From positions 1,054,001 to 1,118,000 of the forward strand of contig JAVSGI010000003.1 of NCBI GenBank assembly GCA_032334235.1: a stretch of DNA of 64,000 nt, read 5' to 3'. Under the pieces are notes generated by a model that was given only the letters and a program-made list of their open reading frames with translations, searched no databases and was not told the origin of the DNA. The stretch is from Paracoccaceae bacterium Fryx2 (lineage in GTDB: Bacteria > Pseudomonadota > Alphaproteobacteria > Rhodobacterales > Rhodobacteraceae). The position numbers and the translations under genes are program-made. Below, piece by piece: positions 1-64,000 of the stretch. Numbering within the stretch: the stretch's first letter is position 1; each line of letters starts with the position of its first letter.

Positions 1-834
1 GTCCTTGGTTTCGGTGTTCAGCAGGTGCAGCGCCGCGCTTTCCAGGGAAGGCGGTACGACCAGGACAGTCGGGGTCACGCCCAGGATGCGCCCGCCGTCG
101 CTCTTGAAGTCCATCATCGCCGCCCGCGCGGCGGCGTAGTTCTCTTCGGTCAGGTCGGCCTTGGAGCCGTAGGCAAGCTGCCAGAGGCCGAAGCCCGCAT
201 TGACCCGCGCCCGGACGCCGTAGACGTATTCGTCGTTCATGAACACATGTTGGTCGTTGGTGCCGGTGATCGACTGGAACTCGTACTTCTCGCGTTCCTG
301 CCAGATGATCGGGCGCATGGCGCGCGACGTGTCCAGCAGGAACCAGGGCGCGCCCGATCCGGCCTGCATGTTGCTGACCGAAACCGGCGCGGCCCCGGCG
401 TCCAGTTCAACCGGGTGATCGGTGTCGAAGAAGTTCTGGCCGTCGAAACAGTTGGTGGTGAAGCCCGCCTTCAGCAGGCCGAAGACCAGCTCTTCGGGGT
501 GACGGCGGCTGTCCTGCCCCATTTCCGCGAACATCGGCTTGAAGAGCCCGAGCTTGTCGTCGGCAATGTCGGTGCGACCGACCGAAACCGTCGCCTCGAA
601 CTTGCGGTTCGCGATGGTGAAGCCGTGCGCCTTCAGCCCGTTGACGTAGCGCCCCCCGACCCATTCGCGCAGGCGGGGGAACATGCCCAACCAGCCATAG
701 GTCTCATCGCGGCTGGCACTCGGCACCGTCATGGCGATCTTGTCGGCATGGGCCGGGGCGGCGGCAAAGGCATCGGAATAGACGGTCTTGAAGCCCCGAA
801 AGGCAAGGTCCAGCGTTTGGCTGTCGATGATCAC
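1..834 (-). CDS. Mu-like prophage major head protein gpT (3' end outside window)
   Basis: Reading down from a GTG at 834, the frame stays open to base 1 (278 codons). The N-terminal part matches the Mu gpT family: a short leader, then residues around 25-60 with the TYGWLGMFP...REWVGGR block, followed by an IANRKFE/V-R-DI segment and a lysine-rich DDKLGLFKPMFAEMG stretch. gpT is the major capsid subunit of Mu-type phages. An AGGAAGG ribosome site lies 10 bases before the GTG. The start overlaps the stop (833-831) of the reading frame that comes from the transposase remnant. The overlapping plus-strand open frame (25-930) is an antisense shadow. The C-terminus lies beyond the window. Family assignment is by recognition of sequence pattern only. 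Confidence 0.8.
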   Translation of the reverse strand, partial: MIIDSQTLDLAFRGFKTVYSDAFAAAPAHADKIAMTVPSASRDETYGWLGMFPRLREWVGGRYVNGLKAHGFTIANRKFEATVSVGRTDIADDKLGLFKPMFAEMGQDSRRHPEELVFGLLKAGFTTNCFDGQNFFDTDHPVELDAGAAPVSVSNMQAGSGAPWFLLDTSRAMRPIIWQEREKYEFQSITGTNDQHVFMNDEYVYGVRARVNAGFGLWQLAYGSKADLTEENYAAARAAMMDFKSDGGRILGVTPTVLVVPPSLESAALHLLNTETKD

Positions 835-885
835 GGCGGTAGGCCCTTCCTGTCATGGCGGCTCAGCGTCCGTTGTACCCTGAAT

Positions 886-2173
886 TCATGGGCACCTCGA
901 AAAATTGCCGTGACGACGCTGCCTTTGTAGGATGAAGGGGGCGTTTGGCTACTGGAGGATAACGATGGCGCAGATGGGGTTCTTTGATCTTTCAGACCGT
1001 TACGCGAGCCTTGATGCCAAGCGGGACCCGTTGGTCGAGATCGACGCCATCGTGCCTTGGGAGGAGTTTCGTCCGACGCTGGAGCGGGTCTGGCGGAAGC
1101 CTGAGGCGGAGCGGAAGTCGCGGGCAGGGCGCAAGCCGATGGACGCGGTGGTGATGTTCAAGACGCTGGTGCTGGGCGCGCTCTACAACCTGTCCGATGA
1201 CAAGATGGAGTATCAGGTGCGCGACCGGCTGTCCTTCATGCGGTTTCTTGGTCTGGGGCTCGAGGACCGGGTGCCCGACGCCAAGACCGTCTGGCTGTAT
1301 CGCGAGGGTCTGGCGCAGGCGGGTGTGGTCGATGCGCTGTTCAAGCAATTCGACGGGTATCTGGCGCGGCAGGGTTATATCGCGCGCGGCGGGCAGATCC
1401 TGGACGCCTCCATCGTGCCGGTGCCGCGCAACCATAACAAGCGGGATGAGAACAAGGCGATCAAGAACGGCGAGGTGCCGGAGGGCTGGGCCGACAAGCC
1501 CGCCATGCGGTCGCAGAAAGATACCAATGCGCGCTGGACCAAGAAGCACGGGAAATCCCACTACGGCTACAAGAACCACGTGAATGTGGACCGTCAGCAT
1601 AAGCTGGTGCGCCGCTACCATGTCAGCGATGCAGCGCTGCATGACAGCCAGGCAGTGGATCACCTCCTGATGCAAGGCAACACCGGCTCGGACGTCTGGG
1701 CCGATCCGGCCTATCGGTCCGAGGAGATGGAGGCCAAGCTGCGCGCCCAGGGCCTGAGGAGCCGCATCCACCGCAAGGGAAAGCGCGGCAAACCGCTGAG
1801 CGAGCAGGGCAAGGCCAGCAACCGGACCAAGTCCGCCGTACGCGCCCGGGTCGAACATGTCTTCGGCGCACAGACCAACGACATGGGTGGGACGCTGGTG
1901 CGCACCATCGGCATCGTGCGTGCGAAGGCCAAGATCGGGATGAAGAACCTCGCTTACAACATGCGCCGCCTCGCCCAGCTCCGCCGCCTGAACCCATGTC
2001 CGGCGTAATCCGGGGCGCGGACTTCAGGCCGAAGAGGCCGCGGCCCGCCATAGCCGGGCGGAATGGCCCCCAACTACGCCGCCGAAAACTACAGCAAGCC
2101 GCTTCCCGCAGCCTTCAGGCCGCCAAACCAGCCCTGAACAGCGGAGAACAAGGAAAAATCGAGGTGCCCTCAT
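886..2173 (+). mobile_element. IS5-family insertion sequence (890-2169) with TCAT flanks
   Basis: Terminal inverted repeats GGGCACCTCGA at 890-900 and its complement at 2159-2169 bracket one transposase gene. A 4-bp direct repeat TCAT sits immediately outside on both sides (886-889 and 2170-2173), which fits a 4-bp target duplication of IS5-type elements. The element is 1280 bp. It is inserted in the transposase A remnant of the Mu-like prophage. Removing it with one TCAT restores an open reading frame across the junction, so insertion followed the deletion that fused A to the head region, or came at the same time. Confidence 0.8.
965..2008 (+). CDS. IS5-family transposase
   Basis: A 347-residue DDE transposase. 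The start at ATG 965 is chosen because GGAGG lies 8 bases upstream; the frame is also open to 932. Visible features are the N-terminal MGFFDLSDRY region, LGALYNLSDDKMEYQVRDRLSF in the middle, the first aspartate in ILDASIVPVPR, and the YGYKNHV and C-terminal RARVEHVFG motifs typical of the IS5 group. It appears full length and uninterrupted, so the element could still move. It catalyses cut-and-paste transposition of its own element. Confidence 0.9.
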   Translation: MAQMGFFDLSDRYASLDAKRDPLVEIDAIVPWEEFRPTLERVWRKPEAERKSRAGRKPMDAVVMFKTLVLGALYNLSDDKMEYQVRDRLSFMRFLGLGLEDRVPDAKTVWLYREGLAQAGVVDALFKQFDGYLARQGYIARGGQILDASIVPVPRNHNKRDENKAIKNGEVPEGWADKPAMRSQKDTNARWTKKHGKSHYGYKNHVNVDRQHKLVRRYHVSDAALHDSQAVDHLLMQGNTGSDVWADPAYRSEEMEAKLRAQGLRSRIHRKGKRGKPLSEQGKASNRTKSAVRARVEHVFGAQTNDMGGTLVRTIGIVRAKAKIGMKNLAYNMRRLAQLRRLNPCPA

Positions 2174-2205
2174 GATAGTCGCTGAATGCCTTGTGGTCCC
2201 GATCA

Positions 2206-3614
2206 TGCTGATAGGTGGTGTCGCGGGAGTGGTGGAAATTTGAAGGCGGCGTAATCTCCGGGTGAACTGAAACCCACCCAGTCGGCGGCGCCAACCGCCA
2301 GGGAGATCACGCCATGAACGACATTACCGACAGCTCGGCCTTTTCGCTACTGCCCGACACGACCGGGTATGACCCGATCGAGGAGCGCCTGCGGGCAAGC
2401 GTCCGCGCGACCATCGAGACCATGTTTGAAGAGGAACTGGCCGAGTTTCTCGGCCGCATGCGCTACGGTCGCGGCGACGAGAAGGCGAAGGGCTATCGCC
2501 ACGGGCACCGCGAGCGGCAGCTGACCGGCACCTTCGGCACCGAAACGGTGCGCGTGCCCCGCGCCCGGGTCGAGGACGAGGACGGCAAGGCTAAGGAATG
2601 GCGCTCGAAGGCGCTGCCGCGCTACCAGCGGCTGACGAAGAAGGCCGAGGCGCTGATCGCGGCGGTCTATCTTGCCGGGACCAACACCCGGCGCGTCAAG
2701 CGGGCGCTGTTCGGGCTGTTCGAGGGCGCCGTCAGCAAGGATGTGGTCAGCCGGGCCTGGCGCAAGGTGAAGGTGGATTGGGATGCCTGGTCGGCCCGCA
2801 GCCTGGCCGACGAGGACATCGTCCGGCTGATCCTCGACGGCACCGTGATCCGGACCCGGCTGGACCGCAAGGCCACCAACATCTCGGTGCTGGCGGCGAT
2901 CGGCATCCGCCGCGACGGGCAGAAGGTATTGTTATCCATCAAGAACATGGGCGGAGAGAGCACATCTGCCTGGCGCCAGTTCCTCGACGACCTTGATGCC
3001 CGCGGTCTGAAGCGGCCCGAATTCGTCATCGTCGATGGCGCTCCCGGGCTTGAAGCCGCTCTGGTCGCGCTCTGGGGCGAGGCTCTGCCGATCCGGCGCT
3101 GCACGGTCCACAAGCACCGAAACCTGCTGGCGCACGCGCCCAGGCACCTGCACGACGAGCTGACCGAGGACTACCGCGACATGATCTGCGCCGACACCGC
3201 CGCCGGGATCGAGACCCGCCGCAAGGCATTCCTGCGCAAGTGGCAGCTCAAGTGCAAGGCCGTTGCCGACAGCCTTGAAGAAGCAGGGGACCGGCTCTTC
3301 AGCTTCACCCGCCTCGATCCCTCGCAATGGAAGTCGGCCCGGACCACCAACGCCATCGAACGGCTGAACGAGGAGTTCCGCCGCCGGATCAAGACCCAGA
3401 CCGTGCTGCCCTGCGCCGAGACCGTGCCGATGCTGCTCTGGGCGCTGCTGGCATCCGGTCAGATCCAGATGCGCAAGGTCGACGGCTGGGAGACGCTTTC
3501 CCAGCCCCTCGACCCGATACCTCTTGACGCAGCCGCCTGAGAAACCGAACCTTCACATGCCCGGACCACACCGCCAGGGAATTTCCACAGCATTCGCGAC
3601 ACGACCTGCTGATA
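2206..3614 (+). mobile_element. IS256-family insertion sequence, copy 1 (2214-3606)
   Basis: The element runs from GGTGGTGTCGCG at 2214 to CGCGACACGACC ending at 3606 (1393 bp). The two ends are imperfect inverted repeats (GGT-C/G-GTGTCGCG, then conserved TGTGGAAATT or TGGTGGAAATT). An 8-bp target duplication TGCTGATA flanks it at 2206-2213 and 3607-3614. It interrupts the Mu-like transposase A remnant. A near-identical copy lies in opposite orientation at 41160-42552. Confidence 0.9.
2314..3540 (+). CDS. IS256-family transposase, copy 1
   Basis: A 408-residue mutator-type transposase. The start ATG follows a GGGAG site. The N-terminus has MFEEELAEFLGRMRYGRGDEKAKGYRHG, the middle has FVIVDGAPGLEAAL and TVHKHRNLL, and the C-terminal part has TTNAIERLNEEFRRR, which are the conserved IS256 DDE landmarks. 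It is full length and appears functional. It differs from copy 2 at only a handful of residues (for example near residue 150 and at the extreme C-terminus), which points to recent transposition. Confidence 0.93.
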   Translation: MNDITDSSAFSLLPDTTGYDPIEERLRASVRATIETMFEEELAEFLGRMRYGRGDEKAKGYRHGHRERQLTGTFGTETVRVPRARVEDEDGKAKEWRSKALPRYQRLTKKAEALIAAVYLAGTNTRRVKRALFGLFEGAVSKDVVSRAWRKVKVDWDAWSARSLADEDIVRLILDGTVIRTRLDRKATNISVLAAIGIRRDGQKVLLSIKNMGGESTSAWRQFLDDLDARGLKRPEFVIVDGAPGLEAALVALWGEALPIRRCTVHKHRNLLAHAPRHLHDELTEDYRDMICADTAAGIETRRKAFLRKWQLKCKAVADSLEEAGDRLFSFTRLDPSQWKSARTTNAIERLNEEFRRRIKTQTVLPCAETVPMLLWALLASGQIQMRKVDGWETLSQPLDPIPLDAAA

Positions 3615-4366
3615 CACCGCGCGCATTTCTGCAAAACGTTGAACCCAATGGCTGTTCAGCCGGAAACACTCTGTCAGCGAAGCTTTCGGGATGACGGACC
3701 CGGCAGCAAGTGTCAGTTGCCGAAGTTCCGACGCACACAAGCGGATGACTTCCCGGTCGGACGTGCCCTTCATCATCGGGCCGCGCGCCGTCCGGTCAAT
3801 CCGTTCTTCGATCCGTGCCTGCACGTCATCGGCCAGGCCGCAGCCTTCGTCCCAGGCGCGGGTGATCAGGACACGGGTCTTGCCCTTGTCCGCCCGTGTC
3901 ACCGGAGTCAGCGCCGCCGTACCGCCGGTTTCCGCGGCGCGCACCCAGTCGCGGAGTGTGTTCTCGGCAAACCGTGACCAGCCATCGCCAATTTGGTGCT
4001 GTTCCGCCGCCGCCACCCGAAAGGCTGCCGCCCGTTCGGCCGAACCCTTCGGATGGGTCAGAATCGGCGCGATGATCCGCTGCCTGTCCGCCGCAATCCG
4101 GAAGTGATGATCGGCCGGGCGGGTGTTCAGGCGCGGTTTAACGAGAGTTGAAGGGGCGGTTTCGGAGAGGGACAGAAGCGCGATAAGCTCGGGGCTTGCG
4201 CACTCCGGAAGCAAGTGAAGGACAGTACCGCCCGCTCCGCCAGGCTGCCCGGCAATTTCGATCAATGGCAGCCGATGACCGCGCCACGACCCTTTGCTGA
4301 ATGCCCGCCTGGCAACGCGCTCGCCGATGCCTGCTCGGACCGCAAACTCGCTGGCCGCGATAGAAA

Positions 4367-4555
4367 TCACTTCGGCTGCTCCTTCAGACCGAGCGCAGCC
4401 GCGATTTTCTCCGCTACCCCATAGTGACCCTTGTTGTGGCCGTAGATCACGGCTTCGACGTTTCGGACCTTGAACCCGTTTTCTTCAGCCCATTGGGGGA
4501 TAGTCTTCCCCTCGTTCCATAGGCGGGCTTTGATGGGAGAACGCTTCTTTGACAT
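4367..4555 (-). CDS. Ner-like / phage early DNA-binding protein
   Basis: A protein of 62 residues, beginning MSKKRSPIKARLW. It shows a helix-turn-helix pattern (IPQWAEENGFKVRNVEAVIYG) and ends four bases inside the transposase A start. Its position, between the divergent repressor gene and A, is that of ner in Mu-like phages, where Ner represses early transcription. The alternative upstream start at 4591 lies across the operator region and is less likely. Function is inferred from position and the helix-turn-helix pattern. Confidence 0.65.
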   Translation of the reverse strand: MSKKRSPIKARLWNEGKTIPQWAEENGFKVRNVEAVIYGHNKGHYGVAEKIAAALGLKEQPK

Positions 4556-4608
4556 CGGTGCGGCCTGTGTCACGCTACACAAACTGCACAATTACACAGA
4601 ATACACAA
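4556..4608. promoter_or_regulatory. Divergent early control region of the Mu-like prophage
   Basis: Only 53 bases separate the ner start (4555, minus) from the native repressor start (4609, plus). The interval is AT-richer than its surroundings and carries repeated ACACA/TGTGT words (TGTGTCACGCTACACA, ACACAGAATACACA), as expected for repressor and Ner operators overlapping divergent promoters. Binding sites are inferred and not demonstrated. Confidence 0.5.
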
Positions 4609-4822
4609 ATGGCAACGCGCAGAACAACAAAGAACGGAATTGTTCTGTTCAGCGACAACCATCTTGGCCGGTGCCGGCAACCACCTTGGCCGGTGGGGCT
4701 GAACGGAAGACGGGCATGCCCGTCTGGAGGGCAGCCCCACCGGCTTGATTGATTTCGGGGAAGGTGCTGGTCGCTGCGGGTTGGTAAGCCGGGTTCCTCT
4801 GCCGTCAAACGGAGGATCCGGG

Positions 4823-6332
4823 TTGGCCTACAAACCCATCAACGACCAGCAATTGAGATTATACATGTCCGACCTCCGATATCACAGTCAGCGCACGTCG
4901 GCCGCCCGCGCCGGGTTCAGTGAGCGCACGGCCCGACGGTTCGATGCCAATCCGACGCTGCCCTCGAACCGCAAGATCGTTCACGGGCGCACGGTGGCCG
5001 ATCCCCTCGAAGGCTTTTGGGAGGGCGACATCCTTCCTTTGCTGGAGAGGGACAGCACTTTGCAGGCCGTCACCCTGCTGCGCCACCTTCAGGGCCTGCA
5101 CCCGCTGGCCTTCCCCGATGACCGGCATCCGGCGCACCCTGGAACGGCGGGTGCGGCAGTGGCGGGCGCTGAACGGACCCGAGCGCGACATCATCTTCCG
5201 CCAGACGCCGGAGCCGGGCCGCATGGCCCAGTCTGACTTCACTCATGCCGAGGAGCTGGAGGTGACGATCGCGGGCCAGCTATTCCCGCATCTGCTTTAC
5301 CACTTCGTCATGGTCTACAGCCGGTGGGAGCATGTCGGGGTGGTCCTGGGCGGGGAGAGCTTCACGGCCCTGGCCGAGAACCTGCAGCAGGCGCTCTGGT
5401 CGCTCGGCGGGGCACCACAGGAGCATCGCACCGACAGCCTCTCGGCCGCTTTCCGCAACCTGACGGCTGACCAGCGCCAGGATATCACCACGCGCTACAA
5501 TGCCTTCGTCGGCCATTACGGCATGGAGGCCAGTCGCAACAACCGCGGCGAGGCTCATGAGAACGGCGCGGTGGAATCCCAGAACCGGCACCTCAAGAAA
5601 GCCATCGAACAGGCGCTGATCCTGCGCGGCAGCCGCGACTTCGCCAGCATTGAGGACTACCGCCGCTTCATCGACATTCTGGTGGCACGGCGCAACCGGC
5701 AGCGGGCGGCGGCCACGCAGGTGGAACGGGCGCATCTGAAGCCCCTGCCGCCCCGGCGCACCACCGACTTTACAGAGACCGTGGTTCCGGTCACCCGCAC
5801 CAGCGGCTTTCTGGTCAAGAGCATCTTCTACAGCGCCCCGTCGCAGCTGATCGGGCAGCGCTTGCGGGTCCACCTTTACGACGATCGCCTTGAGGCCTTT
5901 CTCGGCAGCACCCTGGTCGTCAGCCATACAAGGGCGCGAGGTCGCGGCGATGGCCATCGCGTGCATGTCATCAACTACCATCACGTCATCCATGCGCTGC
6001 GGCGCAAACCGCAAGCCCTGTGGAGTTCGATCTACCGCGACAGCCTGTTCCCGCGAACCGAATACGCTGCAGCCTGGCAGGTGCTGCAGCGTGATCTGCC
6101 CCGCCGCGACGCCTGCCGCCGCATGGTCGACCTGCTGTTCATCGCCCACGACCGGGCCTGCGAGGCGGAACTGGCACATCTGCTGGCAGCAGAATTGGAC
6201 GCGGGCCGGGTGCCCGATCCCGGACCTCTGGCATCCTGCCTGAACCCGCGGCAAACGGCGCTGCCGAGAGATGTTGCCGTCGCCCATCCCTCGCTCGACA
6301 GCTTCGATGCCCTTCTGGGAGCCTGCGCATGA
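4823..6332 (+). pseudogene. istA: IstA transposase of IS21 element A, with one frameshift
   Basis: The reading frame opens at TTG 4823, which has GGAGG 7 bases upstream, and starts AYKPINDQQLRLYMS with an N-terminal helix-turn-helix (TSAARAGFSERTARRFD). At about 5121-5126 the sequence reads ACCGGCATCC where the expected codons need one G fewer; the frame then changes and continues with IRRTLERRVRQWRAL to a stop at 6332. The downstream part contains the DDE region (FVMVYSRWEHV, HRTDSLSAA, NRGEAHENGAVESQNRHLKKAI). A single inserted base would inactivate IstA, or it is a sequencing error; the rest is intact. Confidence 0.8.
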
Positions 6333-7144
6333 CCTCCCGCGAGATCGACATCCACACGCTGCCCGGCATGCTGACCGCGCTGCGCCTGCCCAGCTTCCAC
6401 AAGCTTTGGGCCGACATCGCCACCCGTGCCGACACCGAAGGCTGGCCCGCTGCCCGCTTTCTGGCTGTCCTCGCGGAATACGAACTGGCCGAGCGCGACA
6501 TGCGCCGCATTCAGCGCCACATGAACGAGGCACAGCTACCGGCTGGCAAGACGCTGGCGACCTTCGACTTCAAGGCGCTGCCAACCCTGCCGCGCGCCCG
6601 GATCGAGGCCTTGGCGGCCGGCGACTGGCTGGAGGGTGGCGGCAATCTGATCGCCATCGGCAATTCCGGCACGGGCAAAACGCACATTCTCTGCGCGATA
6701 GGCCATGCCCTGATCGAGCGGGGACACCGCGTGTTCTATACCCGCACCAGCGATCTGGTGCAGCGACTTCAGGCCGCCCGCCGCGATCTGGTGCTCGAAG
6801 CCGCGCTCGCCAAGCTCGACAAGTTCGACCTGATCATCCTCGACGACATCACCTACGCCCACAAGGATCAGGCCGAGACAGGCGTGCTCTTCGAGCTGAT
6901 CGCCCGGCGCTACGAATGCCGCAGCATCGCCATCGCCGCCAACCAGCCCTTCAGCGGCTGGGACCAGATCTTCCCGGACAAGGCGATGACCGTCGCCGCC
7001 ATCGACCGGCTGGTTCATCACGCAGCGATCCTGGAGATGAATGCCGAAAGCTTCCGCCAGCGCGCGGCCGCCTCCAACAAAGAGGCGCTGAGCAGACCGC
7101 CAACGACAACCATCGCCGACAACAAGGACAAAGGAGAAGGCTGA
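6329..7144 (+). CDS. istB: IstB helper ATPase of IS21 element A
   Basis: A 271-residue AAA-type ATPase related to DnaC. It starts within the istA stop (ATGA overlap). The Walker A motif GNSGTGKTH is near residue 110 and Walker B (LIILDDI) near residue 170. IstB works with IstA in target selection and strand transfer. The C-terminus is rich in polar residues. The gene is intact even though the istA partner carries a frameshift. Confidence 0.92.
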   Translation: MTSREIDIHTLPGMLTALRLPSFHKLWADIATRADTEGWPAARFLAVLAEYELAERDMRRIQRHMNEAQLPAGKTLATFDFKALPTLPRARIEALAAGDWLEGGGNLIAIGNSGTGKTHILCAIGHALIERGHRVFYTRTSDLVQRLQAARRDLVLEAALAKLDKFDLIILDDITYAHKDQAETGVLFELIARRYECRSIAIAANQPFSGWDQIFPDKAMTVAAIDRLVHHAAILEMNAESFRQRAAASNKEALSRPPTTTIADNKDKGEG

Positions 7145-7796
7145 GCGAAAAACAATTCCAGATACGCCAACCCAGCGGCCTAAAACCGGCCAACGTGGTT
7201 GACGGTCACGGACATGCTGGTTGACGCGCTACATTGTTCGAAGAATTCGCTTTCTTCGTGGTGAGAACACGCAGGAAGAGTTCAGTCGCAAGGTGGGAAT
7301 TTCCCGCTCGGCACTGGCCAACTATGAGTCGGGCAGGTCTCTTCCGAACGAGTACGTGCTTGCGCAGATTGCTGCCCGTTGCGAGATATCCGAGTCGTTC
7401 TTTGACGATGCAGACTTGACGCCAGGATTGAATGGCGCCGCGCTGCTAGGGAAGATTGTCGAAGGTACGCCGGACTGGACGGATGACGAGTTGGCGATGG
7501 TTCGGCTTTTACGCCTAGTTCCAGCTCCGGTTGCTGCGAAGATCGCGGCCGACTTGGTGGAAGCCGCAACAACGACCGAACTTTCAGGCATGATCGCATC
7601 GTTCGGAAGCCTGACCAGGGACGTTGCTACAGTAATGGCGGTGCAGGCACGAGGCGGCCTTTTTCGAAAGGGATCGGTGGACCTGACCGGCGATGCGCTC
7701 GCACAGATGGCCCGTAAGCGGGACGAGGCCGCCGATGCCATCAACCGGCACTACTTAAATGCGCCATCCTCGCAGGACGATCAGGGTCCGCTATAG

Positions 7797-7968
7797 GGTC
7801 CGCAATCGGCCGCACACCTAACAAAATCAATAGCTTACGGCTTGCGCACCGGGCAAGTAATTGCACCGGAATGCTGCCTACTTAACCACCTGAAAATCCA
7901 CATGAAAACGGCACCCTTGCGGTTCCCCAATCATTGCAGCAGATTACGGAATAATTTCGCGCGTTCCA
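7797..7968. other. Probable left end of the Mu-like prophage (attL side), exact end not resolved
   Basis: In Mu-like phages the repressor is transcribed towards attL, so the prophage end should lie between the c stop (7796) and the host repeat that starts at 7969. On the minus strand two adjacent 12-base repeats (TTTTCATGTGGA and TTTTCAGGTGGT, 7887-7908) resemble the repeated transposase-binding sites found in Mu ends. No 5-bp target duplication can be checked because the right end is outside the window. Confidence 0.4.
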
Positions 7969-8180
7969 TTGCCCAAATATCCCACGGGGGCCCGGGGGTG
8001 TGAAACCCCCGGTCCGCCCCCGGCCACACAGGACCGCCATGCCCGGCACCCGCACCGAACCCCCTTCCCCATTCACCTTTGCCCAAATATCCCACGGGGG
8101 CCCGGGGGTGTGAAACCCCCGGTCCGCCCTCGGCCACAAGGACCGCCATGCCCAGCATCCGCACCGAGCCCCTCACCGCC
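7969..8180. repeat. Imperfect tandem duplication (about 110-bp period) containing a palindrome
   Basis: TTGCCCAAATATCCCACGGGGG begins at 7969 and again at 8079. Similarity continues for about 95 bases, through a CCGGGGGT / ACCCCCGG hairpin and the start codon region of the next gene; copy 1 has two extra bases (CACACAGG against CACAAGG) and a few substitutions. Copy 1 therefore carries an abortive ATG context (MPGTRTEP) beside the genuine start in copy 2 (MPSIRTEP). The palindromic unit resembles intergenic repeats common in Rhodobacteraceae genomes. Confidence 0.8.
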
Positions 8181-8624
8181 GAAGCCTTCGCCCCGTTCGG
8201 CGACGTGCTCGATGCGACCGGCGATCCCGACCGGATGATCAACCACGGCCTCTGCGCCCGTTACCACGACCGTGCCCGGCTCGACTTCGGCCCCGATGGC
8301 CGCCCCGGCCTGTCGGTATTCCGCGCCGAACCCCGCTCCCTGCCCTACCTGCTCGATCTGGTCGAGCGTCACCCCGACGGCTCGCAGGCCTTCCTGCCGA
8401 TGACCGCGCATCCGTTCCTCGTCCTCGTTACCGAAGCCCCCTCCACCACGCCCCGCGCGTTCCTGACCAACGGCGCGCAGGGCATCAACCTGCACCGCGG
8501 CACCTGGCACGGCGTGCTGACGCCGCTGCACGCCCCCGGCATGTTCGCCGTGCTCGACCGCATCGGCACCACCCCGAACATCGAGGAACACCTCTACCCA
8601 GACCCGTGGCTCGTCACCCTCTGA
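8148..8624 (+). CDS. allA: Ureidoglycolate lyase
   Basis: A 158-residue protein of the ureidoglycolate lyase family (PF04115 type). Recognisable blocks are the N-terminal FAPFGDVLDA, the FRAEPRSLPYLLDLVERHP segment and GINLHRGTWHGVLTPL near residue 115. The enzyme splits (S)-ureidoglycolate into glyoxylate and urea, the last step of allantoin use. The start at ATG 8148 lies after AAGGACCGCC in the second copy of a duplicated leader. It converges on the bhc operon, whose pathway consumes glyoxylate, so a functional link is plausible. Confidence 0.85.
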   Translation: MPSIRTEPLTAEAFAPFGDVLDATGDPDRMINHGLCARYHDRARLDFGPDGRPGLSVFRAEPRSLPYLLDLVERHPDGSQAFLPMTAHPFLVLVTEAPSTTPRAFLTNGAQGINLHRGTWHGVLTPLHAPGMFAVLDRIGTTPNIEEHLYPDPWLVTL

Positions 8625-8971
8625 CCGCTTCCCCCCGCAAGGTGCCCTGCCCGCAGCCGGTCGCCGCCGCGATCCTGCAACGATGCGCTGCCGCCTGCGG
8701 TTTCCGGACGACTGCGGTTCTGGCGGGCTCCTCCTCACCGTCGGCCATGCCCCCGTCGACGACGAAATCCTTCGGCAGGTCGGCTTGCTGAACATCGCAA
8801 CGTCGGCCGGGGGCTGTGGCCCTGTGTGCCCTGCTCGCGCAGCCCGTTGCCACGCGGCCCCCATCGTTCTTTTCGCTGCAATCCCCGCCAGAAACGTCCG
8901 CACCCTCTGCCTGCGTGCCGAGCCGGGTCCGGTTCACGCCAGCCGGCGCCGCTGCCTTGCCGAAAACCCTC
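8625..8971. other. Gene-free interval between allA and bhcD
   Basis: These 347 bases separate two convergent genes. No reading frame with a plausible start and family match was found on either strand and no strong hairpin was seen. Confidence 0.5.
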
Positions 8972-9934
8972 CTATAGCGCGACTTCGGTTGCCAGCCCCC
9001 GCTCGACCGCGCGGCGCACCGCCTCGGCGGCTACGGCCAGATCCTGCAACCCGACCCCGGTTCCGTCAAAAAGCGTGATCTCGTCCGCCGACCGCCGCCC
9101 CGGATGCGCGCCGTTCACCACCGCCCCCAGCGGCGTGATGGCCCCGGCATCCAGCAGGCCCGCCGCCACGGCATGCTGCGCCTCTCCGATGGAAACCGCC
9201 TGCGCCACCTCGTCGGTGAAAACCGAAGCCCGCGCCAGCAGGGCAGGCTCCACCTCCTGCTTGCCCTTGGTGTCGGTGCCCATGCAGGCCAGATGCGTTC
9301 CGGGGCGGACATGAGCATCGCGCAGACTGGCTGCGGGGCTGGAGGTGATGGTGATGATCACATCGGCCCTCGCCCCCAGCTCCTCCAGCGAAACCGCCTC
9401 GAACGGCAGGCCCACATCGGCCGCCGCCTCGGCCAGTCGTGGCAGCATCTCGGGGTGCAGGTTCCAGCCCAGCACCCGATCGAAGTCGCGCACCTTCGCC
9501 GCCGCGCGCAACTGGAAAGCGGCCTGATGCCCGGCGCCGACCATGCCCAGCACCCGCGCATCCCGGCGTGCCAGATGCGTGATCGACACCGCCGAGGCGG
9601 CCGCCGTGCGCAGCGCGGTCAAGAGGTTGCCCCCGACCATCGCCGTCGCCTGCCCGGTCTCGGGCTCGAACAGGAACACCGTGGACTGGTGGTTGGTCAG
9701 CCCCCGCGCCATGTTTCCGGGAAAATAGCCGCCCGATTTCAGCCCCAGCACGCCCCCGGCCCGGTCGATCCCGGACTTGAAGCCGTAAAGCCGCCCCTCG
9801 CCCAGCGCCTCGCGCACCACGGGGAAGTTCTCGGCCTGTCCGGCGGCCATCGCGGAAAACACCGCCTCGACCACGCGATAGGCATCATCCGGCGTGATCA
9901 GGCCGTCGATCAGCGTTTCGGGCACGATCAGCAT
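8972..9934 (-). CDS. bhcD: Iminosuccinate reductase BhcD
   Basis: A 320-residue protein of the ornithine cyclodeaminase / mu-crystallin family. It has the YGFKSG lysine motif near residue 50, a Rossmann motif GMVGAGHQA near residue 130, and TNHQSTV and FDGTGVGLQD conserved blocks. In the beta-hydroxyaspartate cycle of Paracoccus denitrificans, BhcD reduces iminosuccinate to aspartate with NADH. The function here is assigned from its place as the last gene of a complete bhcABCD set. It is separated from bhcC by 63 bases holding a hairpin. Confidence 0.9.
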   Translation of the reverse strand: MLIVPETLIDGLITPDDAYRVVEAVFSAMAAGQAENFPVVREALGEGRLYGFKSGIDRAGGVLGLKSGGYFPGNMARGLTNHQSTVFLFEPETGQATAMVGGNLLTALRTAAASAVSITHLARRDARVLGMVGAGHQAAFQLRAAAKVRDFDRVLGWNLHPEMLPRLAEAAADVGLPFEAVSLEELGARADVIITITSSPAASLRDAHVRPGTHLACMGTDTKGKQEVEPALLARASVFTDEVAQAVSIGEAQHAVAAGLLDAGAITPLGAVVNGAHPGRRSADEITLFDGTGVGLQDLAVAAEAVRRAVERGLATEVAL

Positions 9935-9956
9935 GTGTGGCGATCCTGTCTGCTTG

Positions 9957-9975
9957 ATTTTTCGTAGAAAAATCG
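9957..9975 (-). terminator. AT-rich hairpin between bhcC and bhcD
   Basis: GATTTTTC, a GTA loop and GAAAAATC form a perfect 8-bp stem in the 63-base gap. It could act as a transcript-stability or attenuation element that lowers bhcD relative to bhcABC. There is no long U tract, so full termination is doubtful. Confidence 0.5.
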
Positions 9976-9997
9976 GGCGCGCTGGCTCCCGGGGGTC

Positions 9998-11161
9998 TCA
10001 ATACGCCTTGCCGCGCGCCGAGACCGGCCAGACCACCTCGACCTTGCCGCCCCGCACCCCGACATACCAGTCATGCACGTTGCAGGTCGGGTCGCAGTGG
10101 CCGGGCACCAGCCGCAGCTTGTCATTGACCTTCAGCACCCCCTGCGGATCGTCGATCACGCCATGCTCGTCCGAGCACTTGACGTATTTCACGTCGTCGC
10201 GCCCGAAGATCACCGGCAGGCCGCTGTCGACCGACTGCGCCTTCAACCCGGCATCGCAGATCGCCTTGTCGGCCTTGGCATGGCTCATCACGCTGGTCAG
10301 GATGAACAGCGCGTTTTCCCATTCGCCCCGGTCGATCCGCTGGCCGTCCCTGTCGAGAATCCGGCCGTAATCGGCATCCATGAAGGCATAGCTGCCGCAT
10401 TGCAGCTCGTTGTAGACCCCCGAGGCGCTTTCAAAGTAATAGCTGCCCGTCCCGCCACCGCCGACGATGTCGCAGGTGATGCCTTCGCCCGCCAGCGCAT
10501 CGACGGCATCCTTCACCATCGCCACCGCCGCCGCGATCTTCGCCTTGCGGTCCTCGTAGCTGTCAAGATGCTGCATCGCCCCCTGATAGGCCTGGATGCC
10601 AGCAAACTTCAGCCCCGGTGCGGCGTCAATCGCCCTGGCCAGCGCCACCACGGCGGGCGTGGTCACCACCCCGCAACGCCCGGCGCCGCAGTCGATCTCC
10701 ACCAGGCACTCGATCTCGGTGCCATGCCGCTGGGCTGCCGCCGACAGGTCGGCGACGTTGGCCAGATCGTCGACGCAGCACAGCGTGCGCGCCCCGAGCT
10801 TCGGCAGCCGCGCCAGCCGGTCGATCTTGGCGGGGTCGCGCACCTGGTTGCTGACCAGCACGTCCCTGATGCCGCCGCGCGCGAAGACCTCGGCCTCCGA
10901 CACCTTCTGGCAGCACACCCCGACCGAGCCGCCCAGCCGTTCCTGCAACAGCGCCACGTCCACCGACTTGTGCATCTTGCCATGCACCCGGTGGCGCATC
11001 CCCGCCTTCCGCGCGAAATCGCCCATCTTGACGATGTTGCGCTCCAGCGCGTCGAGGTCGAGCACGAGGCAGGGCGTCTGGATGTCGGCCTCGTCCATCC
11101 CCGGCAGCGCCGGAATGTCGTAGCCGACCTCAAGCCCGTCAAGTTTCACGGTCGCATTCAT
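9998..11161 (-). CDS. bhcC: beta-Hydroxyaspartate aldolase BhcC
   Basis: A 387-residue PLP enzyme of the D-threonine aldolase / alanine racemase fold type. The start at 11161 is preceded by GAGGAGG. Residues 50-65 (RHRVHGKMHKSVDVA) hold the PLP lysine region; GGGGTGSY near residue 235 binds phosphate; the C-terminal PGHCDPTCNVHDW has the histidine and cysteine that hold the metal in D-threonine aldolases. BhcC condenses glycine and glyoxylate to (2R,3S)-beta-hydroxyaspartate, the carbon-bond-forming step of the cycle. Confidence 0.92.
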   Translation of the reverse strand: MNATVKLDGLEVGYDIPALPGMDEADIQTPCLVLDLDALERNIVKMGDFARKAGMRHRVHGKMHKSVDVALLQERLGGSVGVCCQKVSEAEVFARGGIRDVLVSNQVRDPAKIDRLARLPKLGARTLCCVDDLANVADLSAAAQRHGTEIECLVEIDCGAGRCGVVTTPAVVALARAIDAAPGLKFAGIQAYQGAMQHLDSYEDRKAKIAAAVAMVKDAVDALAGEGITCDIVGGGGTGSYYFESASGVYNELQCGSYAFMDADYGRILDRDGQRIDRGEWENALFILTSVMSHAKADKAICDAGLKAQSVDSGLPVIFGRDDVKYVKCSDEHGVIDDPQGVLKVNDKLRLVPGHCDPTCNVHDWYVGVRGGKVEVVWPVSARGKAY

Positions 11162-11171
11162 CTCAGCCTCC

Positions 11172-12125
11172 TCAGCCCTGCATCCAGGGCAGCTTGTCCA
11201 GATCGACATTGCCGCCGGTCAGGATCACCCCGACGCGGCGGCCCCGGAAAACCTCGGGCGCGTTCAGGATGGTGGCCAGCGGCACGGCGCAGCTGGCTTC
11301 GATCACGATCTTCATCCGCTCCCACGTCAGGCGCATGGCGGCGATGATCTCGGCCTCCGAAGCGGTCAGGATGTCGGTGACATGGGCCTGCACGAAATGC
11401 CAGGTCAGATCCTTCAGCGGCACCTTCAGCCCGTCGGCCACCGTGTCGGGCGCGTCGTCCGCGATGATGTGCCCGGCACGGAAACTGCGCGCGGCATCGT
11501 CGGCCTGCGCCGGTTCGGCGGCATAGATCCGAACCTTGGGCGCGATCGCAGACAGCGTGAGGCAGGTGCCCGAAATCATGCCGCCCCCCCCGATCGGGGC
11601 GATCACCGCATCCAGCCCCTCGACCTGCTCCATCAGTTCGCGCGAACAGGTCGCCTGCCCCGCGATCACCCGCGGGTCGTTGTAGGGATGCACGAAATCC
11701 GCGCCCGAGGCCGCCACCATTTCGGCAAACACCGCCTCGCGCGAACTGGTCGAGGGCTCGCATTCCACGATCACCCCGCCATATCCGCGCACGGCATCTT
11801 TCTTGGCCTGCGGTGCGGTGCGCGGCATCACCACCTGGCAGGGAATGCCGCGCCGCCCGGCGGCATAGCTCAGCGACAGCGCATGGTTGCCGCTGGAATG
11901 CGTGGCCACCCCGCGCGCCAGCTTGTCGTCGGACAGCCCGAACACCGCGTTCGACGCGCCCCGCACCTTGAACGCCCCGGCCTTCTGGAAGTTCTCGCAC
12001 TTGAAGAACAGTTCCGCCCCGGTCAGCGCGTTCAGATAGCTGGAGGTCAGCACCGGCGTGCGGTGAACATATGGGCGGATCCGCCCGTGCGCCGCCAGCA
12101 CATCATCAAAAGTCGGTATCTGCAT
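11172..12125 (-). CDS. bhcB: beta-Hydroxyaspartate dehydratase BhcB
   Basis: A 317-residue fold-type II PLP enzyme of the serine/threonine dehydratase family. The PLP lysine is in GAFKVRGA near residue 53, followed by THSSGNHA and the GGGGMISG phosphate-binding loop near residue 175. The start at 12125 has AGGAAGG upstream. BhcB removes water from beta-hydroxyaspartate to give iminosuccinate, the substrate of BhcD. Only 10 bases separate its stop from bhcC. Confidence 0.92.
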   Translation of the reverse strand: MQIPTFDDVLAAHGRIRPYVHRTPVLTSSYLNALTGAELFFKCENFQKAGAFKVRGASNAVFGLSDDKLARGVATHSSGNHALSLSYAAGRRGIPCQVVMPRTAPQAKKDAVRGYGGVIVECEPSTSSREAVFAEMVAASGADFVHPYNDPRVIAGQATCSRELMEQVEGLDAVIAPIGGGGMISGTCLTLSAIAPKVRIYAAEPAQADDAARSFRAGHIIADDAPDTVADGLKVPLKDLTWHFVQAHVTDILTASEAEIIAAMRLTWERMKIVIEASCAVPLATILNAPEVFRGRRVGVILTGGNVDLDKLPWMQG

Positions 12126-12225
12126 CGTCTCGTCCTTCCTGCGCCCGGAACACGCACCGCGCCCCCGGTTTCTTCTTGGCACAAATACCCATCCTTCGCC
12201 CGCCCCGCGCACCGTCGCTGGCAGG

Positions 12226-13413
12226 TCAGGCCGCTTTTGCCACCCCGGCCGCCCCCGCCCGGTAACAGTCCTGCGCCGCGGCCACCCCCGACCCCAGCCG
12301 CACCGGCCAGCCCAGATCGGCCATGCACATCTCGGCGGTGGCAAGGCCGGACAGCATCATCACATCGGTCAGCATCCCCAGATGCCCGATGCGGAACACC
12401 TTGCCCGCCACCTCCCCCAGCCCGACCCCGAAAGCCACGCCGTAGCTCTCGGCGGCCACCCGCACCAGGTCGGTGCCGTTGCAGCCCTCGGGCACCACGA
12501 CCGCCGTGACCGTGTCGGAATACAGGTCCGGCGAAACCGCGCAGGGTTTCATCCCCCATACGGCCACCGCACGCCTTACGCCTTCGGCAATGCGGCTGTG
12601 GCGGGCATAGACGGCGTCCAGCCCTTCCTCCTCCAGCATCTCGATGGCGGTCGCAAGCCCCGCGATCAGCCCCACGGCCGGGGTGTAGGGGTAGCCGCCC
12701 GCCGCATGGGCGCGCTGCATGTCGGCAAAGTCGAAGAACGTGCGCGGCAACGCAGCCCCGGCCATCGCCGCCAGCGCCCTGGGGCTGGCCCCGACGATGG
12801 CAAGCCCCGCGGGCAGCATGAAGCCCTTCTGGCTGCCCGCCACCGCCAGATCCACCCTCCAGCCATCCGTCTCGAACGGCATCGACCCGATCGACGACAC
12901 GCCATCGACCATCAGCATCGCCGGATGCGAGGTGGCGTCCATGGCACGCCGGATCGCAGCGATGTCGGACCGAACGCCGGTCGCGGTTTCATTGTGGGTC
13001 GCAAGAACGGCCTTGATCCGGTGGGAGCGGTCAGCGGCCAGCGCGGCCTCGATGGCCGCGATGGGCGCTCCCTCGCCCCAGGGCGCCTCGATCACCTGCA
13101 CGTTAAGCCCGTGGCGGCGGCACAGGTCGATCCAGCGATGGCTGAACATCCCGAACTCTGCCGCCAGCACGGTGTCGCCCGGCGACAGGGTGTTGGTGAT
13201 CGCGGCCTCCCACCCCCCCGTGCCGGTCGAGGGGAACAGGAACACCTCGCCCTCCGTCATGCCGAGAACCCGCTTCACCCCCGCCACCGCCGGGCGGAAC
13301 AGCTTGCCGAAGGCGGGCGAGCGGTGGTCCATCGTCGGCACGTCGCACGCCTTGCGGATGCGTTCGGGGATGTTGGTCGGGCCGGGAATGAACACGGGGT
13401 TCTGCGAGGACAT
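12226..13413 (-). CDS. bhcA: Aspartate:glyoxylate aminotransferase BhcA
   Basis: A 395-residue class V aminotransferase. The start at 13413 (MSSQNPVFIPGPTNIPERI) is chosen over the ATG at 13434 because it matches the family N-terminus and has GGAAAGG upstream. FPSTGTGGWEAAI near residue 65 and MLMVDGVSSIGSMPF with the PLP lysine in SQKGFMLPAGLA around residue 195 are diagnostic. Such proteins are often labelled serine-glyoxylate aminotransferase; in a bhc operon the enzyme uses aspartate to turn glyoxylate into glycine, returning oxaloacetate. It is the first gene of the operon. Confidence 0.92.
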   Translation of the reverse strand: MSSQNPVFIPGPTNIPERIRKACDVPTMDHRSPAFGKLFRPAVAGVKRVLGMTEGEVFLFPSTGTGGWEAAITNTLSPGDTVLAAEFGMFSHRWIDLCRRHGLNVQVIEAPWGEGAPIAAIEAALAADRSHRIKAVLATHNETATGVRSDIAAIRRAMDATSHPAMLMVDGVSSIGSMPFETDGWRVDLAVAGSQKGFMLPAGLAIVGASPRALAAMAGAALPRTFFDFADMQRAHAAGGYPYTPAVGLIAGLATAIEMLEEEGLDAVYARHSRIAEGVRRAVAVWGMKPCAVSPDLYSDTVTAVVVPEGCNGTDLVRVAAESYGVAFGVGLGEVAGKVFRIGHLGMLTDVMMLSGLATAEMCMADLGWPVRLGSGVAAAQDCYRAGAAGVAKAA

Positions 13414-13607
13414 GGGCAACACCTTTCCGGACATTGCGGGGATTTTCTCACGTTAGCCCCCGGCACCCCGGCGCACAATTTTTTCGTCCGGCGCGGCGCG
13501 TCGCCCGCCGACCCGGGTTTTCCCTTGCAATTGCAGGGCTGCCGCGTTTTTCATCAGGTGAATTGGTTTTTCACATCCGAGAATAAATCCCGCGAAAGGC
13601 CCCTGCC
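13414..13607. promoter_or_regulatory. Divergent bhcA-bhcR promoter region with candidate operators
   Basis: The 194 bases between the two starts are less GC-rich than the genes. They hold a perfect palindrome TGCAATTGCA (13526-13535), an inverted repeat TTCATCAGGTGAA (13550-13562), and two copies of TTTTTCA (13547-13553 and about 13566-13573). BhcR is known to control the bhc genes of P. denitrificans in response to glyoxylate, so these are candidate BhcR sites; which one binds is not shown by the sequence. Confidence 0.55.
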
Positions 13608-14441
13608 ATGGCAACACGCTTGCCCGATGCCCCCGCCTCGCGCCCGCGCGGCCGCCCGAAATCGTTTCACGACAAGACCGAACAGAACACCGTGCAATCG
13701 CTCGACCGGGCGATGGGGCTGTTGCAGCTTCTGGCGGGGTCGTCGGGACTGACGCTGTCGGATCTGGCCGAACGCTCGGCCCAGGCCCCGGCCACGGTCT
13801 ATCGCGCGCTGGTCACGCTTCAGGCGCATGGCATCGTGGAAATCGAGGAGCCGGGGCAGCTCTGGCATGTCGGCGGCGGCGCGTTCCGCATCGGCTCGGC
13901 CTTCCTGCGCCGCACCAAGGTGGTCGAGCGCGCCCGCCAGCCGATGGACGCGCTGATGCGCGACACCGGCGAGACCGCCAACCTGGGGGTGGAAAGCGGC
14001 GACCAGGTGCTGTTCCTCAGCCAGGTCGAAACCCACGAGGCGATCCGCGCCTTCTTCCCGCCCGGCACCAAGGGGCCGATGCATGTCTCGGGGATCGGCA
14101 AGGCGCTGCTGGCGTGGCTGCCCGAAGACCGGGTGCGCCAGATCATCGCGCGGCAGGGGCTTGCAAGGTTCACCTCGCTGTCGATCACGTCCGAAACGGC
14201 GCTGCTGCGCGATCTGGCCCGCACGCGCGAGCGCGGCCATGCCATCGACGATCAGGAACGCGCCGAGGGAATGCGCTGCGTCGCCGCCCCGATCTTCAAC
14301 GCCCATGCCGAACCGGTGGCAGGGCTGTCGGTGTCCGGCCCGGCCTTCCGGGTCGGGTTGTCGGATGCGGGGCGGATCGGCGCACTGGTGCGCGCCGCCG
14401 CCGACCGGGTGACCGAAGCCACGGGTGGCGTGCGGCCCTGA
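13608..14441 (+). CDS. bhcR: IclR-family regulator of the beta-hydroxyaspartate cycle, BhcR
   Basis: A 277-residue regulator divergent from bhcA. The N-terminal winged helix-turn-helix covers about residues 25-85 (MGLLQLLAGSSGLTLSDLAERS...ATVYRALVTLQ). The C-terminal IclR effector domain includes MHVSGIGKALLAWLPED and AAPIFNAHAEPVAGLSVSGP. Position and family match BhcR, the glyoxylate-responsive regulator of the cycle in P. denitrificans. Confidence 0.9.
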   Translation: MATRLPDAPASRPRGRPKSFHDKTEQNTVQSLDRAMGLLQLLAGSSGLTLSDLAERSAQAPATVYRALVTLQAHGIVEIEEPGQLWHVGGGAFRIGSAFLRRTKVVERARQPMDALMRDTGETANLGVESGDQVLFLSQVETHEAIRAFFPPGTKGPMHVSGIGKALLAWLPEDRVRQIIARQGLARFTSLSITSETALLRDLARTRERGHAIDDQERAEGMRCVAAPIFNAHAEPVAGLSVSGPAFRVGLSDAGRIGALVRAAADRVTEATGGVRP

Positions 14442-14460
14442 CCCGGGCCGCCTGCGCACA

Positions 14461-15162
14461 CTACAGCGCGGCCGCTCGGGCGTGGAGATGCTCCACCAGT
14501 CCCGGCTCCAGTTGCAGCCGCGCGGCCAGCATCGCAAGATAGCCGCGCTCGGCCGGGGCTTCCGGATCCACCACCAGCAGCGAGGCGGCATAGACCTCGG
14601 CCGCCTCCTCGGGCGTGCGGGCCAGCGCCGCGACGCGCCCGACATCCAGCGGCGCATCAAGCTCGGCGCTGATCAGGGCATGTGCCTCGGCGCCCAGTCC
14701 AAGCTGGTCAAGCTGAATGCCGATGCGGCTGCGTTCCATCTTGGTCACATGGCCATCGGCCTTTGCCGCCGCCACCATCGCCTGCACCAGCCTTTGCGAC
14801 AGGTCGTTGGCGGCAAAGGGGTCGCTGGGCAGGAAGGCCGTGCCTTCGGGGGCGGGCAGCGCCAGGGGGCCGGTTTCAGGGGCCCCGGCGGACTTGCCCG
14901 CCTGCCAGTCCTGCCAGGCCTTGTAGGCCAGCCCGCCGACCAGCGCGGCCCCCCCGACCTTCAGCGCCGATCCGGCCAGCTTCCGGGTGCCGCTACCGCC
15001 CACAAGGATGCCCAGCAGCCCGCCGGCAATCGCGCCCTTGGTCAGGCCGGACTGGCCGTCCCATGCGCCTTTCGCCTTCGTCGCCATGCCGCCCAACCCG
15101 GCGCCACTTCCCTGGCCAAGCCCGCCCAGCAGCCCGTCCAGCAAGGATTTCGCGTCTTTCAT
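14461..15162 (-). CDS. DUF533 / TerB-like inner membrane protein
   Basis: A protein of 233 residues. The start at 15162 has GGAG at a good distance. Residues 15-80 are glycine- and alanine-rich with a hydrophobic segment (AIAGGLLGILVGG) followed by ALVGGLAYKAW; the C-terminal 120 residues have the TerB-like DUF533 pattern (AMVAAAKADGHVTKMERSRI). Homologues such as YebE sit in the inner membrane; the biochemical role is unknown. It converges with bhcR. Confidence 0.75.
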   Translation of the reverse strand: MKDAKSLLDGLLGGLGQGSGAGLGGMATKAKGAWDGQSGLTKGAIAGGLLGILVGGSGTRKLAGSALKVGGAALVGGLAYKAWQDWQAGKSAGAPETGPLALPAPEGTAFLPSDPFAANDLSQRLVQAMVAAAKADGHVTKMERSRIGIQLDQLGLGAEAHALISAELDAPLDVGRVAALARTPEEAAEVYAASLLVVDPEAPAERGYLAMLAARLQLEPGLVEHLHARAAAL

Positions 15163-15386
15163 GTCGTGCTCCGTCTTCTCCACCAGCGCCGGATATGGGC
15201 GTGCGTTGCCCCGCGATCAATGGCAGACCTGCCTGACGCCGGGCTGAACCGGCTGGCGGGTCGGGCGCATATTTTCCGACAAAAAGAATCGGTCTTTACA
15301 AGCCGAAGCGAATCCGTCACCTTTCACGGGTCCAAGCCAACCTTCGAGGGCAGCCCGGACGCGCAACCCTCGGAGGATTCCACACC

Positions 15387-15533
15387 ATGACCCCGCTGTT
15401 TCCCGGCCACTCCGTCCACCCGCACCACATCCCCGATGCCGACCTTGCCGCCCTGCTGCGTCAGGCGTTTGCCGGGCTGCTGCCGCGCGGCGGCCTGGCG
15501 CTGCTGCTTGACCGGCTGGAGGGGCGGGCATGA
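15387..15533 (+). CDS. Small protein translationally coupled to hemP
   Basis: A 48-residue frame with an ATG after CGGAGGA, ending in an ATGA overlap with hemP. It has a His/Pro-rich start (PGHSVHPHHIPDAD) and a leucine-rich helix. No family is recognised. The strong ribosome site and exact coupling to hemP support translation, either as a short protein or as a leader that controls hemP. Confidence 0.5.
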   Translation: MTPLFPGHSVHPHHIPDADLAALLRQAFAGLLPRGGLALLLDRLEGRA

Positions 15534-15682
15534 CGGCCCCGGCCGGGCCGCAGGCCGATGCGGTGCCGATGCATGACGCGCTGCGATTGACCGGCGGCGG
15601 GGTGCTGGCCGGCATCGTGCTTCACGGGCAGACCTACAGCCTGCGCATCACCCGGGCGGGCAAGCTGATCCTGACGAAGTGA
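15530..15682 (+). CDS. hemP: Hemin uptake protein HemP
   Basis: A 50-residue protein whose second half (GIVLHGQTYSLRITRAGKLILTK) matches the HemP/HmuP family, which always ends close to RxTRxGKLILTK. HemP proteins are small factors linked to haem-uptake gene expression under iron limitation. No haem transporter genes are nearby in this window. Its start overlaps the preceding small gene by 4 bases. Confidence 0.85.
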   Translation: MTAPAGPQADAVPMHDALRLTGGGVLAGIVLHGQTYSLRITRAGKLILTK

Positions 15683-15973
15683 CCGCCGCAGCGCACCGGG
15701 CCAGGCGACGCGGCGCCGGGCTTGGCCGTCAGGTCGGTTGCCGGGGCGCTGCCGGGCGGGCCCCGGATGTCGTGGATGGCTGGCACCTGCACGGAGTGAC
15801 CCGAGGCTGGCCGGGATGGCCACGCCCGCAGGCCGCCTGAAGGTATGAACGCGCAACAGGCGACCCGTGCCGCCCGCGACGCGGCAACCGCCGAAACCGG
15901 CACGGCACTCGGCCCGGCACCCGGGGTGGCGCCGGGGCTCAACGCCGCCGATGGCGACCGCACCGCCCCCCTT

Positions 15974-16228
15974 TCAGTCGAGCCGGAACAGCTTGTCGCG
16001 CGCCGCAGCCCCGTGCAGCAGGGTCAGCCGCGTCTTGGCCACGCCCATGGCCTTTGCCAGCAGTTCGGCCACGGCGCGGGTGGCCTTGCCGTCCTCGGGC
16101 ACGCAGGTGACATAGACCCGGATCACCCCGCCCTCCTCCACCACCGCATTGCGCGAGGCGCGCGGCGTCACGCGCACCGCGATGCGGGCGCCGGTCACGG
16201 CCAGATGCGACAGGGGAGCAGCAGACAT
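15974..16228 (-). CDS. DUF167 family protein
   Basis: An 84-residue protein of the YggU/DUF167 family, recognised by RIAVRVTPRASRNAVVEEGGVIRVYV and DGKATRAVAELLAKAMGVAKTRLTLLHGAAARDK. The start at 16228 (MSAAPLSHLAV) has AGAGGAAA upstream; an upstream ATG at 16246 is possible. The family is small, widespread and of unknown function. Confidence 0.88.
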   Translation of the reverse strand: MSAAPLSHLAVTGARIAVRVTPRASRNAVVEEGGVIRVYVTCVPEDGKATRAVAELLAKAMGVAKTRLTLLHGAAARDKLFRLD

Positions 16229-16290
16229 GCGGGTTTCCTCTGGCACCGGGTGTAGCGCGCCCCTAGTCTGGGCGCAAACGGAGGACTGTC

Positions 16291-17397
16291 ATGACCACGG
16301 GCTTTTTCTGGGATGAACGCTGTTTCTGGCATGGCGGCGGCAACTATGCGGGCCTGATGCCGGTGGGCGGTCTGGTGCAGCCGCTGCCCGGCGGGTTGCC
16401 GGAAAACCCGGAAACCAAGCGGCGGCTGAAGAACCTTCTGGAAGTGACCGGCCTGATGCGCGACCTCGCGCCCCGTCAGGCCGACGCTGCCACTTGGGAA
16501 GACCTGTTGCGCGTCCACCCCGAAAGCTACCTGACCGCCTTCAAGGCGCTGTCGGATGCCGGGGGCGGCGAGCTTGGCCTGCGCGCGCCGTTCGGGCCGG
16601 GCGGGTTCGAGATCGCGGCGCTGTCGGCAGGGCTTGCCAAGGCGGCGCTGCTCGACGTGCTGACCGGGCGGATGCGCAATGCCTATGCGCTGTCGCGGCC
16701 GCCGGGCCACCATTGCCTGCCCGATTTTCCCAACGGCTTCTGCCTCCTGGCCAATATCGCCATCGCGGTCGAGGCGGCGCTGGCGGCGGGCCTCTGCCGC
16801 CGGGTGGCGGTGGTGGACTGGGACGTGCACCACGGCAACGGCACCGAGGCGGTCTTCTACGCCCGCCCCGAGGTGCTGACCATCAGCCTGCATCAGGAAA
16901 ACAACTATCCGATGGACACCGGCGCCCTGGACGCGCGCGGCGCGGGCGCCGGCATCGGTGCCAACATCAACATCCCGCTGCCGCCCGGCACCGGCCATGC
17001 GGGCTATCTGGAGGCGATGGCGCGGCTGGTCCGCCCGGCGCTGGCGCGCTTTCGCCCCGACGTGATCGTGGTCGCCAGCGGCTATGACGCCGCCGCCATC
17101 GACCCGTTGTCGCGCACCATGGCCACCGCCGAAACCTTCCGCCGGATGACCGCCAGCATGATGGAGGCGGCGGCGGACCTGTGCGCCGGGCGACTGGTGC
17201 TGGTGCACGAGGGCGGCTATTCCGAAACCTATGTGCCGTTCTGCGGCCATGCCGTGCTGGAGGAGCTGTCGGGCAGCAAGACCACCGCGCCAGACCCGCT
17301 GGCCCGCACGCTGCACCTGCGCCAGCCGGGGCCGCGCTTCGATGCCTTCCTGTCCGGGCTGATCAACGAGATGGAGGTGCTGCTTGCCCCTGCGTGA
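16291..17397 (+). CDS. Histone deacetylase-family amidohydrolase
   Basis: A 368-residue zinc-dependent deacetylase of the arginase/deacetylase fold. RPPGHH is at about residue 136, the zinc-binding DVHHGNG at about 178, and the later zinc aspartate lies in ASGYDAA near residue 268. VHEGGYSE follows near residue 308. Bacterial members act on acetylated polyamines or similar amides; the substrate cannot be told from sequence. The start follows GGAGGA. Confidence 0.9.
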   Translation: MTTGFFWDERCFWHGGGNYAGLMPVGGLVQPLPGGLPENPETKRRLKNLLEVTGLMRDLAPRQADAATWEDLLRVHPESYLTAFKALSDAGGGELGLRAPFGPGGFEIAALSAGLAKAALLDVLTGRMRNAYALSRPPGHHCLPDFPNGFCLLANIAIAVEAALAAGLCRRVAVVDWDVHHGNGTEAVFYARPEVLTISLHQENNYPMDTGALDARGAGAGIGANINIPLPPGTGHAGYLEAMARLVRPALARFRPDVIVVASGYDAAAIDPLSRTMATAETFRRMTASMMEAAADLCAGRLVLVHEGGYSETYVPFCGHAVLEELSGSKTTAPDPLARTLHLRQPGPRFDAFLSGLINEMEVLLAPA

Positions 17398-17419
17398 CCG
17401 CCGGTCCGGCCGGGCACCC

Positions 17420-17466
17420 AAGAAAATTAAGCAATTTTCTTGCAAAAATCTTGTTTCAAGATTTTT
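17420..17466. terminator. Twin AT-rich hairpins, bidirectional terminator
   Basis: AAGAAAATT / AATTTTCTT (17420-17441, loop AAGC) is followed at once by AAAAATCTTG / CAAGATTTTT (17444-17466, loop TTT). Both stems are perfect (9 and 10 bp). They lie between the convergent deacetylase (ends 17397) and lytic transglycosylase (ends 17488), and give a U-run on either strand. Confidence 0.75.
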
Positions 17467-17487
17467 GGCGCGCCCCGCCGCCTGTGC

Positions 17488-17958
17488 TCAGCCGCTGCGC
17501 AGGCCGGTCTCCACCAGCATCCCGCGCCGCTTGGCCTCGTAGTAGTAGCCCTTGGAATACCACATCACCGCCCGGTCGCGGTTGCCGTTGGCCACCAGCC
17601 AGGCGCCGCGCAGGTATTTCACCCCGTATTTCAGGTTGGTGTCGGCATCCAGCAGGCCCTGCGCCGGGCCGCGGTAACCCATCGTCTGTGCTGTCTGCGG
17701 CAGGATCTGCATCAGCCCGTAGTAAGGCCCGTTGCGCGCGCCCGGATTGTGGCTGCTTTCGCGCAGCACCACCCGCTGCACCAGATCGACCGGCACGTCA
17801 TGCGCGTTGGCGTGGTGCTGGATCAGGCGGCGCAGTTCCGGTGTTTCGTTGGGGTAGAGATCGCCGCGGCCCATGCCGCCGTCCCGTGACGGGCGGCCGC
17901 AGGCGGCAAGGCCGCAAAGCATCAGGGCAAGCGCGGCGCGGCGGTCAAGGGCTGGCAT
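17488..17958 (-). CDS. Lytic transglycosylase lipoprotein
   Basis: A 156-residue protein with a lipoprotein signal (ALALMLCGLAAC, lipidated Cys about residue 20). The rest is an SLT domain: VLRESSHNPGARN with the catalytic glutamate near residue 70, YYGLMQILPQTAQTMGY, and NLKYGVKYLRGAWLVANGN. It cleaves peptidoglycan glycan strands with 1,6-anhydro product formation, probably anchored in the outer membrane. The much longer open frame upstream (to 18669) is an overlap shadow. Confidence 0.9.
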   Translation of the reverse strand: MPALDRRAALALMLCGLAACGRPSRDGGMGRGDLYPNETPELRRLIQHHANAHDVPVDLVQRVVLRESSHNPGARNGPYYGLMQILPQTAQTMGYRGPAQGLLDADTNLKYGVKYLRGAWLVANGNRDRAVMWYSKGYYYEAKRRGMLVETGLRSG

Positions 17959-18135
17959 CGGCGTCTCCGGTTGGTCTGTGCCGTCATAGCCGCCCTTTCC
18001 GCCCGGAAAAAGCCCCCGCGGGCCGGGGAATGGCCCGGAACCCGGCCGGGCGGGTGCCGAACGGCTGTTTTCTGCCATGCGCAGCTTGACCCTGCACCGC
18101 CGATCCCCGACATCCTGTGGCAAAAGGAGAGTCCG

Positions 18136-18747
18136 ATGCCCCCCGACATTCTGCCCGACACGTCCGACCTTGCAGCACCGCCGTCGCCCGCGCTCGATTT
18201 CCTGCTGACCCGCCGGTCCTGCCCGCCCAAGCTGCTGGCCCTGCCGGTGCCAACGGCCGCGCAGTTGCTGCCGCTGCTGACGGCCGCCGCGCGTGTGCCC
18301 GATCATGGCAAGCTGGAACCTTGGCGCTTCATCGTGCTGCAAGGGGCGGCGCTGGCGCGGCTGGCCGATCTTGCCGAGGCGCGCGCGGTGGCGCTGGGAA
18401 AGGACGCCGAGCAGACGGCCAAGGGGCGCGGGCAGTATGATCAGGCGCATCTGGCGGTGGTGGTGGTTTCCAGCCCGAAGGCATCCGACAAGGTGCCGCC
18501 GGTGGAACAGCTGCTGTCGGCGGGGGCGGTCTGCCTGGGGCTGGTGAATGCGGCGCTGGCCTCGGGCTGGGGCGCGTGCTGGCTGACCGGCTGGCCCGCG
18601 CATGAGCGGGGTTTCGTGACCGCGGGGCTGGGGCTGGCCGCCGGGGAAAGCGTGGCGGGCATCATCCACATCGCCAGCCCGACCGTGACGGTGACCGACC
18701 GCCCGCGCCCCGACGTGGCCGCGCTGACCACCTGGGTGTCCGCATGA
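18136..18747 (+). CDS. Nitroreductase family protein
   Basis: A protein of 203 residues; the ATG at 18136 follows AAAGGAGAG. RRSCPPK near residue 27, ARVPDHGKLEPWRFIV near 55 and the FMN-binding GWGACWLTGWP near 155 place it in the nitroreductase family (YdjA-like small group). It likely uses FMN and NAD(P)H to reduce an unknown substrate. It overlaps the next gene by 4 bases, so both are probably co-transcribed. Confidence 0.88.
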   Translation: MPPDILPDTSDLAAPPSPALDFLLTRRSCPPKLLALPVPTAAQLLPLLTAAARVPDHGKLEPWRFIVLQGAALARLADLAEARAVALGKDAEQTAKGRGQYDQAHLAVVVVSSPKASDKVPPVEQLLSAGAVCLGLVNAALASGWGACWLTGWPAHERGFVTAGLGLAAGESVAGIIHIASPTVTVTDRPRPDVAALTTWVSA

Positions 18748-19442
18748 TCTTCGCCGACTTCCTGCGCGCCCTGCGCCAGCTTGGCGACCGCCGCTTCCGC
18801 CGCGTGCTGTTGCTGGGGCTGGCGCTGACCCTCGCGCTGCTTACCGGCGTCTATGCCGCCTTTCTGGTCGCGCTGCAGGCCTTTACCCCCGACATGATAG
18901 AGATCCCCTTCGTCGGCCCGGTCGGCGGTATCGACACCCTGGTCAGCTGGGGGTCGGCCGTGTTCATGCTGGGGCTGTCGGTGTTCCTGATGGTGCCGGT
19001 GGCTTCGGCCTTCACCGGGCTGTTTCTGGAGGATGTGGCCCAGGCCGTCGAAGACCGGCACTACCCCGCCCTGCCCCCCGTGCCGCGCCCGAAGCTGATG
19101 GATTCGCTGATCGACACCGCCAACTTCTTTGCGCTGATCCTGGCGGTCAACCTCGTGGCGCTGCTGCTCTACCCCTTTGCGGGGCCGTTCGTTCCGGTGC
19201 TGTTCTGGGCGGTGAACGGGTTTCTGCTGGGGCGGGAGTATTTCACGCTGGTCGCGATGCGCAGGCTGGGGCGGCCGGGGGCCAAGGCGCTGCGCGCGCG
19301 CTATCCGCTGCAGATCTGGCTGGCGGGCACGCTGATGGCGGCGCCCCTGTCGGTTCCGCTGCTGAACCTGCTGATCCCGATGCTGGGGGCCGCGACCTTC
19401 ACCCACCTGTTCCACCGCCTGAACGGCGAACGCGGGGTGTAG
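18744..19442 (+). CDS. EI24 / CysZ-like membrane protein
   Basis: A 232-residue integral membrane protein. Hydrophobic segments lie around residues 22-45, 68-95, 130-160 and 190-220, with LFLEDVAQAVEDRHYPALP and FLLGREYFTLVAMRRL between them, both typical of the EI24 domain family. CysZ relatives carry sulfate; the substrate here is not established. It overlaps the nitroreductase stop (ATGA). Confidence 0.8.
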   Translation: MIFADFLRALRQLGDRRFRRVLLLGLALTLALLTGVYAAFLVALQAFTPDMIEIPFVGPVGGIDTLVSWGSAVFMLGLSVFLMVPVASAFTGLFLEDVAQAVEDRHYPALPPVPRPKLMDSLIDTANFFALILAVNLVALLLYPFAGPFVPVLFWAVNGFLLGREYFTLVAMRRLGRPGAKALRARYPLQIWLAGTLMAAPLSVPLLNLLIPMLGAATFTHLFHRLNGERGV

Positions 19443-19444
19443 CG

Positions 19445-19750
19445 TCAGTCGGTGACCGGCGCGCCGCCCCCGATCACCGGCGGCGAGCCCATGCGGCCCA
19501 TCCAGTCGAAATCGCGCACTGTGATCACTCCTGAAAGGATGATGGCCGACAGCACCGCCCAGACCGCCACGGCGATCAGCGTGGTCAGCCGGGCCTTGCG
19601 CACCACGACGTTGCCCGCCGGTGCCGAGGCGGGCGTGCCGGGCACCACGCTGCCCGCCTCGCCCTGCGAGGTGACGCGCAGCGGCAGCACGATGAAGAAC
19701 ACCATGAACCACACCACCGAGAACAGAACGATGGCGGCGGTGATGGTCAT
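19445..19750 (-). CDS. DUF1467 family membrane protein
   Basis: A 101-residue protein with two membrane segments (AAIVLFSVVWFMVFFIVLPL at residues 4-24 and TLIAVAVWAVLSAIILSGVI near 57-77). The PLRVTSQGEAG motif after the first helix is typical of DUF1467. In many Rhodobacteraceae it follows methylmalonyl-CoA epimerase, as here, where start and stop share one base (TGATG). Function is unknown. Confidence 0.85.
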   Translation of the reverse strand: MTITAAIVLFSVVWFMVFFIVLPLRVTSQGEAGSVVPGTPASAPAGNVVVRKARLTTLIAVAVWAVLSAIILSGVITVRDFDWMGRMGSPPVIGGGAPVTD

Positions 19751-20154
19751 CAGACCTGTTCCAGTTCCACAAGGCAGCCGTTGAAATCCTTGGGGTGGAG
19801 GAACAGCACCGGCTTGCCATGCGCCCCGATCTTCGGCTCTCCGCTGCCCAGCACCCGCGCACCCGAGGCTTTCAGCCGGTCGCGGGCGGCAAGGATGTCG
19901 TCAACCTCGTAGCAGATATGGTGGATGCCGCCCGCGGGGTTCTTGGCCAGAAACCCGGCGATCGGAGAATCCTCGCCCAGCGGATACAGCAGCTCGATCT
20001 TGGTATTGGGCAGTTCGATGAACACCACCGTCACGCCGTGGTCGGGCTCATCCTGCGGCGCGCCGACCGAGGCGCCCAGCGTGGCGCGGTATTGCTGGCA
20101 GGCCGCGTCCAGATCGGGCACGGCGATGGCGACATGGTTCAGGCGACCGATCAT
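19750..20154 (-). CDS. mce: Methylmalonyl-CoA epimerase
   Basis: A 134-residue glyoxalase-fold protein. NHVAIAVPDLDAA at the start, VVFIELPNTKIELLYPLGEDSPI in the middle and GIHHICYEVDDI near residue 80 give the metal-binding His and Glu of the family. It interconverts (2R)- and (2S)-methylmalonyl-CoA in propionyl-CoA use, a pathway tied to the ethylmalonyl-CoA route in this family of bacteria. It is followed directly by DUF1467. Confidence 0.9.
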   Translation of the reverse strand: MIGRLNHVAIAVPDLDAACQQYRATLGASVGAPQDEPDHGVTVVFIELPNTKIELLYPLGEDSPIAGFLAKNPAGGIHHICYEVDDILAARDRLKASGARVLGSGEPKIGAHGKPVLFLHPKDFNGCLVELEQV

Positions 20155-20303
20155 TGCGGGGGTCCTCGGGCTGGGGATCTGGGGGCGTCATGCGGGCGGC
20201 AGGGGCAGGGTGCAAGGGGGAAGGGCCGGGAAAAGCCGCGGCAGTTTACCCGGCATTAGGCATTCTCGGGCTTCAATGCGGGCTCAGTGCTGAAAGGTGC
20301 CCG

Positions 20304-21098
20304 ATGCCCCAACCTGATTCGCATTCCCCGCATGGCCAGCCCGTGTTTCTGCCCGCCGGGGCCACGGCGGCACGGACACTGATGCCGCGCGGCACGCAGC
20401 CTTTGCAGGGGTTGACCTTTCTTGTGGTGGAAGACAGCCGCTTTGCCTGCGATGCGCTGCGGCTGATGTGCCAGCGGTCGGGCGCGCGGATGCGCCGGGC
20501 CGAAAACCTGCAGGCGGCGCGGGCGCATCTGCGGGTCTATCGGCCCGATGTGGTGATCGTCGATCTTGGCCTGCCCGACGGGCGCGGCGAAGGGCTGATC
20601 CGCGATCTGGCGCGGCTGGGATCGCGGGTGCCGGTGCTGCTGGGCACCAGTGGCGATGCGGGCGGGCGGGCGGCGGCGCTGGCAGCCGGGGCCTCGGGCT
20701 TTCTGGAAAAGCCGCTGGAAAGCCTCGCCGTGTTCCAGCGCGCCATCCTCCGCCATATGCCTGACCGGGACTGCCTGTCGTCGGGCCTGGCCGAGGCAGA
20801 GGTGCCGCTTGCCCCCGACCCGCTGGCGCTGCGCGACGACCTGGCGCGCGCCGCCGGGATGATTGCCGCCGGGCCGGATGCGGTGCAGCGGCGCTATCTG
20901 GCGGGGTTTGTCGGCGGTCTGGCGCGCAGCGTGCATGACGCGACGCTGGAACAGGCGGCGGTCGATGCCGCCCGCGACGAGGCGGGGGCGGGTCAGGGCA
21001 CGGCCCGCAGGCTCGACCGGCTGGCGGGGCTGCTGGCGACCCGGCTTGACCATGCGTTGCCCGCTTTCGCGGTGAAGGGGCGCAACGGCATGGGCTGA
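20304..21098 (+). CDS. Response regulator with C-terminal helical domain
   Basis: A 264-residue protein. Residues 37-150 form a receiver domain: VVEDSRF acidic pocket, phosphoacceptor in VVIVDLGLPDGRG, conserved Thr/Ser in LLGTSG and Lys in GFLEKPLES. The remaining 110 residues are helical and contain no recognised DNA-binding motif, so a protein-protein output is likely. No partner histidine kinase lies next to it. The start follows GAAAGGTG. Confidence 0.82.
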   Translation: MPQPDSHSPHGQPVFLPAGATAARTLMPRGTQPLQGLTFLVVEDSRFACDALRLMCQRSGARMRRAENLQAARAHLRVYRPDVVIVDLGLPDGRGEGLIRDLARLGSRVPVLLGTSGDAGGRAAALAAGASGFLEKPLESLAVFQRAILRHMPDRDCLSSGLAEAEVPLAPDPLALRDDLARAAGMIAAGPDAVQRRYLAGFVGGLARSVHDATLEQAAVDAARDEAGAGQGTARRLDRLAGLLATRLDHALPAFAVKGRNGMG

Positions 21099-21353
21099 CC
21101 GGGGCTTGCGGCCGACCAGCGGCGGCGGTCGGCCGGGCCGGGGCTTTGCCCGCCGACAGCGGGCCGGGTTGCGCCGGACCCGCTGCGGCAAAGAGCCTAC
21201 CCGTCGCAACGGGCTGCGGGATGCGACAGCGGGCTGTTGTGTGCAGGCTGCGCCGCGGGTTGCTGGCCGGGGGATGCGGAGCGGATCGGCGTGACGGAGA
21301 AAGCGCAGCCCTCGGGCGGCGACCGCAACGCGACCCCGAACCGGACCGTCCGG

Positions 21354-22073
21354 TCAGTCGCGCAGCGCCGGGTCGTAGCCCGGCCGAACCAGGCGCGTCA
21401 GGTCCGACAGCCGCTCGCGCTGCCGCCCCGTCGCGTCGAAGTTCACCGGCGACAGCCAGGCGTCATAGGCTTCGCGAAGGGCGGGCCATTCCTTGTCGAT
21501 GCAGGCAAACCACGCGGTATCGCGGTTGCGGCCCTTGACCATCGCGGCCTGGCGGAACACCCCTTCATAGGAAAACCCCAGCCGCTGCGCCGCCCGGCGC
21601 GACGGCAGGTTCAGCGCGTCGCATTTCCATTCGTAGCGGCGGTAGCCCGCCTCGAACGCCCAGCGCATCATCAGATACATGGTTTCGGTCGCGGCCCGCC
21701 CGCGCTGCAGTTCCGGGGAAAGGCAGATGTGCCCGACCTCGATCGAGCCCGCCTCGGGCGCAATGCGCAGAAAGCTCGCCACGCCGCCGCAATGCCCGGT
21801 TTCCAGATTGCGGATCGCGTAGAACAGCGGGTCGTCGCTGCCCGTGCTGTCCTTGACCCAGCGGTGATAGCGCGACGACGACCCGAACGGTCCGTAGGGC
21901 AGATAGTCCCAGACTGAATCGTCGGCGCTCAGGGCGCGGTGCAGGTCGGCGGCGTGCAGATCGGCGTCCAGCCGTTCCAGCCGGACGTGGCGGCCTTCCA
22001 GCGGGCGGCCGTCGGGGCGCGGTGGCGCCACCCAATCGGGAACGGGGTCCCCGAACATCCGCCTGTCCGCCAT
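21354..22073 (-). CDS. GNAT family N-acetyltransferase (RimJ/RimL type)
   Basis: A 239-residue protein, with the start at 22073 (MADRRMFG) or 22091. LEGRHVRLERLDADLHA at residue 30, the GHICLSPELQRGRAATETMYLMMRWAFEAGYRR acetyl-CoA-binding core, and NLPSRRAAQRLGFSYEGVFRQ are typical of RimJ/RimL-like acetyltransferases. The acceptor substrate is unknown. Confidence 0.88.
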   Translation of the reverse strand: MADRRMFGDPVPDWVAPPRPDGRPLEGRHVRLERLDADLHAADLHRALSADDSVWDYLPYGPFGSSSRYHRWVKDSTGSDDPLFYAIRNLETGHCGGVASFLRIAPEAGSIEVGHICLSPELQRGRAATETMYLMMRWAFEAGYRRYEWKCDALNLPSRRAAQRLGFSYEGVFRQAAMVKGRNRDTAWFACIDKEWPALREAYDAWLSPVNFDATGRQRERLSDLTRLVRPGYDPALRD

Positions 22074-22359
22074 GCGCCGCGCCTCCGCCATCCGTGTTCG
22101 ACCTTGTTATGCAGGGCGGCACGGGCGATGGCAACCGATCCGCCACGGCCCCGGAACTGCGCGCCCCTGCCCCACCCCTGGGTGCCGGGCCGCGCTGCGG
22201 GAACTGCTTCTCCCCGCACGCCACACTGGGGTGTCGGGTTCAGCGAGGCGCTCGGGCGGCGGGGTTCGCGGACGATCCGGTTCGACGCGGCGATGCCCCG
22301 GGCGGCCAACCCGCCCGCAGGGATCAGCGACCCCGCGGGTCACGGCATCGGGCCGGCCT

Positions 22360-23964
22360 TCATTCCCGGCGCGCATCATTCGACACGAGGGCCCGTTGAA
22401 GCTGCCGGATCAGCACGCCGCGGGATTTCTCGTCCGGACAGGCCCGCAGGTCCTCGCTGATCCTGAGAAGCAGCCGGGACACGTCATTGTGCCAGTCCAT
22501 GTGCCCGACCTGCTGGGGCAACAGCCGCGGCGTCACCGCCGCATCCAGGCTTTCGCACCCGGTTGCCTTCAGCGCAAAGCCTGCGTCGAGCGACGGGATC
22601 ACGACATCGCCGGGGTCCACGACGCCCGCAAGGCGTGCCGCAAGCGCCGCCATGGCGGCCTCTTCGCCATGGACCAGAAAGACCTGATGCCGGATCGGAA
22701 GCCGGGCCTTGATCCAGTTCCGCAGTCCGGTTCCGTCGGCATGGCCCGAATAGAGGTCAAGCGATCTGATCCGCGCCCGCACGACAAACTCCTCGCCCTG
22801 GATCCGGACGGACGTTGCGCCGTCCTGAAGGATGCGGCCCAGCGTGCCCACGGCCTGAAAGCCGGTGAAAAGCACCGTGCCTTCGTTGCGCCAGAGCCAG
22901 TTCTTCAGCCGGTGGCGGATCCGCCCCGCATCGCACATGCCCGAGGCGGCAATGACGATGTGGAACCCCTGCACGCGGTCCAGCGCCATGCTCTGTTCTC
23001 GGGTTTCGGTGAAGTGCAAGTTCCTGGACCGCAGCCCCTGCATCAGGACGGCCCCCTCCTCCAGGTCGCGGTGGTGCTTGGCGAATACATGGGTCGCCCT
23101 GGTTGCCAAAGGGCTGTCCACATGGATCGGGATCGCGGGCAGCGCGCCCTCGGCCATCAGGCGGGCCAGATCGCTGATCAGCTCCTGTGCCCGTTCGACG
23201 GCAAAGGACGGGATGAGAAGCGCGCCGTGGGGATGCATCGCCGCGCGGACCTCCTCGCACAGCAGCTTGCGGCGACGGTCTGCGGTCGCGTCGATCCGGT
23301 CGCGGTCGCCATAGGTGGATTCGCAGATGACGTAATCCAGCCCGCTCGGGCCTTCGGGGTCGGGGTGCATCAGCTTGTAGTCCGGCCCGATATCCGCCGA
23401 GAACAGAAGGCGCATGGGGGCGCCTTCGGCCTGAGACACCTCGATCTCGACCGAGGCGGAGCCCAGAAGATGCCCGGCATTCCAGAACCGCGCCCGAAGG
23501 CCGGGCAGCACGGCGAACCACGCATCATAGGGCTGCGGGCGAAACAGCGCGAGGCAGGTCTTCACATCGGCCTGGTCGTAGATCGGCGAGACCCTGCCGC
23601 GATCCCGTCGCGCGGCGCGCCGGTTGAACTGCTCGACCTCGATCTCCTGAATATGCGCGCTGTCCGGCAGCATGACCCCCGCCAGATCGACCGTGGCCGG
23701 AGTGGCGTGGATCGCACCGGAAAACCCGTGCCGCACGAGTTTCGGCAAGAGGCCGGAATGGTCGATGTGGGCATGGCTGAGGATGACGGCCGCAATCCTG
23801 TCGGGCGCAAAGGGGAACGGCCGGTAGTTGAGCTCTTTTTCCGTTTTCGATCCCTGGAACATGCCGCAATCGATCAGGATCTGCCCCTGCCCGGTTTCCA
23901 GCCGGAAGCAGGACCCGGTGACCGACCGTGCGGCACCGTGAAACGTCAGGCGGGGATGAGACAT
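22360..23964 (-). CDS. beta-CASP metallo-beta-lactamase fold hydrolase (RNA processing type)
   Basis: A 534-residue protein. The start at 23964 (MSHPRLTFHGAARSVTGSCF) is the family start. The metal motif LSHAHIDHSGLLPKLV is near residue 55, and the beta-CASP region with SFAVERAQEL, IHVDSPLA and ASGMCDAGRIRHRL follows, ending in LYSGHADG. Members are RNA nucleases of the CPSF/RNase J superfamily. It is the last gene of the acetyl-CoA/PHA operon, 38 bases after phaC, an arrangement repeatedly seen with PHA synthase clusters in proteobacteria (established association, role unclear). Confidence 0.88.
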   Translation of the reverse strand: MSHPRLTFHGAARSVTGSCFRLETGQGQILIDCGMFQGSKTEKELNYRPFPFAPDRIAAVILSHAHIDHSGLLPKLVRHGFSGAIHATPATVDLAGVMLPDSAHIQEIEVEQFNRRAARRDRGRVSPIYDQADVKTCLALFRPQPYDAWFAVLPGLRARFWNAGHLLGSASVEIEVSQAEGAPMRLLFSADIGPDYKLMHPDPEGPSGLDYVICESTYGDRDRIDATADRRRKLLCEEVRAAMHPHGALLIPSFAVERAQELISDLARLMAEGALPAIPIHVDSPLATRATHVFAKHHRDLEEGAVLMQGLRSRNLHFTETREQSMALDRVQGFHIVIAASGMCDAGRIRHRLKNWLWRNEGTVLFTGFQAVGTLGRILQDGATSVRIQGEEFVVRARIRSLDLYSGHADGTGLRNWIKARLPIRHQVFLVHGEEAAMAALAARLAGVVDPGDVVIPSLDAGFALKATGCESLDAAVTPRLLPQQVGHMDWHNDVSRLLLRISEDLRACPDEKSRGVLIRQLQRALVSNDARRE

Positions 23965-24002
23965 TCGGTGGTTCCCTTGTGGATGGTCCGGCGCGGCGGC
24001 CA

Positions 24003-25841
24003 TCAGGATTGATGAACATAGGTGCCGGGGGCGGGCCCGACCGGCTTATAACCCCTGTCTGCCGCCCCCATGGGCGGTGGGGAAGACATGTCCCCGCTGT
24101 GCGCCGACAGCCATTCGGCCCATTCCGGCCACCACGACCCGGCCTGCGGTGCCCGCTGCTCCAGCCAGGCGTCGGGGCCGACGTAAAGCGCGCCGGACGG
24201 TCGGCAGCCAAGGCGGTAGTGCCGCCCCGGATGACCCGGCTCCGACAGGATGCCGCTGTTGTGGCCGCCATTGGTCAGCACGAAACAAAGATCGCAATCC
24301 GTGAAAAGTGCGGTCTTGAACACCGACCGCCAGGGCGCGATGTGGTCGGTTTCGGTGGCCACGACGAACATCGGCACCGCGATGTCCTTCAGCGCGATCA
24401 CCCGGCCTTCGACGGCGAAGCGCCCGGCGGTGATGCGGTTTTCCAGGAACACGCCGCGCAGGTATTCGGAATGCATTCGTGCGGGCATCCGGGTGGTGTC
24501 GTTGACCCAGACGGTCATGTCGGTCGGCAGGTCGGGTTCGCCCAGCCAATAGCGGCGGGTGGCGCGCGTCCAGATCAGATCATCCGACCGGATGGCCGCA
24601 AAGGCGCCCGACATCTGGGGCCGGTCAAGATAGCCCTTCGCCCACATCATGTCCTCCAGAAAGGCCACCTGGCTTTCGTCGAGGAACAGCAGAAGCTCGC
24701 CCGCCTCGGCGAAATCGACCTGCGCGGCCATCAGCGTCACCGAGGCCAGCCGGTCATCGCCGTCGCGCGCCATCGTGGCCGCGGCGATGGCCAGAAGCGT
24801 GCCGCCAAGGCAATAGCCGTTGGCATGGACCTTCGCGCCCGGCACGATGGCGTTGATCGCGTCCAGCGCCTGCAGGATGCCCAGCTTGCGGTAATCCTCC
24901 AGCGACAGGTCCGCCTGTTCCGCCGTCGGGTTGCGCCACGAGGTGCAGAAGACCGTGTAACCCTGCCCCACCAGCCAGCGGATGAACGAGTTTTCCGGCG
25001 ACAGATCAAGGATGTAGTATTTCATGATCCAGGCCGGGACGATCAGCACCGGCTCGGCCCGAACCTTGTCGGTGGCGGGGGAATACTGGATCAGTTCCAT
25101 CAGGTCGTTGCGAAACACCACCTTGCCCGGCGTGCAGGCCAGCACCCTGCCAAGCGCAAACGCCTCCGGCACCGGGCGATGTTCCCGCTTCAGGATGCGG
25201 CGGGCATCGTCTGTGAAATGCGCGGCACCCTCGATCAGGTTCCGGCCCCCGGTTGCACGGGTCTTTTCCAGGATCTCGGGGTTGGCGAGCGGAAAGTTCG
25301 ACGGCGAGACGGTGTCCAGCAGCTGCCGCATGATGAAGCCCGTTCGCTGCGCGTTCTGGTGGCGCAGGCCCGGCAGGTCGCTCGTGGCTGCCTGCCACCA
25401 GTCCTGCAGGCCAAGGAATGCCTGGCTCCACAGCGCGAATGGCCCGCTGTCCCAGCCCTCGTGCGACCAGCGCGTGTCGTGGGGGCCGGGCTTGAAGGGC
25501 TTTTCCGGCGCCGTGCCCAGCGGGCCGGACAGCGCGAACTGCCACAGCTTCAGCCAGTTGCCCTGCGCGCGCTCGGCAAGTTCCATCTGCCGCCCCGGGG
25601 CGTGGGCAAGGTGCAGGACCCAGTCGCTCCAGGCGTCGATCGTGGCATGGGGCGAAATCCCCCCGGTAAGCTGCGCAAGACCGGCCCTCGCGCCATGATC
25701 AAGCTGCGCGTGGCGGTGCGGGTCGCCCGCAGCGGGCGCCGGCTTGCCGTGCGGCCCCGCAGGGGGCGGGATCACGGCGGGAAGCTGCGGTAGGGTCTCT
25801 ACTGCGGTTTCGGGCTTCGGACGGCTGGGCTTGCGTGTCAT
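24003..25841 (-). CDS. phaC: Poly(3-hydroxyalkanoate) synthase, class I
   Basis: A 612-residue enzyme with an extended Pro/His-rich N-terminus. The core matches PhaC: RNLIEGAAHF, GKVVFRNDLMELIQY, the lipase box GYCLGG with the catalytic cysteine near residue 341, YILDLSPENSFIRWLV and the catalytic His in NGGHNSGI near residue 525. It polymerises hydroxyacyl-CoA into storage polyester. The start overlaps the ftsH stop by 4 bases. No phaA/phaB/phasin gene lies close by, so this may be a second synthase of the genome. Confidence 0.92.
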   Translation of the reverse strand: MTRKPSRPKPETAVETLPQLPAVIPPPAGPHGKPAPAAGDPHRHAQLDHGARAGLAQLTGGISPHATIDAWSDWVLHLAHAPGRQMELAERAQGNWLKLWQFALSGPLGTAPEKPFKPGPHDTRWSHEGWDSGPFALWSQAFLGLQDWWQAATSDLPGLRHQNAQRTGFIMRQLLDTVSPSNFPLANPEILEKTRATGGRNLIEGAAHFTDDARRILKREHRPVPEAFALGRVLACTPGKVVFRNDLMELIQYSPATDKVRAEPVLIVPAWIMKYYILDLSPENSFIRWLVGQGYTVFCTSWRNPTAEQADLSLEDYRKLGILQALDAINAIVPGAKVHANGYCLGGTLLAIAAATMARDGDDRLASVTLMAAQVDFAEAGELLLFLDESQVAFLEDMMWAKGYLDRPQMSGAFAAIRSDDLIWTRATRRYWLGEPDLPTDMTVWVNDTTRMPARMHSEYLRGVFLENRITAGRFAVEGRVIALKDIAVPMFVVATETDHIAPWRSVFKTALFTDCDLCFVLTNGGHNSGILSEPGHPGRHYRLGCRPSGALYVGPDAWLEQRAPQAGSWWPEWAEWLSAHSGDMSSPPPMGAADRGYKPVGPAPGTYVHQS

Positions 25842-27661
25842 GCGGCGCGGGCCTCCTTCGGTCTGAGGGGCGAAAAGTCGGCGGGGGTGATCGTCTCACG
25901 TTCCAGCAGCAGCCGCGCCCCGGCCTCAAGGTCGGGCCGGGCGTCGTTCAACAGCGCAAGCGCCCGCTGATAGGCCGCATCCAGCAGTTCGCGCACGGCC
26001 AGATCGACCTCGCGGGCGGTGGCCTCGGAATGGTCGCGCGGGGTGAAGCTGACGTGCTCTTCACCCAGAAATCCGCCGCGGTCCTGTTCCAGCACGGCCT
26101 GGCCCAGCGCCTCGTGCATACCGAAGCGGGTGACGATCTGGCGCGCGATGTCGGTGGCGCGGACAAGGTCATCCGCCGCGCCGGTGGACACCTCGGCAAA
26201 GCGGATCTGTTCGGCCGCGCGGCCCGCCAGCAGCATGACCATGCGGTTTTCCAGTTCGGACCGGGTGATCAGGAAGCGGTCTTCGGTCGGCCGGGTCATG
26301 GTATAACCCAGCGCCCCGATGGTTCGGGGGATGATGGAAACCTTGTGCACCGGATCTGCCCCCGGCAGGAGGGCGGCGGCAAGGGCGTGCCCCATCTCGT
26401 GCCAGGCGACGGTTTCGCGCTCCCTCGCGTTCAGCAGGCGCCCCTTGCGTTCCATTCCCGCGACGACCCGTTCGAGGGCCGAGGTGATGTCGGCCATGGT
26501 GACGGCCTCCCCCTCGCGCCGGGTAGCGTGAATCGCGGCCTCGTTCACCAGATTGGCAAGCTCGGCCCCGGTGAAGCCCGGGGTCAGGCCCGCCACCGCA
26601 TCGACATCCAGTCCGGGATCGACCGCGACCTTGCGCAGATGCACGCGCAGGATGGCGGCGCGGCCGGTCTTGTCGGGACGGTCCACCACCACCTGCCGGT
26701 CAAACCGCCCGGCCCGCATCAGCGCCGGGTCAAGGATCTCGGGCCGGTTGGTGGCGGCGAGAAGCACGATCCCGTCACGCGGATCGAAGCCGTCCAGTTC
26801 CGCCAGAAGCTGGTTCAGCGTCTGCTCCTTCTCGTCATGCCCGCCGCCAAGGCCGCCGATGCCGCGGCGGCGGCCCAAGGCATCCAGCTCGTCGATGAAG
26901 ATGATGCAGGGTGCCGCCTTGCGGGCCTGATCGAACAGGTCGCGCACCCGTGCCGCGCCGACGCCGACGAACATCTCGACAAACTCGCTGCCCGAGATCG
27001 AAAAGAACGGCACCCCGGCTTCGCCCGCGACCGCCCGGGCGAAAAGCGTCTTGCCGGTGCCGGGCGGGCCGGTCAGCAGGATGCCCTTGGGAATGCGTGC
27101 GCCAAGCCGGCCGAACTTCTTCGGCTGCTGCAGGAAATCGACGATCTCCTTCAACTCGGCCTTTGCCTCGTCAACCCCCGCCACGTCGTCGAAGGTGACC
27201 CCGGTGTCGCGTTCGACATAGACCTTGGCGCGCGACTTGCCGACGTTCATCATCCCGCCCATGCCCTGCCTGTCGATCATCCCGCGGAGGAAAAAGCTCC
27301 ACAGCGCAAAGATCAGCAGGACCGGCACCACCCAGGACAACAGTGTCGCCAGAAAGGTATTCTGCACCGTGCCGTCGAATTCTGCCTTCGAGCGTTCAAG
27401 CCGCTCGGTCAGTTCGGGCGGCACGATGTTGGTGATGAAATGCGTATGGCCATCAATTGCATCGATGTAGCGCCCGTCGATCTGTTCGGCCCGCACGGTG
27501 ACAGAGGCGATGCGCCCGGATTCCAGATGTGCCAGGAAGGTGCTGTAGGGAATGCGCTGGGTGACCTGAGCCTCCGACAACCACGATTGCACCAGCATCA
27601 GGCCCATGAAGGCCGCCACGAAATACCACAGGTGCAGTTGCTGCTTGCCTTCCATCGCCAT
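25838..27661 (-). CDS. FtsH-type membrane AAA+ metalloprotease
   Basis: A 607-residue protein. Two membrane helices (residues 11-28 and about 102-124) bracket a short periplasmic domain; Walker A GPPGTGKT is near residue 198, Walker [15 protein letters not shown] follows, and the zinc motif HEMGH is near residue 419 (HEAGH in most FtsH). The C-terminal tail is short. It is probably a second FtsH paralogue dedicated to this operon. The start has GAAGGAGC upstream and lies 16 bases after the acyl carrier protein. Confidence 0.9.
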
Positions 27662-27677
27662 GCTCCTTCGGTGGGGT

Positions 27678-27926
27678 TCAGGCCGCCATCATCTCGGCCA
27701 GATAGGTCACGGCCTTTGCGGGGGTGGCCAGTCTCGGATAGTCGGCCTCGGGGATCGGCAGGCCGAAGCGTTTGTGCAGGGCGCTGACAAGGTTCAGGAA
27801 GTCCATGGAGTCAAGGCCAAGGTCATCCTGCATGTGGTCATTGTCGCCGATGCTTGCGGCGTCAAGATCGGGGGCGATGGCGGTCAGGTCAGCGATGAAG
27901 GCGCTGCGAAGATCCGAGGGGGTCAT
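27678..27926 (-). CDS. Acyl carrier protein
   Basis: An 82-residue protein with the phosphopantetheine site DDLGLDSMDFLNLVSAL (serine near residue 39). The N-terminal half is acidic as in carrier proteins; NDHMQDDLGLDS is the canonical context. It starts within the E2 stop (ATGA). A dedicated carrier next to an acyl-dehydrogenase complex and PHA synthase suggests acyl transfer within this operon, although the acyl group is not known. Confidence 0.88.
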   Translation of the reverse strand: MTPSDLRSAFIADLTAIAPDLDAASIGDNDHMQDDLGLDSMDFLNLVSALHKRFGLPIPEADYPRLATPAKAVTYLAEMMAA

Positions 27927-29323
27927 GGGTGTGCGGGCTCCTGCAACAGACGGTCAATCTCGGCCAGAAACAGCGCACCACGGCGGCCGTCGCTGACCCG
28001 GTGATCGGCGGCGAGCGTGGCTGTCACGCCAAGGCGCGGCTCCACGCGGGCCCCGAGCAGCATGGGCCGCAGGCGCGGCGCGCCAAAGCCCACCAGCGCC
28101 ACCTGCGGCGGGTAGATCACGCCAAACAGCGCATCCACCCCGCTTTCTCCCAGCGAGGATATGGTGATCGTGCCTTGGGTGATCTCGCTGTTGCGCAGGC
28201 GGCCGGTGCGGGTGCGGGCGATCATGTCCCGCATTGCCGCCATGATCGCGTCAAGGTCCATGGCCTGCGCGTCTAGGATCGCGGGCGCGATCAGCCCGCC
28301 GCCCCGCAGCGCCACGGCCAGCCCGCAATGCACCGCGGCCGACGCGGCATATGGCTCGGCCTCGAACCGGCCGTTCAGTTCCGGCACCCGGGCCAGCGCC
28401 CGCACCGTGGCGCGGACCAGAAGCGCGCCCATCAGCAGCCGCCGGTCCGGGGTGCGGTCCGCATTCCGGGCGCTCAGCCAGTCCTGCGCGGTCTGGAGGT
28501 CGATCTCGTGGCTCAGGTAGTAATGCGGGATCTCGCGCTTGGACCGGCTCATCGCGGCGGCAATTGCCCGGCGCATCTCGGCCATGTCGAGGCCCGGCCT
28601 GGGTGTCGGACGCACCTCCCGCGCCAGTTCGGCAGGCGGCGCCAGTTCGGCAGGCGGTGCCGGTTCGGCAGGCGGCGCCGGTTCGGCAGGCGGCGCCGGG
28701 CCGGGCGGGGCGTGGCGCTCGACATCCGACAGCAGGATTGCGCCGCCGGGGCCCGACCCGGCAACGTCCCCCAGGGCGATCCCGCGCGCTGCCGCGTGGG
28801 CCCTTGCGGCGGGCGATGCCAGAACGGCCCCGCGCGGAGCGGGCGCAATGGCCACCGGACCCTGCGCGGCAGGTGCGGGGAGCGGTTGCGCGGCGGGTGC
28901 GGCGGGCGGTGGTGCGGCCGGTGCGGGGGGCGGTTGCGCGGTGGGTGCGGCGGGCGGTGGTGCGGCAGGTGCGGGGAGCGGTTGCGCGGCAGGTGCGGCG
29001 GGCGGCGGCGCGACCGCGGGAACCGGCGGCGGCGCGGCAGGTGCGGCGGGCTTTGCCGGCGCCGGGGCCGCGCCGACCCGGGCTTCGCCCCCAGCGCCCA
29101 GCCGCGCCAGTGGCGCGCCCACGGGCAGGGTCTGGCCCGGTTCGGCCAGCAGGGCGCCGATCTCGCCCGCCTCGAAGATCTCGATCTCGATGGCCCCCTT
29201 CTGGGTCTCGACCACCGCGACGATATCGCCCTTCGCCACCCGGTCGCCGGGCTTGACCAGCCATTCGACCAGCTTGCCCTCCTCCATGTCGGCCCCGAGC
29301 GAGGGCATGGTGAAAATGCTCAT
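27923..29323 (-). CDS. 2-oxoacid dehydrogenase E2 component (dihydrolipoamide acyltransferase)
   Basis: A 466-residue E2. Residues 1-80 are a lipoyl domain with the modified lysine in [11 protein letters not shown] (pyruvate-type proteins usually have DKA). A long Ala/Pro linker built from tandem repeats (about 85-195) leads to an E3-binding domain ([28 protein letters not shown]), a second Pro/Ala repeat and the catalytic domain with DHRVSDG near the C-terminus. It transfers an acyl group to CoA. E1 lies directly upstream with a 4-base overlap; no E3 gene is in the window. Confidence 0.9.
28620..29060 (-). repeat. Tandem repeats encoding Ala/Pro linkers in E2
   Basis: Two blocks repeat within the gene: an 18-base unit (TTCGGCAGGCGGCGCCGG and variants) five times near 28625-28695, and a longer 51-base period near 28865-29015. 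The second encodes [16 protein letters not shown]-type segments. Such linkers are flexible arms in E2 proteins, and the DNA repeats may change in copy number. Confidence 0.75.
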
Positions 29324-31311
29324 CGTGCAACCCCCGGCATCGCCTTCACCGCTGCGATGATGTCGGCCACCTGCGGCAGGGCGGCGGTTTCGAGATGCTT
29401 CGGATAGGGCACCGGCACCTCGGCCGAACAGACCCGCGCCACCGGCGCATCCAGATGCCAGAAGCACGCCTCCTGAACCCGCGCCGCGATTTCGGCAGAC
29501 AGGGACCCCGTGCGCCAGCCCTCGTCCACCACCACGGCGCGGCGGGTGCGGCTGACCGAGGCGATGATCGTGGCGTCATCCAGCGGGCGGAGCGATCGCA
29601 GGTCGATCACCTCGGCCTCGATCCCGTCTTTCGCCAGCGCCTCGGCAGCCTCCAGTGCCTTCCACAGCGAATAGGACCATGAAATCACCGTCACGTCGCG
29701 CCCCGGTCGCCGGATCACGGCGCGGTCGATATCCACCGCGCCCGCATTCCCGGCGATCCTGCCGGCCATGTTGTAAAGCATGACATGTTCCAGAACGATC
29801 ACCGGGTCGGGGTCTTCCAGCGCCGTCGCGAGCATTCCCCGCGCGTCTTCCAGCGTGGCGGGGGCCACGACGCGCAGGCCGGGGATGTGGGCGAAGAACG
29901 CCTCCAGCGAATGCGAATGCTGCGCCGCCAGTTGCCGCCCCGCGCCGGTCGCCATGCGGATCACCAGGGGCACCCCGAACTGGCCGCCAGACATGTGGCG
30001 GATGGTGGCGGCGGTGTTCAGGATCTGGTCCAGCGCCAGCAGCGAGAAGTTGACCGTCATGATCTCGACGATCGGCCGCATCCCCACCAGCGCGGCCCCG
30101 ATGCCTGCCCCGGTGAACCCGGATTCCGCAAGCGGCGTGTCGCGGATGCGCTCGGGGCCGAATTCCGCCAAGAGGCCCATCGAGACGGCATAGCACCCCC
30201 CGTAGGCCCCGATATCCTCGCCCATCATGAAGACGCGGTCATCGCGCAGCAGCGCCTCCGTGATCGCCGCCCGGCAGCACTCGCGGTAGGTGCTGTCAAC
30301 GGATGCGGCGGGGGCATCGGGTTCGGGCGGTGCGGGCCGGGTTTCCGCCATGACATGGCGGGTCAGATCCTCCACCGGTTCCCAGGGGGCCTGTTCGCAG
30401 GCGGCCACGGCATTGCGAAGCTGCGCCTCGACCTCGGCCTCGATGGCATCGACCTCGGCTTGATGCAGAAGGTTGTTGCCGAGCAGCCAGGATTGAAACC
30501 GGGTGATCGGCGCGCGCTTTCGCCATTCCGCGACCTCGTCCTTGTCACGGTATTTCTCGGCGTCGAACATGGAGTGGGGCCGCGTGCGGTAGGTCCGGCA
30601 TTCCAGAAACTGCGGCCCGCCGCCTGCGCGGATCGCCTCGACCAGGCGCCGGGCCGCCGCTTCGACCGCCACCACATCATTGCCGTCCACGCTTTCGGCC
30701 GACATGCCGTAGCTGGCGGCCCGGCCGGCAAAATCGGTGTTCGCCTGAACCCGCGCCACCGCCGTGCCCATTGCGTAAAGGTTGTTTTCCAGCGCGAAAA
30801 GGACCGGCAGCTTCCAGAGCGCGGCGAGATTCATCGCCTCGTGAAATTCGCCTTCGGCCAGCGCGCCGTCCCCGAAGAAGCAGGCCGTCACCCGGTCGCC
30901 GCCCTGCATCCGGTCACCCAGGGCCAGGCCCACGGCCAGGGGCAGACCGCCCCCCACGATGGCATTGCCGCCGTAAAGGTTGGTTTCGGCATCGAAGAGA
31001 TGCATCGACCCGCCGCGCCCGCCCGCGCAGCCGGTGGCCTTGCCATACATCTCGGCCAGGGCGGATTCCATGCTCATGCCGCGGGCCAGCGCATGGCCAT
31101 GCTCGCGGTAGGTCGAAACCACGCGGTCACGCGGCTCAAGGGCCGCAGCGATGCCGACGGCCACGGCCTCCTCACCGTCGTAGAGATGCAGGAACCCGCG
31201 TATCTTTTCCTGCGTGTAAAGCTCGTAGCACTTCTCCTCGAACCGGCGGATGCGGATCATGCCCCGCAACAGGTCGCGGGCATGAGCGTGGTCCAGCTTT
31301 ACCCTGGTCAT
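29320..31311 (-). CDS. Fused alpha/beta 2-oxoacid dehydrogenase E1
   Basis: A 663-residue protein that joins both E1 subunits. Residues 1-330 are the alpha part, with the TPP motif [15 protein letters not shown] near residue 155 and RPHSMFD later; residues about 340-663 are the beta part ([43 protein letters not shown]). Usually these are separate genes, so the fusion is notable. It decarboxylates a 2-oxoacid, most likely pyruvate or acetoin-type, and passes the acyl group to the E2 lipoyl arm. The stop overlaps the E2 start. Confidence 0.92.
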
Positions 31312-33029
31312 CGTGCATCCCCCTCCAGCGTGGACAGGTCGCCCTCGGGCAGGCCAAGCTCGCGCGCCCGCAGCAACCGTCGCATGATCTTGCCCGACCG
31401 CGTGCGCGGCAGGCTGTCGCGAAAGACGATCTCGCGCGGGGCGACCGCGGCGCCGAGGCGCTTCCTTGCGTGGCCGCGCAATTCGCGTTCCAGCGCCTCG
31501 CCCGACGCGAACCCCGCCTTGAGGGTGACGAACGCCTTGACGACTTCGCCCGCCGTCTCGTCGGGCACGCCGATCACCGCGGCCTCGGCGACGGCGGGGT
31601 GTTCGATCAGCGCGCTTTCCACCTCGAAGGGGCCGATCAGGTGGCCCGAGGACTTGATCAGGTCATCCGCGCGCCCGACGAACCAGTAGTAGCCGTCGCC
31701 GTCGCGCATCGCCAGATCGCCGGTCAGATACCAGCCGCCCGCAAAGCATTTGGCAAAGCGTTCCGGCTGCCCGAGATAGGCCCGCATCATCGAGGGCCAG
31801 CCGGGCCGCAGCGCCAGTTCCCCGATCGTGCCGTCGGGCTGTTCGGTCACCGCGTCTCCCTCACGGGACACGATTCCGGCCTCGATTCCCGGCAGGGGCT
31901 TGCCCATGGCGCCGGGCTTGATGTCCATCTCGGCGGTGTTGCCGATCATGATGCCGCCGGTTTCGGATTGCCACCAGTTGTCGTGGAACGGCAGGCCGAA
32001 GACCTCTTGCCCCCAGACCACGCATTCGGCGTTCAGCGGCTCGCCCACGCTGGCCAGAAACCGCAGCGCCGAAAAGTCGCGGCTTCTTGCGGCCCCGGCC
32101 CCCGCACGCATCATCATCCGGATCGCGGTCGGGGCGGTGTACCAGACCTGCACCTTCTCGCACTCGAGAATGGTGTACCAGCGGTCGAGGTCGAATTCCG
32201 CCTCGTCCACCACGATGGTTGCGCGGTTGCACAGGGGCGAGATGATGCCGTAGCTCATCCCCGTGACCCAACCCGGATCGGCGGTGCACCAGTAGATGTC
32301 GCCCGGGCGCAGGTCGAGTGCGAGGCGCCCGGTCTCGGCATGGGCGACCACCGCCTGATGGACATGCACGACGCCCTTCGGCAGGCCGGTGGTGCCCGAG
32401 GTAAAGTGCAAGAGCGCCATGTCCCCGGGCATGGTCGCCACGGTGTCGAAACTGGCAGGCGCCTCTGCCATCGCAGGGCCAAGCGCCACGCAGCCTTCGG
32501 GCGCGGTGTCGCCGATGATCAGCACCAGTTTCAGCCCCGGCATGTCGGCCCGCCAGTCCGCGACCTTGCGGCGGTACTGCGCCTCGGTCGTCACCAGCAC
32601 GCAGGCCCCCCCGATCTCCATCCGCGCGCGAACGGGTTCCGGCCCGAAGGCGGCAAAAAGCGGGCTGACCACAACCCCGGCCTTCAGCGCCCCAAGGGTT
32701 GCGGCATAGAGCGCAGGCACCCGGCCGGACAACAGGAAAAGCCGGTCGCCGCGCACGATGCCATGTGCAAGCAGCACATTGGCAAAACGCGCCGCATCGG
32801 CGGCCAGTTCGGCATAGGAAAAGGTCTGGCGCCCGCCTTCGCGCCCCAGCCAGACAAGCGCGGTCTGATCGCCATGCCCCGCAAGGACATGGCGATCCAA
32901 CGCTTCGTGCGCGATGTTCAGCCCCCCGCCGGGCAGGCCCGCAAGGCGCGACCGCGCCGCAGTCCACCCGGTTTCGATCGGGGGGCTTTCACGCCGGGTG
33001 CCGGGCTTGCGGATGACGGGCCTGTTCAT
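31308..33029 (-). CDS. Acetyl-CoA synthetase (AMP-forming)
   Basis: A 573-residue adenylating enzyme. [19 protein letters not shown] near residue 207, [10 protein letters not shown] near 355, [24 protein letters not shown] near 450 and the C-terminal lysine in [13 protein letters not shown] near residue 543 are the acetyl-CoA synthetase core motifs. It is shorter than standard Acs (about 650). It likely activates acetate or a short acid, feeding the operon with acyl-CoA. It is the first gene of the operon and overlaps E1 by 4 bases. Confidence 0.9.
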
Positions 33030-33215
33030 GCGTGCTCCAATGCTTGTCGAACGTGCACTTCATCTTTCGACCTCGCGACCCATCCGGTGGTGCGCCGGAT
33101 CAGCCAGACCATCACCCCGCCCGCATCGGCCCTGGCGCAGGCCGGTCCCGGCGCGGCGGCGAACCGGGCGTGACGGGCCCTGTCCCTGCATTCCGTCGGC
33201 CGTTATCCGCACCGA

Positions 33216-33368
33216 TCAGGGCAGTCGCAGGGCGGACATCCCGAACACCACCCGCTCCGGGCGGCTTTCCAGGCCGAAGCACAGACGATGATGCACCTGG
33301 CGGCGGGGGGCTTTCCGCGCGGCCCTGAAGACCGCCCTGATCACGCGCGAACTTTCGGAAAGGGGCAT
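33216..33368 (-). CDS. Possible small basic protein upstream of the acetyl-CoA/PHA operon
   Basis: A 50-residue frame with a strong ribosome site (GAGGAG 6 bases before ATG 33368). It is arginine-rich (about 20 percent). It matches no known family. A short palindromic element GATACGGTATC lies 24 bases upstream at 33392-33402. It could be a leader peptide of the operon (acs starts at 33029) or a spurious frame. Confidence 0.4.
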   Translation of the reverse strand: MPLSESSRVIRAVFRAARKAPRRQVHHRLCFGLESRPERVVFGMSALRLP

Positions 33369-33731
33369 GGCGTCTCCTCTCTTCTTCTTGCGATACGGTA
33401 TCACATTCATCCCATGCACGATCCACAAAGTCGCCGCCTTGATCCGTGTCAACGCGTGGCCCTGATCGTGGGCCCGGTTTTGTGCCATCCCCAGCCGGGT
33501 TCTGCCGCCAGCGTTGCGTGCGATGATGTGCGGCCTTGGGTGATCCAGTCTGCCAAGCATCAAAATAATATCTAATTGACAAGAAAACGCGGCGCGACCA
33601 CAGTTTTTTCGGGGTAGCAACGCAAGAAGCTTGCGCGAAACTGCTGCCATGAGGACAACGATGCACGACCGTGATTCCGCACCGGTGGCCGCTTGCGGCA
33701 GCCCGAGCATTTGTGCAGGCGGGGGTTCAGC
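33369..33731. promoter_or_regulatory. Intergenic region between the PHA operon and the diguanylate cyclase
   Basis: These 363 bases lie between divergent transcripts. No gene is convincing. The stretch 33556-33590 is unusually AT-rich (AAAATAATATCTAATTGACAA) for this genome and includes TTGACA at 33576-33581, which could be a -35 element for the cyclase or part of an upstream activator region; the -10 element is not clear. Confidence 0.35.
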
Positions 33732-35399
33732 ATGATTCCGGCCTGCCTGACCTTCATGGCGCCGGGTATAGGTGGCTTCTTCACCGTTGTGGTCATCATC
33801 GGCCTTGCGATGGTCGCGCTTTGGGTGCGCGGGCAGGCCTACTTCTTCGGCAAGGGCTATTTCATTCTCGGCAATCTGGGAATGCTGGTCTGGCTGTTGG
33901 CCGCACTGGCGGAACTGCAATCGGAAACGTTGTCATGCAAGGTGGTCTGGGCGACCCTTTCCTGGCCCGCGATTGCCCTGGTTCCGACCGCCTGGGCGCT
34001 GTTCCTGTGGCACTATGCCTTCGGCATTCGTGACGGGTTCGCCATATGGGAAAGGGTGGCGCTGGTCGCCGGGCCGGTGGCGATCACGCTCGCGGCGGTG
34101 AGCAACCCCTATCATGGCCAGTTCTACACCCCAGAGACGCAGATGATGATCCGCGACGGCAGGCCCTCGGTGCTTTATGACCACGGCCTGCTGTTCCAGC
34201 TTTCCGCGGTCTATCTCTACCTGTTTCTGGTGGCCTCGACCGGGATCGTGCTGGCCGGTGCCTTCCGCGCGCGCCGGGCGCACCGGGCCTATTTCCTGCT
34301 GCTGTCCTTCATCACCGTGGTGCCGATGGCGGCCAATCTGGCCTATGTTCTGCTGGATTTCACCGTGTTCGGCTTTGACCCGACGCCCTTCGCCTTTTCG
34401 GTGGTGCTGTTCCTGATCACCTGGCTGATCTTCACCAACCGGCTGTTCGACCTGACGACGGTTGCGCGCGACCTGCTGTTCTTCAACGTGAAGAACCCGG
34501 TTCTGGTGGTGGATCACGCCGGCATCGTCGCCGGGGCCAACCCCGAGGCGCTGCGCCTGTTCCGGGGGGCGGGCGCACGGCTCGGTGGCAGGATCGCGGA
34601 CTGGCCGCACATGGCCGCCTTTGCCGATCTTGGCACGGCAGACGCCGCGCGGGCGCTGCCCCGGATGCTGGTGATCGACGGGCGGCATCTGGAGGTGCAG
34701 ATCACGCCGATCGCCCGGCCGATGGGGCGGGATTCGGCGGCGATGGGCGCGGTGATCCTGCTGAACGACACGACCGAGCTTTACCGCATGAACGCGCAGC
34801 TCCGGACGGCGCTCAGCGTCAACGAGGTCCGGCTGAACCAGATCATGGCGCTGCGCGACGATCTGGAACGCCAGTTGGTGCTGGACCCCCTTACCGGGCT
34901 CAACAACCGCCGCGGCATGGAGGAGACCTTCGAGAAGTTGTGCAATGCCGCCCCCCCCGACGGCGACCGGCTGGTGATGGCGCTGCTGGACATCGACCAT
35001 TTCAAGTCGATCAACGACCGTTTCGGACATGCCGTCGGTGACCGGGTGCTGCGCGACTTTGCACGGGTGCTGCGCGCCCGGATCGACCCGGGCTGGCCGG
35101 TGTTCCGTGTCGGGGGCGAAGAATTCGTGGTGCTGTTTCCGGGTGCCGGCCTGACAGAGATCGACGGTCTGCTGCACAAGCTGAGACAGGATTTGTCGGT
35201 CGGCCAGTTCACCCGCATCACCGACCCGGCGCAGGTCACGTTTTCCGCGGGTCTGGCGCTATGGCCGCAGGACGGCACCACCTTCGGGGCGGTGTTCAAG
35301 CGCGCAGATGACCGGCTTTACGCGGCCAAGGTCGGTGGCCGGAACCGCACCGTGCTGCGCGACGATACGGACCGGATTGCCGCCAATGATGCGTTCTGA
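33732..35399 (+). CDS. Membrane-bound diguanylate cyclase (7TM + PAS + GGDEF)
   Basis: A 555-residue protein. About seven hydrophobic segments fill residues 10-245 (histidine-kinase-type 7TM sensor region), then a PAS-like domain (DLLFFNVKNPVLVVDHAGIVAGANPEALRLF), a short coiled coil, and a GGDEF domain with LDPLTGLNNRRGMEETF, LLDIDHFKSINDRFGH and the active-site GGEEF near residue 461. It should make cyclic-di-GMP in response to a ligand bound at the membrane. The start at ATG 33732 precedes MIPACLTFM. Confidence 0.92.
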   Translation: MIPACLTFMAPGIGGFFTVVVIIGLAMVALWVRGQAYFFGKGYFILGNLGMLVWLLAALAELQSETLSCKVVWATLSWPAIALVPTAWALFLWHYAFGIRDGFAIWERVALVAGPVAITLAAVSNPYHGQFYTPETQMMIRDGRPSVLYDHGLLFQLSAVYLYLFLVASTGIVLAGAFRARRAHRAYFLLLSFITVVPMAANLAYVLLDFTVFGFDPTPFAFSVVLFLITWLIFTNRLFDLTTVARDLLFFNVKNPVLVVDHAGIVAGANPEALRLFRGAGARLGGRIADWPHMAAFADLGTADAARALPRMLVIDGRHLEVQITPIARPMGRDSAAMGAVILLNDTTELYRMNAQLRTALSVNEVRLNQIMALRDDLERQLVLDPLTGLNNRRGMEETFEKLCNAAPPDGDRLVMALLDIDHFKSINDRFGHAVGDRVLRDFARVLRARIDPGWPVFRVGGEEFVVLFPGAGLTEIDGLLHKLRQDLSVGQFTRITDPAQVTFSAGLALWPQDGTTFGAVFKRADDRLYAAKVGGRNRTVLRDDTDRIAANDAF

Positions 35400-35553
35400 C
35401 CTGCCCGCCCCGGGAAGGCTCTCGCCGCCCGCCATGGGTTCGCTTCTTGATGCATCTGCCTTGACCCCTTCGGTTTGCTCGATGAAGCTGGGGACGCGCA
35501 GCACGACATGCCAAGACGATCACCGGCACGAAAAACGGCAAAGGAAACGGAAG

Positions 35554-36156
35554 ATGACGGCAGACCTTCAGGTTGTTCCCGCACGCAAGGGCCGGGCGGT
35601 GCGTCTTGCGCAAGGGCAAGCGATCCAGATCATCAACACGCACGGTCAGCAGGTTGTCGATACATGGTGCTTCAATGCCGATGACATGTCTGAATTCATG
35701 TCGATGGAACACCTGCACGCAGCCCTTCAGGGGATCTTCCCCGCCCGGGGCGATGGCCTGACGACAAACCGTCGGCGGCCCATTCTGACTCTGGAGGAAG
35801 ACACATCACCGGGCCGCCACGATACGGTCATCGCCGCCTGCGACGTGCATCGCTATGCCTCGCTCGGCTGCACGCAATACCATGACAACTGCACCGACAA
35901 CCTGCACGCCGCCCTGGGGCAGCTTGGTCTGCGGGCGGCTGATTGCCCCGCCCCCCTGAACCTGTGGATGAACATTCCCGTGGGCCCCGACGGCAAGATC
36001 ACGTGGGGAGAACCGCTCAGCAAACCCGGGGATCATGTGACCCTGCGTGCCGTCATCGACTGCATCGTGGTCATGTCCACATGCCCTCAGGACATGATCC
36101 CGATCAACGGCGCCGCGTGCAAACCGACCGAGGTTCATTACCGTCTGCTTGACTGA
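35554..36156 (+). CDS. DUF1989 (urea carboxylase-associated) family protein
   Basis: A 200-residue protein beginning MTADLQVVPARKGRAVRLAQGQ; the ATG at 35554 follows AAGGAAACGG. The GQQVVDTWCFNADDMSEFMSMEHL start, CTQYHDNCTDNLHAAL near residue 110, NIPVGPDGKITWGEPLSKPGDHVTLRA and CPQDMIPING near the C-terminus are conserved in DUF1989 proteins, several of which sit beside urea carboxylase. The cysteines and histidines suggest metal binding. No urea carboxylase is nearby in this window. Confidence 0.85.
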   Translation: MTADLQVVPARKGRAVRLAQGQAIQIINTHGQQVVDTWCFNADDMSEFMSMEHLHAALQGIFPARGDGLTTNRRRPILTLEEDTSPGRHDTVIAACDVHRYASLGCTQYHDNCTDNLHAALGQLGLRAADCPAPLNLWMNIPVGPDGKITWGEPLSKPGDHVTLRAVIDCIVVMSTCPQDMIPINGAACKPTEVHYRLLD

Positions 36157-36328
36157 CCGGCCATCACGCCAAGCCCTGAGTCTTCGGGCAACCGCCCGCG
36201 AAACCTTGTCGGGCAGCTTCGACAAACCGGCGAACGCCGGTCGCGCGGCCGCCCGCCGCTTCAAGGCCGCCGCAAGCTTGCTGGGCTTCATGGCCATCTT
36301 GCCGATCCGGCAGAGGCTCCGCCAACTG

Positions 36329-37273
36329 TCAACCGGCCCTGCTTGGCCCGTGCCGGAACGGCGCACAGTCCCGCCCGTTGGGCAAGGTCGCGAGCAGGCG
36401 GGCAATCCCGCTGGCCAGCGGAACCTCGGGCCGAAAGCCCAGGGAAGCGGTCGCAAGGTCATGGGCGATGTTGGACGGCCCATCGCTGACTGACCCGGCA
36501 AGCGCGCCGGGGGTGCGAAAGGCAATCCTGGCGCCAGGCCGCAGGCTGGCCGCAATGGCGGCAACGTCGCGCATCGGAATTCCGGGGCCGGCGGTGATGT
36601 TGCAGATCCGGCCGCCGGGCGTTTCGACCTCGGCGGCGCGGATCAGCGCCTGCACCGCATCATCGAGATGCAGGTAATGAGTCATCTCGGCGGGGTCGGC
36701 ATCAAGCGTCACCGGATGGTCGGCGGCCATGCCGCAGAGCAGCGTTTCCAGCCGCGTCGGGGTGCGGCGGCCGGGGCCATAGATCCAGGACAGGCGAAGC
36801 GCCATGGCATCAAGGCCGTGTTCACGCACATAGCCCAGCACCGCCTGTTCCGCCGCGACCTTGCTCGCGGCGTAGACCGAGCGCGGCTGCGGCAGGGTCG
36901 CTTCGTCCACCCGGCCCGGGGTGGCGCCGTAAACCTCCGAGGTCGAACAGATGACAACCCGCGCGACGGCATGGGTGCGTGCGGCCTCCAGCACATGGGC
37001 GGTGCCCTGTGCGTTGATGCGCCAGATTTCCAGCGGCTGATCGGCCATCACCATCGGGCCCGAAACGGCGCCGCAATGCAGGATCGTGGCGAAGCCGCCG
37101 CTGCGGCACAGAGCGTCGACCTGCGCCGCGTCCGTCACGTCGCAGGGGTTTTCAAGGTCGCCCATGTCGCTGGCGACCACGTCGACACCCATCGCCCGCA
37201 GGCGGGCGACGAGGGCGGTGCCCAGAAATCCGTGCGCGCCGGTGACGAGGGTGCGGCCAAGCGCCCGGGTCAT
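36329..37273 (-). CDS. NAD-dependent epimerase/dehydratase
   Basis: A 314-residue extended-SDR protein. It starts at 37273 in a 4-base overlap with the preceding hydrolase stop. The Rossmann motif GAHGFLGTALV is at residue 11, the catalytic region has STSEVYGA and YAASKVAAEQ near residues 125-150. It resembles sugar or organic-acid epimerases. It is the downstream gene of the truncated hydrolase and still intact. Confidence 0.85.
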   Translation of the reverse strand: MTRALGRTLVTGAHGFLGTALVARLRAMGVDVVASDMGDLENPCDVTDAAQVDALCRSGGFATILHCGAVSGPMVMADQPLEIWRINAQGTAHVLEAARTHAVARVVICSTSEVYGATPGRVDEATLPQPRSVYAASKVAAEQAVLGYVREHGLDAMALRLSWIYGPGRRTPTRLETLLCGMAADHPVTLDADPAEMTHYLHLDDAVQALIRAAEVETPGGRICNITAGPGIPMRDVAAIAASLRPGARIAFRTPGALAGSVSDGPSNIAHDLATASLGFRPEVPLASGIARLLATLPNGRDCAPFRHGPSRAG

Positions 37274-37772
37274 AGCGCGGCCGCGACTTCCGCGACGAGG
37301 TCGGCCGTGCTGCGCTGGCGGCAGTATCCCTTGATCGCGCGGATCGAGGCGTCGTGGCGGTCTTGCGTGTAGGTGGCGCAGGCGTCGGGCACCAGCGTGA
37401 CGAGGTAGCCCAGGTCGCAGGCGTCGCGCACCGCCGATTCGACGCATTGGTCGGTGACCACGCCGCACAGGATCAACTGGCGCTTTCCCAGACAGCGCAA
37501 CAAATAGTCGATGTTGGTGGAAATGAAGACGCTGGAAGAGTTTTTCCGCAGCACGATCTCGTCCGCGCCCGGCGCGATGTCGGCGCAGACCTGCGCATCC
37601 CACGAGCCCCTTGCCACTTCAATTCCGGAAATCTTGTAATCGAAGCTGCGGTCGCGACCATCGGCGGTCAGGTTCTCGATCACGGCATAGATCACCTCGA
37701 TGTCGGCGGTGCGGCAGGCTGCTTGCAGGCGCTGCATGTCGGGCATCGCGATTTTTTCAAGCCGATCAAGGT
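37270..37772 (-). pseudogene. Isochorismatase-family cysteine hydrolase, 5'-truncated
   Basis: An open frame from ATG 37746 gives 158 residues; homology to the intact relative at 44689-45336 continues upstream to about 37772 (YDYYLDRLEKIA). It keeps the catalytic lysine region (VLRKNSSSVF) and cysteine (TDQCVESAV) but lacks the N-terminal strand with the catalytic aspartate, present as LRIDTQN in the relative. The missing 5' end stops at a junction with a similarly truncated permease on the other strand. Probably inactive. Confidence 0.8.
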
Positions 37773-37811
37773 AATAGTCGTATTTCCGACGTTCTGCGGC
37801 GGGAAGGTCTG

Positions 37812-38576
37812 AAGGACCTGCCGCAGCTTCTGGTGGCGCAGCACTGGCCCTTCCTGCCGGCGTTGCTGGCGGGGGGGCTGGCGGCCGCCGCCGTGGCGGT
37901 GGTCGTCGGGTTCCCGGTGCTGCGGCTGCGCGGGCACTACCTTGCGGTCGCGACGCTGGGCCTGATCTTCATCGTGCAGAGCTTCGCGGTGAACTTTTCC
38001 GGCCTCACGCGCGGGGCGCTGGGGCTGAGCGGGCTGACGGCGCTGACCTCTCTGTGGTGGGTCTACCTGTTCGTGGCGGTGACGATCTATGTCGCATGGA
38101 CGCTGAAGCATTCGTCGCTGGGCAGGTCGATGCTGGCGATCCGGGAAAATGAACTGGCAGCCGCCTGCCTCGGCATCCGCGTCGCGCGCACCCGGGTTCT
38201 GGCCTTTGCGCTGGGGGCGCTCTTTGCCGGGGTGGCGGGCGGGCTGTGGGTGCATCTGGTGACGCTGATCAGCCCGAACTCGTTCACCTTCCTGATGTCG
38301 TTCCAACTGGTGGTGATGGTGGTGCTGGGCGGCACCGGCAGCATCACCGGCGCGGTGATCGTCGCGGTTCTGCTGACCGTCACCACCGAGTTCCTGCGCC
38401 CGCTGGAGGAGGCCACGAACCTGTTCGGTGCCAGCCAGATGATTGTCGCGGTGGTTGTGCTGCTGGTGCTGATCTTTCGCCCGATGGGCCTGTTCGGCAC
38501 CGCCGAGCCCGATCTTTTCCGCGCGTTCGCCAAGGCCGCGAACCGCACCGACCCCCGACCCAACTCCAACCCCTGA
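37812..38576 (+). pseudogene. Branched-chain amino-acid type ABC permease (LivM-like), 5'-truncated
   Basis: The frame contains LRLRGHYLAVATLGLIFIV, GRSMLAIRENELAAACLGI and LAFALGALFAGVAGGLW, the LivM signature, and ends at 38576. A full LivM has about 100 more residues with several helices at its N-terminus, here replaced by unrelated sequence from about 37800. There is no credible start codon. It precedes a substrate-binding protein gene by 16 bases, as in liv-type operons. Confidence 0.85.
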
Positions 38577-38592
38577 GAAAAGGAGAAGAACG

Positions 38593-39751
38593 ATGTCCAA
38601 CTGGAAGGTGAAGTTCGCAGCCCTGGCGGCTGCCGGAATGGCGATGGCCCTCCCGGCCATGGCGCAAGACAAGATCGGGATCGCGGCCCTTTACAACGTC
38701 AGCTCGGGCGGGCTTGCCTCGCTGGACGGGCCGTCGCTGAACGGCGTTCAGCTGAAAGCCAAGATGATCAACGAGGCCGGCGGCCTGCTGGGCGGCCGCA
38801 TGATCGAGGTCACCGCAATCGACACCAAGGACGACACGCGCGAGGCGGCGACCGCAGGCCAGCGCGCCGTGGCCATTCCGGGCCTGTCGGCGGGCATCGG
38901 GCACAGGGACAGCACCTTCGCGCTGGCCTCGGCACCGCTGTTCCAGACTGCGGGGATCCCGTTCGTGACCTCGGGTGCCACGTCGCCCGACCTGCCCGCG
39001 ATGGTGGGCAGCGAGATGTTCCTCGTGCCCTTCGGCGATGACGTGCAGGCACATGCGATGGCGGATACGCCCATGACACGCTGGGCCTGCGCAACCTCGC
39101 GGTGTGGACCGACAACGGCATGGACTACACCACCGGCCTGTCGAAATACTTCGTCGAGCGCTTCACCGCGCTGGGTGGCACCGTCGCGATCTCGGATGTC
39201 TACATGACCACCGACACCGATTTTTCGGCGCTGGTGGCGCGGCTGCAATCACCGCCGGGGTGGACGGCGTTTTCGCCTCGTCCGGCCCCGATACGGCAGG
39301 CGTGATCGTCAAGCAGATCCGCGAGGCGGGGCTTGCGCTGCCGATCCTGGCGGGCGACGGGTTCGACACCGACCTTCTGGTCAGCGTGCCGGGGCCGACA
39401 CTGGCAACCAACGTGTATTTCACCAACCATGCCTATGTCGGGCTGGAAACCGGCCCTGCCGACACCTTCCGCGCCGCCTATGAGGCGGAATACGGCCGCC
39501 CGCCGGAAAATGCGTTCGCCGCACTGGGGTATGACGCCATGGGGCTGGTGGCAGACGCGATCACCCGCGCCGGATCGTCCGACCCCAAGGCCGTCTCTGC
39601 TGCGCTGGCCGCCACAAGCAACTATGCGGATGCGGTCACCGGGGCCATCGCCTACATCGACGGCAGCCGCGTGCCCAGCAAGCGGGTCGCGATCATGCAG
39701 GTGGATGCGGGCAAGATCACGCTGAACACCACCGTCACGCCCAGGAGCTGA
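38593..39751 (+). pseudogene. LivK-like substrate-binding protein with two frameshifts
   Basis: It begins with a signal peptide (MSNWKVKFAALAAAGMAMALPAMA) and a type I periplasmic-binding fold (IGIAALYNVSSGG). At about 39065 one base is missing after GCGGAT, and at about 39255 one G is missing in a G-run; the three reading frames join to a full-length protein of about 385 residues ending in ITLNTTVTPRS. Both shifts are -1 and lie in short runs, so sequencing error cannot be excluded, but the neighbours are also broken. It would bind an amino acid or related compound. Confidence 0.8.
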
Positions 39752-39827
39752 GGCGCACCAATGAAGGGGCAGCCCGGCCGTCGCCCGACGGGCGGGCTGC
39801 CCCGGCAAACCGATGGAGTGATTTCGC

Positions 39828-40619
39828 GTGCAAGTCCGATCCCTGCTGCTGCATCCCGATGACCCCCTGCCTTGGGGCATCGAAAACCCCGATGGTGCCT
39901 CGGCGATCCTGTTCGTGTCCGACCACGCGGGGCGCGCCATCCCGCGCGCCCTTGGCGATCTTGGTCTGGACGAGGCAGAGATTGGCCGCCACATCGGCTA
40001 CGACATCGGGATCTACGGGGTCACCACGCATCTGGCCCGCGCGCTCGACGCGACCTATGTGTTCCAGCCCTATTCGCGGCTGGTGAGAGACTGCAACCGC
40101 GTGCCGGGAAAGCCGCGATCCGTCCCGCTGGTCAGCGATGGCACCACCATTCCCGGCAATGCCGGTCTTTCGCCCGAGGAGCTGGAACAGCGCGCCGCCG
40201 AAGTGCTGCGGCCCTATCAGGATCAGGTGGCGTCCCTGCTGCAGGCCCGAAAGGCCGCGGGTCGGCAAACCGCACTGTTCGCCATGCACAGCTGCACCGA
40301 GATGCTGCGCGCCGACCCCCGGCCCCGCCCGTGGGAGATCAGCGTGATCGCGGATACCGACTGGCGGATCGGCACCGCGCTGGTAGAGGTGCTGCGCGAG
40401 AAGACCGGCTTCTGCGTCGGCGTGAATGAACCCTACACCGTGAACATGGCGGCGGATTACACCGTGCCTGTTCACTGCGAAAGGACCGGGGTGCCCTATG
40501 TGGAGATCGAGGTCCGGCAGGATCTGATCGGCGATGCGGCGCGGCAGCGCCACTGGGCGAAAGTGCTGGAGGGGATCTTCCCCGAAGCGGTCGCCCGATC
40601 CGGCATTCTGGCGGGATAG
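39828..40619 (+). CDS. N-formylglutamate amidohydrolase family protein
   Basis: A 263-residue metal-dependent amidohydrolase (PF05013 type). FVSDHAGRAIP near residue 28, YSRLVRDCNRVPGKP near 80, MHSCTEM near 150 and a late EIEVRQDLI are characteristic. Such enzymes split N-formylglutamate or related N-acyl amino acids. It sits after the broken transporter genes and before the RpiR regulator, so it is one of the intact members of the catabolic island. Confidence 0.88.
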   Translation: MQVRSLLLHPDDPLPWGIENPDGASAILFVSDHAGRAIPRALGDLGLDEAEIGRHIGYDIGIYGVTTHLARALDATYVFQPYSRLVRDCNRVPGKPRSVPLVSDGTTIPGNAGLSPEELEQRAAEVLRPYQDQVASLLQARKAAGRQTALFAMHSCTEMLRADPRPRPWEISVIADTDWRIGTALVEVLREKTGFCVGVNEPYTVNMAADYTVPVHCERTGVPYVEIEVRQDLIGDAARQRHWAKVLEGIFPEAVARSGILAG

Positions 40620-40925
40620 GGCAGATGCCGGAACATTCCGCCATGTCGATTCAGGATCAGGTGCGCCGCGAGCTTGCCGAGTTCACCGATGCGGAACGCC
40701 GGGTGGCCCGGGCGTTGCTGGGCGAATATCCGATGGCGGGGCTGGAAACCGTGGCGCGCCTTGCACGTCGGGCAGGCACCAGCGGGCCGACGATCCTGCG
40801 CTTTGTCGGCCGGCTGGGCTTTGACAACCATGCAGCCTTTCAGGATGCGCTGCGATCCGAGATCCAGGCCCGGCTGCAAAGCCCGCTGGCGCGATATGAC
40901 AGACTGGCGGAAGACGCCGGCGACG

Positions 40926-40953
40926 CCCCGACCCCCGACCCCCGACCCCCGAC
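40926..40953 (+). repeat. Four perfect 7-bp tandem repeats (CCCCGAC)
   Basis: CCCCGAC is repeated four times without mismatch inside the RpiR reading frame. A 7-base unit changes the frame with each gain or loss; gain of one copy or loss of two would put the two parts back in frame. This fits slipped-strand mutation. Confidence 0.85.
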
Positions 40954-41151
40954 CGGGTTGCACAGGCCATTCGCCAGAACATCGAGATGGCCGCGCAGGA
41001 TGTGCGCAAGGATCTTGACCGGATCGTCGCGCTGCTTGCCGACCCCGACCGCACCATCCTGTGCATCGGCGGCCGGTTCAGCTGGTTGATCGCGGCCTAC
41101 ATGCACCACTACCTACGCGAGCTTCGCCCGGGTGTGCGACTGGTGCGCGAC

Positions 41152-42560
41152 GGTTCCGCGGTCGTGTCGCGAATGCTGTGGAAATTCCCTGGCGGTGTGG
41201 TCCGGGCATGTGAAGGTTCAGTTTTTCAAGCTGCGAGGTCAAGGGGCATCGGGTCGAGGGGCTGGGAAAGCGTCTCCCAGCCGTCGACCTTGCGCATCTG
41301 GATCTGGCCGGAAGCCAGCAGCGCCCAGAGCAGCATCGGCACGGTCTCGGCGCAGGGCAGCACGGTCTGGGTCTTGACGCGGCGACGGAACTCCTCGTTC
41401 AGTCGCTCGATGGCGTTGGTGGTCCGGGCCGACTTCCATTGCGACGGGTCGAGGCGGGTGAAGCTGAAGAGCCGGTCCCCTGCTTCTTCAAGGCTGTCGG
41501 CAACGGCCTTGCACTTGAGCTGCCACTTGCGCAGGAATGCCTTGCGGCGGGTCTCGATCCCGGCGGCGGTGTCGGCGCAGATCATGTCGCGGTAGTCCTC
41601 GGTCAGCTCGTCATGGAGGAGCTTCGGTGCATGGGCCAGCAGGTTTCGGTGCTTGTGAACCGTGCAGCGCTGGATCGGCAGAGCCTCGCCCCAGAGCGCG
41701 ACCAGAGCGGCTTCCAATCCGGGGGCGCCATCGACGATGACGAATTCGGGCCGCTTCAGACCGCGGGCATCAAGGTCGTCGAGGAACTGGCGCCAGGCAG
41801 ATGTGCTCTCTCCACCCATGTTCTTGATGGATAACAATACCTTCTGCCCGTCGCGGCGGATGCCGATCGCCGCCAGCACCGAGATGTTGGTGGCCTTGCG
41901 GTCCAGCCGGGTCCGGATCACGGTGCCGTCGAGGATCAGCCGGACGATGTCCTCGTCGGCGAGGCTGCGGGCGCACCAGGCTTCCCAGTCCACCTTCACC
42001 TTGCGCCAGGCCCGGCTGACCACATCCTTGCTGACGGCGCCCTCGAACAGCCCGAACAGCGCCCGCTTGACGCGCCGGGTGTTGGTCCCGGCAAGATAGA
42101 CCGCCGCGATCAGCGCCTCGGCCTTCTTCGTCAGCCGCTGGTAGCGCGGCAGCGCCTTCGAGCGCCATTCCTTAGCCTTGCCGTCCTCGTCCTCGACCCG
42201 GGCGCGGGGCACGCGCACCGTTTCGGTGCCGAAGGTGCCGGTCAGCTGCCGCTCGCGGTGCCCGTGGCGATAGCCCTTCGCCTTCTCGTCGCCGCGACCG
42301 TAGCGCATGCGGCCGAGAAACTCGGCCAGTTCCTCTTCAAACATGGTCTCGATGGTCGCGCGGACGCTTGCCCGCAGGCGCTCCTCGATCGGGTCATACC
42401 CGGTCGTGTCGGGCAGTAGCGAAAAGGCCGAGCTGTCGGTAATGTCGTTCATGGCGTGATCTCCCTGGCGGTTGGCGCCGCCGGCTGGGTGGGTTTCAGT
42501 TCACCCGGAGATTACGCCGCCTTCAAATTTCCACCACTCCCGCGACACCACCGGTTCCGC
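41152..42560 (-). mobile_element. IS256-family insertion sequence, copy 2 (41160-42552)
   Basis: The same 1393-bp element as at 2214-3606, in opposite orientation. Its ends are GGTCGTGTCGCG (41160) and CGCGACACCACC (ending 42552), with an 8-bp duplication GGTTCCGC at 41152-41159 and 42553-42560. It interrupts the RpiR gene. Confidence 0.92.
41226..42452 (-). CDS. IS256-family transposase, copy 2
   Basis: A 408-residue transposase almost identical to copy 1, with substitutions near residues 150-156, 255-270 and at the C-terminal end. All core motifs (FVIVDGAPGLEAAL, HKHRNLL, TTNAIERLNEEFRRR) are conserved, so it is probably active. Confidence 0.93.
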   Translation of the reverse strand: MNDITDSSAFSLLPDTTGYDPIEERLRASVRATIETMFEEELAEFLGRMRYGRGDEKAKGYRHGHRERQLTGTFGTETVRVPRARVEDEDGKAKEWRSKALPRYQRLTKKAEALIAAVYLAGTNTRRVKRALFGLFEGAVSKDVVSRAWRKVKVDWEAWCARSLADEDIVRLILDGTVIRTRLDRKATNISVLAAIGIRRDGQKVLLSIKNMGGESTSAWRQFLDDLDARGLKRPEFVIVDGAPGLEAALVALWGEALPIQRCTVHKHRNLLAHAPKLLHDELTEDYRDMICADTAAGIETRRKAFLRKWQLKCKAVADSLEEAGDRLFSFTRLDPSQWKSARTTNAIERLNEEFRRRVKTQTVLPCAETVPMLLWALLASGQIQMRKVDGWETLSQPLDPMPLDLAA

Positions 42561-42933
42561 CGCCTGGGCCGACTACCTTCTGGATGTGCGCGAGGGCGAC
42601 ATTGTGGTGGTGTTCGACTTTCGCCGCTACCAGCGCGACGTGCTGGAGTTTGCCCGGGGGGCTGCGGCCCAGAAGGCCGTAATCGTGCTGGTGACCGACA
42701 TCTGGTATTCGCCCATCGCCGCGATTTCGGATTTCGTGGTCGCCTGCCCTGTCAGCATCCCCAGCGCGTTCGACAGCGGGGTGGCGGGCCTTGCGATGGT
42801 GGAGCTGATGACCGCCGGCCTGGTCGAGGCCCTGGGCCCGCATTCGAAGGCGCGGATATCCACGCTGGAAACCCTGCGCAAGCCTTTCAACCTTGGCCCC
42901 TGAGCCCGCAACAACCCTGACCGGAGAAGCCCG

Positions 42934-43427
42934 ATGCGCGACCCTCTGACGATGGTCTGCTACACCGACCTTTCGGGTCAGGTGCGCGGCAAGGGCTTGC
43001 CCGGCCGCCAGATCGAAAAGCGCCTGAAGGGCGGCATCGGCTGGACGCCCAACAACATCATGTTCACGGCGCTTGGCACCATCGCGCCGGGGCTTTGGGA
43101 TTCGCACGGCGACGTGATGCTGATGCCCGACGAGGCCACCGGGGTGGAGGTGGATTTCGGTGACGGCACGGCGGCGGAGCGGTTCTACCTGTGCGACGTT
43201 CGCAACACCGACGGCACGCCATGGGACTGCTGCCCCCGCAGCCTGCTGCGCGGCGCGGCGGCAGATCTGGCGCGAGAAACCGGGCACTCAAGGCCGATGC
43301 GGTGGTGCAGTCGTTCCTGCCCGAGACGCTGCTGAACGCCTACATCGCCAACAAGGAGGCCGAGTTCGCGCTCAGCCGCGACTGGTCGCCCGAAGAACTG
43401 TGCCGCCGCTATGCCGAGATCTACTGA
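42934..43427 (+). pseudogene. Glutamine synthetase-like gene with internal deletion
   Basis: Residues 1-115 match the N-terminal beta-grasp of glutamine synthetase-like ligases (CYTDLSGQVRGKGLP, GIGWTPNN, EVDFGDGTAAERFYLCD, CCPRSLLRGA). Near 43285 the frame jumps to the C-terminal 45 residues (LKADAVVQSFLPETLLNAYIANKEAEF...RRYAEIY). About 280 codons, including the whole ATP and glutamate site, are missing. It cannot be active. GlnA-like ligases of this kind often act in amine or polyamine breakdown. Confidence 0.82.
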
Positions 43428-43448
43428 AGCAGCAGACCGGGGGAACAC

Positions 43449-44189
43449 ATGGGAAAGCTGACAGGCCGCGTGGCCATCGTGACGGGGGCGGCAACCGGCC
43501 TCGGGCACGGGATCGCGCTGCTCTACGCCCGCGAAGGCGCCGACGTGGCGGTGCTGGACCGCAACGGCCCGGGTGCCGGAGCGGTGGCCGAGGCCATTGC
43601 CGGGATGGGGCGGCGGAGCCTGGCCATCGCCGTCGATGTCGGTGACGAGGCGGGCATGTCGGCGGCCATCGCGCAGGCGGTGGCCGCTCTCGGCCCGCCC
43701 GACATTCTGGTGAACAACGCCGGGATCGCCACCGTGTCGCTGCTGGAAACCATGCCGACATCGCAGTGGGACGAGATGATCCGCATCAACCTGACCTCGG
43801 TCTTCTTCGGCTGTCGCGCGGTGATGCCCCACATGCGCGCCCGCCGCTATGGTCGCATCATCAACATCAGCTCGCAACTGGCGCACAAGGGCGGCGAGGG
43901 CATGGCGCACTATGCCGCCGCCAAGGCCGGCGTGCTGGGCCTGACGCGCTCGCTGGCCTACGAGGGCACAGCCGACAACATCGTGGTCAATGCGATATGC
44001 CCCGGCCCGCTGCTGACCGACATGCGGCTGCCGCCGGAATGGTCGGCTAAGAAGACCGGAGAGTTGCCGGTCGGGCGGCAGGGCACGGTGGACGAAGTCG
44101 CGCCGACCGCCCTTCTGCTGGCCTGCGAGGACGCGGCCTATTACTTCGGCGCCACGTTCAACCCCAGTGGCGGCGACATCATGATCTGA
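43449..44189 (+). CDS. Short-chain dehydrogenase/reductase
   Basis: A 246-residue classical SDR. NAD(P) motif TGAATGLGHGIA at residue 13, NNAG near 90, catalytic serine in NISSQLAHKG near 140 and YAAAKAG near 156, with PGPLLTDM later. Asp near residue 37 (VLDRNG) favours NAD over NADP. It resembles FabG-type oxidoreductases. It is the intact enzyme between two deleted genes. The start is 21 bases after the glutamine synthetase-like remnant. Confidence 0.92.
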   Translation: MGKLTGRVAIVTGAATGLGHGIALLYAREGADVAVLDRNGPGAGAVAEAIAGMGRRSLAIAVDVGDEAGMSAAIAQAVAALGPPDILVNNAGIATVSLLETMPTSQWDEMIRINLTSVFFGCRAVMPHMRARRYGRIINISSQLAHKGGEGMAHYAAAKAGVLGLTRSLAYEGTADNIVVNAICPGPLLTDMRLPPEWSAKKTGELPVGRQGTVDEVAPTALLLACEDAAYYFGATFNPSGGDIMI

Positions 44190-44230
44190 TCCGCACCCCC
44201 GGCTGCAGCAATCCTTCCCGAAGGCACACC

Positions 44231-44666
44231 ATGACCGACACATCCGACATTCCGGCCCTTGCCGCACGGTTGCGGAACATCCCGACCACCATCGCCTGCG
44301 ACATCCTGAAGGATCACGGGCTGGCCGAACGTGTAGCGGTCGGGCTTCTTCCCTTGACACCCGAGGCGACCATGGCAGGGCCTGTGCGGATGATCGAGTT
44401 CCTGCCGGGCCGCCCGGAAATCCGCCACCCCGGCCCGCCCGCCAACTTTGCCCTCGTCGATGCGTTGTGCCCGGGCGAAGTGCTGGTGCTGTGCGCAGGC
44501 GGGTCGATGCAGGGCGCGGTGCTGGGCGACATGCTGGCCGCGCGCGCGCGGCCTGCAACTGATCGGCGCGCCGCAGACGGAACCGCGCCTTCTGGCACCC
44601 GCCTGCCGGATCGAGCGGATGCTGGCACGCGCCGGTGCCTGGACCCCGCCGCACAGCCTTGATTGA
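44231..44666 (+). pseudogene. RraA-like aldolase/regulator gene with internal deletion
   Basis: The first 100 codons match the RraA / HMG aldolase family (TTIACDILKDHGLAERV, GPVRMIEFLPG, CPGEVLVLCAGGSMQGAVLGDMLAARA). Just after the GDMLAARA motif the sequence shifts to another frame encoding a C-terminal piece (LQLIGAPQTEPRLLAPA...WTPPHSLD) ending at 44666. The conserved DGxxRD segment is missing, so the protein is inactive. These proteins act as 4-carboxy-4-hydroxy-2-oxoadipate-type aldolases or related enzymes. Confidence 0.72.
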
Positions 44667-44688
44667 CCCGTTCCCGCGAAGGTGACCC

Positions 44689-45336
44689 ATGCAACGCCCC
44701 GAAGACCTTGCCCTGACCCGCCAGCGCCCATTTGATCCGAAACGGACCTGCCTTTTGCGCATCGACACGCAGAATTACGTCTGGAACCCGGAGGTCGCCG
44801 CGCGCCACCCCTATTTCGACGAAACCCTGCGCCGGGTGGTGCTGCCGAACCTGCACCGCCTGCTTGCCGCCTTTCGCGCGGCGGGCGGCGAGGTGATCTA
44901 CACCGTGATGGAAAACCTGACCGACGACGGACGCGACCGCAGCCTCGACTACAAGCTGTCGAAGGTCTTCATCGCCAAGGGGTCATGGGACGCCAAGGTG
45001 CTGGACATGGTGGCACCGGCGGGGGACGAGATCGTGATCCCCAAGACATCGCCGGGCGTCTTCAACTCGACCAACATCGACTATCTGCTGCGCAACATCG
45101 GCATCGATACGCTTGTGGTCACGGGTTTTCTGACCGACCAGTGCTGCGATCATACCCTGCGCGATGCCGCCGACCGGGGCTTCTATCCGGTTTGCGTCTC
45201 GGATGCCTGCGCCACACATAACGAGGCCCGGCATCTCGCCGCGCTGAAGGCCTTCGGCCGCTATTGCCGCACAATGACGACCGATGACATCGTGGCCGAA
45301 CTGGCCGCTGCGTCGCCCCACACTGCCGCCTCGTGA
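44689..45336 (+). CDS. Isochorismatase-family cysteine hydrolase
   Basis: A 215-residue enzyme with the full triad: aspartate in LLRIDTQNYV near residue 22, lysine in VIPKTSPGVF near residue 118 and cysteine in LTDQCCDHTLRDAADRG near residue 152. Members hydrolyse amides such as N-carbamoylsarcosine, biuret or ureidoacrylate. The substrate is not known; the closest relative in the window is the truncated gene at 37270-37772. Confidence 0.88.
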   Translation: MQRPEDLALTRQRPFDPKRTCLLRIDTQNYVWNPEVAARHPYFDETLRRVVLPNLHRLLAAFRAAGGEVIYTVMENLTDDGRDRSLDYKLSKVFIAKGSWDAKVLDMVAPAGDEIVIPKTSPGVFNSTNIDYLLRNIGIDTLVVTGFLTDQCCDHTLRDAADRGFYPVCVSDACATHNEARHLAALKAFGRYCRTMTTDDIVAELAAASPHTAAS

Positions 45337-45999
45337 CCTTTGCGCGCGACCCGGCGGATAGGGGTGGTTCGGCCGGTTTGAACAGGGTCTGTGCCATGCG
45401 GTCTGCTGCCCCGGCGCCAGATCGCAATCACGGCGGGCCACAAGACTGGAACCTGAAGCCTGACGCACGGGTTGGCCGGACAGTTTGCCCGCGACGCGGA
45501 ACGGGGCTTGCTTCTGTGTCGCGATGCGACAGGTTGGCGAGACCGGGGCCGAGCGGCTGAACGTGTTCCCCGCCCTGTTCCGCGTGCTGGTGACGATCAG
45601 CCCGAAACACGTCTGCCAGACCGGCGCCCGGGCGCAACATGCCCGGGCTCCGGCACCCGGAATGGCCGGTGCCGCACGGCCCGCCACCGGGGCGCCGCTT
45701 GCTCACATATTGGTCGCCAGGTTCGGAGACTGCCTTCCCCTTAATCGCAAGGCCGACATTTTACAGGCGCCGGTGGCACAGAACAGCCGCACTGTTCAGG
45801 CACTCCGAAAAACTGGCGGTTGAAGGCATGTGGCAAGACAAGGCTTTGGAACCTTTGGCGGGCCAAAGTTGTTATAGCGGCAGGGAAGGAATGCCTTGCC
45901 GATCATTGCAATCCGGCTCGGCAATTCCATTTCAGAGATGCATCGTACCAGAGTCCGAAATGACCCGCAGCTTATTGGAACCTCATCGAAGTCGGAACA
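45337..45999. other. Gene-free interval after the catabolic island
   Basis: These 663 bases carry only short frames with no family match. The last 250 bases are less GC-rich and lead into the deacetylase-like gene. No terminator or promoter could be named with confidence. Confidence 0.4.
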
Positions 46000-48171
46000 A
46001 TGAAACGTACAAGCAAGACATTGATCATTTCAGGCGCTTTCGCGCTGCTTCTGTTCGTGATCTTTCGCGCATCTGGGCAACCGCACCCGGTGATCTACCC
46101 CGAGTCGGGCAAGATGGATGCCCACCCCGGCGGCACCTTTTCGATAAGGTTCGCGAAACCGGTGCCTGTCGGAGTCACCGTGGCCCTCCGAGATTCCGAC
46201 GGCAAGAGCATCGAGGTCGTGACACGCCAAAGTCGTGATGACAGGTCACTGCTGGTCGAAGCGGTGTCGCCGCTTGACTGGGAGACCAAGTACGAGCTCT
46301 GCCTTGTTCCGTCCAAAGGTGCGATCACACGTTTCCTGCCCGGCGGGCGAACGTCATGCTCAACCTTCCAGACGATGCCGATGCGGGTTTCCCAAGGCGC
46401 GGCGGATGCACCGATCCTTGTGGTAGAGGGGCGGGATCGGCCGGACAGCCGGTTTTTCACGGCGATCCTGCAGGCCGAGGGGCTGAATGACCATGCGAAC
46501 ATCTCGCTCGACAACCTGACCGAAAACGACCTTGCCGGTCGTGCCGTCATGATCCTCGACACTGCGGATCTGCCGCCTGCCCTGCACGCACCGCTGATGT
46601 CGTGGGTGAAGGGCGGGGGGCTGCTGATCACCATGCGTCCCGGAACGGATCTGAGGGATATCTTCGGTTTGCCGCAAACCATGGCCGGAACGCTGGACAC
46701 AGCGCTTTTGCTGCCGGAGGCGCGTTCCTCGATATCTGTCGGCCTGTCTCGCGCACCGTTCCAGATCCATGGCCCGATCGACCTGATACCGGCCGATCCG
46801 GGAGCGACCGTTGCGGCGCACGGGCTTGCCGGGCTGGTCACCTCGGATGGGAAACCTGTTGGCGAACATGCCGTGAACTGGACGATACTCGGGGACGGTC
46901 ATGTCGCGAGCTTTGCCTTCGACGTTGCCCGGTCGGTCATCCTGACGCGGCAGGGCAACCCGCTGTGGATCGACGAAGAGCGGGACGGGTCCGAACCGCT
47001 GCGACCTAACGACCTGTTCTACCCGGATTTCATTGACCTGGCCCATGCCGCCATACCAGCCGCGGACGAGCTTCAGCGTCTTCTGGCGAATCTGATCGTG
47101 TCACTGGCACCCGTTCCCCTGCCGCGTCTGTGGTATCTTCCGGACCAGCGGCGGGCGGCGATCATCATGGCCGGAGACGACCACGCCACCGACAACGGCG
47201 CACCGCGCCTGTTCAGGTCGCTGGATCAGCTGAGCGAGCCGGATTGCGATGTGGAGGCATGGGAATGCCGACGCGCGACCGCCTATTTGTCGGAGAATAC
47301 GAAACTCGCCCCGGACCTTGCGGCGTACTATGCCAGCAAGGGGTTCGAGATCGGCGCACATGTCGATATTGGCTGCGAAAAGCCCATCACCCGTTCATCC
47401 CTCTTTAAGCTGCTGCACGAACAGATCACGGATTTCCAGGCTCTCTATCCCGACCTGCCGGCACAACAGACACACAGGATGCATTGCCTGTCCTGGACGG
47501 GCTGGGATGATGTGCCGAATGAAGGGCTCGGCATGGGCATCCGTCTTGACCTGAACTACTACACCTGGCCCCCGAAATGGATTGCCGGGCGTCAGATCTT
47601 CCTGACGGGGTCGGGGTTTCCGATGCCCTTTGCCCGGCGGAACGGCGATCCGATGGATGTCTATCAGGCGGCAAGCCACCTGGTGAACGAGTCCGGCGTG
47701 CCGCATGAGGACGGCATTGCCCAAATGCTTGAAGGGGCGCTTGGCCCGGACGAGTATTTTGGCGCTTTCGGCTCGCATTACGACTTCACGGATGACTATG
47801 AACAGCGGTTGATCGACCTCGCCACCGAGCGCGATGTTGCCCTGATCACCGCGCAGCAGATGCTGACCTGGCTCGATGGCCGGAACGGATCGCGCATCTC
47901 CGGCATGGTCTGGAACAATGATACTCTGACATTCGACACCAGTCTTGCGCCCGGTGCCGAGCGGGCTTCGGCCATGCTTCCCGAAAGCTTTCGCGAATTG
48001 CGTCTGGTGGACGTGACCTGCGGAATGGATCGGAAACCCCTGACGATGGCAAACATCAAGGGATTGGCGGTCGCCTTCTTCCCGCCGCAGACGGGAAAGT
48101 GCAGCGCAAGTTATCGACCCAGAGAGGAGGCGAGATTATCCGTCAGCCCTTCGACGGAACTCCTGCCCTGA
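46000..48171 (+). CDS. Large exported polysaccharide-deacetylase-like protein
   Basis: A 723-residue protein. An uncleaved or cleavable N-terminal signal anchor (TLIISGAFALLLFVIF) leads to an Ig-like domain (about residues 35-125), a region resembling a glutamine-amidotransferase/ThuA fold (about 130-330) and a NodB-like domain: the metal motif appears as MAGDDHATDNG near residue 391 and GFEIGAHVDIG near 450, then HRMHCLSWTGWDD. Several canonical deacetylase residues are replaced or displaced, so activity is uncertain. The base composition is lower in GC than its neighbours and the ribosome site is weak, which suggests acquired DNA. Confidence 0.7.
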   Translation: MKRTSKTLIISGAFALLLFVIFRASGQPHPVIYPESGKMDAHPGGTFSIRFAKPVPVGVTVALRDSDGKSIEVVTRQSRDDRSLLVEAVSPLDWETKYELCLVPSKGAITRFLPGGRTSCSTFQTMPMRVSQGAADAPILVVEGRDRPDSRFFTAILQAEGLNDHANISLDNLTENDLAGRAVMILDTADLPPALHAPLMSWVKGGGLLITMRPGTDLRDIFGLPQTMAGTLDTALLLPEARSSISVGLSRAPFQIHGPIDLIPADPGATVAAHGLAGLVTSDGKPVGEHAVNWTILGDGHVASFAFDVARSVILTRQGNPLWIDEERDGSEPLRPNDLFYPDFIDLAHAAIPAADELQRLLANLIVSLAPVPLPRLWYLPDQRRAAIIMAGDDHATDNGAPRLFRSLDQLSEPDCDVEAWECRRATAYLSENTKLAPDLAAYYASKGFEIGAHVDIGCEKPITRSSLFKLLHEQITDFQALYPDLPAQQTHRMHCLSWTGWDDVPNEGLGMGIRLDLNYYTWPPKWIAGRQIFLTGSGFPMPFARRNGDPMDVYQAASHLVNESGVPHEDGIAQMLEGALGPDEYFGAFGSHYDFTDDYEQRLIDLATERDVALITAQQMLTWLDGRNGSRISGMVWNNDTLTFDTSLAPGAERASAMLPESFRELRLVDVTCGMDRKPLTMANIKGLAVAFFPPQTGKCSASYRPREEARLSVSPSTELLP

Positions 48172-48515
48172 AGCGGCATTTCTTTGGACCTGGTCGGAAT
48201 TGAGCACGCCTCATGCTGTTGATGAGCGGCAGAAGCAATGACGGTTTTCTGCGGGCGCTGGCGTCGGCTGGTGGCGCGGCTGCACGATGTGCGTATTGCA
48301 AGAGGATTGCGACAAGGAAGACAAACCATGTCTTCGTTTGGAACCTCGGCCGACAGCGCCAAGCAGCGCCCGCTTGCACGCGCGCCTGGAATGCACCTTC
48401 CTGATCCTGCGATTGAATTGATCTGCCGTTACTGGGGCTCCGCAAACGTCACATCGCAGCTTCCGTCCCCTGCCCGATATTCGGGGGGAAGGTCATAAAA
48501 GTCGGTGCCCCCGCT
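48172..48515. other. Gene-free interval between two convergent genes
   Basis: 344 bases hold only short frames. No clear hairpin, repeat or family match was seen. Confidence 0.4.
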
Positions 48516-50084
48516 TCACGCAAAAAGAAAGTCGGTTTCGACGAGGCTGGTCACCCCAATGAAGGTCACGGTGTTGATGCCGACGATACCGTCAAGCGCC
48601 GCACGCCCCAGATCGAGGATTGTGTTCATTCCATCCAGGATCACGCACTCATCATCATCGTCCAGCCAGCCAGATCCGTCGCTGTCGAGGTCAGCCCACG
48701 CCAGATAGGTGGACGAAAGATCCACGATGTCACCATCGGCGCTGCGGAAATCCATCACCGTGTCGAGCCCGTCGCGCAGGCCGAACACAAAGGTGTCTGC
48801 TCCACCCGTGACGCTCAGCAGGACGGGTCCGGTCTCATCGCCCGACGCCAGCGCCTCGCCATCGCCCCAAAGCACATCGCGCCCCGCCCCGCCCACAAGA
48901 ATATCGTTGCCGCCAAGGATGGTCGCGGTATTGCTGCCGACCGCAACACCATCACCATACAGAACGTCATCTCCCGATCCGCCAAGAACGGTGTCATCGC
49001 CGCCAATGAGGGTTGCGACATAGCCGTTCACAGTGCCGTCGCCATAGACGGTATCATTGCCGGCACCGCCAAGCAGGAGATCCTGACCGCCGGTCAGCGT
49101 TGCCGGAGTCCCTGCGCCTTGCGCATGGCCGTCGCCGAACACAAGGTCGTTTCCCTTGCCGACGTTCACCGTATCGTCGCCGCCGTTCAAAGTCGCGGGC
49201 CCGCCATAGAGGACAGTCGCAGTCCCGTCACCATACACGGTATCGTTGCCGGCCGCCGTCCATATCTCGTCGTCGCCACCGTTCAGCAGCGCGAAAGCGT
49301 CACCGTCACCCTTGGCAAGGTCGTTGCCCGCTCCGCCAAACAGCCGATCATCGCCCCCGTCCAGAGTCGACCCGGTGCCGTCACCGTAGAGGGTATCATC
49401 ACCCTGGTCACCGTAGAGCGTGTCCTGCCCGCCGACGACTGTGCTTTCCCCCCGCCCGAAAACCCCGCTGCCGTCACCATACAGCACGTCATTGCCGACG
49501 CCGCCCCGCAGGATGTCGCTTCCGCCTGTCAGATAGCCTGTCGCAAATGCGGAACCGGCTCTGCCGTCGCCATAAATCGTGTCATCGCCCGACCCGCCAC
49601 CAATCGTGTCATCGCCGCCGAAAAGGTTGGCAATACCGCGCTCCATCGACACTTCGCCGTCGCCGAAGATGATATCATTCCCGGAGCCACCATCGATGAC
49701 GTCGTCGCCGCCAAAGAGGTTCGCCTCGAAAATCGTGGTGTAGTTTCGCCCTTCGATCCGACCGTCACCCCAGATCGTGTCGTCGCCGGCATTTCCGTTC
49801 AGCCTGTCGCTGGCACCTGTCATGGTGGGCGCCGACGTGCCATCCGTTGTGATGTACCCTTCGCCATACAGCGCATCGTTGCCGCTGCCGCCAAGGATAT
49901 TGTCGGTTGCGCCGACGAGCGAGCTCAACTCGGGGCTGGACGTGTCAACCGGCGCATCGCCCTGCACCACGTCATCGCCCCCCAGACCAAGGATCAAATC
50001 GGACCCAAGTGTGCCAAACAGCAGATCAGGGCCATTTGTCCCTTTGATTACAAGCCATTCCACCGAAAATCCCCCTGGTAACAT
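48516..50084 (-). CDS. RTX-type calcium-binding repeat protein
   Basis: A protein of about 522 residues made almost entirely of glycine-aspartate repeats (GGxGNDxxYGDG and variants, spaced by about 30-37 residues, roughly 12 units from residue 20 to 420), followed by a C-terminal segment like the peptidase M10 serralysin C-domain (GGADTFVFGLRDGLDTVMDF). Such proteins are exported by type I secretion and bind calcium outside the cell. No enzymatic domain is seen. The start may be ATG 50084 or the GTG at 50063 that follows AGGGGGA. No type I secretion genes are in this window. Confidence 0.85.
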   Translation of the reverse strand: MLPGGFSVEWLVIKGTNGPDLLFGTLGSDLILGLGGDDVVQGDAPVDTSSPELSSLVGATDNILGGSGNDALYGEGYITTDGTSAPTMTGASDRLNGNAGDDTIWGDGRIEGRNYTTIFEANLFGGDDVIDGGSGNDIIFGDGEVSMERGIANLFGGDDTIGGGSGDDTIYGDGRAGSAFATGYLTGGSDILRGGVGNDVLYGDGSGVFGRGESTVVGGQDTLYGDQGDDTLYGDGTGSTLDGGDDRLFGGAGNDLAKGDGDAFALLNGGDDEIWTAAGNDTVYGDGTATVLYGGPATLNGGDDTVNVGKGNDLVFGDGHAQGAGTPATLTGGQDLLLGGAGNDTVYGDGTVNGYVATLIGGDDTVLGGSGDDVLYGDGVAVGSNTATILGGNDILVGGAGRDVLWGDGEALASGDETGPVLLSVTGGADTFVFGLRDGLDTVMDFRSADGDIVDLSSTYLAWADLDSDGSGWLDDDDECVILDGMNTILDLGRAALDGIVGINTVTFIGVTSLVETDFLFA

Positions 50085-50698
50085 CAAGATCTTCAGCCAG
50101 GAAACCTTGAAATATCCCCATGCGAAGACACCAACTACTCAACCCAGACAACACCCTTGCAGCCGCATCCGTCAATCATCCAAAAGGAGACTTTTCGGGC
50201 CATCGGGCAACTCAAAAGGGTAGTTGCAAAGTAGTGTCGTCGGACGAATGGGCAACAGGGCCGACTGCGCAGCTTCGCATGATCCGGTCGCGAACGATGC
50301 GGACGTTGGCTGGCGCAGCGCCCGGGCAGGTTCGGCGTCTGGCTCCGGTCGCCACCCGCGCCTGGCATGACGCACCGAAGCCCGCGCCACCGGAAGAGCG
50401 GCGGTTTCGGACATCTGACTGCCGCGACAAGCGGATTTTCCGCGCAGCAGCAGGACGCCGCCAGCAAGGAGCCGTCCATGGCCCGCAAAGCCCGTCAGTC
50501 CAACCCTTCCGGAACAACCAGGTTCCATCAGGGCGTCCCATGGTGGAACCGGGAAATGTTGGAGAGATGCGGCCCATCGCCAGGGAACCAATTCAAGGCC
50601 CGTCGCTTTATCCCCCATTCAGTCGGCGTCGCATGTCGCGTGCGGCCAGTCACTGTCCTGGCGTCCGTGTGGGCCGCTCAACGCATCGGAAAATCGCC
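50085..50698. other. Upstream region of the AI-2E family gene
   Basis: 614 bases with open frames that show no family match. The long frame that runs through into the transporter from 50120 has no conserved sequence before residue about 195. It probably contains the divergent promoters of the RTX and transporter genes. Confidence 0.4.
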
Positions 50699-52804
50699 TT
50701 GGCAAAACCGCTTTCGACACCGCTGAAGTCTGAAAACCCATCCCGGGCCGTCCTTGGCGGCGAGCCCGAAGTCCAGACGCGCGGCATCACGTTGACGACC
50801 CTTATCGTCATCGTGGCCGTCGCGACGATTCTTCATCTGGGGCAGGAAGTTTTCCTGCCGCTTTCGATGGCCGTTCTTCTTGCCTTCGCGCTGTCGCCCG
50901 TGGTCAGCTTTCTGCGCAATCGCGGGCTTCCCCATATCGCGTCGGTTCTTGCCGCGGTTCTGATGGCCTTCTTCGCCATCGGTCTCTTCATGCTTCTGAG
51001 CGCGCTGCAGATCGGCGTTCTGGTGCAGGACCTTCCCTCTTTTCAGGCAAACATCGTCCAGAAGCTGAATGCGCTGAAGGACTCGGGCGATGGCACCGGG
51101 CTGGTGGCGCGGCTCAGCGCGATGTTCGAGGCCATCAACGCCGAGATTTCGAACGCGGTGCCCGATGTGAATCCGCTCGCCAGCCCGGCAGTCGACAACT
51201 CTCCCTTGGCCGTCGAGGTGATCGAGCGACAAAGCGTCGTGGATGTTCTGAGTTCGCTGGTCGTCCCGCTGATCCGGCCGGTCGCCACGGCGGGTCTGGT
51301 GATCGTCGTCGTGATCTTCATGCTGCTGGAACGTGAGGAGATCCGGGACCGCTTCATCCGCCTTCTGGGCGCCCGCGATCTGCATCGCACCACGCAGGTG
51401 CTGGAAGAGGCAGGGGGGCGGGTCGGGACGTATCTGCTGGTCCAGCTTCTGGTGAATACGATCTACGCGATACCGATCGGGCTGGGGCTCTGGATGATCG
51501 GGGTGCCGAATGCGCTGCTTTGGGGGCTGTTGACGCTTGTGCTGCGGTTTGTCCCGTTCATCGGGTCTTTTCTGGCGGCGACGTTTCCGTTGTTTCTTGC
51601 CTTCGCGGCATCCCCCGGGTGGTCGGCGGTGCTCTGGACCATCGCGTTGTTTCTGGTCGTGGAACTGATCACCTCCAACATCATCGAGCCGTGGCTTTAC
51701 GGGTCGCGGACGGGCGTGTCGCCGCTGGCCATCATCGTCTGTGCGATCTTCTGGACCTACATCTGGGGTCCGCTTGGCCTCGTGCTGTCGACGCCACTCA
51801 CCGTCTGCCTGGTCGTGCTGGGTCGCCATGTGCCACAGTTCGAGGTGTTCGATATCCTGTTCGGGGATGAGCCGGTGCTCGCGCCGCATTCGCGCCTGTA
51901 TCAACGGCTGCTGGCGGGCGATCCGATCGAGGCGACCTTTCGTGCGGAAGAGGCTCTCGAAGAACTCTACCTCGCCGAATACTATCGGGATGTCGGGATA
52001 CCGGCCCTGTTGCTGGGCCAGATCGATTTCGAACGCGGGCTGCTGACGAGCGTGCAGGAAGATCGGCTGGCTTTGTCGGCAAGGCAACTGGTGTCGGAAC
52101 TGGCCGTGTTCGTGACCGAAGAACTGAACGAAGCGGCCAAGGGCACGGCTGCAGCGGCCGCAGACGCGGCCACTGCAGACCTGGACGCGACCGAGACGGG
52201 GTCCGAAGCAGCCGCCGACGGTGGGTCCGCCAGGGTTCCCGCCTTGCAGAACACCGGGCTTGAGGGCGTCGGATTCAAGGTGCTGTCCATCGGCGGGCGC
52301 AGCAAGCTTGATGATGTCGCTGCGGCCATGCTGGCGCAGTCGATCGCCGCCGAGGGAGCGGAAGCGTCGGAATTGTCCTATATGGACCTGACGGCATCGC
52401 GCTTCGGCGCCATTTCTGCGACGGATGCAAGCTGCATCATCCTGAACTTTCTTGATCAGTCGCCGTCGCGGGGGTCACTGTTGCACGTGCGCCGGATCAA
52501 ACGCGCGGTTCCGCATCTGCGCGTCGGGGTGATGATCTGGCAAATGCCGCAGGCTTTGGTGGACGCGGACATCACGTTGCGATCGGGACTGGGGCTGGCG
52601 TCGAAAGACAAGATTGCCGAGGCCGAAGGGCTGGGTTCGGATTTTGTCGTCACCAATCTGCCTGATGCCCTGGCGGCGGCGTTTCAGGACATCGCTCCGA
52701 AGCCCGTTGATGAGTTTCCGCGCATGAACCCCCAGCGAAAGTCGAAGCTTCGCCTGGCCGAAAAACAGAAACCCGCTGCGATTGGGCTGGAGCGGAACGC
52801 CTGA
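50699..52804 (+). CDS. AI-2E family transporter with C-terminal cytoplasmic domain
   Basis: About 700 residues from a TTG at 50699 (start uncertain; no strong ribosome site). The PerM/AI-2E core has about eight helices in residues 30-380: LGQEVFLPLSMAVLLAFALSPVV, AGGRVGTYLLVQLLVNTIYAIPIGLGLW and FVPFIGSFLAATFPL, with LSTPLTVCLVVLGRHVPQ at the end. After it, residues 390-690 form a soluble part: helical, an Ala-rich linker, then a Rossmann-like region (GFKVLSIGGRSKLDDVAAAML, ILNFLDQSPSRGSLLHVRRI). The core family exports autoinducer-2 or acts as an ion transporter; this fusion is unassigned. Confidence 0.8.
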   Translation: MAKPLSTPLKSENPSRAVLGGEPEVQTRGITLTTLIVIVAVATILHLGQEVFLPLSMAVLLAFALSPVVSFLRNRGLPHIASVLAAVLMAFFAIGLFMLLSALQIGVLVQDLPSFQANIVQKLNALKDSGDGTGLVARLSAMFEAINAEISNAVPDVNPLASPAVDNSPLAVEVIERQSVVDVLSSLVVPLIRPVATAGLVIVVVIFMLLEREEIRDRFIRLLGARDLHRTTQVLEEAGGRVGTYLLVQLLVNTIYAIPIGLGLWMIGVPNALLWGLLTLVLRFVPFIGSFLAATFPLFLAFAASPGWSAVLWTIALFLVVELITSNIIEPWLYGSRTGVSPLAIIVCAIFWTYIWGPLGLVLSTPLTVCLVVLGRHVPQFEVFDILFGDEPVLAPHSRLYQRLLAGDPIEATFRAEEALEELYLAEYYRDVGIPALLLGQIDFERGLLTSVQEDRLALSARQLVSELAVFVTEELNEAAKGTAAAAADAATADLDATETGSEAAADGGSARVPALQNTGLEGVGFKVLSIGGRSKLDDVAAAMLAQSIAAEGAEASELSYMDLTASRFGAISATDASCIILNFLDQSPSRGSLLHVRRIKRAVPHLRVGVMIWQMPQALVDADITLRSGLGLASKDKIAEAEGLGSDFVVTNLPDALAAAFQDIAPKPVDEFPRMNPQRKSKLRLAEKQKPAAIGLERNA

Positions 52805-53446
52805 GCGCCGGGTGGACCCCGGCCCGAACGGCGACAGCGGCGGCACGATGATCGCGCCGAACGGTCGGCTCCGGGTCTCCGCTCCGGATTTTCGGCTCGC
52901 GTATCGGGCTTCAGGCTGACGATCCTGCTGCAGACAGGATCAATGGCGGTCGGCCCATCAGGCACTGCCGAGCCCGCTTGGCCCTCGGACGGCTGGTCAG
53001 GGCTTTCCGGCCGACATCGCGACGGTCGTCATCACGATGGGCCGTGCGTTTGTGGCAGGCATCGACCAGGGCCTCGAACCGGGCCATGCCGCGCACCCGC
53101 GCCTCGATCACATAATCCACCAGCAGGATCGAGTTCTTGGTGACGATTCCCATCAGCAGCAGCAGCCCGATCACCGACGGCATCGAGAAACTGGTGCCGG
53201 TGATGACCAGCGGGAATAGCGCCCCGCCAAGCGCCAGAGGCAGCGCCATCAGGATGGTGAAGGGCTGCAGGAAGTCGTGGAACAAGAGCACCAGCACGGC
53301 ATAGACGCAGAAGATGCCGATCGCCATTGCTGCGGATTTCGCGGAGAATGGGCGCTGATTTCGCGCGATCGTGGGCACGCGTTTCGCGCCATTCTGGGCA
53401 GTCATTTCACGGGATCGTGGGCAGGCTGGCCGACGCTTTCATGGAG

Positions 53447-54208
53447 TCAGGCTTGAACGATTTGGTCAAGCTTTTTTGTGACGGCGGAGCGCCTGCGCAG
53501 GCTTTCACCTGAGAGGGTGAGGCGGTGTGCGTTGTGAACGAGGCGGTCGAGGATGGCATCTGCGAGCGTTGGGTCGCCGATGGCTTCGTGCCACTGGTCA
53601 ACGGGGAGTTGGCTTGTGACGATGGTGGAAGCGCGGCCGTGGCGGTCTTCGAGGATTTCCAGCAGGTCACGGCGCTCCGGGGCGGTGAGGACGGCGAGGC
53701 CCCAATCGTCAATGATCAGCACATCCATGCGGGCGATGGTTTTGAGGATGCGTTCATGGCGGCCATCGCCACGGGCCAGAGCAAGGGCCTCGAACATGCG
53801 CGGCGCACGTTGATAGAGGACGGGCCGCCCATCCCGGCACGCCTTGTGGCCAAGGGCGCAGGCGATCCAGCTTTTGCCCAAACCGGTCGGCCCGGTTATC
53901 AGCAGGTTCTCGTGCCGGGCGATCCAGCCGCCATCGGCAAGATGCGCCATGACACTGCGGTCAAGACCACGTGGGCTGCGCAGGTCCAGATCCTCGACGC
54001 TGGCATCTTGGCGCAGAGCCGCAAACTTGAGCCGGGAGGCCAGTTTCTTGGTGTCGCGCTCTGCAGCCTCGCGGTCGACCAGCAGGCCGAGACGCTCTTC
54101 GAACGAGAGGGCGTCGAAGGCGGTTGACCTGCGTTGTTCTTCGAGCGCCGATGCAATGCCGGTCAGGCCGAGCGCCAACAGTCGGTCGTGGGTGGGATGG
54201 GTCAGCAT
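53447..54208 (-). CDS. istB: IstB ATPase of IS21 element B
   Basis: A 253-residue helper ATPase with Walker A GPTGLGKSW near residue 105, Walker B VLIIDDWG near residue 168 and TSQLPVDQWHEAIGDPTLADAILDRLVHNAHRL at the C-terminal region. It lies 12 bases after istA. It is intact. Confidence 0.94.
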   Translation of the reverse strand: MLTHPTHDRLLALGLTGIASALEEQRRSTAFDALSFEERLGLLVDREAAERDTKKLASRLKFAALRQDASVEDLDLRSPRGLDRSVMAHLADGGWIARHENLLITGPTGLGKSWIACALGHKACRDGRPVLYQRAPRMFEALALARGDGRHERILKTIARMDVLIIDDWGLAVLTAPERRDLLEILEDRHGRASTIVTSQLPVDQWHEAIGDPTLADAILDRLVHNAHRLTLSGESLRRRSAVTKKLDQIVQA

Positions 54209-54220
54209 TTTAGTCCTTTC

Positions 54221-55762
54221 TCAATGGTAATAGCTGCCGCCACGAATGTTGGCGTGCTGGAGGGGGGCGACCTCTTCGGAGCCTTCCAGGAAGGCGCGAT
54301 CGAGGCCGGTCTTGAGGATCGAACGAATGGAGGTGACGGTGCGGGCCCGGATGGTCACACCCCGCTGGCAGGCCGCATCAACGCGCTCCGGCCCATAGGT
54401 TTTGACCAAGGCCAGCACACCCAGGCAGGTGCGGAACCCCTGTTCAGGATGGGGGCGGTCAGCCATCACCATCTCGCAAAAGGCGGCGACGGCGGGGCCG
54501 GTCTTGGTTGCCTGCGCCAGCATTCTGGCCGGGGTCCATTCGGCAAAGCGACGATGGGCCGATGGCATATGGTCGGCCACGGTGACATGGCTGCGCCGCC
54601 CCGGGGTGCGCACGTGGCTCGCAACCCTCTGACCACGATGGAATATCTCGACCGTCTGGCCGCTTGTGCGAACATCGACCTCTTGTTTGATCAGCGCGAA
54701 GGGCACGGAATACCATGAGCTGTCGACCTCAACGTGATAGTCGGGTGCCACGCGGGCGCGCTTCCAGCGGGCGAAGACATAAGGTTCGGGCGGTAGGGGC
54801 TGAAGATTGGGCCGATCCAAAGTGGCAAACAGATCGGCGCGGCTGGCGCCATAGCCGCGCATCACGCGCATGTTCAACTCGTCCAGCAGCCGCCGGATCG
54901 CCACGTTCAACTCGGCCAATGAGAAGAACCGGTGGTTCCGCAGCCGCGCCAGAATCCAGCGTTGTGCCACTTGGACAGCCACTTCCACCTTCGCCTTGTC
55001 CCGGGGTTTGCGCGGCCGGGCGGGCAGAACGGCGGTGCCATAATGCGCCGCCATCTCGGCATAGGTCCGGTTCAGCCCCGGATCAAACCGGTCTGCCTTG
55101 ATCACGGCGGACTTCAGATTGTCCGGAACCACCGCCTTTGGCACGCCGCCCAGAAAGGCGAACATCCGGATATGCGCGAGGATCCAATCTTCCAACCCCT
55201 CCGATGCCACCGCCTCGGCATAGGTGTGATTCGATGCCCCCATTGCCGCCACGAACAGCTTCATGGCCCGCGCTTCGCCGGTCGTGGGGTCGATCACGTC
55301 GATGGTGTCGCCGGCAAAGTCAACGAACACCTTCTCGCCGCCCACATGTGTCTGGCGCATCGTCGGGCGCACCCGACCCTTCCAAGCCTCGTAATGCGTG
55401 CAAAACCAAGTATAGGCAAAACCCCCGGGGTGCGCGGCACGGTATTCTTCCCAGAGCAGCATCCGCGTCACCCCAGGGCGGCGCAACTCGCGGTCAATCT
55501 CCGCCCAGTCGGGCACAAGCCGCTCCGCGTCCGGCACCGTGGGCGGGGCTGGAAACAAAAGAAGTTCAAGGCTGTCGTCATCGATCCCCTCCGGCAAGGG
55601 CCACGTGAGCCCGGCATGACGCGCCCGTTGGGTGTAGCTTCCGACGCTCCCCTTGCTCAGACCGAGGGAAGCGGCAATGGACCGCTCGCTCAGGCCTTGC
55701 CCAAGCTTCAATCGCAAAACATCTCGTATCCGGCGCATGTTCAATCGTCCTGTCGGCATCAA
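54221..55762 (-). CDS. istA: IstA transposase of IS21 element B
   Basis: A 513-residue transposase. The N-terminal helix-turn-helix (MRRIRDVLRLKLGQGLSERSIAASLGLSKGSV) is followed by the DDE core: VFVDFAGDTIDVID, VPDNLKSAVIKADRFDP and the glutamate-containing KAKVEVAVQVAQRWI. The likely start is MMPTGRLNMRRI at 55762 or the later ATG 24 bases in. It is intact and likely functional. Confidence 0.94.
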   Translation of the reverse strand: MMPTGRLNMRRIRDVLRLKLGQGLSERSIAASLGLSKGSVGSYTQRARHAGLTWPLPEGIDDDSLELLLFPAPPTVPDAERLVPDWAEIDRELRRPGVTRMLLWEEYRAAHPGGFAYTWFCTHYEAWKGRVRPTMRQTHVGGEKVFVDFAGDTIDVIDPTTGEARAMKLFVAAMGASNHTYAEAVASEGLEDWILAHIRMFAFLGGVPKAVVPDNLKSAVIKADRFDPGLNRTYAEMAAHYGTAVLPARPRKPRDKAKVEVAVQVAQRWILARLRNHRFFSLAELNVAIRRLLDELNMRVMRGYGASRADLFATLDRPNLQPLPPEPYVFARWKRARVAPDYHVEVDSSWYSVPFALIKQEVDVRTSGQTVEIFHRGQRVASHVRTPGRRSHVTVADHMPSAHRRFAEWTPARMLAQATKTGPAVAAFCEMVMADRPHPEQGFRTCLGVLALVKTYGPERVDAACQRGVTIRARTVTSIRSILKTGLDRAFLEGSEEVAPLQHANIRGGSYYH

Positions 55763-56063
55763 GCCACCCCTTCATTCCTGAAGGCGCAACTATCCTCAAT
55801 TTGCCGACCAGACCTGCCCGCGATCCCGCGAAATCAGTGCCCAGCTTCACGCGAAATGACTGCCCATGATCCCGTGAAATCGATGCCCACCATCAAGCGA
55901 AACACGCAGCCATTGCCGACGCGAAGCTGGTGAACAGCTCTGCCTGACGCTTCAGGCCGCCCTGTTCGGTGAAGCGCACGCCGTCGGGCATCTTTCGGCC
56001 ATACGCCATAAGCTGGGTTCCTATGACGACGGGCGCTCTCCGATCCTGAACCTGCGCGGCTGA

Positions 56064-56190
56064 GTTCCCCCCCGAAATTCGGACAGTGACGGAAGCTACG
56101 TTCTGAAGTCTGCTGATCTCCAAGCACGAGGAGAACAGACGTGTCGAAACGCAGGAACCATGACGCGGCTTTCAAGGCCCGCGTTGGTCC
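56064..56190 (+). mobile_element. IS3-family fragment (5' end of orfA)
   Basis: The stretch starts with a TGAGTTCCCCCCCGAAATTCGG-like terminus and has a GTG at 56141 reading SKRRNHDAAFKARVG, the usual start of an orfA transposase. It is cut off after about 16 codons by unrelated sequence (GPAATTLDAGF). It is a dead remnant. Confidence 0.5.
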
Positions 56191-56509
56191 AGCGGCCACC
56201 ACGCTGGACGCAGGCTTCGTGGCCGGAATGCGCAGCTTTCCGGGCACCCCCTGCGACGGCCACCCCTTGAAAGACGCCCGACCCAGCATTGCTTGAAGGC
56301 CCTGCAGCGTTTCGTCAAGCCAAATCTGGAGGGTTCCGTCGGGGGGCAGCCCGCCTTTCGACAGCTGTGCCGGGTGCCGGGAACGTGAGAGCGGGCTTGC
56401 CGGGCTTTTCGTCTCTTGGTCGACAAGCCCAGGCTGACCGGGTGCCATGGTCATTCCCGGCCGGTCCGGGTAGCCTGTGCCCAGCAGCCACGATCAGGAG
56501 ACCGCCCCT
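56191..56509. other. Gene-free interval before the TspO-like gene
   Basis: 319 bases without a convincing gene. A Shine-Dalgarno CAGGAG at 56497-56502 belongs to the next gene. Confidence 0.35.
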
Positions 56510-57220
56510 ATGACCCGCCATCTGGCACTGTTGACCCTGCTCGCCACGATCGCCTTCGCCCTTTCCCCCCTGACCACCAGCGGCTTCAACGGCTTCACGT
56601 CCGGGCAGTTCCCGGTCCCGCAGGTCGACCCGGCGGTGCAACCGGCCGGCTACGCCTTCTCGATCTGGGGCGTGATCTATCTCTGGCTGATCCTCGGCGC
56701 GGGCTACGGCCTCTGGAAACGGGCGGACGATGCGGACTGGCAAAGGATGCGCCCGCCGCTGATCGCCAGCCTTGCGGTCGGCGCCTTCTGGATCCCGGTG
56801 GCCAACGTCTCGCCGATTGCGGCGACGGTGATGATCTGGGCGATGCTGCTCGGCGCGCTGATCGCCCTGATGCGGGCGGGTCGCGGGGACCATGGCTGGC
56901 AACGCGCACCGGTCGCGCTTTACGCCGGATGGCTTACCGCTGCCTCCTGCGTTTCGCTCGGGCTGGTGGTCGCGGGGCATGGCCTGATGTCCAGCCAGAC
57001 GGCTGCGCTGCTGGCCCTCGCGCTGGCGCTCGCCGTGGCCCTCGCCGTCAGCCTCCTGCGCCGCGACACGCCCGCCTATGGCGTCGCCGTCATCTGGGCG
57101 CTGGTCGGGGTGATCGTCTCCAACCTGCAGCCGGTCAACGGGACGGTGATTGCCCTCTGCGTGCTGGGCATCGCCATTCTGTCCTGGTTCACCCTGCGCT
57201 CCTTGCGCCGGACCGTCTGA
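56510..57220 (+). CDS. TspO/MBR-like membrane protein
   Basis: A 236-residue protein that starts at ATG 56510 after AGGAGACC. It has seven or more hydrophobic segments and the tryptophan-rich pattern AYAFSIWGVIYLWLILGAGYGLWKR near residue 55-75, then IASLAVGAFWIPVANVSP and NLQPVNGTVIALCVLGI. The family (tryptophan-rich sensory protein, larger subgroup) includes regulators that bind tetrapyrroles or lipids; the ligand here is not known. Confidence 0.78.
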   Translation: MTRHLALLTLLATIAFALSPLTTSGFNGFTSGQFPVPQVDPAVQPAGYAFSIWGVIYLWLILGAGYGLWKRADDADWQRMRPPLIASLAVGAFWIPVANVSPIAATVMIWAMLLGALIALMRAGRGDHGWQRAPVALYAGWLTAASCVSLGLVVAGHGLMSSQTAALLALALALAVALAVSLLRRDTPAYGVAVIWALVGVIVSNLQPVNGTVIALCVLGIAILSWFTLRSLRRTV

Positions 57221-57740
57221 TCGAAGCCTGACTCCGGACGAATTGCCGTGTTGCGTACTTCATGTGGCCAAGAGGCGTATCCCGCACCTTGGCGGCGATC
57301 TGGTCAAGGGCCTGGCCATCGGAGGCCTGCTCGTCGACTTCCCGAAATCGCAAACGCCACGGCCGTTGGCGAAGATGCCTCGCGCGATGAAGGTCGATCA
57401 TCAACACCGCCCCGAAATCCGGGGGGCGATTCCGATGATCGCGTGCCCGCCGGGCGCCCGACGGCGCGACCTTCAGCAGCGGCGAGATTGCCGCCATCCT
57501 GAGCTGGCGCAAGGCGGACAGCGACGAGACGCACCGCCCCCGGATCCGGCGCGACACCCGGGAAGTCGTGCAGCCCGAACTGGCATACAAGGACGTGGTA
57601 TCCCGCGGGGCGCAACGGGCCGCCGAAAGAAACCGGGGCGGGCGCGGGGGAGAGTGTCCGGGAATGCCGCCAGGACAAGCTGTTTTGCCCTGCGCGGCTT
57701 CTGGATGGCTTTATGGTCGCGCGCCAGGGCGTGTCGCCTC
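57221..57740. other. Gene-free interval, probably old insertion-sequence debris
   Basis: 520 bases with only short frames on both strands, and no family assignable by eye. It ends at the IS630 fragment. Confidence 0.35.
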
Positions 57741-57965
57741 CAATTGGCACCATATCCTGCGGATACAAAGTAGTTCCGGCATTCCTGCGGCTGACTCGTC
57801 GCGGACTGCGCCGACCTGTTGCCAGAGGGCCTGGCAGGTTCTGGCGGCGGCTTTTCGGATCAGGGTCTTGAGCTTTGAGAACACCCTTTCGATGGGCTTC
57901 AATTCCGGCGAGTATGGCGGCAAGAAGATCAGGTCGTTGCCTTGGGCCCGCAGCAGAATCGCGGA
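57741..57965 (-). pseudogene. IS630-family transposase, C-terminal fragment
   Basis: The minus strand encodes NDLIFLPPYSPELKPIERVFSKLKTLIRKAAARTCQALWQ, the conserved end of IS630-type DDE transposases with the last catalytic glutamate in PIERVFSKLK. Near the end the expected ECRNYFVSAGYGAN is in a shifted frame. The 5' two thirds are absent. Confidence 0.82.
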
Positions 57966-58113
57966 ATCACACTCCTCTAAACTCGGGAAGCCTGGATCGG
58001 AACAGTGGCAACACGCTGTAACGCTGCACTGTGGTGAAGCCATGGAAACGACACGGCGTACTGGCCTCCGGAAGGCGTCACAGGCAGCCGTGGCTTTCCC
58101 GGGATCGGACAAC

Positions 58114-58422
58114 GTGAAGTGCTTCCTGCGCCATTCTGCAAGGGGCCCGCTGCTCGTCCTCCTGTTTGGCGCGGCCTCGCCAGCCAGTGCGACCCCCGAA
58201 TACATCCTGCCCACACTGTTCGATGTCACCGGTGTTGCCGCCAGGGACGTTCCGGACATCCGTCTGGCGCCCGACGCCAGTGCGGCGATCATCGGGACTA
58301 TCCCGCCGCAAACCCGTGATATCGAGGTGGTGCCGGTGGCCTGTTCGGACCGGATGTCGGACCGCGCCTGTGGGCTCGATGTCACGTTGATCCTTGAAGG
58401 CGCGGCGCGCCGGGGCTGCTGA
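58114..58422 (+). CDS. Small exported SH3-like protein
   Basis: A 102-residue frame from a GTG at 58114. Residues 1-25 form a signal peptide (RGPLLVLLFGAASPASA). The remainder (EYILPTLFDVTGVAARDVPDIRLAPDASAAIIGTIPPQTRDIEVV) looks like bacterial SH3-type repeats of envelope proteins. The C-terminus (CSDRMSDRACGLDVTLILEGAARRGC) is unlike the family, so the gene may be frameshifted or truncated. Confidence 0.55.
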   Translation: MKCFLRHSARGPLLVLLFGAASPASATPEYILPTLFDVTGVAARDVPDIRLAPDASAAIIGTIPPQTRDIEVVPVACSDRMSDRACGLDVTLILEGAARRGC

Positions 58423-58470
58423 CCGCCGATTGTCCGGCGGGCTTTGTAATCCCGACCGGACGCACGGCCC

Positions 58471-59574
58471 TCACGGCGTCAGCAGGTATTTCGCTCCGGT
58501 AGACTTGCGGACATAGGCGGCCACGGTTTCCGGCTGCAGCGCCTCTTCGAGCGTGATCCGGGCGGTGTAGTGGCTGGCGAAGGTCGTCGCCATCTCGTCC
58601 ACCACCCGCTGGCGCATCGCGGCAACCGTGGCCGGGTCGAGGCGTTGCAGGGCCTGGAACAGCAGCCAGCCCCCGATGCTCCAGCTGAAGCCGAAGCCGC
58701 GGTGCAGGGTCGTGGGGCCGGTATCCAGCGCGCCGTAGATGTAGCCCTGCTTGCGCACCGCCGAGCCATAGCGGTCATAGCCGGTCATGCCGCGCGCCGC
58801 GACCGCCTCCATTGCGTTCAGTATGATGCTGGTCATCTCGCCGCCTCCGATGGCGTCGAACGAAATCGTGGCCCCGGTCGCGGCAATCGCCTCGGTCAGG
58901 TCTGCGCGGAAGCTCTCGGCGCTGCTGTCGATGACATGCTCTGCCCCCAGACCCCGCAGCAGCGCGACCTGCCCGGGGCTGCGGACGATGTTCACCAGGC
59001 CGATGCCGTCGGCCTTGCAGATCCGCACCAGCATCTGCCCGAGGTTCGAGGCGGCGGGGGCATGGACGATTGCCGTATGCCCCTCGGCCCGCATGGTTTC
59101 GGTAAAGCCGAGCGCGGTCAGCGGGTTGACGAACAGCGCGGCACCCGCTTCGGCCGATGCGCCTTCGGGCAGCACCAGGCAATCCCTTGCCGCGATCAGG
59201 CGCAGGCGGGCATACATGGCGCCGCCAAGCATCGCCACCCGCCTGCCGACGAGATGCTGCTGATCGGACCCCGCCGCGATAACGGTGCCGGCCCCCTCGT
59301 TGCCCGCGGCAAGGGACTGGCCGAGCCGCGCCCGCATCGCGGGCATGGCACGCTCCGGGATGCGCGCGGTCAGCGCCTGGCCGTCCATCGCCAGCGTCGC
59401 CATGTCGGCCGGCCCGAACATCAAGCCCAGATCCGACGGGTTGATAGGGGCCGCCTCGACCCGCACCAGCAGCTGCGCCGGGCCGGGCTCGGCCAGGGTG
59501 ACGGGCTCCAGATGCAGCCGCAGCGTGCCATCCGCCGTGACGGTCGATCTCAGTTCAAGGCTGTTGCGGTCCAT
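58471..59574 (-). CDS. Zinc-independent quinone-oxidoreductase-like (MDR) dehydrogenase
   Basis: A 367-residue medium-chain dehydrogenase. The start at 59574 (MDRNSLELRS) follows GGAGACC. APINPSDLGLMFG near residue 40, AGNEGAGTVIAAG near 95, AALFVNPLTALGF near 150, the nucleotide-binding segment APAASNLGQMLVRICKADG and the loop GGGEMTSIIL place it among NAD(P)H:quinone oxidoreductase-like enzymes. No structural zinc cysteines are seen. The substrate is unknown. It is flanked by insertion-sequence debris. Confidence 0.85.
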   Translation of the reverse strand: MDRNSLELRSTVTADGTLRLHLEPVTLAEPGPAQLLVRVEAAPINPSDLGLMFGPADMATLAMDGQALTARIPERAMPAMRARLGQSLAAGNEGAGTVIAAGSDQQHLVGRRVAMLGGAMYARLRLIAARDCLVLPEGASAEAGAALFVNPLTALGFTETMRAEGHTAIVHAPAASNLGQMLVRICKADGIGLVNIVRSPGQVALLRGLGAEHVIDSSAESFRADLTEAIAATGATISFDAIGGGEMTSIILNAMEAVAARGMTGYDRYGSAVRKQGYIYGALDTGPTTLHRGFGFSWSIGGWLLFQALQRLDPATVAAMRQRVVDEMATTFASHYTARITLEEALQPETVAAYVRKSTGAKYLLTP

Positions 59575-59732
59575 GGGGTCTCCGATCCGGTTGGCACGAT
59601 CCTCGCTTACGCAGGGGCCGGGCGCAACCGCCATTGATCCTGCGCGACAGCGCGACTGCGAGGCTGGCGGCTGTCATCCTGCGGGCCGGGTGGCGACCGA
59701 GGTTGTCTATCAGCGTGTCGATGGCAGGAGCG

Positions 59733-59946
59733 TGTGACGCCGGAAGGCGACGATTGCGGCTTCCTCACGCGGTTCCGCCGACCCGGTCTTCATATCCTCG
59801 ACCGTCGCCCGCTTCCGCCACTTCGCCACCGTCCTGGGGTTGATGCCCAGTTCCTTGCTCAACTGCGCGAGCGGAGCTTGCGATCGCTGTACTGCTGCTC
59901 TGACGGCGTACGTGGTCGTGGCGCTCCCGTGACGAACCTGTCCCAT
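59733..59946 (-). pseudogene. IS481-family transposase, N-terminal fragment
   Basis: From ATG 59946 the frame reads MGQVRHGSATTTYAVRAAVQRSQAPLAQLSKELGINPRTVAKWRKRATVEDMKTG, the helix-turn-helix end of an IS481 transposase. After that the sequence jumps across an internal deletion (SAEP to REEAAIVAFRRHTLLP) and ends. The catalytic part is missing. Confidence 0.82.
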
Positions 59947-60130
59947 GGTGCTTCCTTCCATTCCTTCGAAAGGATCACACCATCAAACCGTGGGAACAAT
60001 CATCTCTAGTCTGCCCGAAATTGTCCAGCAAGCCGGCAGCAGCCCTGTCACAAAACTGAAGGCCGGCAGATACGCTATCGTCATCCCGGCTTGTTAGCGC
60101 ACCCCTGTACTTGATCAACCGGGGAAAACC

Positions 60131-61450
60131 ATGTTCCGAACGCTTTCGCTATCAATGCTGGCCCTTGCCACGTCGCTCACCGCAGCCCAGGCCCAGACCG
60201 AAGTCCAGTGGTGGCATGCCATGGGTGGCGAACTTGGCGCCAAGCTTGACGAGATGGTTGCCGCGTACAACGCCGGCCAGTCCGACTACAAGGTCGTGGC
60301 CTCGTTCAAGGGCACCTATGCCGAAACGGTGACCGCTGCGATTGCGGCCTTCCGCGCCAGGGAACAGCCGGCCATCGTGCAGGTCTTCGAAGTGGGCACC
60401 GGCACGATGATGGCCGCCAAGGGCGCGATCTATCCGGTGTACCAGCTGATGGCCGACATGGGCGAGGCTTTCGATCCTGCGGCCTTCCTGCCCGCCGTCG
60501 TGGGCTATTACACCGACACCGAGGGCAACCTGCTGTCGATGCCCTTCAACTCTTCGACCCCGATCCTGTATTACAACAAGGACGTGTTCGAGAAGGCCGG
60601 CCTGGACCGCGAGACCCCGCCGAAAACCTGGGCCGAGGTCGAGGCGTTCTCCGCCAGGATCATGGAGTCGGGCGCGGCGAAGTGCGGTTTCACCACCGGC
60701 TGGATCAGCTGGGTGCAGCTTGAAAACCTGTCGGCCTGGCACAACCAGCCGATCGGCACGCTGGAAAACGGCTTCGGCGGGCTGGGCACGGAACTGACAT
60801 TCAACGGCCCGGCGCAGGTCAATCACTGGGAAAACCTGAAGAAATGGCAGGACGCGGGCGTGTTCCAGTATGGCGGGCCCGGCGGCGGCTCCGATGCCCC
60901 GCCGAAGTTCTACGCGCAGGAATGCGCGATCTACATGAACTCCTCGGCCAGCCGCGCGGGCGTGGTTGCCAATGCGAAGGATTTCGAGGTCGGCTACGGC
61001 ATGCTGCCCTATTACGACGAGATCGAGGGCGCGCCGCAGAACTCGATCATCGGCGGGGCAACCCTCTGGGTGCTGCAGGGCAAGGACGAGGCGACCTACA
61101 AGGGCGCGGCCGACTTCTTCTCCTACCTCTCCTCGCCGGAAGTGCAGGCCGACTGGCACCAGTTCTCGGGCTATCTGCCGATCACCCAGGCGGCCTGGGA
61201 TCTGTCGAAATCGCAGGGCTTCTATGACGCCAACCCCGGTACCGACGTGTCCATCAAGCAGATCACGCTGAATGCGCCGACGCCGAATTCGAAGGGCCTG
61301 CGCTTCGGCTCCTACGTCCAGATCCGCGACATCATCGACGAGGAGTTCCAGGCGCTGCTGTCGGGTGGCAAGGACGCCGGGACCGCGCTCGACGCCGTGG
61401 TGCAGCGCGGCAACGTGCTGATCCGCGAATTCGAAACGGCCAACAAGTAA
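60131..61450 (+). CDS. ugpB: ABC transporter substrate-binding protein, UgpB type
   Basis: A 439-residue periplasmic protein with a signal peptide (MFRTLSLSMLALATSLTAAQA). The type II solute-binding fold is recognised by VQWWHAMGGELGAKLDEMVAAYNAGQSDYKVVASFKGTYAET, then VGYYTDTEGNLLSMPFNSSTPILYYNKD and IIGGATLWVLQGK, all close to sn-glycerol-3-phosphate binding proteins. It is the first gene of ugpB-A-E; the ATP-binding gene is not in the window. A terminator-like hairpin follows it. Confidence 0.92.
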   Translation: MFRTLSLSMLALATSLTAAQAQTEVQWWHAMGGELGAKLDEMVAAYNAGQSDYKVVASFKGTYAETVTAAIAAFRAREQPAIVQVFEVGTGTMMAAKGAIYPVYQLMADMGEAFDPAAFLPAVVGYYTDTEGNLLSMPFNSSTPILYYNKDVFEKAGLDRETPPKTWAEVEAFSARIMESGAAKCGFTTGWISWVQLENLSAWHNQPIGTLENGFGGLGTELTFNGPAQVNHWENLKKWQDAGVFQYGGPGGGSDAPPKFYAQECAIYMNSSASRAGVVANAKDFEVGYGMLPYYDEIEGAPQNSIIGGATLWVLQGKDEATYKGAADFFSYLSSPEVQADWHQFSGYLPITQAAWDLSKSQGFYDANPGTDVSIKQITLNAPTPNSKGLRFGSYVQIRDIIDEEFQALLSGGKDAGTALDAVVQRGNVLIREFETANK

Positions 61451-61467
61451 GCCCTTCCGCGAAGGCC

Positions 61468-61498
61468 GGAAAGCCCGCGTGTCCCGCGCGGGCTTTCC
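61468..61498 (+). terminator. Strong hairpin between ugpB and ugpA
   Basis: GGAAAGCCCGCG and CGCGGGCTTTCC form a perfect 12-bp stem with a 7-base loop, followed by TTTG and then a C-rich tract. Such stems after binding-protein genes limit read-through or protect upstream mRNA, so that UgpB is made in excess over the permeases. No long U run follows. Confidence 0.8.
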
Positions 61499-61534
61499 TT
61501 TGCATTTCCCCACCCCGAACGTGAAGACCCCGAC

Positions 61535-62413
61535 ATGAAACGCACCGTTTTCGGCGATCAACTGCTGCCCTGGCTGCTGCTTGCCCCCCAGCTGCTGATC
61601 ACGGCGGTATTCTTTCTGTGGCCTGCCGGTCAGGCGATGTGGCAAAGCTTCCTGCGCGAGGGTGCTTTCGGGCTGAAGACCAGCTTTGTCGGGATCGAGA
61701 ATTACGCCGCGCTGTTCCGCGATGGCGACTATGTGAACGCCCTGCATGTCACGGCGGTGTTTTCCGTTTCGGTGGCGGCGCTGTCGATGGGCACCGCGCT
61801 GCTGCTGGCGCTGGCGGTGGACCGGATGCTGAAATCGGCCAATGCCTACACCACGCTGCTGGTCTGGCCCTATGCGGTGGCCCCGGCGATCGCGGGCATC
61901 CTGTGGTGGTTCCTGTTCAACCCGACGATCGGCATCCTGCCATGGGCGCTGGATTTCGTGGGCTATGACTGGAACCACGCGCTGCAATCGGGCGATGCCA
62001 TGGTGCTGGTGATCGTCGCCGCAAGCTGGAAGCAGATCAGCTACAACTTTCTGTTCTTCGTGGCCGGCCTGCAATCCATCCCGCAAAGCCTGCGCGAGGC
62101 GGCGGCGATCGACGGCGCGGGCCCGGCCCGGCGGTTCTGGAGCATTACCTTTCCATTGCTGGCTCCGACCACCTTCTTCCTGCTGGTGGTCAACGTGGTC
62201 TACACGATGTTCGACACCTTCGGCGTGATCGACGCCACCACCGAAGGCGGCCCGGCGCAGGCCACCAACATCCTGGTCTACAAGGTCTACAAGGACGGGT
62301 TTCTCGGCCTGAACCTCGGCTCATCGGCCGCGCAGTCGGTGATCCTGATGGCCATCGTCATCGTGCTGACCGTGATCCAGTTCCGCTTCATCGAACGCCG
62401 GGTGCAGTACTGA
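61535..62413 (+). CDS. ugpA: ABC transporter permease, UgpA type
   Basis: A 292-residue permease with six hydrophobic segments. The cytoplasmic EAA loop is [24 protein letters not shown] near residue 185-210, where it contacts the ATPase. [31 protein letters not shown] near the end is typical of UgpA. It overlaps the next gene by one base (TGATG). It is intact. Confidence 0.92.
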
Positions 62414-62907
62414 TGGTCGAGCATCGCCCCTTCCTGAACCTGCTCGCCCATGCCGTGCTGATCTGCGGCGTGCTGGTGGTGGCCTTTCCGGTCTATCTGG
62501 CGCTGATCGCCTCGACCCATGCCTCGAACGCCTTCGGGTCGGGGGTGATCCCGCTGCTGCCGGGGCGCGAGTTGGCCAACAACTATGCCATGATGCTTGG
62601 CACCGGCATTTCCTCGTCGGGTGCGCCGCCGCTGGCGGGCATGATGTGGAACAGCCTGGTGATGGCGCTGACCATCGCGGCGGGCAAGATCGCGATCTCG
62701 ATCCTCTCGGCCTTCGCCATCGTCTACTTCCGCTTTCCGTTCCGGATGCTGGCCTTCTGGGTGATCTTCGTCACGCTCATGCTGCCGGTCGAGGTGCGGA
62801 TCATTCCGACCTTCAAGGTGGTGGCCGATCTGGGGATGCTCAACAGCTATGCGGGCCTTTCGATCCTGAACCGCCCCGGGTTTACCGGAGGGTGGTTTGT
62901 TCAATGA
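62413..62907 (+). pseudogene. ugpE: UgpE-type permease truncated by an IS3-family insertion
   Basis: The first 151 residues match UgpE: signal helix, FPVYLALIASTHASN, GMMWNSLVMALTIAAGKIAISILSAFAIVYFRFPFRM and VRIIPTFKVVADLGMLNSYAGLS. At about 62867 the sequence turns into an insertion-sequence terminus (TGAACCGCCCCGGG) and the frame ends at 62907. The EAA loop and the C-terminal helices are lost, so the transporter as encoded here is incomplete. Confidence 0.88.
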
Positions 62908-63813
62908 CTACGCGACCATATCGAGTGAGTTCAGGTTTGCATAGAACGCCTCCTCTGCTTCTGCGGGTGGGATGTATCCGATTGGGCCAAGCAGGCGGCG
63001 GTTGTTATACCAATCGATCCATTTCAGCGTTTCCCATTCGACCTCGCGCATTGATTTCCAGGGGCCGATCTGGTTGATGACCTCTGTCTTGAACAGGCCG
63101 ATGACGCATTCAGCCAAGGCGTTGTCATAGGCATCGCCAACTGTTCCAACGGAAAGGTCGATCTCGGCCTTGGCCAGGCGTTCGGTGTATTTGATCGACA
63201 GGTATTGTGATCCGCGGTCCGAATGGTGGACCAAGCTCTTGTTATCCGGCGTCTTTCTTTGCCAGATCGCTTGCTCCAGCGCGTCGAGCACAAACTGGGT
63301 CTTCATCGATGTCGAGACGCGCCAACCGACAATACGACGTGCAAAGACGTCGATGACGAAGGCCACGTAGACGGTGCCGGACCATGTGGGCACATAGGTG
63401 AAATCTGAAACCCACAGCTTGTTCGGCCGATCCGCCATGAACAGCCGGTTCACCTTGTCGTCCGGGCAAGGCAGAGACGTGTCAGGATTGGTCGTGATGA
63501 CCTTCTTGCCACGGACCACGCCCCTGATGCCCAGATGGCGCATCAATCGTTCCACGGTGCAGCGGGCGGCGTCTTCACCCTGCCGTCGCAAAACATGCCA
63601 GATCTTCCGCGCGCCATAGAGCTTGCGGTTGGCATCCCAGGCCGCGTCGATCTTGAGGCTCAGGGCGGCATCCGATTTGGCCCGGGCCGAGGCCCGGTCA
63701 GGATCACGCATGATCGCCCGCCGGTCATAAAAGGTGGAAGGGGCAAACTGCAGTGCCCTGCAGATCGGCTCGACCCCGAATGCCTCTCGGCTTTCCTCAA
63801 TGAAAGCAGTCAT
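62908..63813 (-). CDS. IS3-family transposase, OrfB
   Basis: A 301-residue DDE integrase. The N-terminal FIEESREAFGVEPICRALQFAPSTFYDRR is followed by the catalytic regions LWVSDFTYVPTWSG, VHHSDRGSQYLS and the glutamate-containing NALAECVIGLFKTEVI, then PIGYIPPAEAEEAFYA. The start ATG overlaps the orfA stop (ATGA), so it may be made by translational coupling or fusion. It is full length. Confidence 0.93.
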   Translation of the reverse strand: MTAFIEESREAFGVEPICRALQFAPSTFYDRRAIMRDPDRASARAKSDAALSLKIDAAWDANRKLYGARKIWHVLRRQGEDAARCTVERLMRHLGIRGVVRGKKVITTNPDTSLPCPDDKVNRLFMADRPNKLWVSDFTYVPTWSGTVYVAFVIDVFARRIVGWRVSTSMKTQFVLDALEQAIWQRKTPDNKSLVHHSDRGSQYLSIKYTERLAKAEIDLSVGTVGDAYDNALAECVIGLFKTEVINQIGPWKSMREVEWETLKWIDWYNNRRLLGPIGYIPPAEAEEAFYANLNSLDMVA

Positions 63814-64000
63814 TTGCGAAACGGGCGGTCGAGCTCCGCCTGGGCAAAATACGCTGAAGCTTTGCGCAGAATCTCGTTCGCTTGCCGCAGTTCCCGGTTC
63901 TCGCGCTCAAGCTCTTTGATCCGCGCGATCTCAGCGCTGGTAGGTCCCGGCCGTTCGCCACCATCGCGCTGGACCTGTCGCATCCAGACGCGAAGGCTGT
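63810..64000 (-). CDS. IS3-family transposase OrfA, C-terminal part
   Basis: The frame reads LRVWMRQVQRDGGERPG...IARIKELERENRELRQANEILRKASAYFAQAELDRPFRK and stops at 63810-63812. The leucine-zipper-like heptads (LERENRELRQANEIL) are typical of OrfA. The N-terminal helix-turn-helix is outside the window. Confidence 0.88.
   Translation of the reverse strand, partial: SLRVWMRQVQRDGGERPGPTSAEIARIKELERENRELRQANEILRKASAYFAQAELDRPFRK

Follow-up and report, generated by a model that had tools for sequence, protein, structure and literature searches.

What do the open and broken genes at positions 36329–45336 of a 64,000-nucleotide stretch of the Paracoccaceae bacterium Fryx2 genome (the window) have in common, and how and when were they damaged? 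Comparison with intact relatives makes it very likely that they are the remains of a horizontally distributed catabolic island of about 14 genes that was recently inactivated, that would have followed a gamma-glutamylation logic, and whose open genes are leftovers.

Gene content of the island and its intact relatives

Except for the amidase tail, the genes named here are Pfam matches above cut-off at the coordinates given, and every piece listed in the initial annotation was recovered in its place; identities refer to the intact islands L009–L012 introduced below. At the left end, an open epimerase/dehydratase-like NAD-dependent gene (epimerase-like SDR, 36329–37273, minus strand; PF01370, 1.5e-44; 57–58% to L009) adjoins, in the window as in L009, the isochorismatase-family cysteine hydrolase CH2 (37270–37797, minus strand; PF00857, 1e-30; 78% to L009 CH2), whose 5' end is deleted. 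DNA alignment to L010 places a head-to-head CH2/LivM fusion at 37798–37805, the junction of deletion 1. On the plus strand follow a LivM-type ABC permease without its first ~75 codons (37806–38576; PF02653, 1.7e-29; 84% to L011), a binding protein of the branched-chain-amino-acid/amide type (SBP, 38593–39751; PF13458, Peripla_BP_6, in two pieces; 83–85% to L011) and an open gene of the N-formylglutamate-amidohydrolase family (FGase, 39828–40619; PF05013, 7.7e-41; 59–70% to L009–L012). A MurR/RpiR-type regulator (40625–42903, plus strand), retaining HTH_6 and SIS halves by Pfam, is disrupted at two sites, one a heptamer array, the other an insertion sequence. It is followed, again on the plus strand, by a glutamine-synthetase-like ligase of the PA5508/PuuA type (GS), present as a Gln-synt_N_2 fragment with an internal deletion (42934–43427; PF16952, 1.4e-18), an open short-chain dehydrogenase (SDR, 43449–44189; adh_short PF00106, 3.3e-57; 81% to L009) and an RraA-like gene with its 3' part deleted (44231–44553; PF03737, 6.8e-6; 77% to L009 RraA). 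An AS-family amidase of which the final ~33 codons remain (44553–44665, plus strand; 70% identity to residues 420–452 of the L009 amidase in a protein alignment of 33 residues) and an intact second cysteine hydrolase, CH1 (44689–45336, plus strand; PF00857, 1.2e-35; 80% to L009; Asp26, Lys119, Cys152), complete the island. Directly to its left lies a DUF1989 gene (35308–36156), for which no counterpart was matched in L009–L012.

Intact islands were located by a CH1 scan of genome contigs, followed by tblastn of all pieces. Islands of the same order were found in Aurantimonas (L010, L012), a Loktanella MAG (L011) and a Rhodobacteraceae MAG (L009), with CH1 proteins 72–80% identical. L010 carries CH2 on the minus strand, followed by LivG, LivF, LivH, LivM, SBP, FGase, RpiR, GS, SDR, RraA and CH1; L009 has in addition the epimerase gene next to CH2 and the AS amidase between RraA and CH1, and L011 and L012 match the amidase too. 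Like the window, L009–L012 follow the order FGase-RpiR-GS-SDR-(RraA)-(amidase)-CH1 at 56–84% protein identity, with a divergent CH2 in L009 and L010. Unlike it, they are unbroken, and each misses one or more genes present in the window: L009 is without the Liv genes and L010 without the amidase, and RraA was not found in L011. The ancestor of about 14 genes is accordingly a union of relatives L009–L012, not a sister species. As each intact version forms a single block with this gene order, the proposal of a single catabolic unit holds, and the alternative of unrelated single genes elsewhere is excluded.

The initial annotation had counted six of ten genes as broken. The damage is confirmed against the intact relatives, but with the amidase tail added the count becomes seven of 11 recognisable remnants, leaving open the same four that it had named (epimerase-like, FGase, SDR and CH1). 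Ten of the ~14 ancestral genes are broken or lost, and seven lesions account for all of the damage relative to the intact islands: three deletions, two SBP frameshifts, the heptamer array and an IS256 insertion.

By its nearest plasmid matches the host most likely belongs to the Rhodobacterales. SDR or CH1 at comparable similarity occurs in only one of 395 sampled family genomes, which makes the island a patchy trait that was probably transferred. Integration as a compositional island or at a tRNA was rejected, as neither a GC shift across 36–45 kb nor a tRNA near the island was found.

Age of the decay and fate of the open genes

All broken fragments were checked for nonsense codons, and none was found. 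Most broken pieces show dN values of 0.11–0.26 to their nearest relatives (0.11–0.13 against L011 for SBP, the N-terminal part of GS and LivM), the RraA fragment being higher at 0.21–0.35; the open genes fall in the same range as most of the pieces (FGase 0.25–0.33, SDR 0.15–0.26, CH1 0.12–0.20). The divergence of the broken pieces is not clearly raised over that of intact-island pairs, and their dN/dS is as low as that of the open genes, with dS near or above 1 and thus near saturation, so that the dating is coarse and the time bound loose. Because the fragments are free of nonsense codons and their dN/dS equals that of the open genes, the sequences speak, within this coarse dating, for a recent inactivation and against the long decay implied when the island was first described as being in late decay. 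The case is one of ordinary gene loss, in which an accessory catabolic island is eroded piecemeal in an IS-rich genome. Loss through redundancy with a second intact copy was rejected: no close second copy of the island was found in the genome, and FGase and GS homologues elsewhere in it reach only 29–39%.

It is conceivable that, once uptake and ligase had been lost, selection retained FGase, SDR, CH1 and the epimerase-like gene as a reduced pathway: none of the four is shortened, their dN/dS matches the low values of intact relatives, and CH1 retains its catalytic residues and a confident predicted fold. However, dN/dS is equally low in the broken fragments, and therefore shows merely that too little time has elapsed. 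Moreover, the regulator is disrupted, the operon is severed at three places, and without the ligase the four genes have no evident common function, which makes their selective retention unlikely. With uptake, ligase and regulator destroyed, these four are most likely residual genes that damage has not yet reached.

The two cysteine hydrolases

The hydrolases at 44689 and 37270 had been described as clear relatives, and CH1 and CH2 are indeed 51% identical over 171 residues. A duplicated or two-step amide pathway had been proposed from this; two paralogues in one cluster were confirmed, but a simple duplication does not agree with the tree. Among 110 sequences, CH1 groups with L009–L013 (six rows, support 100/99), and CH2 falls into another well-supported clade, which also holds the L009, L010, L014, L015 and L018 sequences, plasmid copies from Klebsiella and Sinorhizobium, and further members. 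A recent or local CH1–CH2 duplication was therefore rejected, and on the tree the two are ancient separate subfamilies. CH1 and CH2 types occur together in the L009, L010, L014, L015 and L018 clusters, the L020 and L023–L028 clusters likewise carry two different cysteine hydrolases, and each subfamily occurs with different partners. The co-occurrence of separate subfamilies in several clusters favours two different hydrolytic steps, rather than a local duplication, as the probable arrangement.

CH1 scores 123.6 bits against the PF00857 cut-off of 27 and has the triad D26/K119/C152. The CH2 remnant also passes this profile, with about 45 codons lost from its 5' end, including the catalytic Asp; the invariant Asp26 and Gln28 columns are missing. 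The AlphaFold2 model of CH1 (pLDDT 89.6) finds its best PDB matches in 3KL2, BiuH, RutB and TrtA at 24–30% identity. RutB, BiuH, TrtA and N-carbamoylsarcosine amidase share the fold and the Asp-Lys-Cys residues with CH1, but they stand at only 24–30% identity, and the invariant motifs TDGRD and TDQC, common to CH1 and CH2 types, set these apart from solved relatives with TNVC/TNCC.

These structural matches would fit a biuret/triuret-type or other nitrogen-rich-compound pathway, in which the two cysteine hydrolases and the amidase act in series on ureido bonds; the amidase is distantly related to allophanate hydrolase and AtzE, and the three enzymes recall the sequence from triuret through biuret to allophanate. 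However, the intact CH1 homologue of L011 scores 74.7 bits against the BiuH cut-off of 370 and 85.1 bits against the RutB cut-off of 378 (NCBIfam), the window CH2 remnant scores 59.1 and 68.6 bits, and neither protein reaches any NCBIfam equivalog cut-off. Membership was rejected on these cut-offs. As the catalytic motif is TDQC and the pathway has no place for GS, FGase or RraA, we consider it quite improbable.

Lesions and their origin

Deletion 1 measures ~2.95 kb relative to L010, whose positions 328 and 3308 align to window positions 37780 and 37814. Between these endpoints L010 carries LivG, LivF and LivH; the window has neither these genes nor the divergent promoter region, and deletion 1 probably took out LivG, LivF and LivH entirely. 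Since the L010 alignment jumps ~2.95 kb from CH2 to LivM at ~37.80 kb, the 5' truncations of these two genes, initially counted apart, are by this alignment a single event. The kinds of damage first reported are otherwise real, with two corrections: SBP carries two frameshifts instead of one (near 39067 and 39245), running through three successive reading frames, and the regulator gene has been hit twice, by a frameshift at the heptamer array and by an IS256 insertion.

The reading frame of the regulator shifts across a tandem array of 4.7 copies of CGACCCC (40921–40954, plus strand; TRF) in the linker between the HTH and SIS parts; a second CGACCCC array lies elsewhere in the genome (contig C5, 716837–716864). 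The insertion is a 1393-bp element (41160–42552, minus strand) with a transposase at 41226–42452 (PF00872, 7e-71), bounded by L009 positions 3982/3986 in the RpiR alignment. It is flanked by an 8-bp target duplication, GGTTCCGC, at 41152–41159 and 42553–42560, and its inverted ends are visible in the sequence. Its assignment to the IS256 family rests on the Mutator-type transposase, the inverted ends, the 8-bp duplication and the 17 full-length copies, at >=96%, in the genome.

Nine of the 17 full-length copies lie within contig C3 1,008,778–1,194,094 (185 kb, 3.4% of the genome), a zone that encloses the window and for which the binomial tail is ~1e-9, the zone having been picked after looking. 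A further copy is present in the window at about 2214–3606. Two pairs of oppositely oriented copies, separated by just ~166 bp, share one layout (C3 1158083–1161039 and C5 1164492–1166810); in C5 the second member is partial.

The ligase has an out-of-frame deletion of 820 bp at about 43270–43290, of equal size against L009 and L011, so that the window copy is without ~270 central residues. Deletion 2 joins RraA out of frame to the end of the amidase and measures 1.67 and 1.71 kb against independent relatives, which thus agree on the sizes of both lesions.

Part of the damage might be ascribed to assembly or sequencing error, as the frameshifts are small, the genome is GC-rich, and such changes could in principle be errors. 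Three kilobase-scale deletions and an insertion sequence with a target duplication could not, and the heptamer array is not a homopolymer of the error-prone type; error is accordingly a very unlikely explanation.

Ligase identity and proposed pathway

The intact ligase of L011 gave its best PDB match, at full length, to 4HPP (PA5508, or PauA7, of Pseudomonas aeruginosa; 322 bits), with the next glutamine synthetase at 124 bits, placing it nearer the PA5508/PuuA-type ligases than true glutamine synthetases. The best NCBIfam model was gamma-glutamylputrescine synthetase (PuuA-type), with a score far under cut-off. Bulky amines are reported substrates for glutamylation by PA5508 (PMC6478659, PMC11335346), and joint over-expression of PA5506–PA5509 has been reported (PMC6246594). 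The gamma-glutamyl-amine ligases GoaS, PuuA, NpaA1 and AtdA1 are grouped with PA5508, and the substrate range of the island ligase may differ from theirs. The FGase of L011 scores 27.4 bits against the HutG cut-off of 278.75 (NCBIfam TIGR02017), and the window FGase has no match to this model, belonging just to the broad family PF05013.

A nitrogen-rich ring or amide compound had been suggested as substrate. The ring found no specific support, and because the ligase is nearest to the gamma-glutamyl-amine synthetase PA5508, the island is best read as having broken down an amine or amide, putatively through gamma-glutamylation. The whole island would import its substrate through a Liv-type ABC transporter (LivGFHM with the binding protein) under an RpiR regulator, and the GS-like ligase would attach glutamate to the amine. 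The dehydrogenases (SDR and epimerase-like) and the RraA-like enzyme may perform further steps, and the amide hydrolases FGase, AS amidase, CH1 and CH2 would release ammonia and/or glutamate.

The scheme resembles the E. coli Puu putrescine pathway in its import, gamma-glutamylation, oxidation/transamination and glutamyl amide hydrolysis, and a class-III aminotransferase adjoining 32 of 89 related loci recalls Puu-type pathways. It differs in using FGase and cysteine hydrolases for PuuD and a Liv ABC transporter for PuuP, and PuuB and PuuC are absent from the island. No established role of FGase or the cysteine hydrolases in a glutamylation pathway was found in the literature. Tentatively, the intact cluster could be a version, rich in accessory genes, of a pathway that is widespread but uncharacterised. 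In it a PA5508-type ligase would glutamylate an amine or amide, a distinct subfamily of cysteine hydrolases with TDGRD/TDQC motifs would act with an FGase-family enzyme to remove glutamyl or carbamoyl groups, and RpiR would exert control. A histamine/imidazoleacetate (hin) degradation cluster, in which N-formylaspartate would be a conceivable substrate for an FGase-like deformylase, was rejected on gene content and is scarcely credible, since that pathway rests on the FAD monooxygenase HinF, the enamine deaminase HinL and the aspartase HinI, with a gene list without GS (PMC6467879), and HinF, HinL and HinI are absent among the recognised genes of the window island and L009–L012.

A linked gene set in other genomes

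Around 79 CH1-like loci, FGase lies within about 10 kb in 72, GS in 72, both in 68, and FGase, GS and RpiR together in 53, set against just four FGase genes in all 5.47 Mb of the Fryx2 genome; the loci were picked by CH1 similarity alone, are not independent, and include some MAG assignments that look misbinned (L016/L017). Near-identical cysteine hydrolases were seen in L016/L017 and L016/L066, between alphaproteobacterial and Anaerolineae MAGs, whose contigs are probably misbinned. The PA5506–PA5510 cluster presumably carries the same gene set as the window island. A Klebsiella plasmid has the set with an APC permease and a class-III aminotransferase, and Sinorhizobium, Nitratireductor and Sulfitobacter plasmids have it with Liv ABC genes, the Sinorhizobium stretch being without an annotated GS. 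No description of an FGase-GS-cysteine hydrolase set was found in the literature.

Elsewhere in the Fryx2 genome, another FGase adjoins a GS-like gene at 5.7–14.8 kb of locus L111 (contig C3 606000–625900); its neighbours, judged on first residues only, look like a TRAP transporter, an aldehyde dehydrogenase, an Fe-alcohol dehydrogenase and an amine oxidase, and the locus perhaps represents a separate gamma-glutamyl-amine or ethanolamine pathway. The window also holds a bhcA/bhcC/bhcB cluster of the beta-hydroxyaspartate cycle (10000–14400), whose DNA is 76–77% identical to plasmids of Paracoccus and Leisingera.

The decayed island thus served as a pointer to a conserved set of RpiR regulator, GS-like ligase, FGase, cysteine hydrolase and uptake system. 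This set surrounds CH1 homologues in most of the 79 loci, also on Klebsiella and Sinorhizobium plasmids, and merits a search for its substrate.
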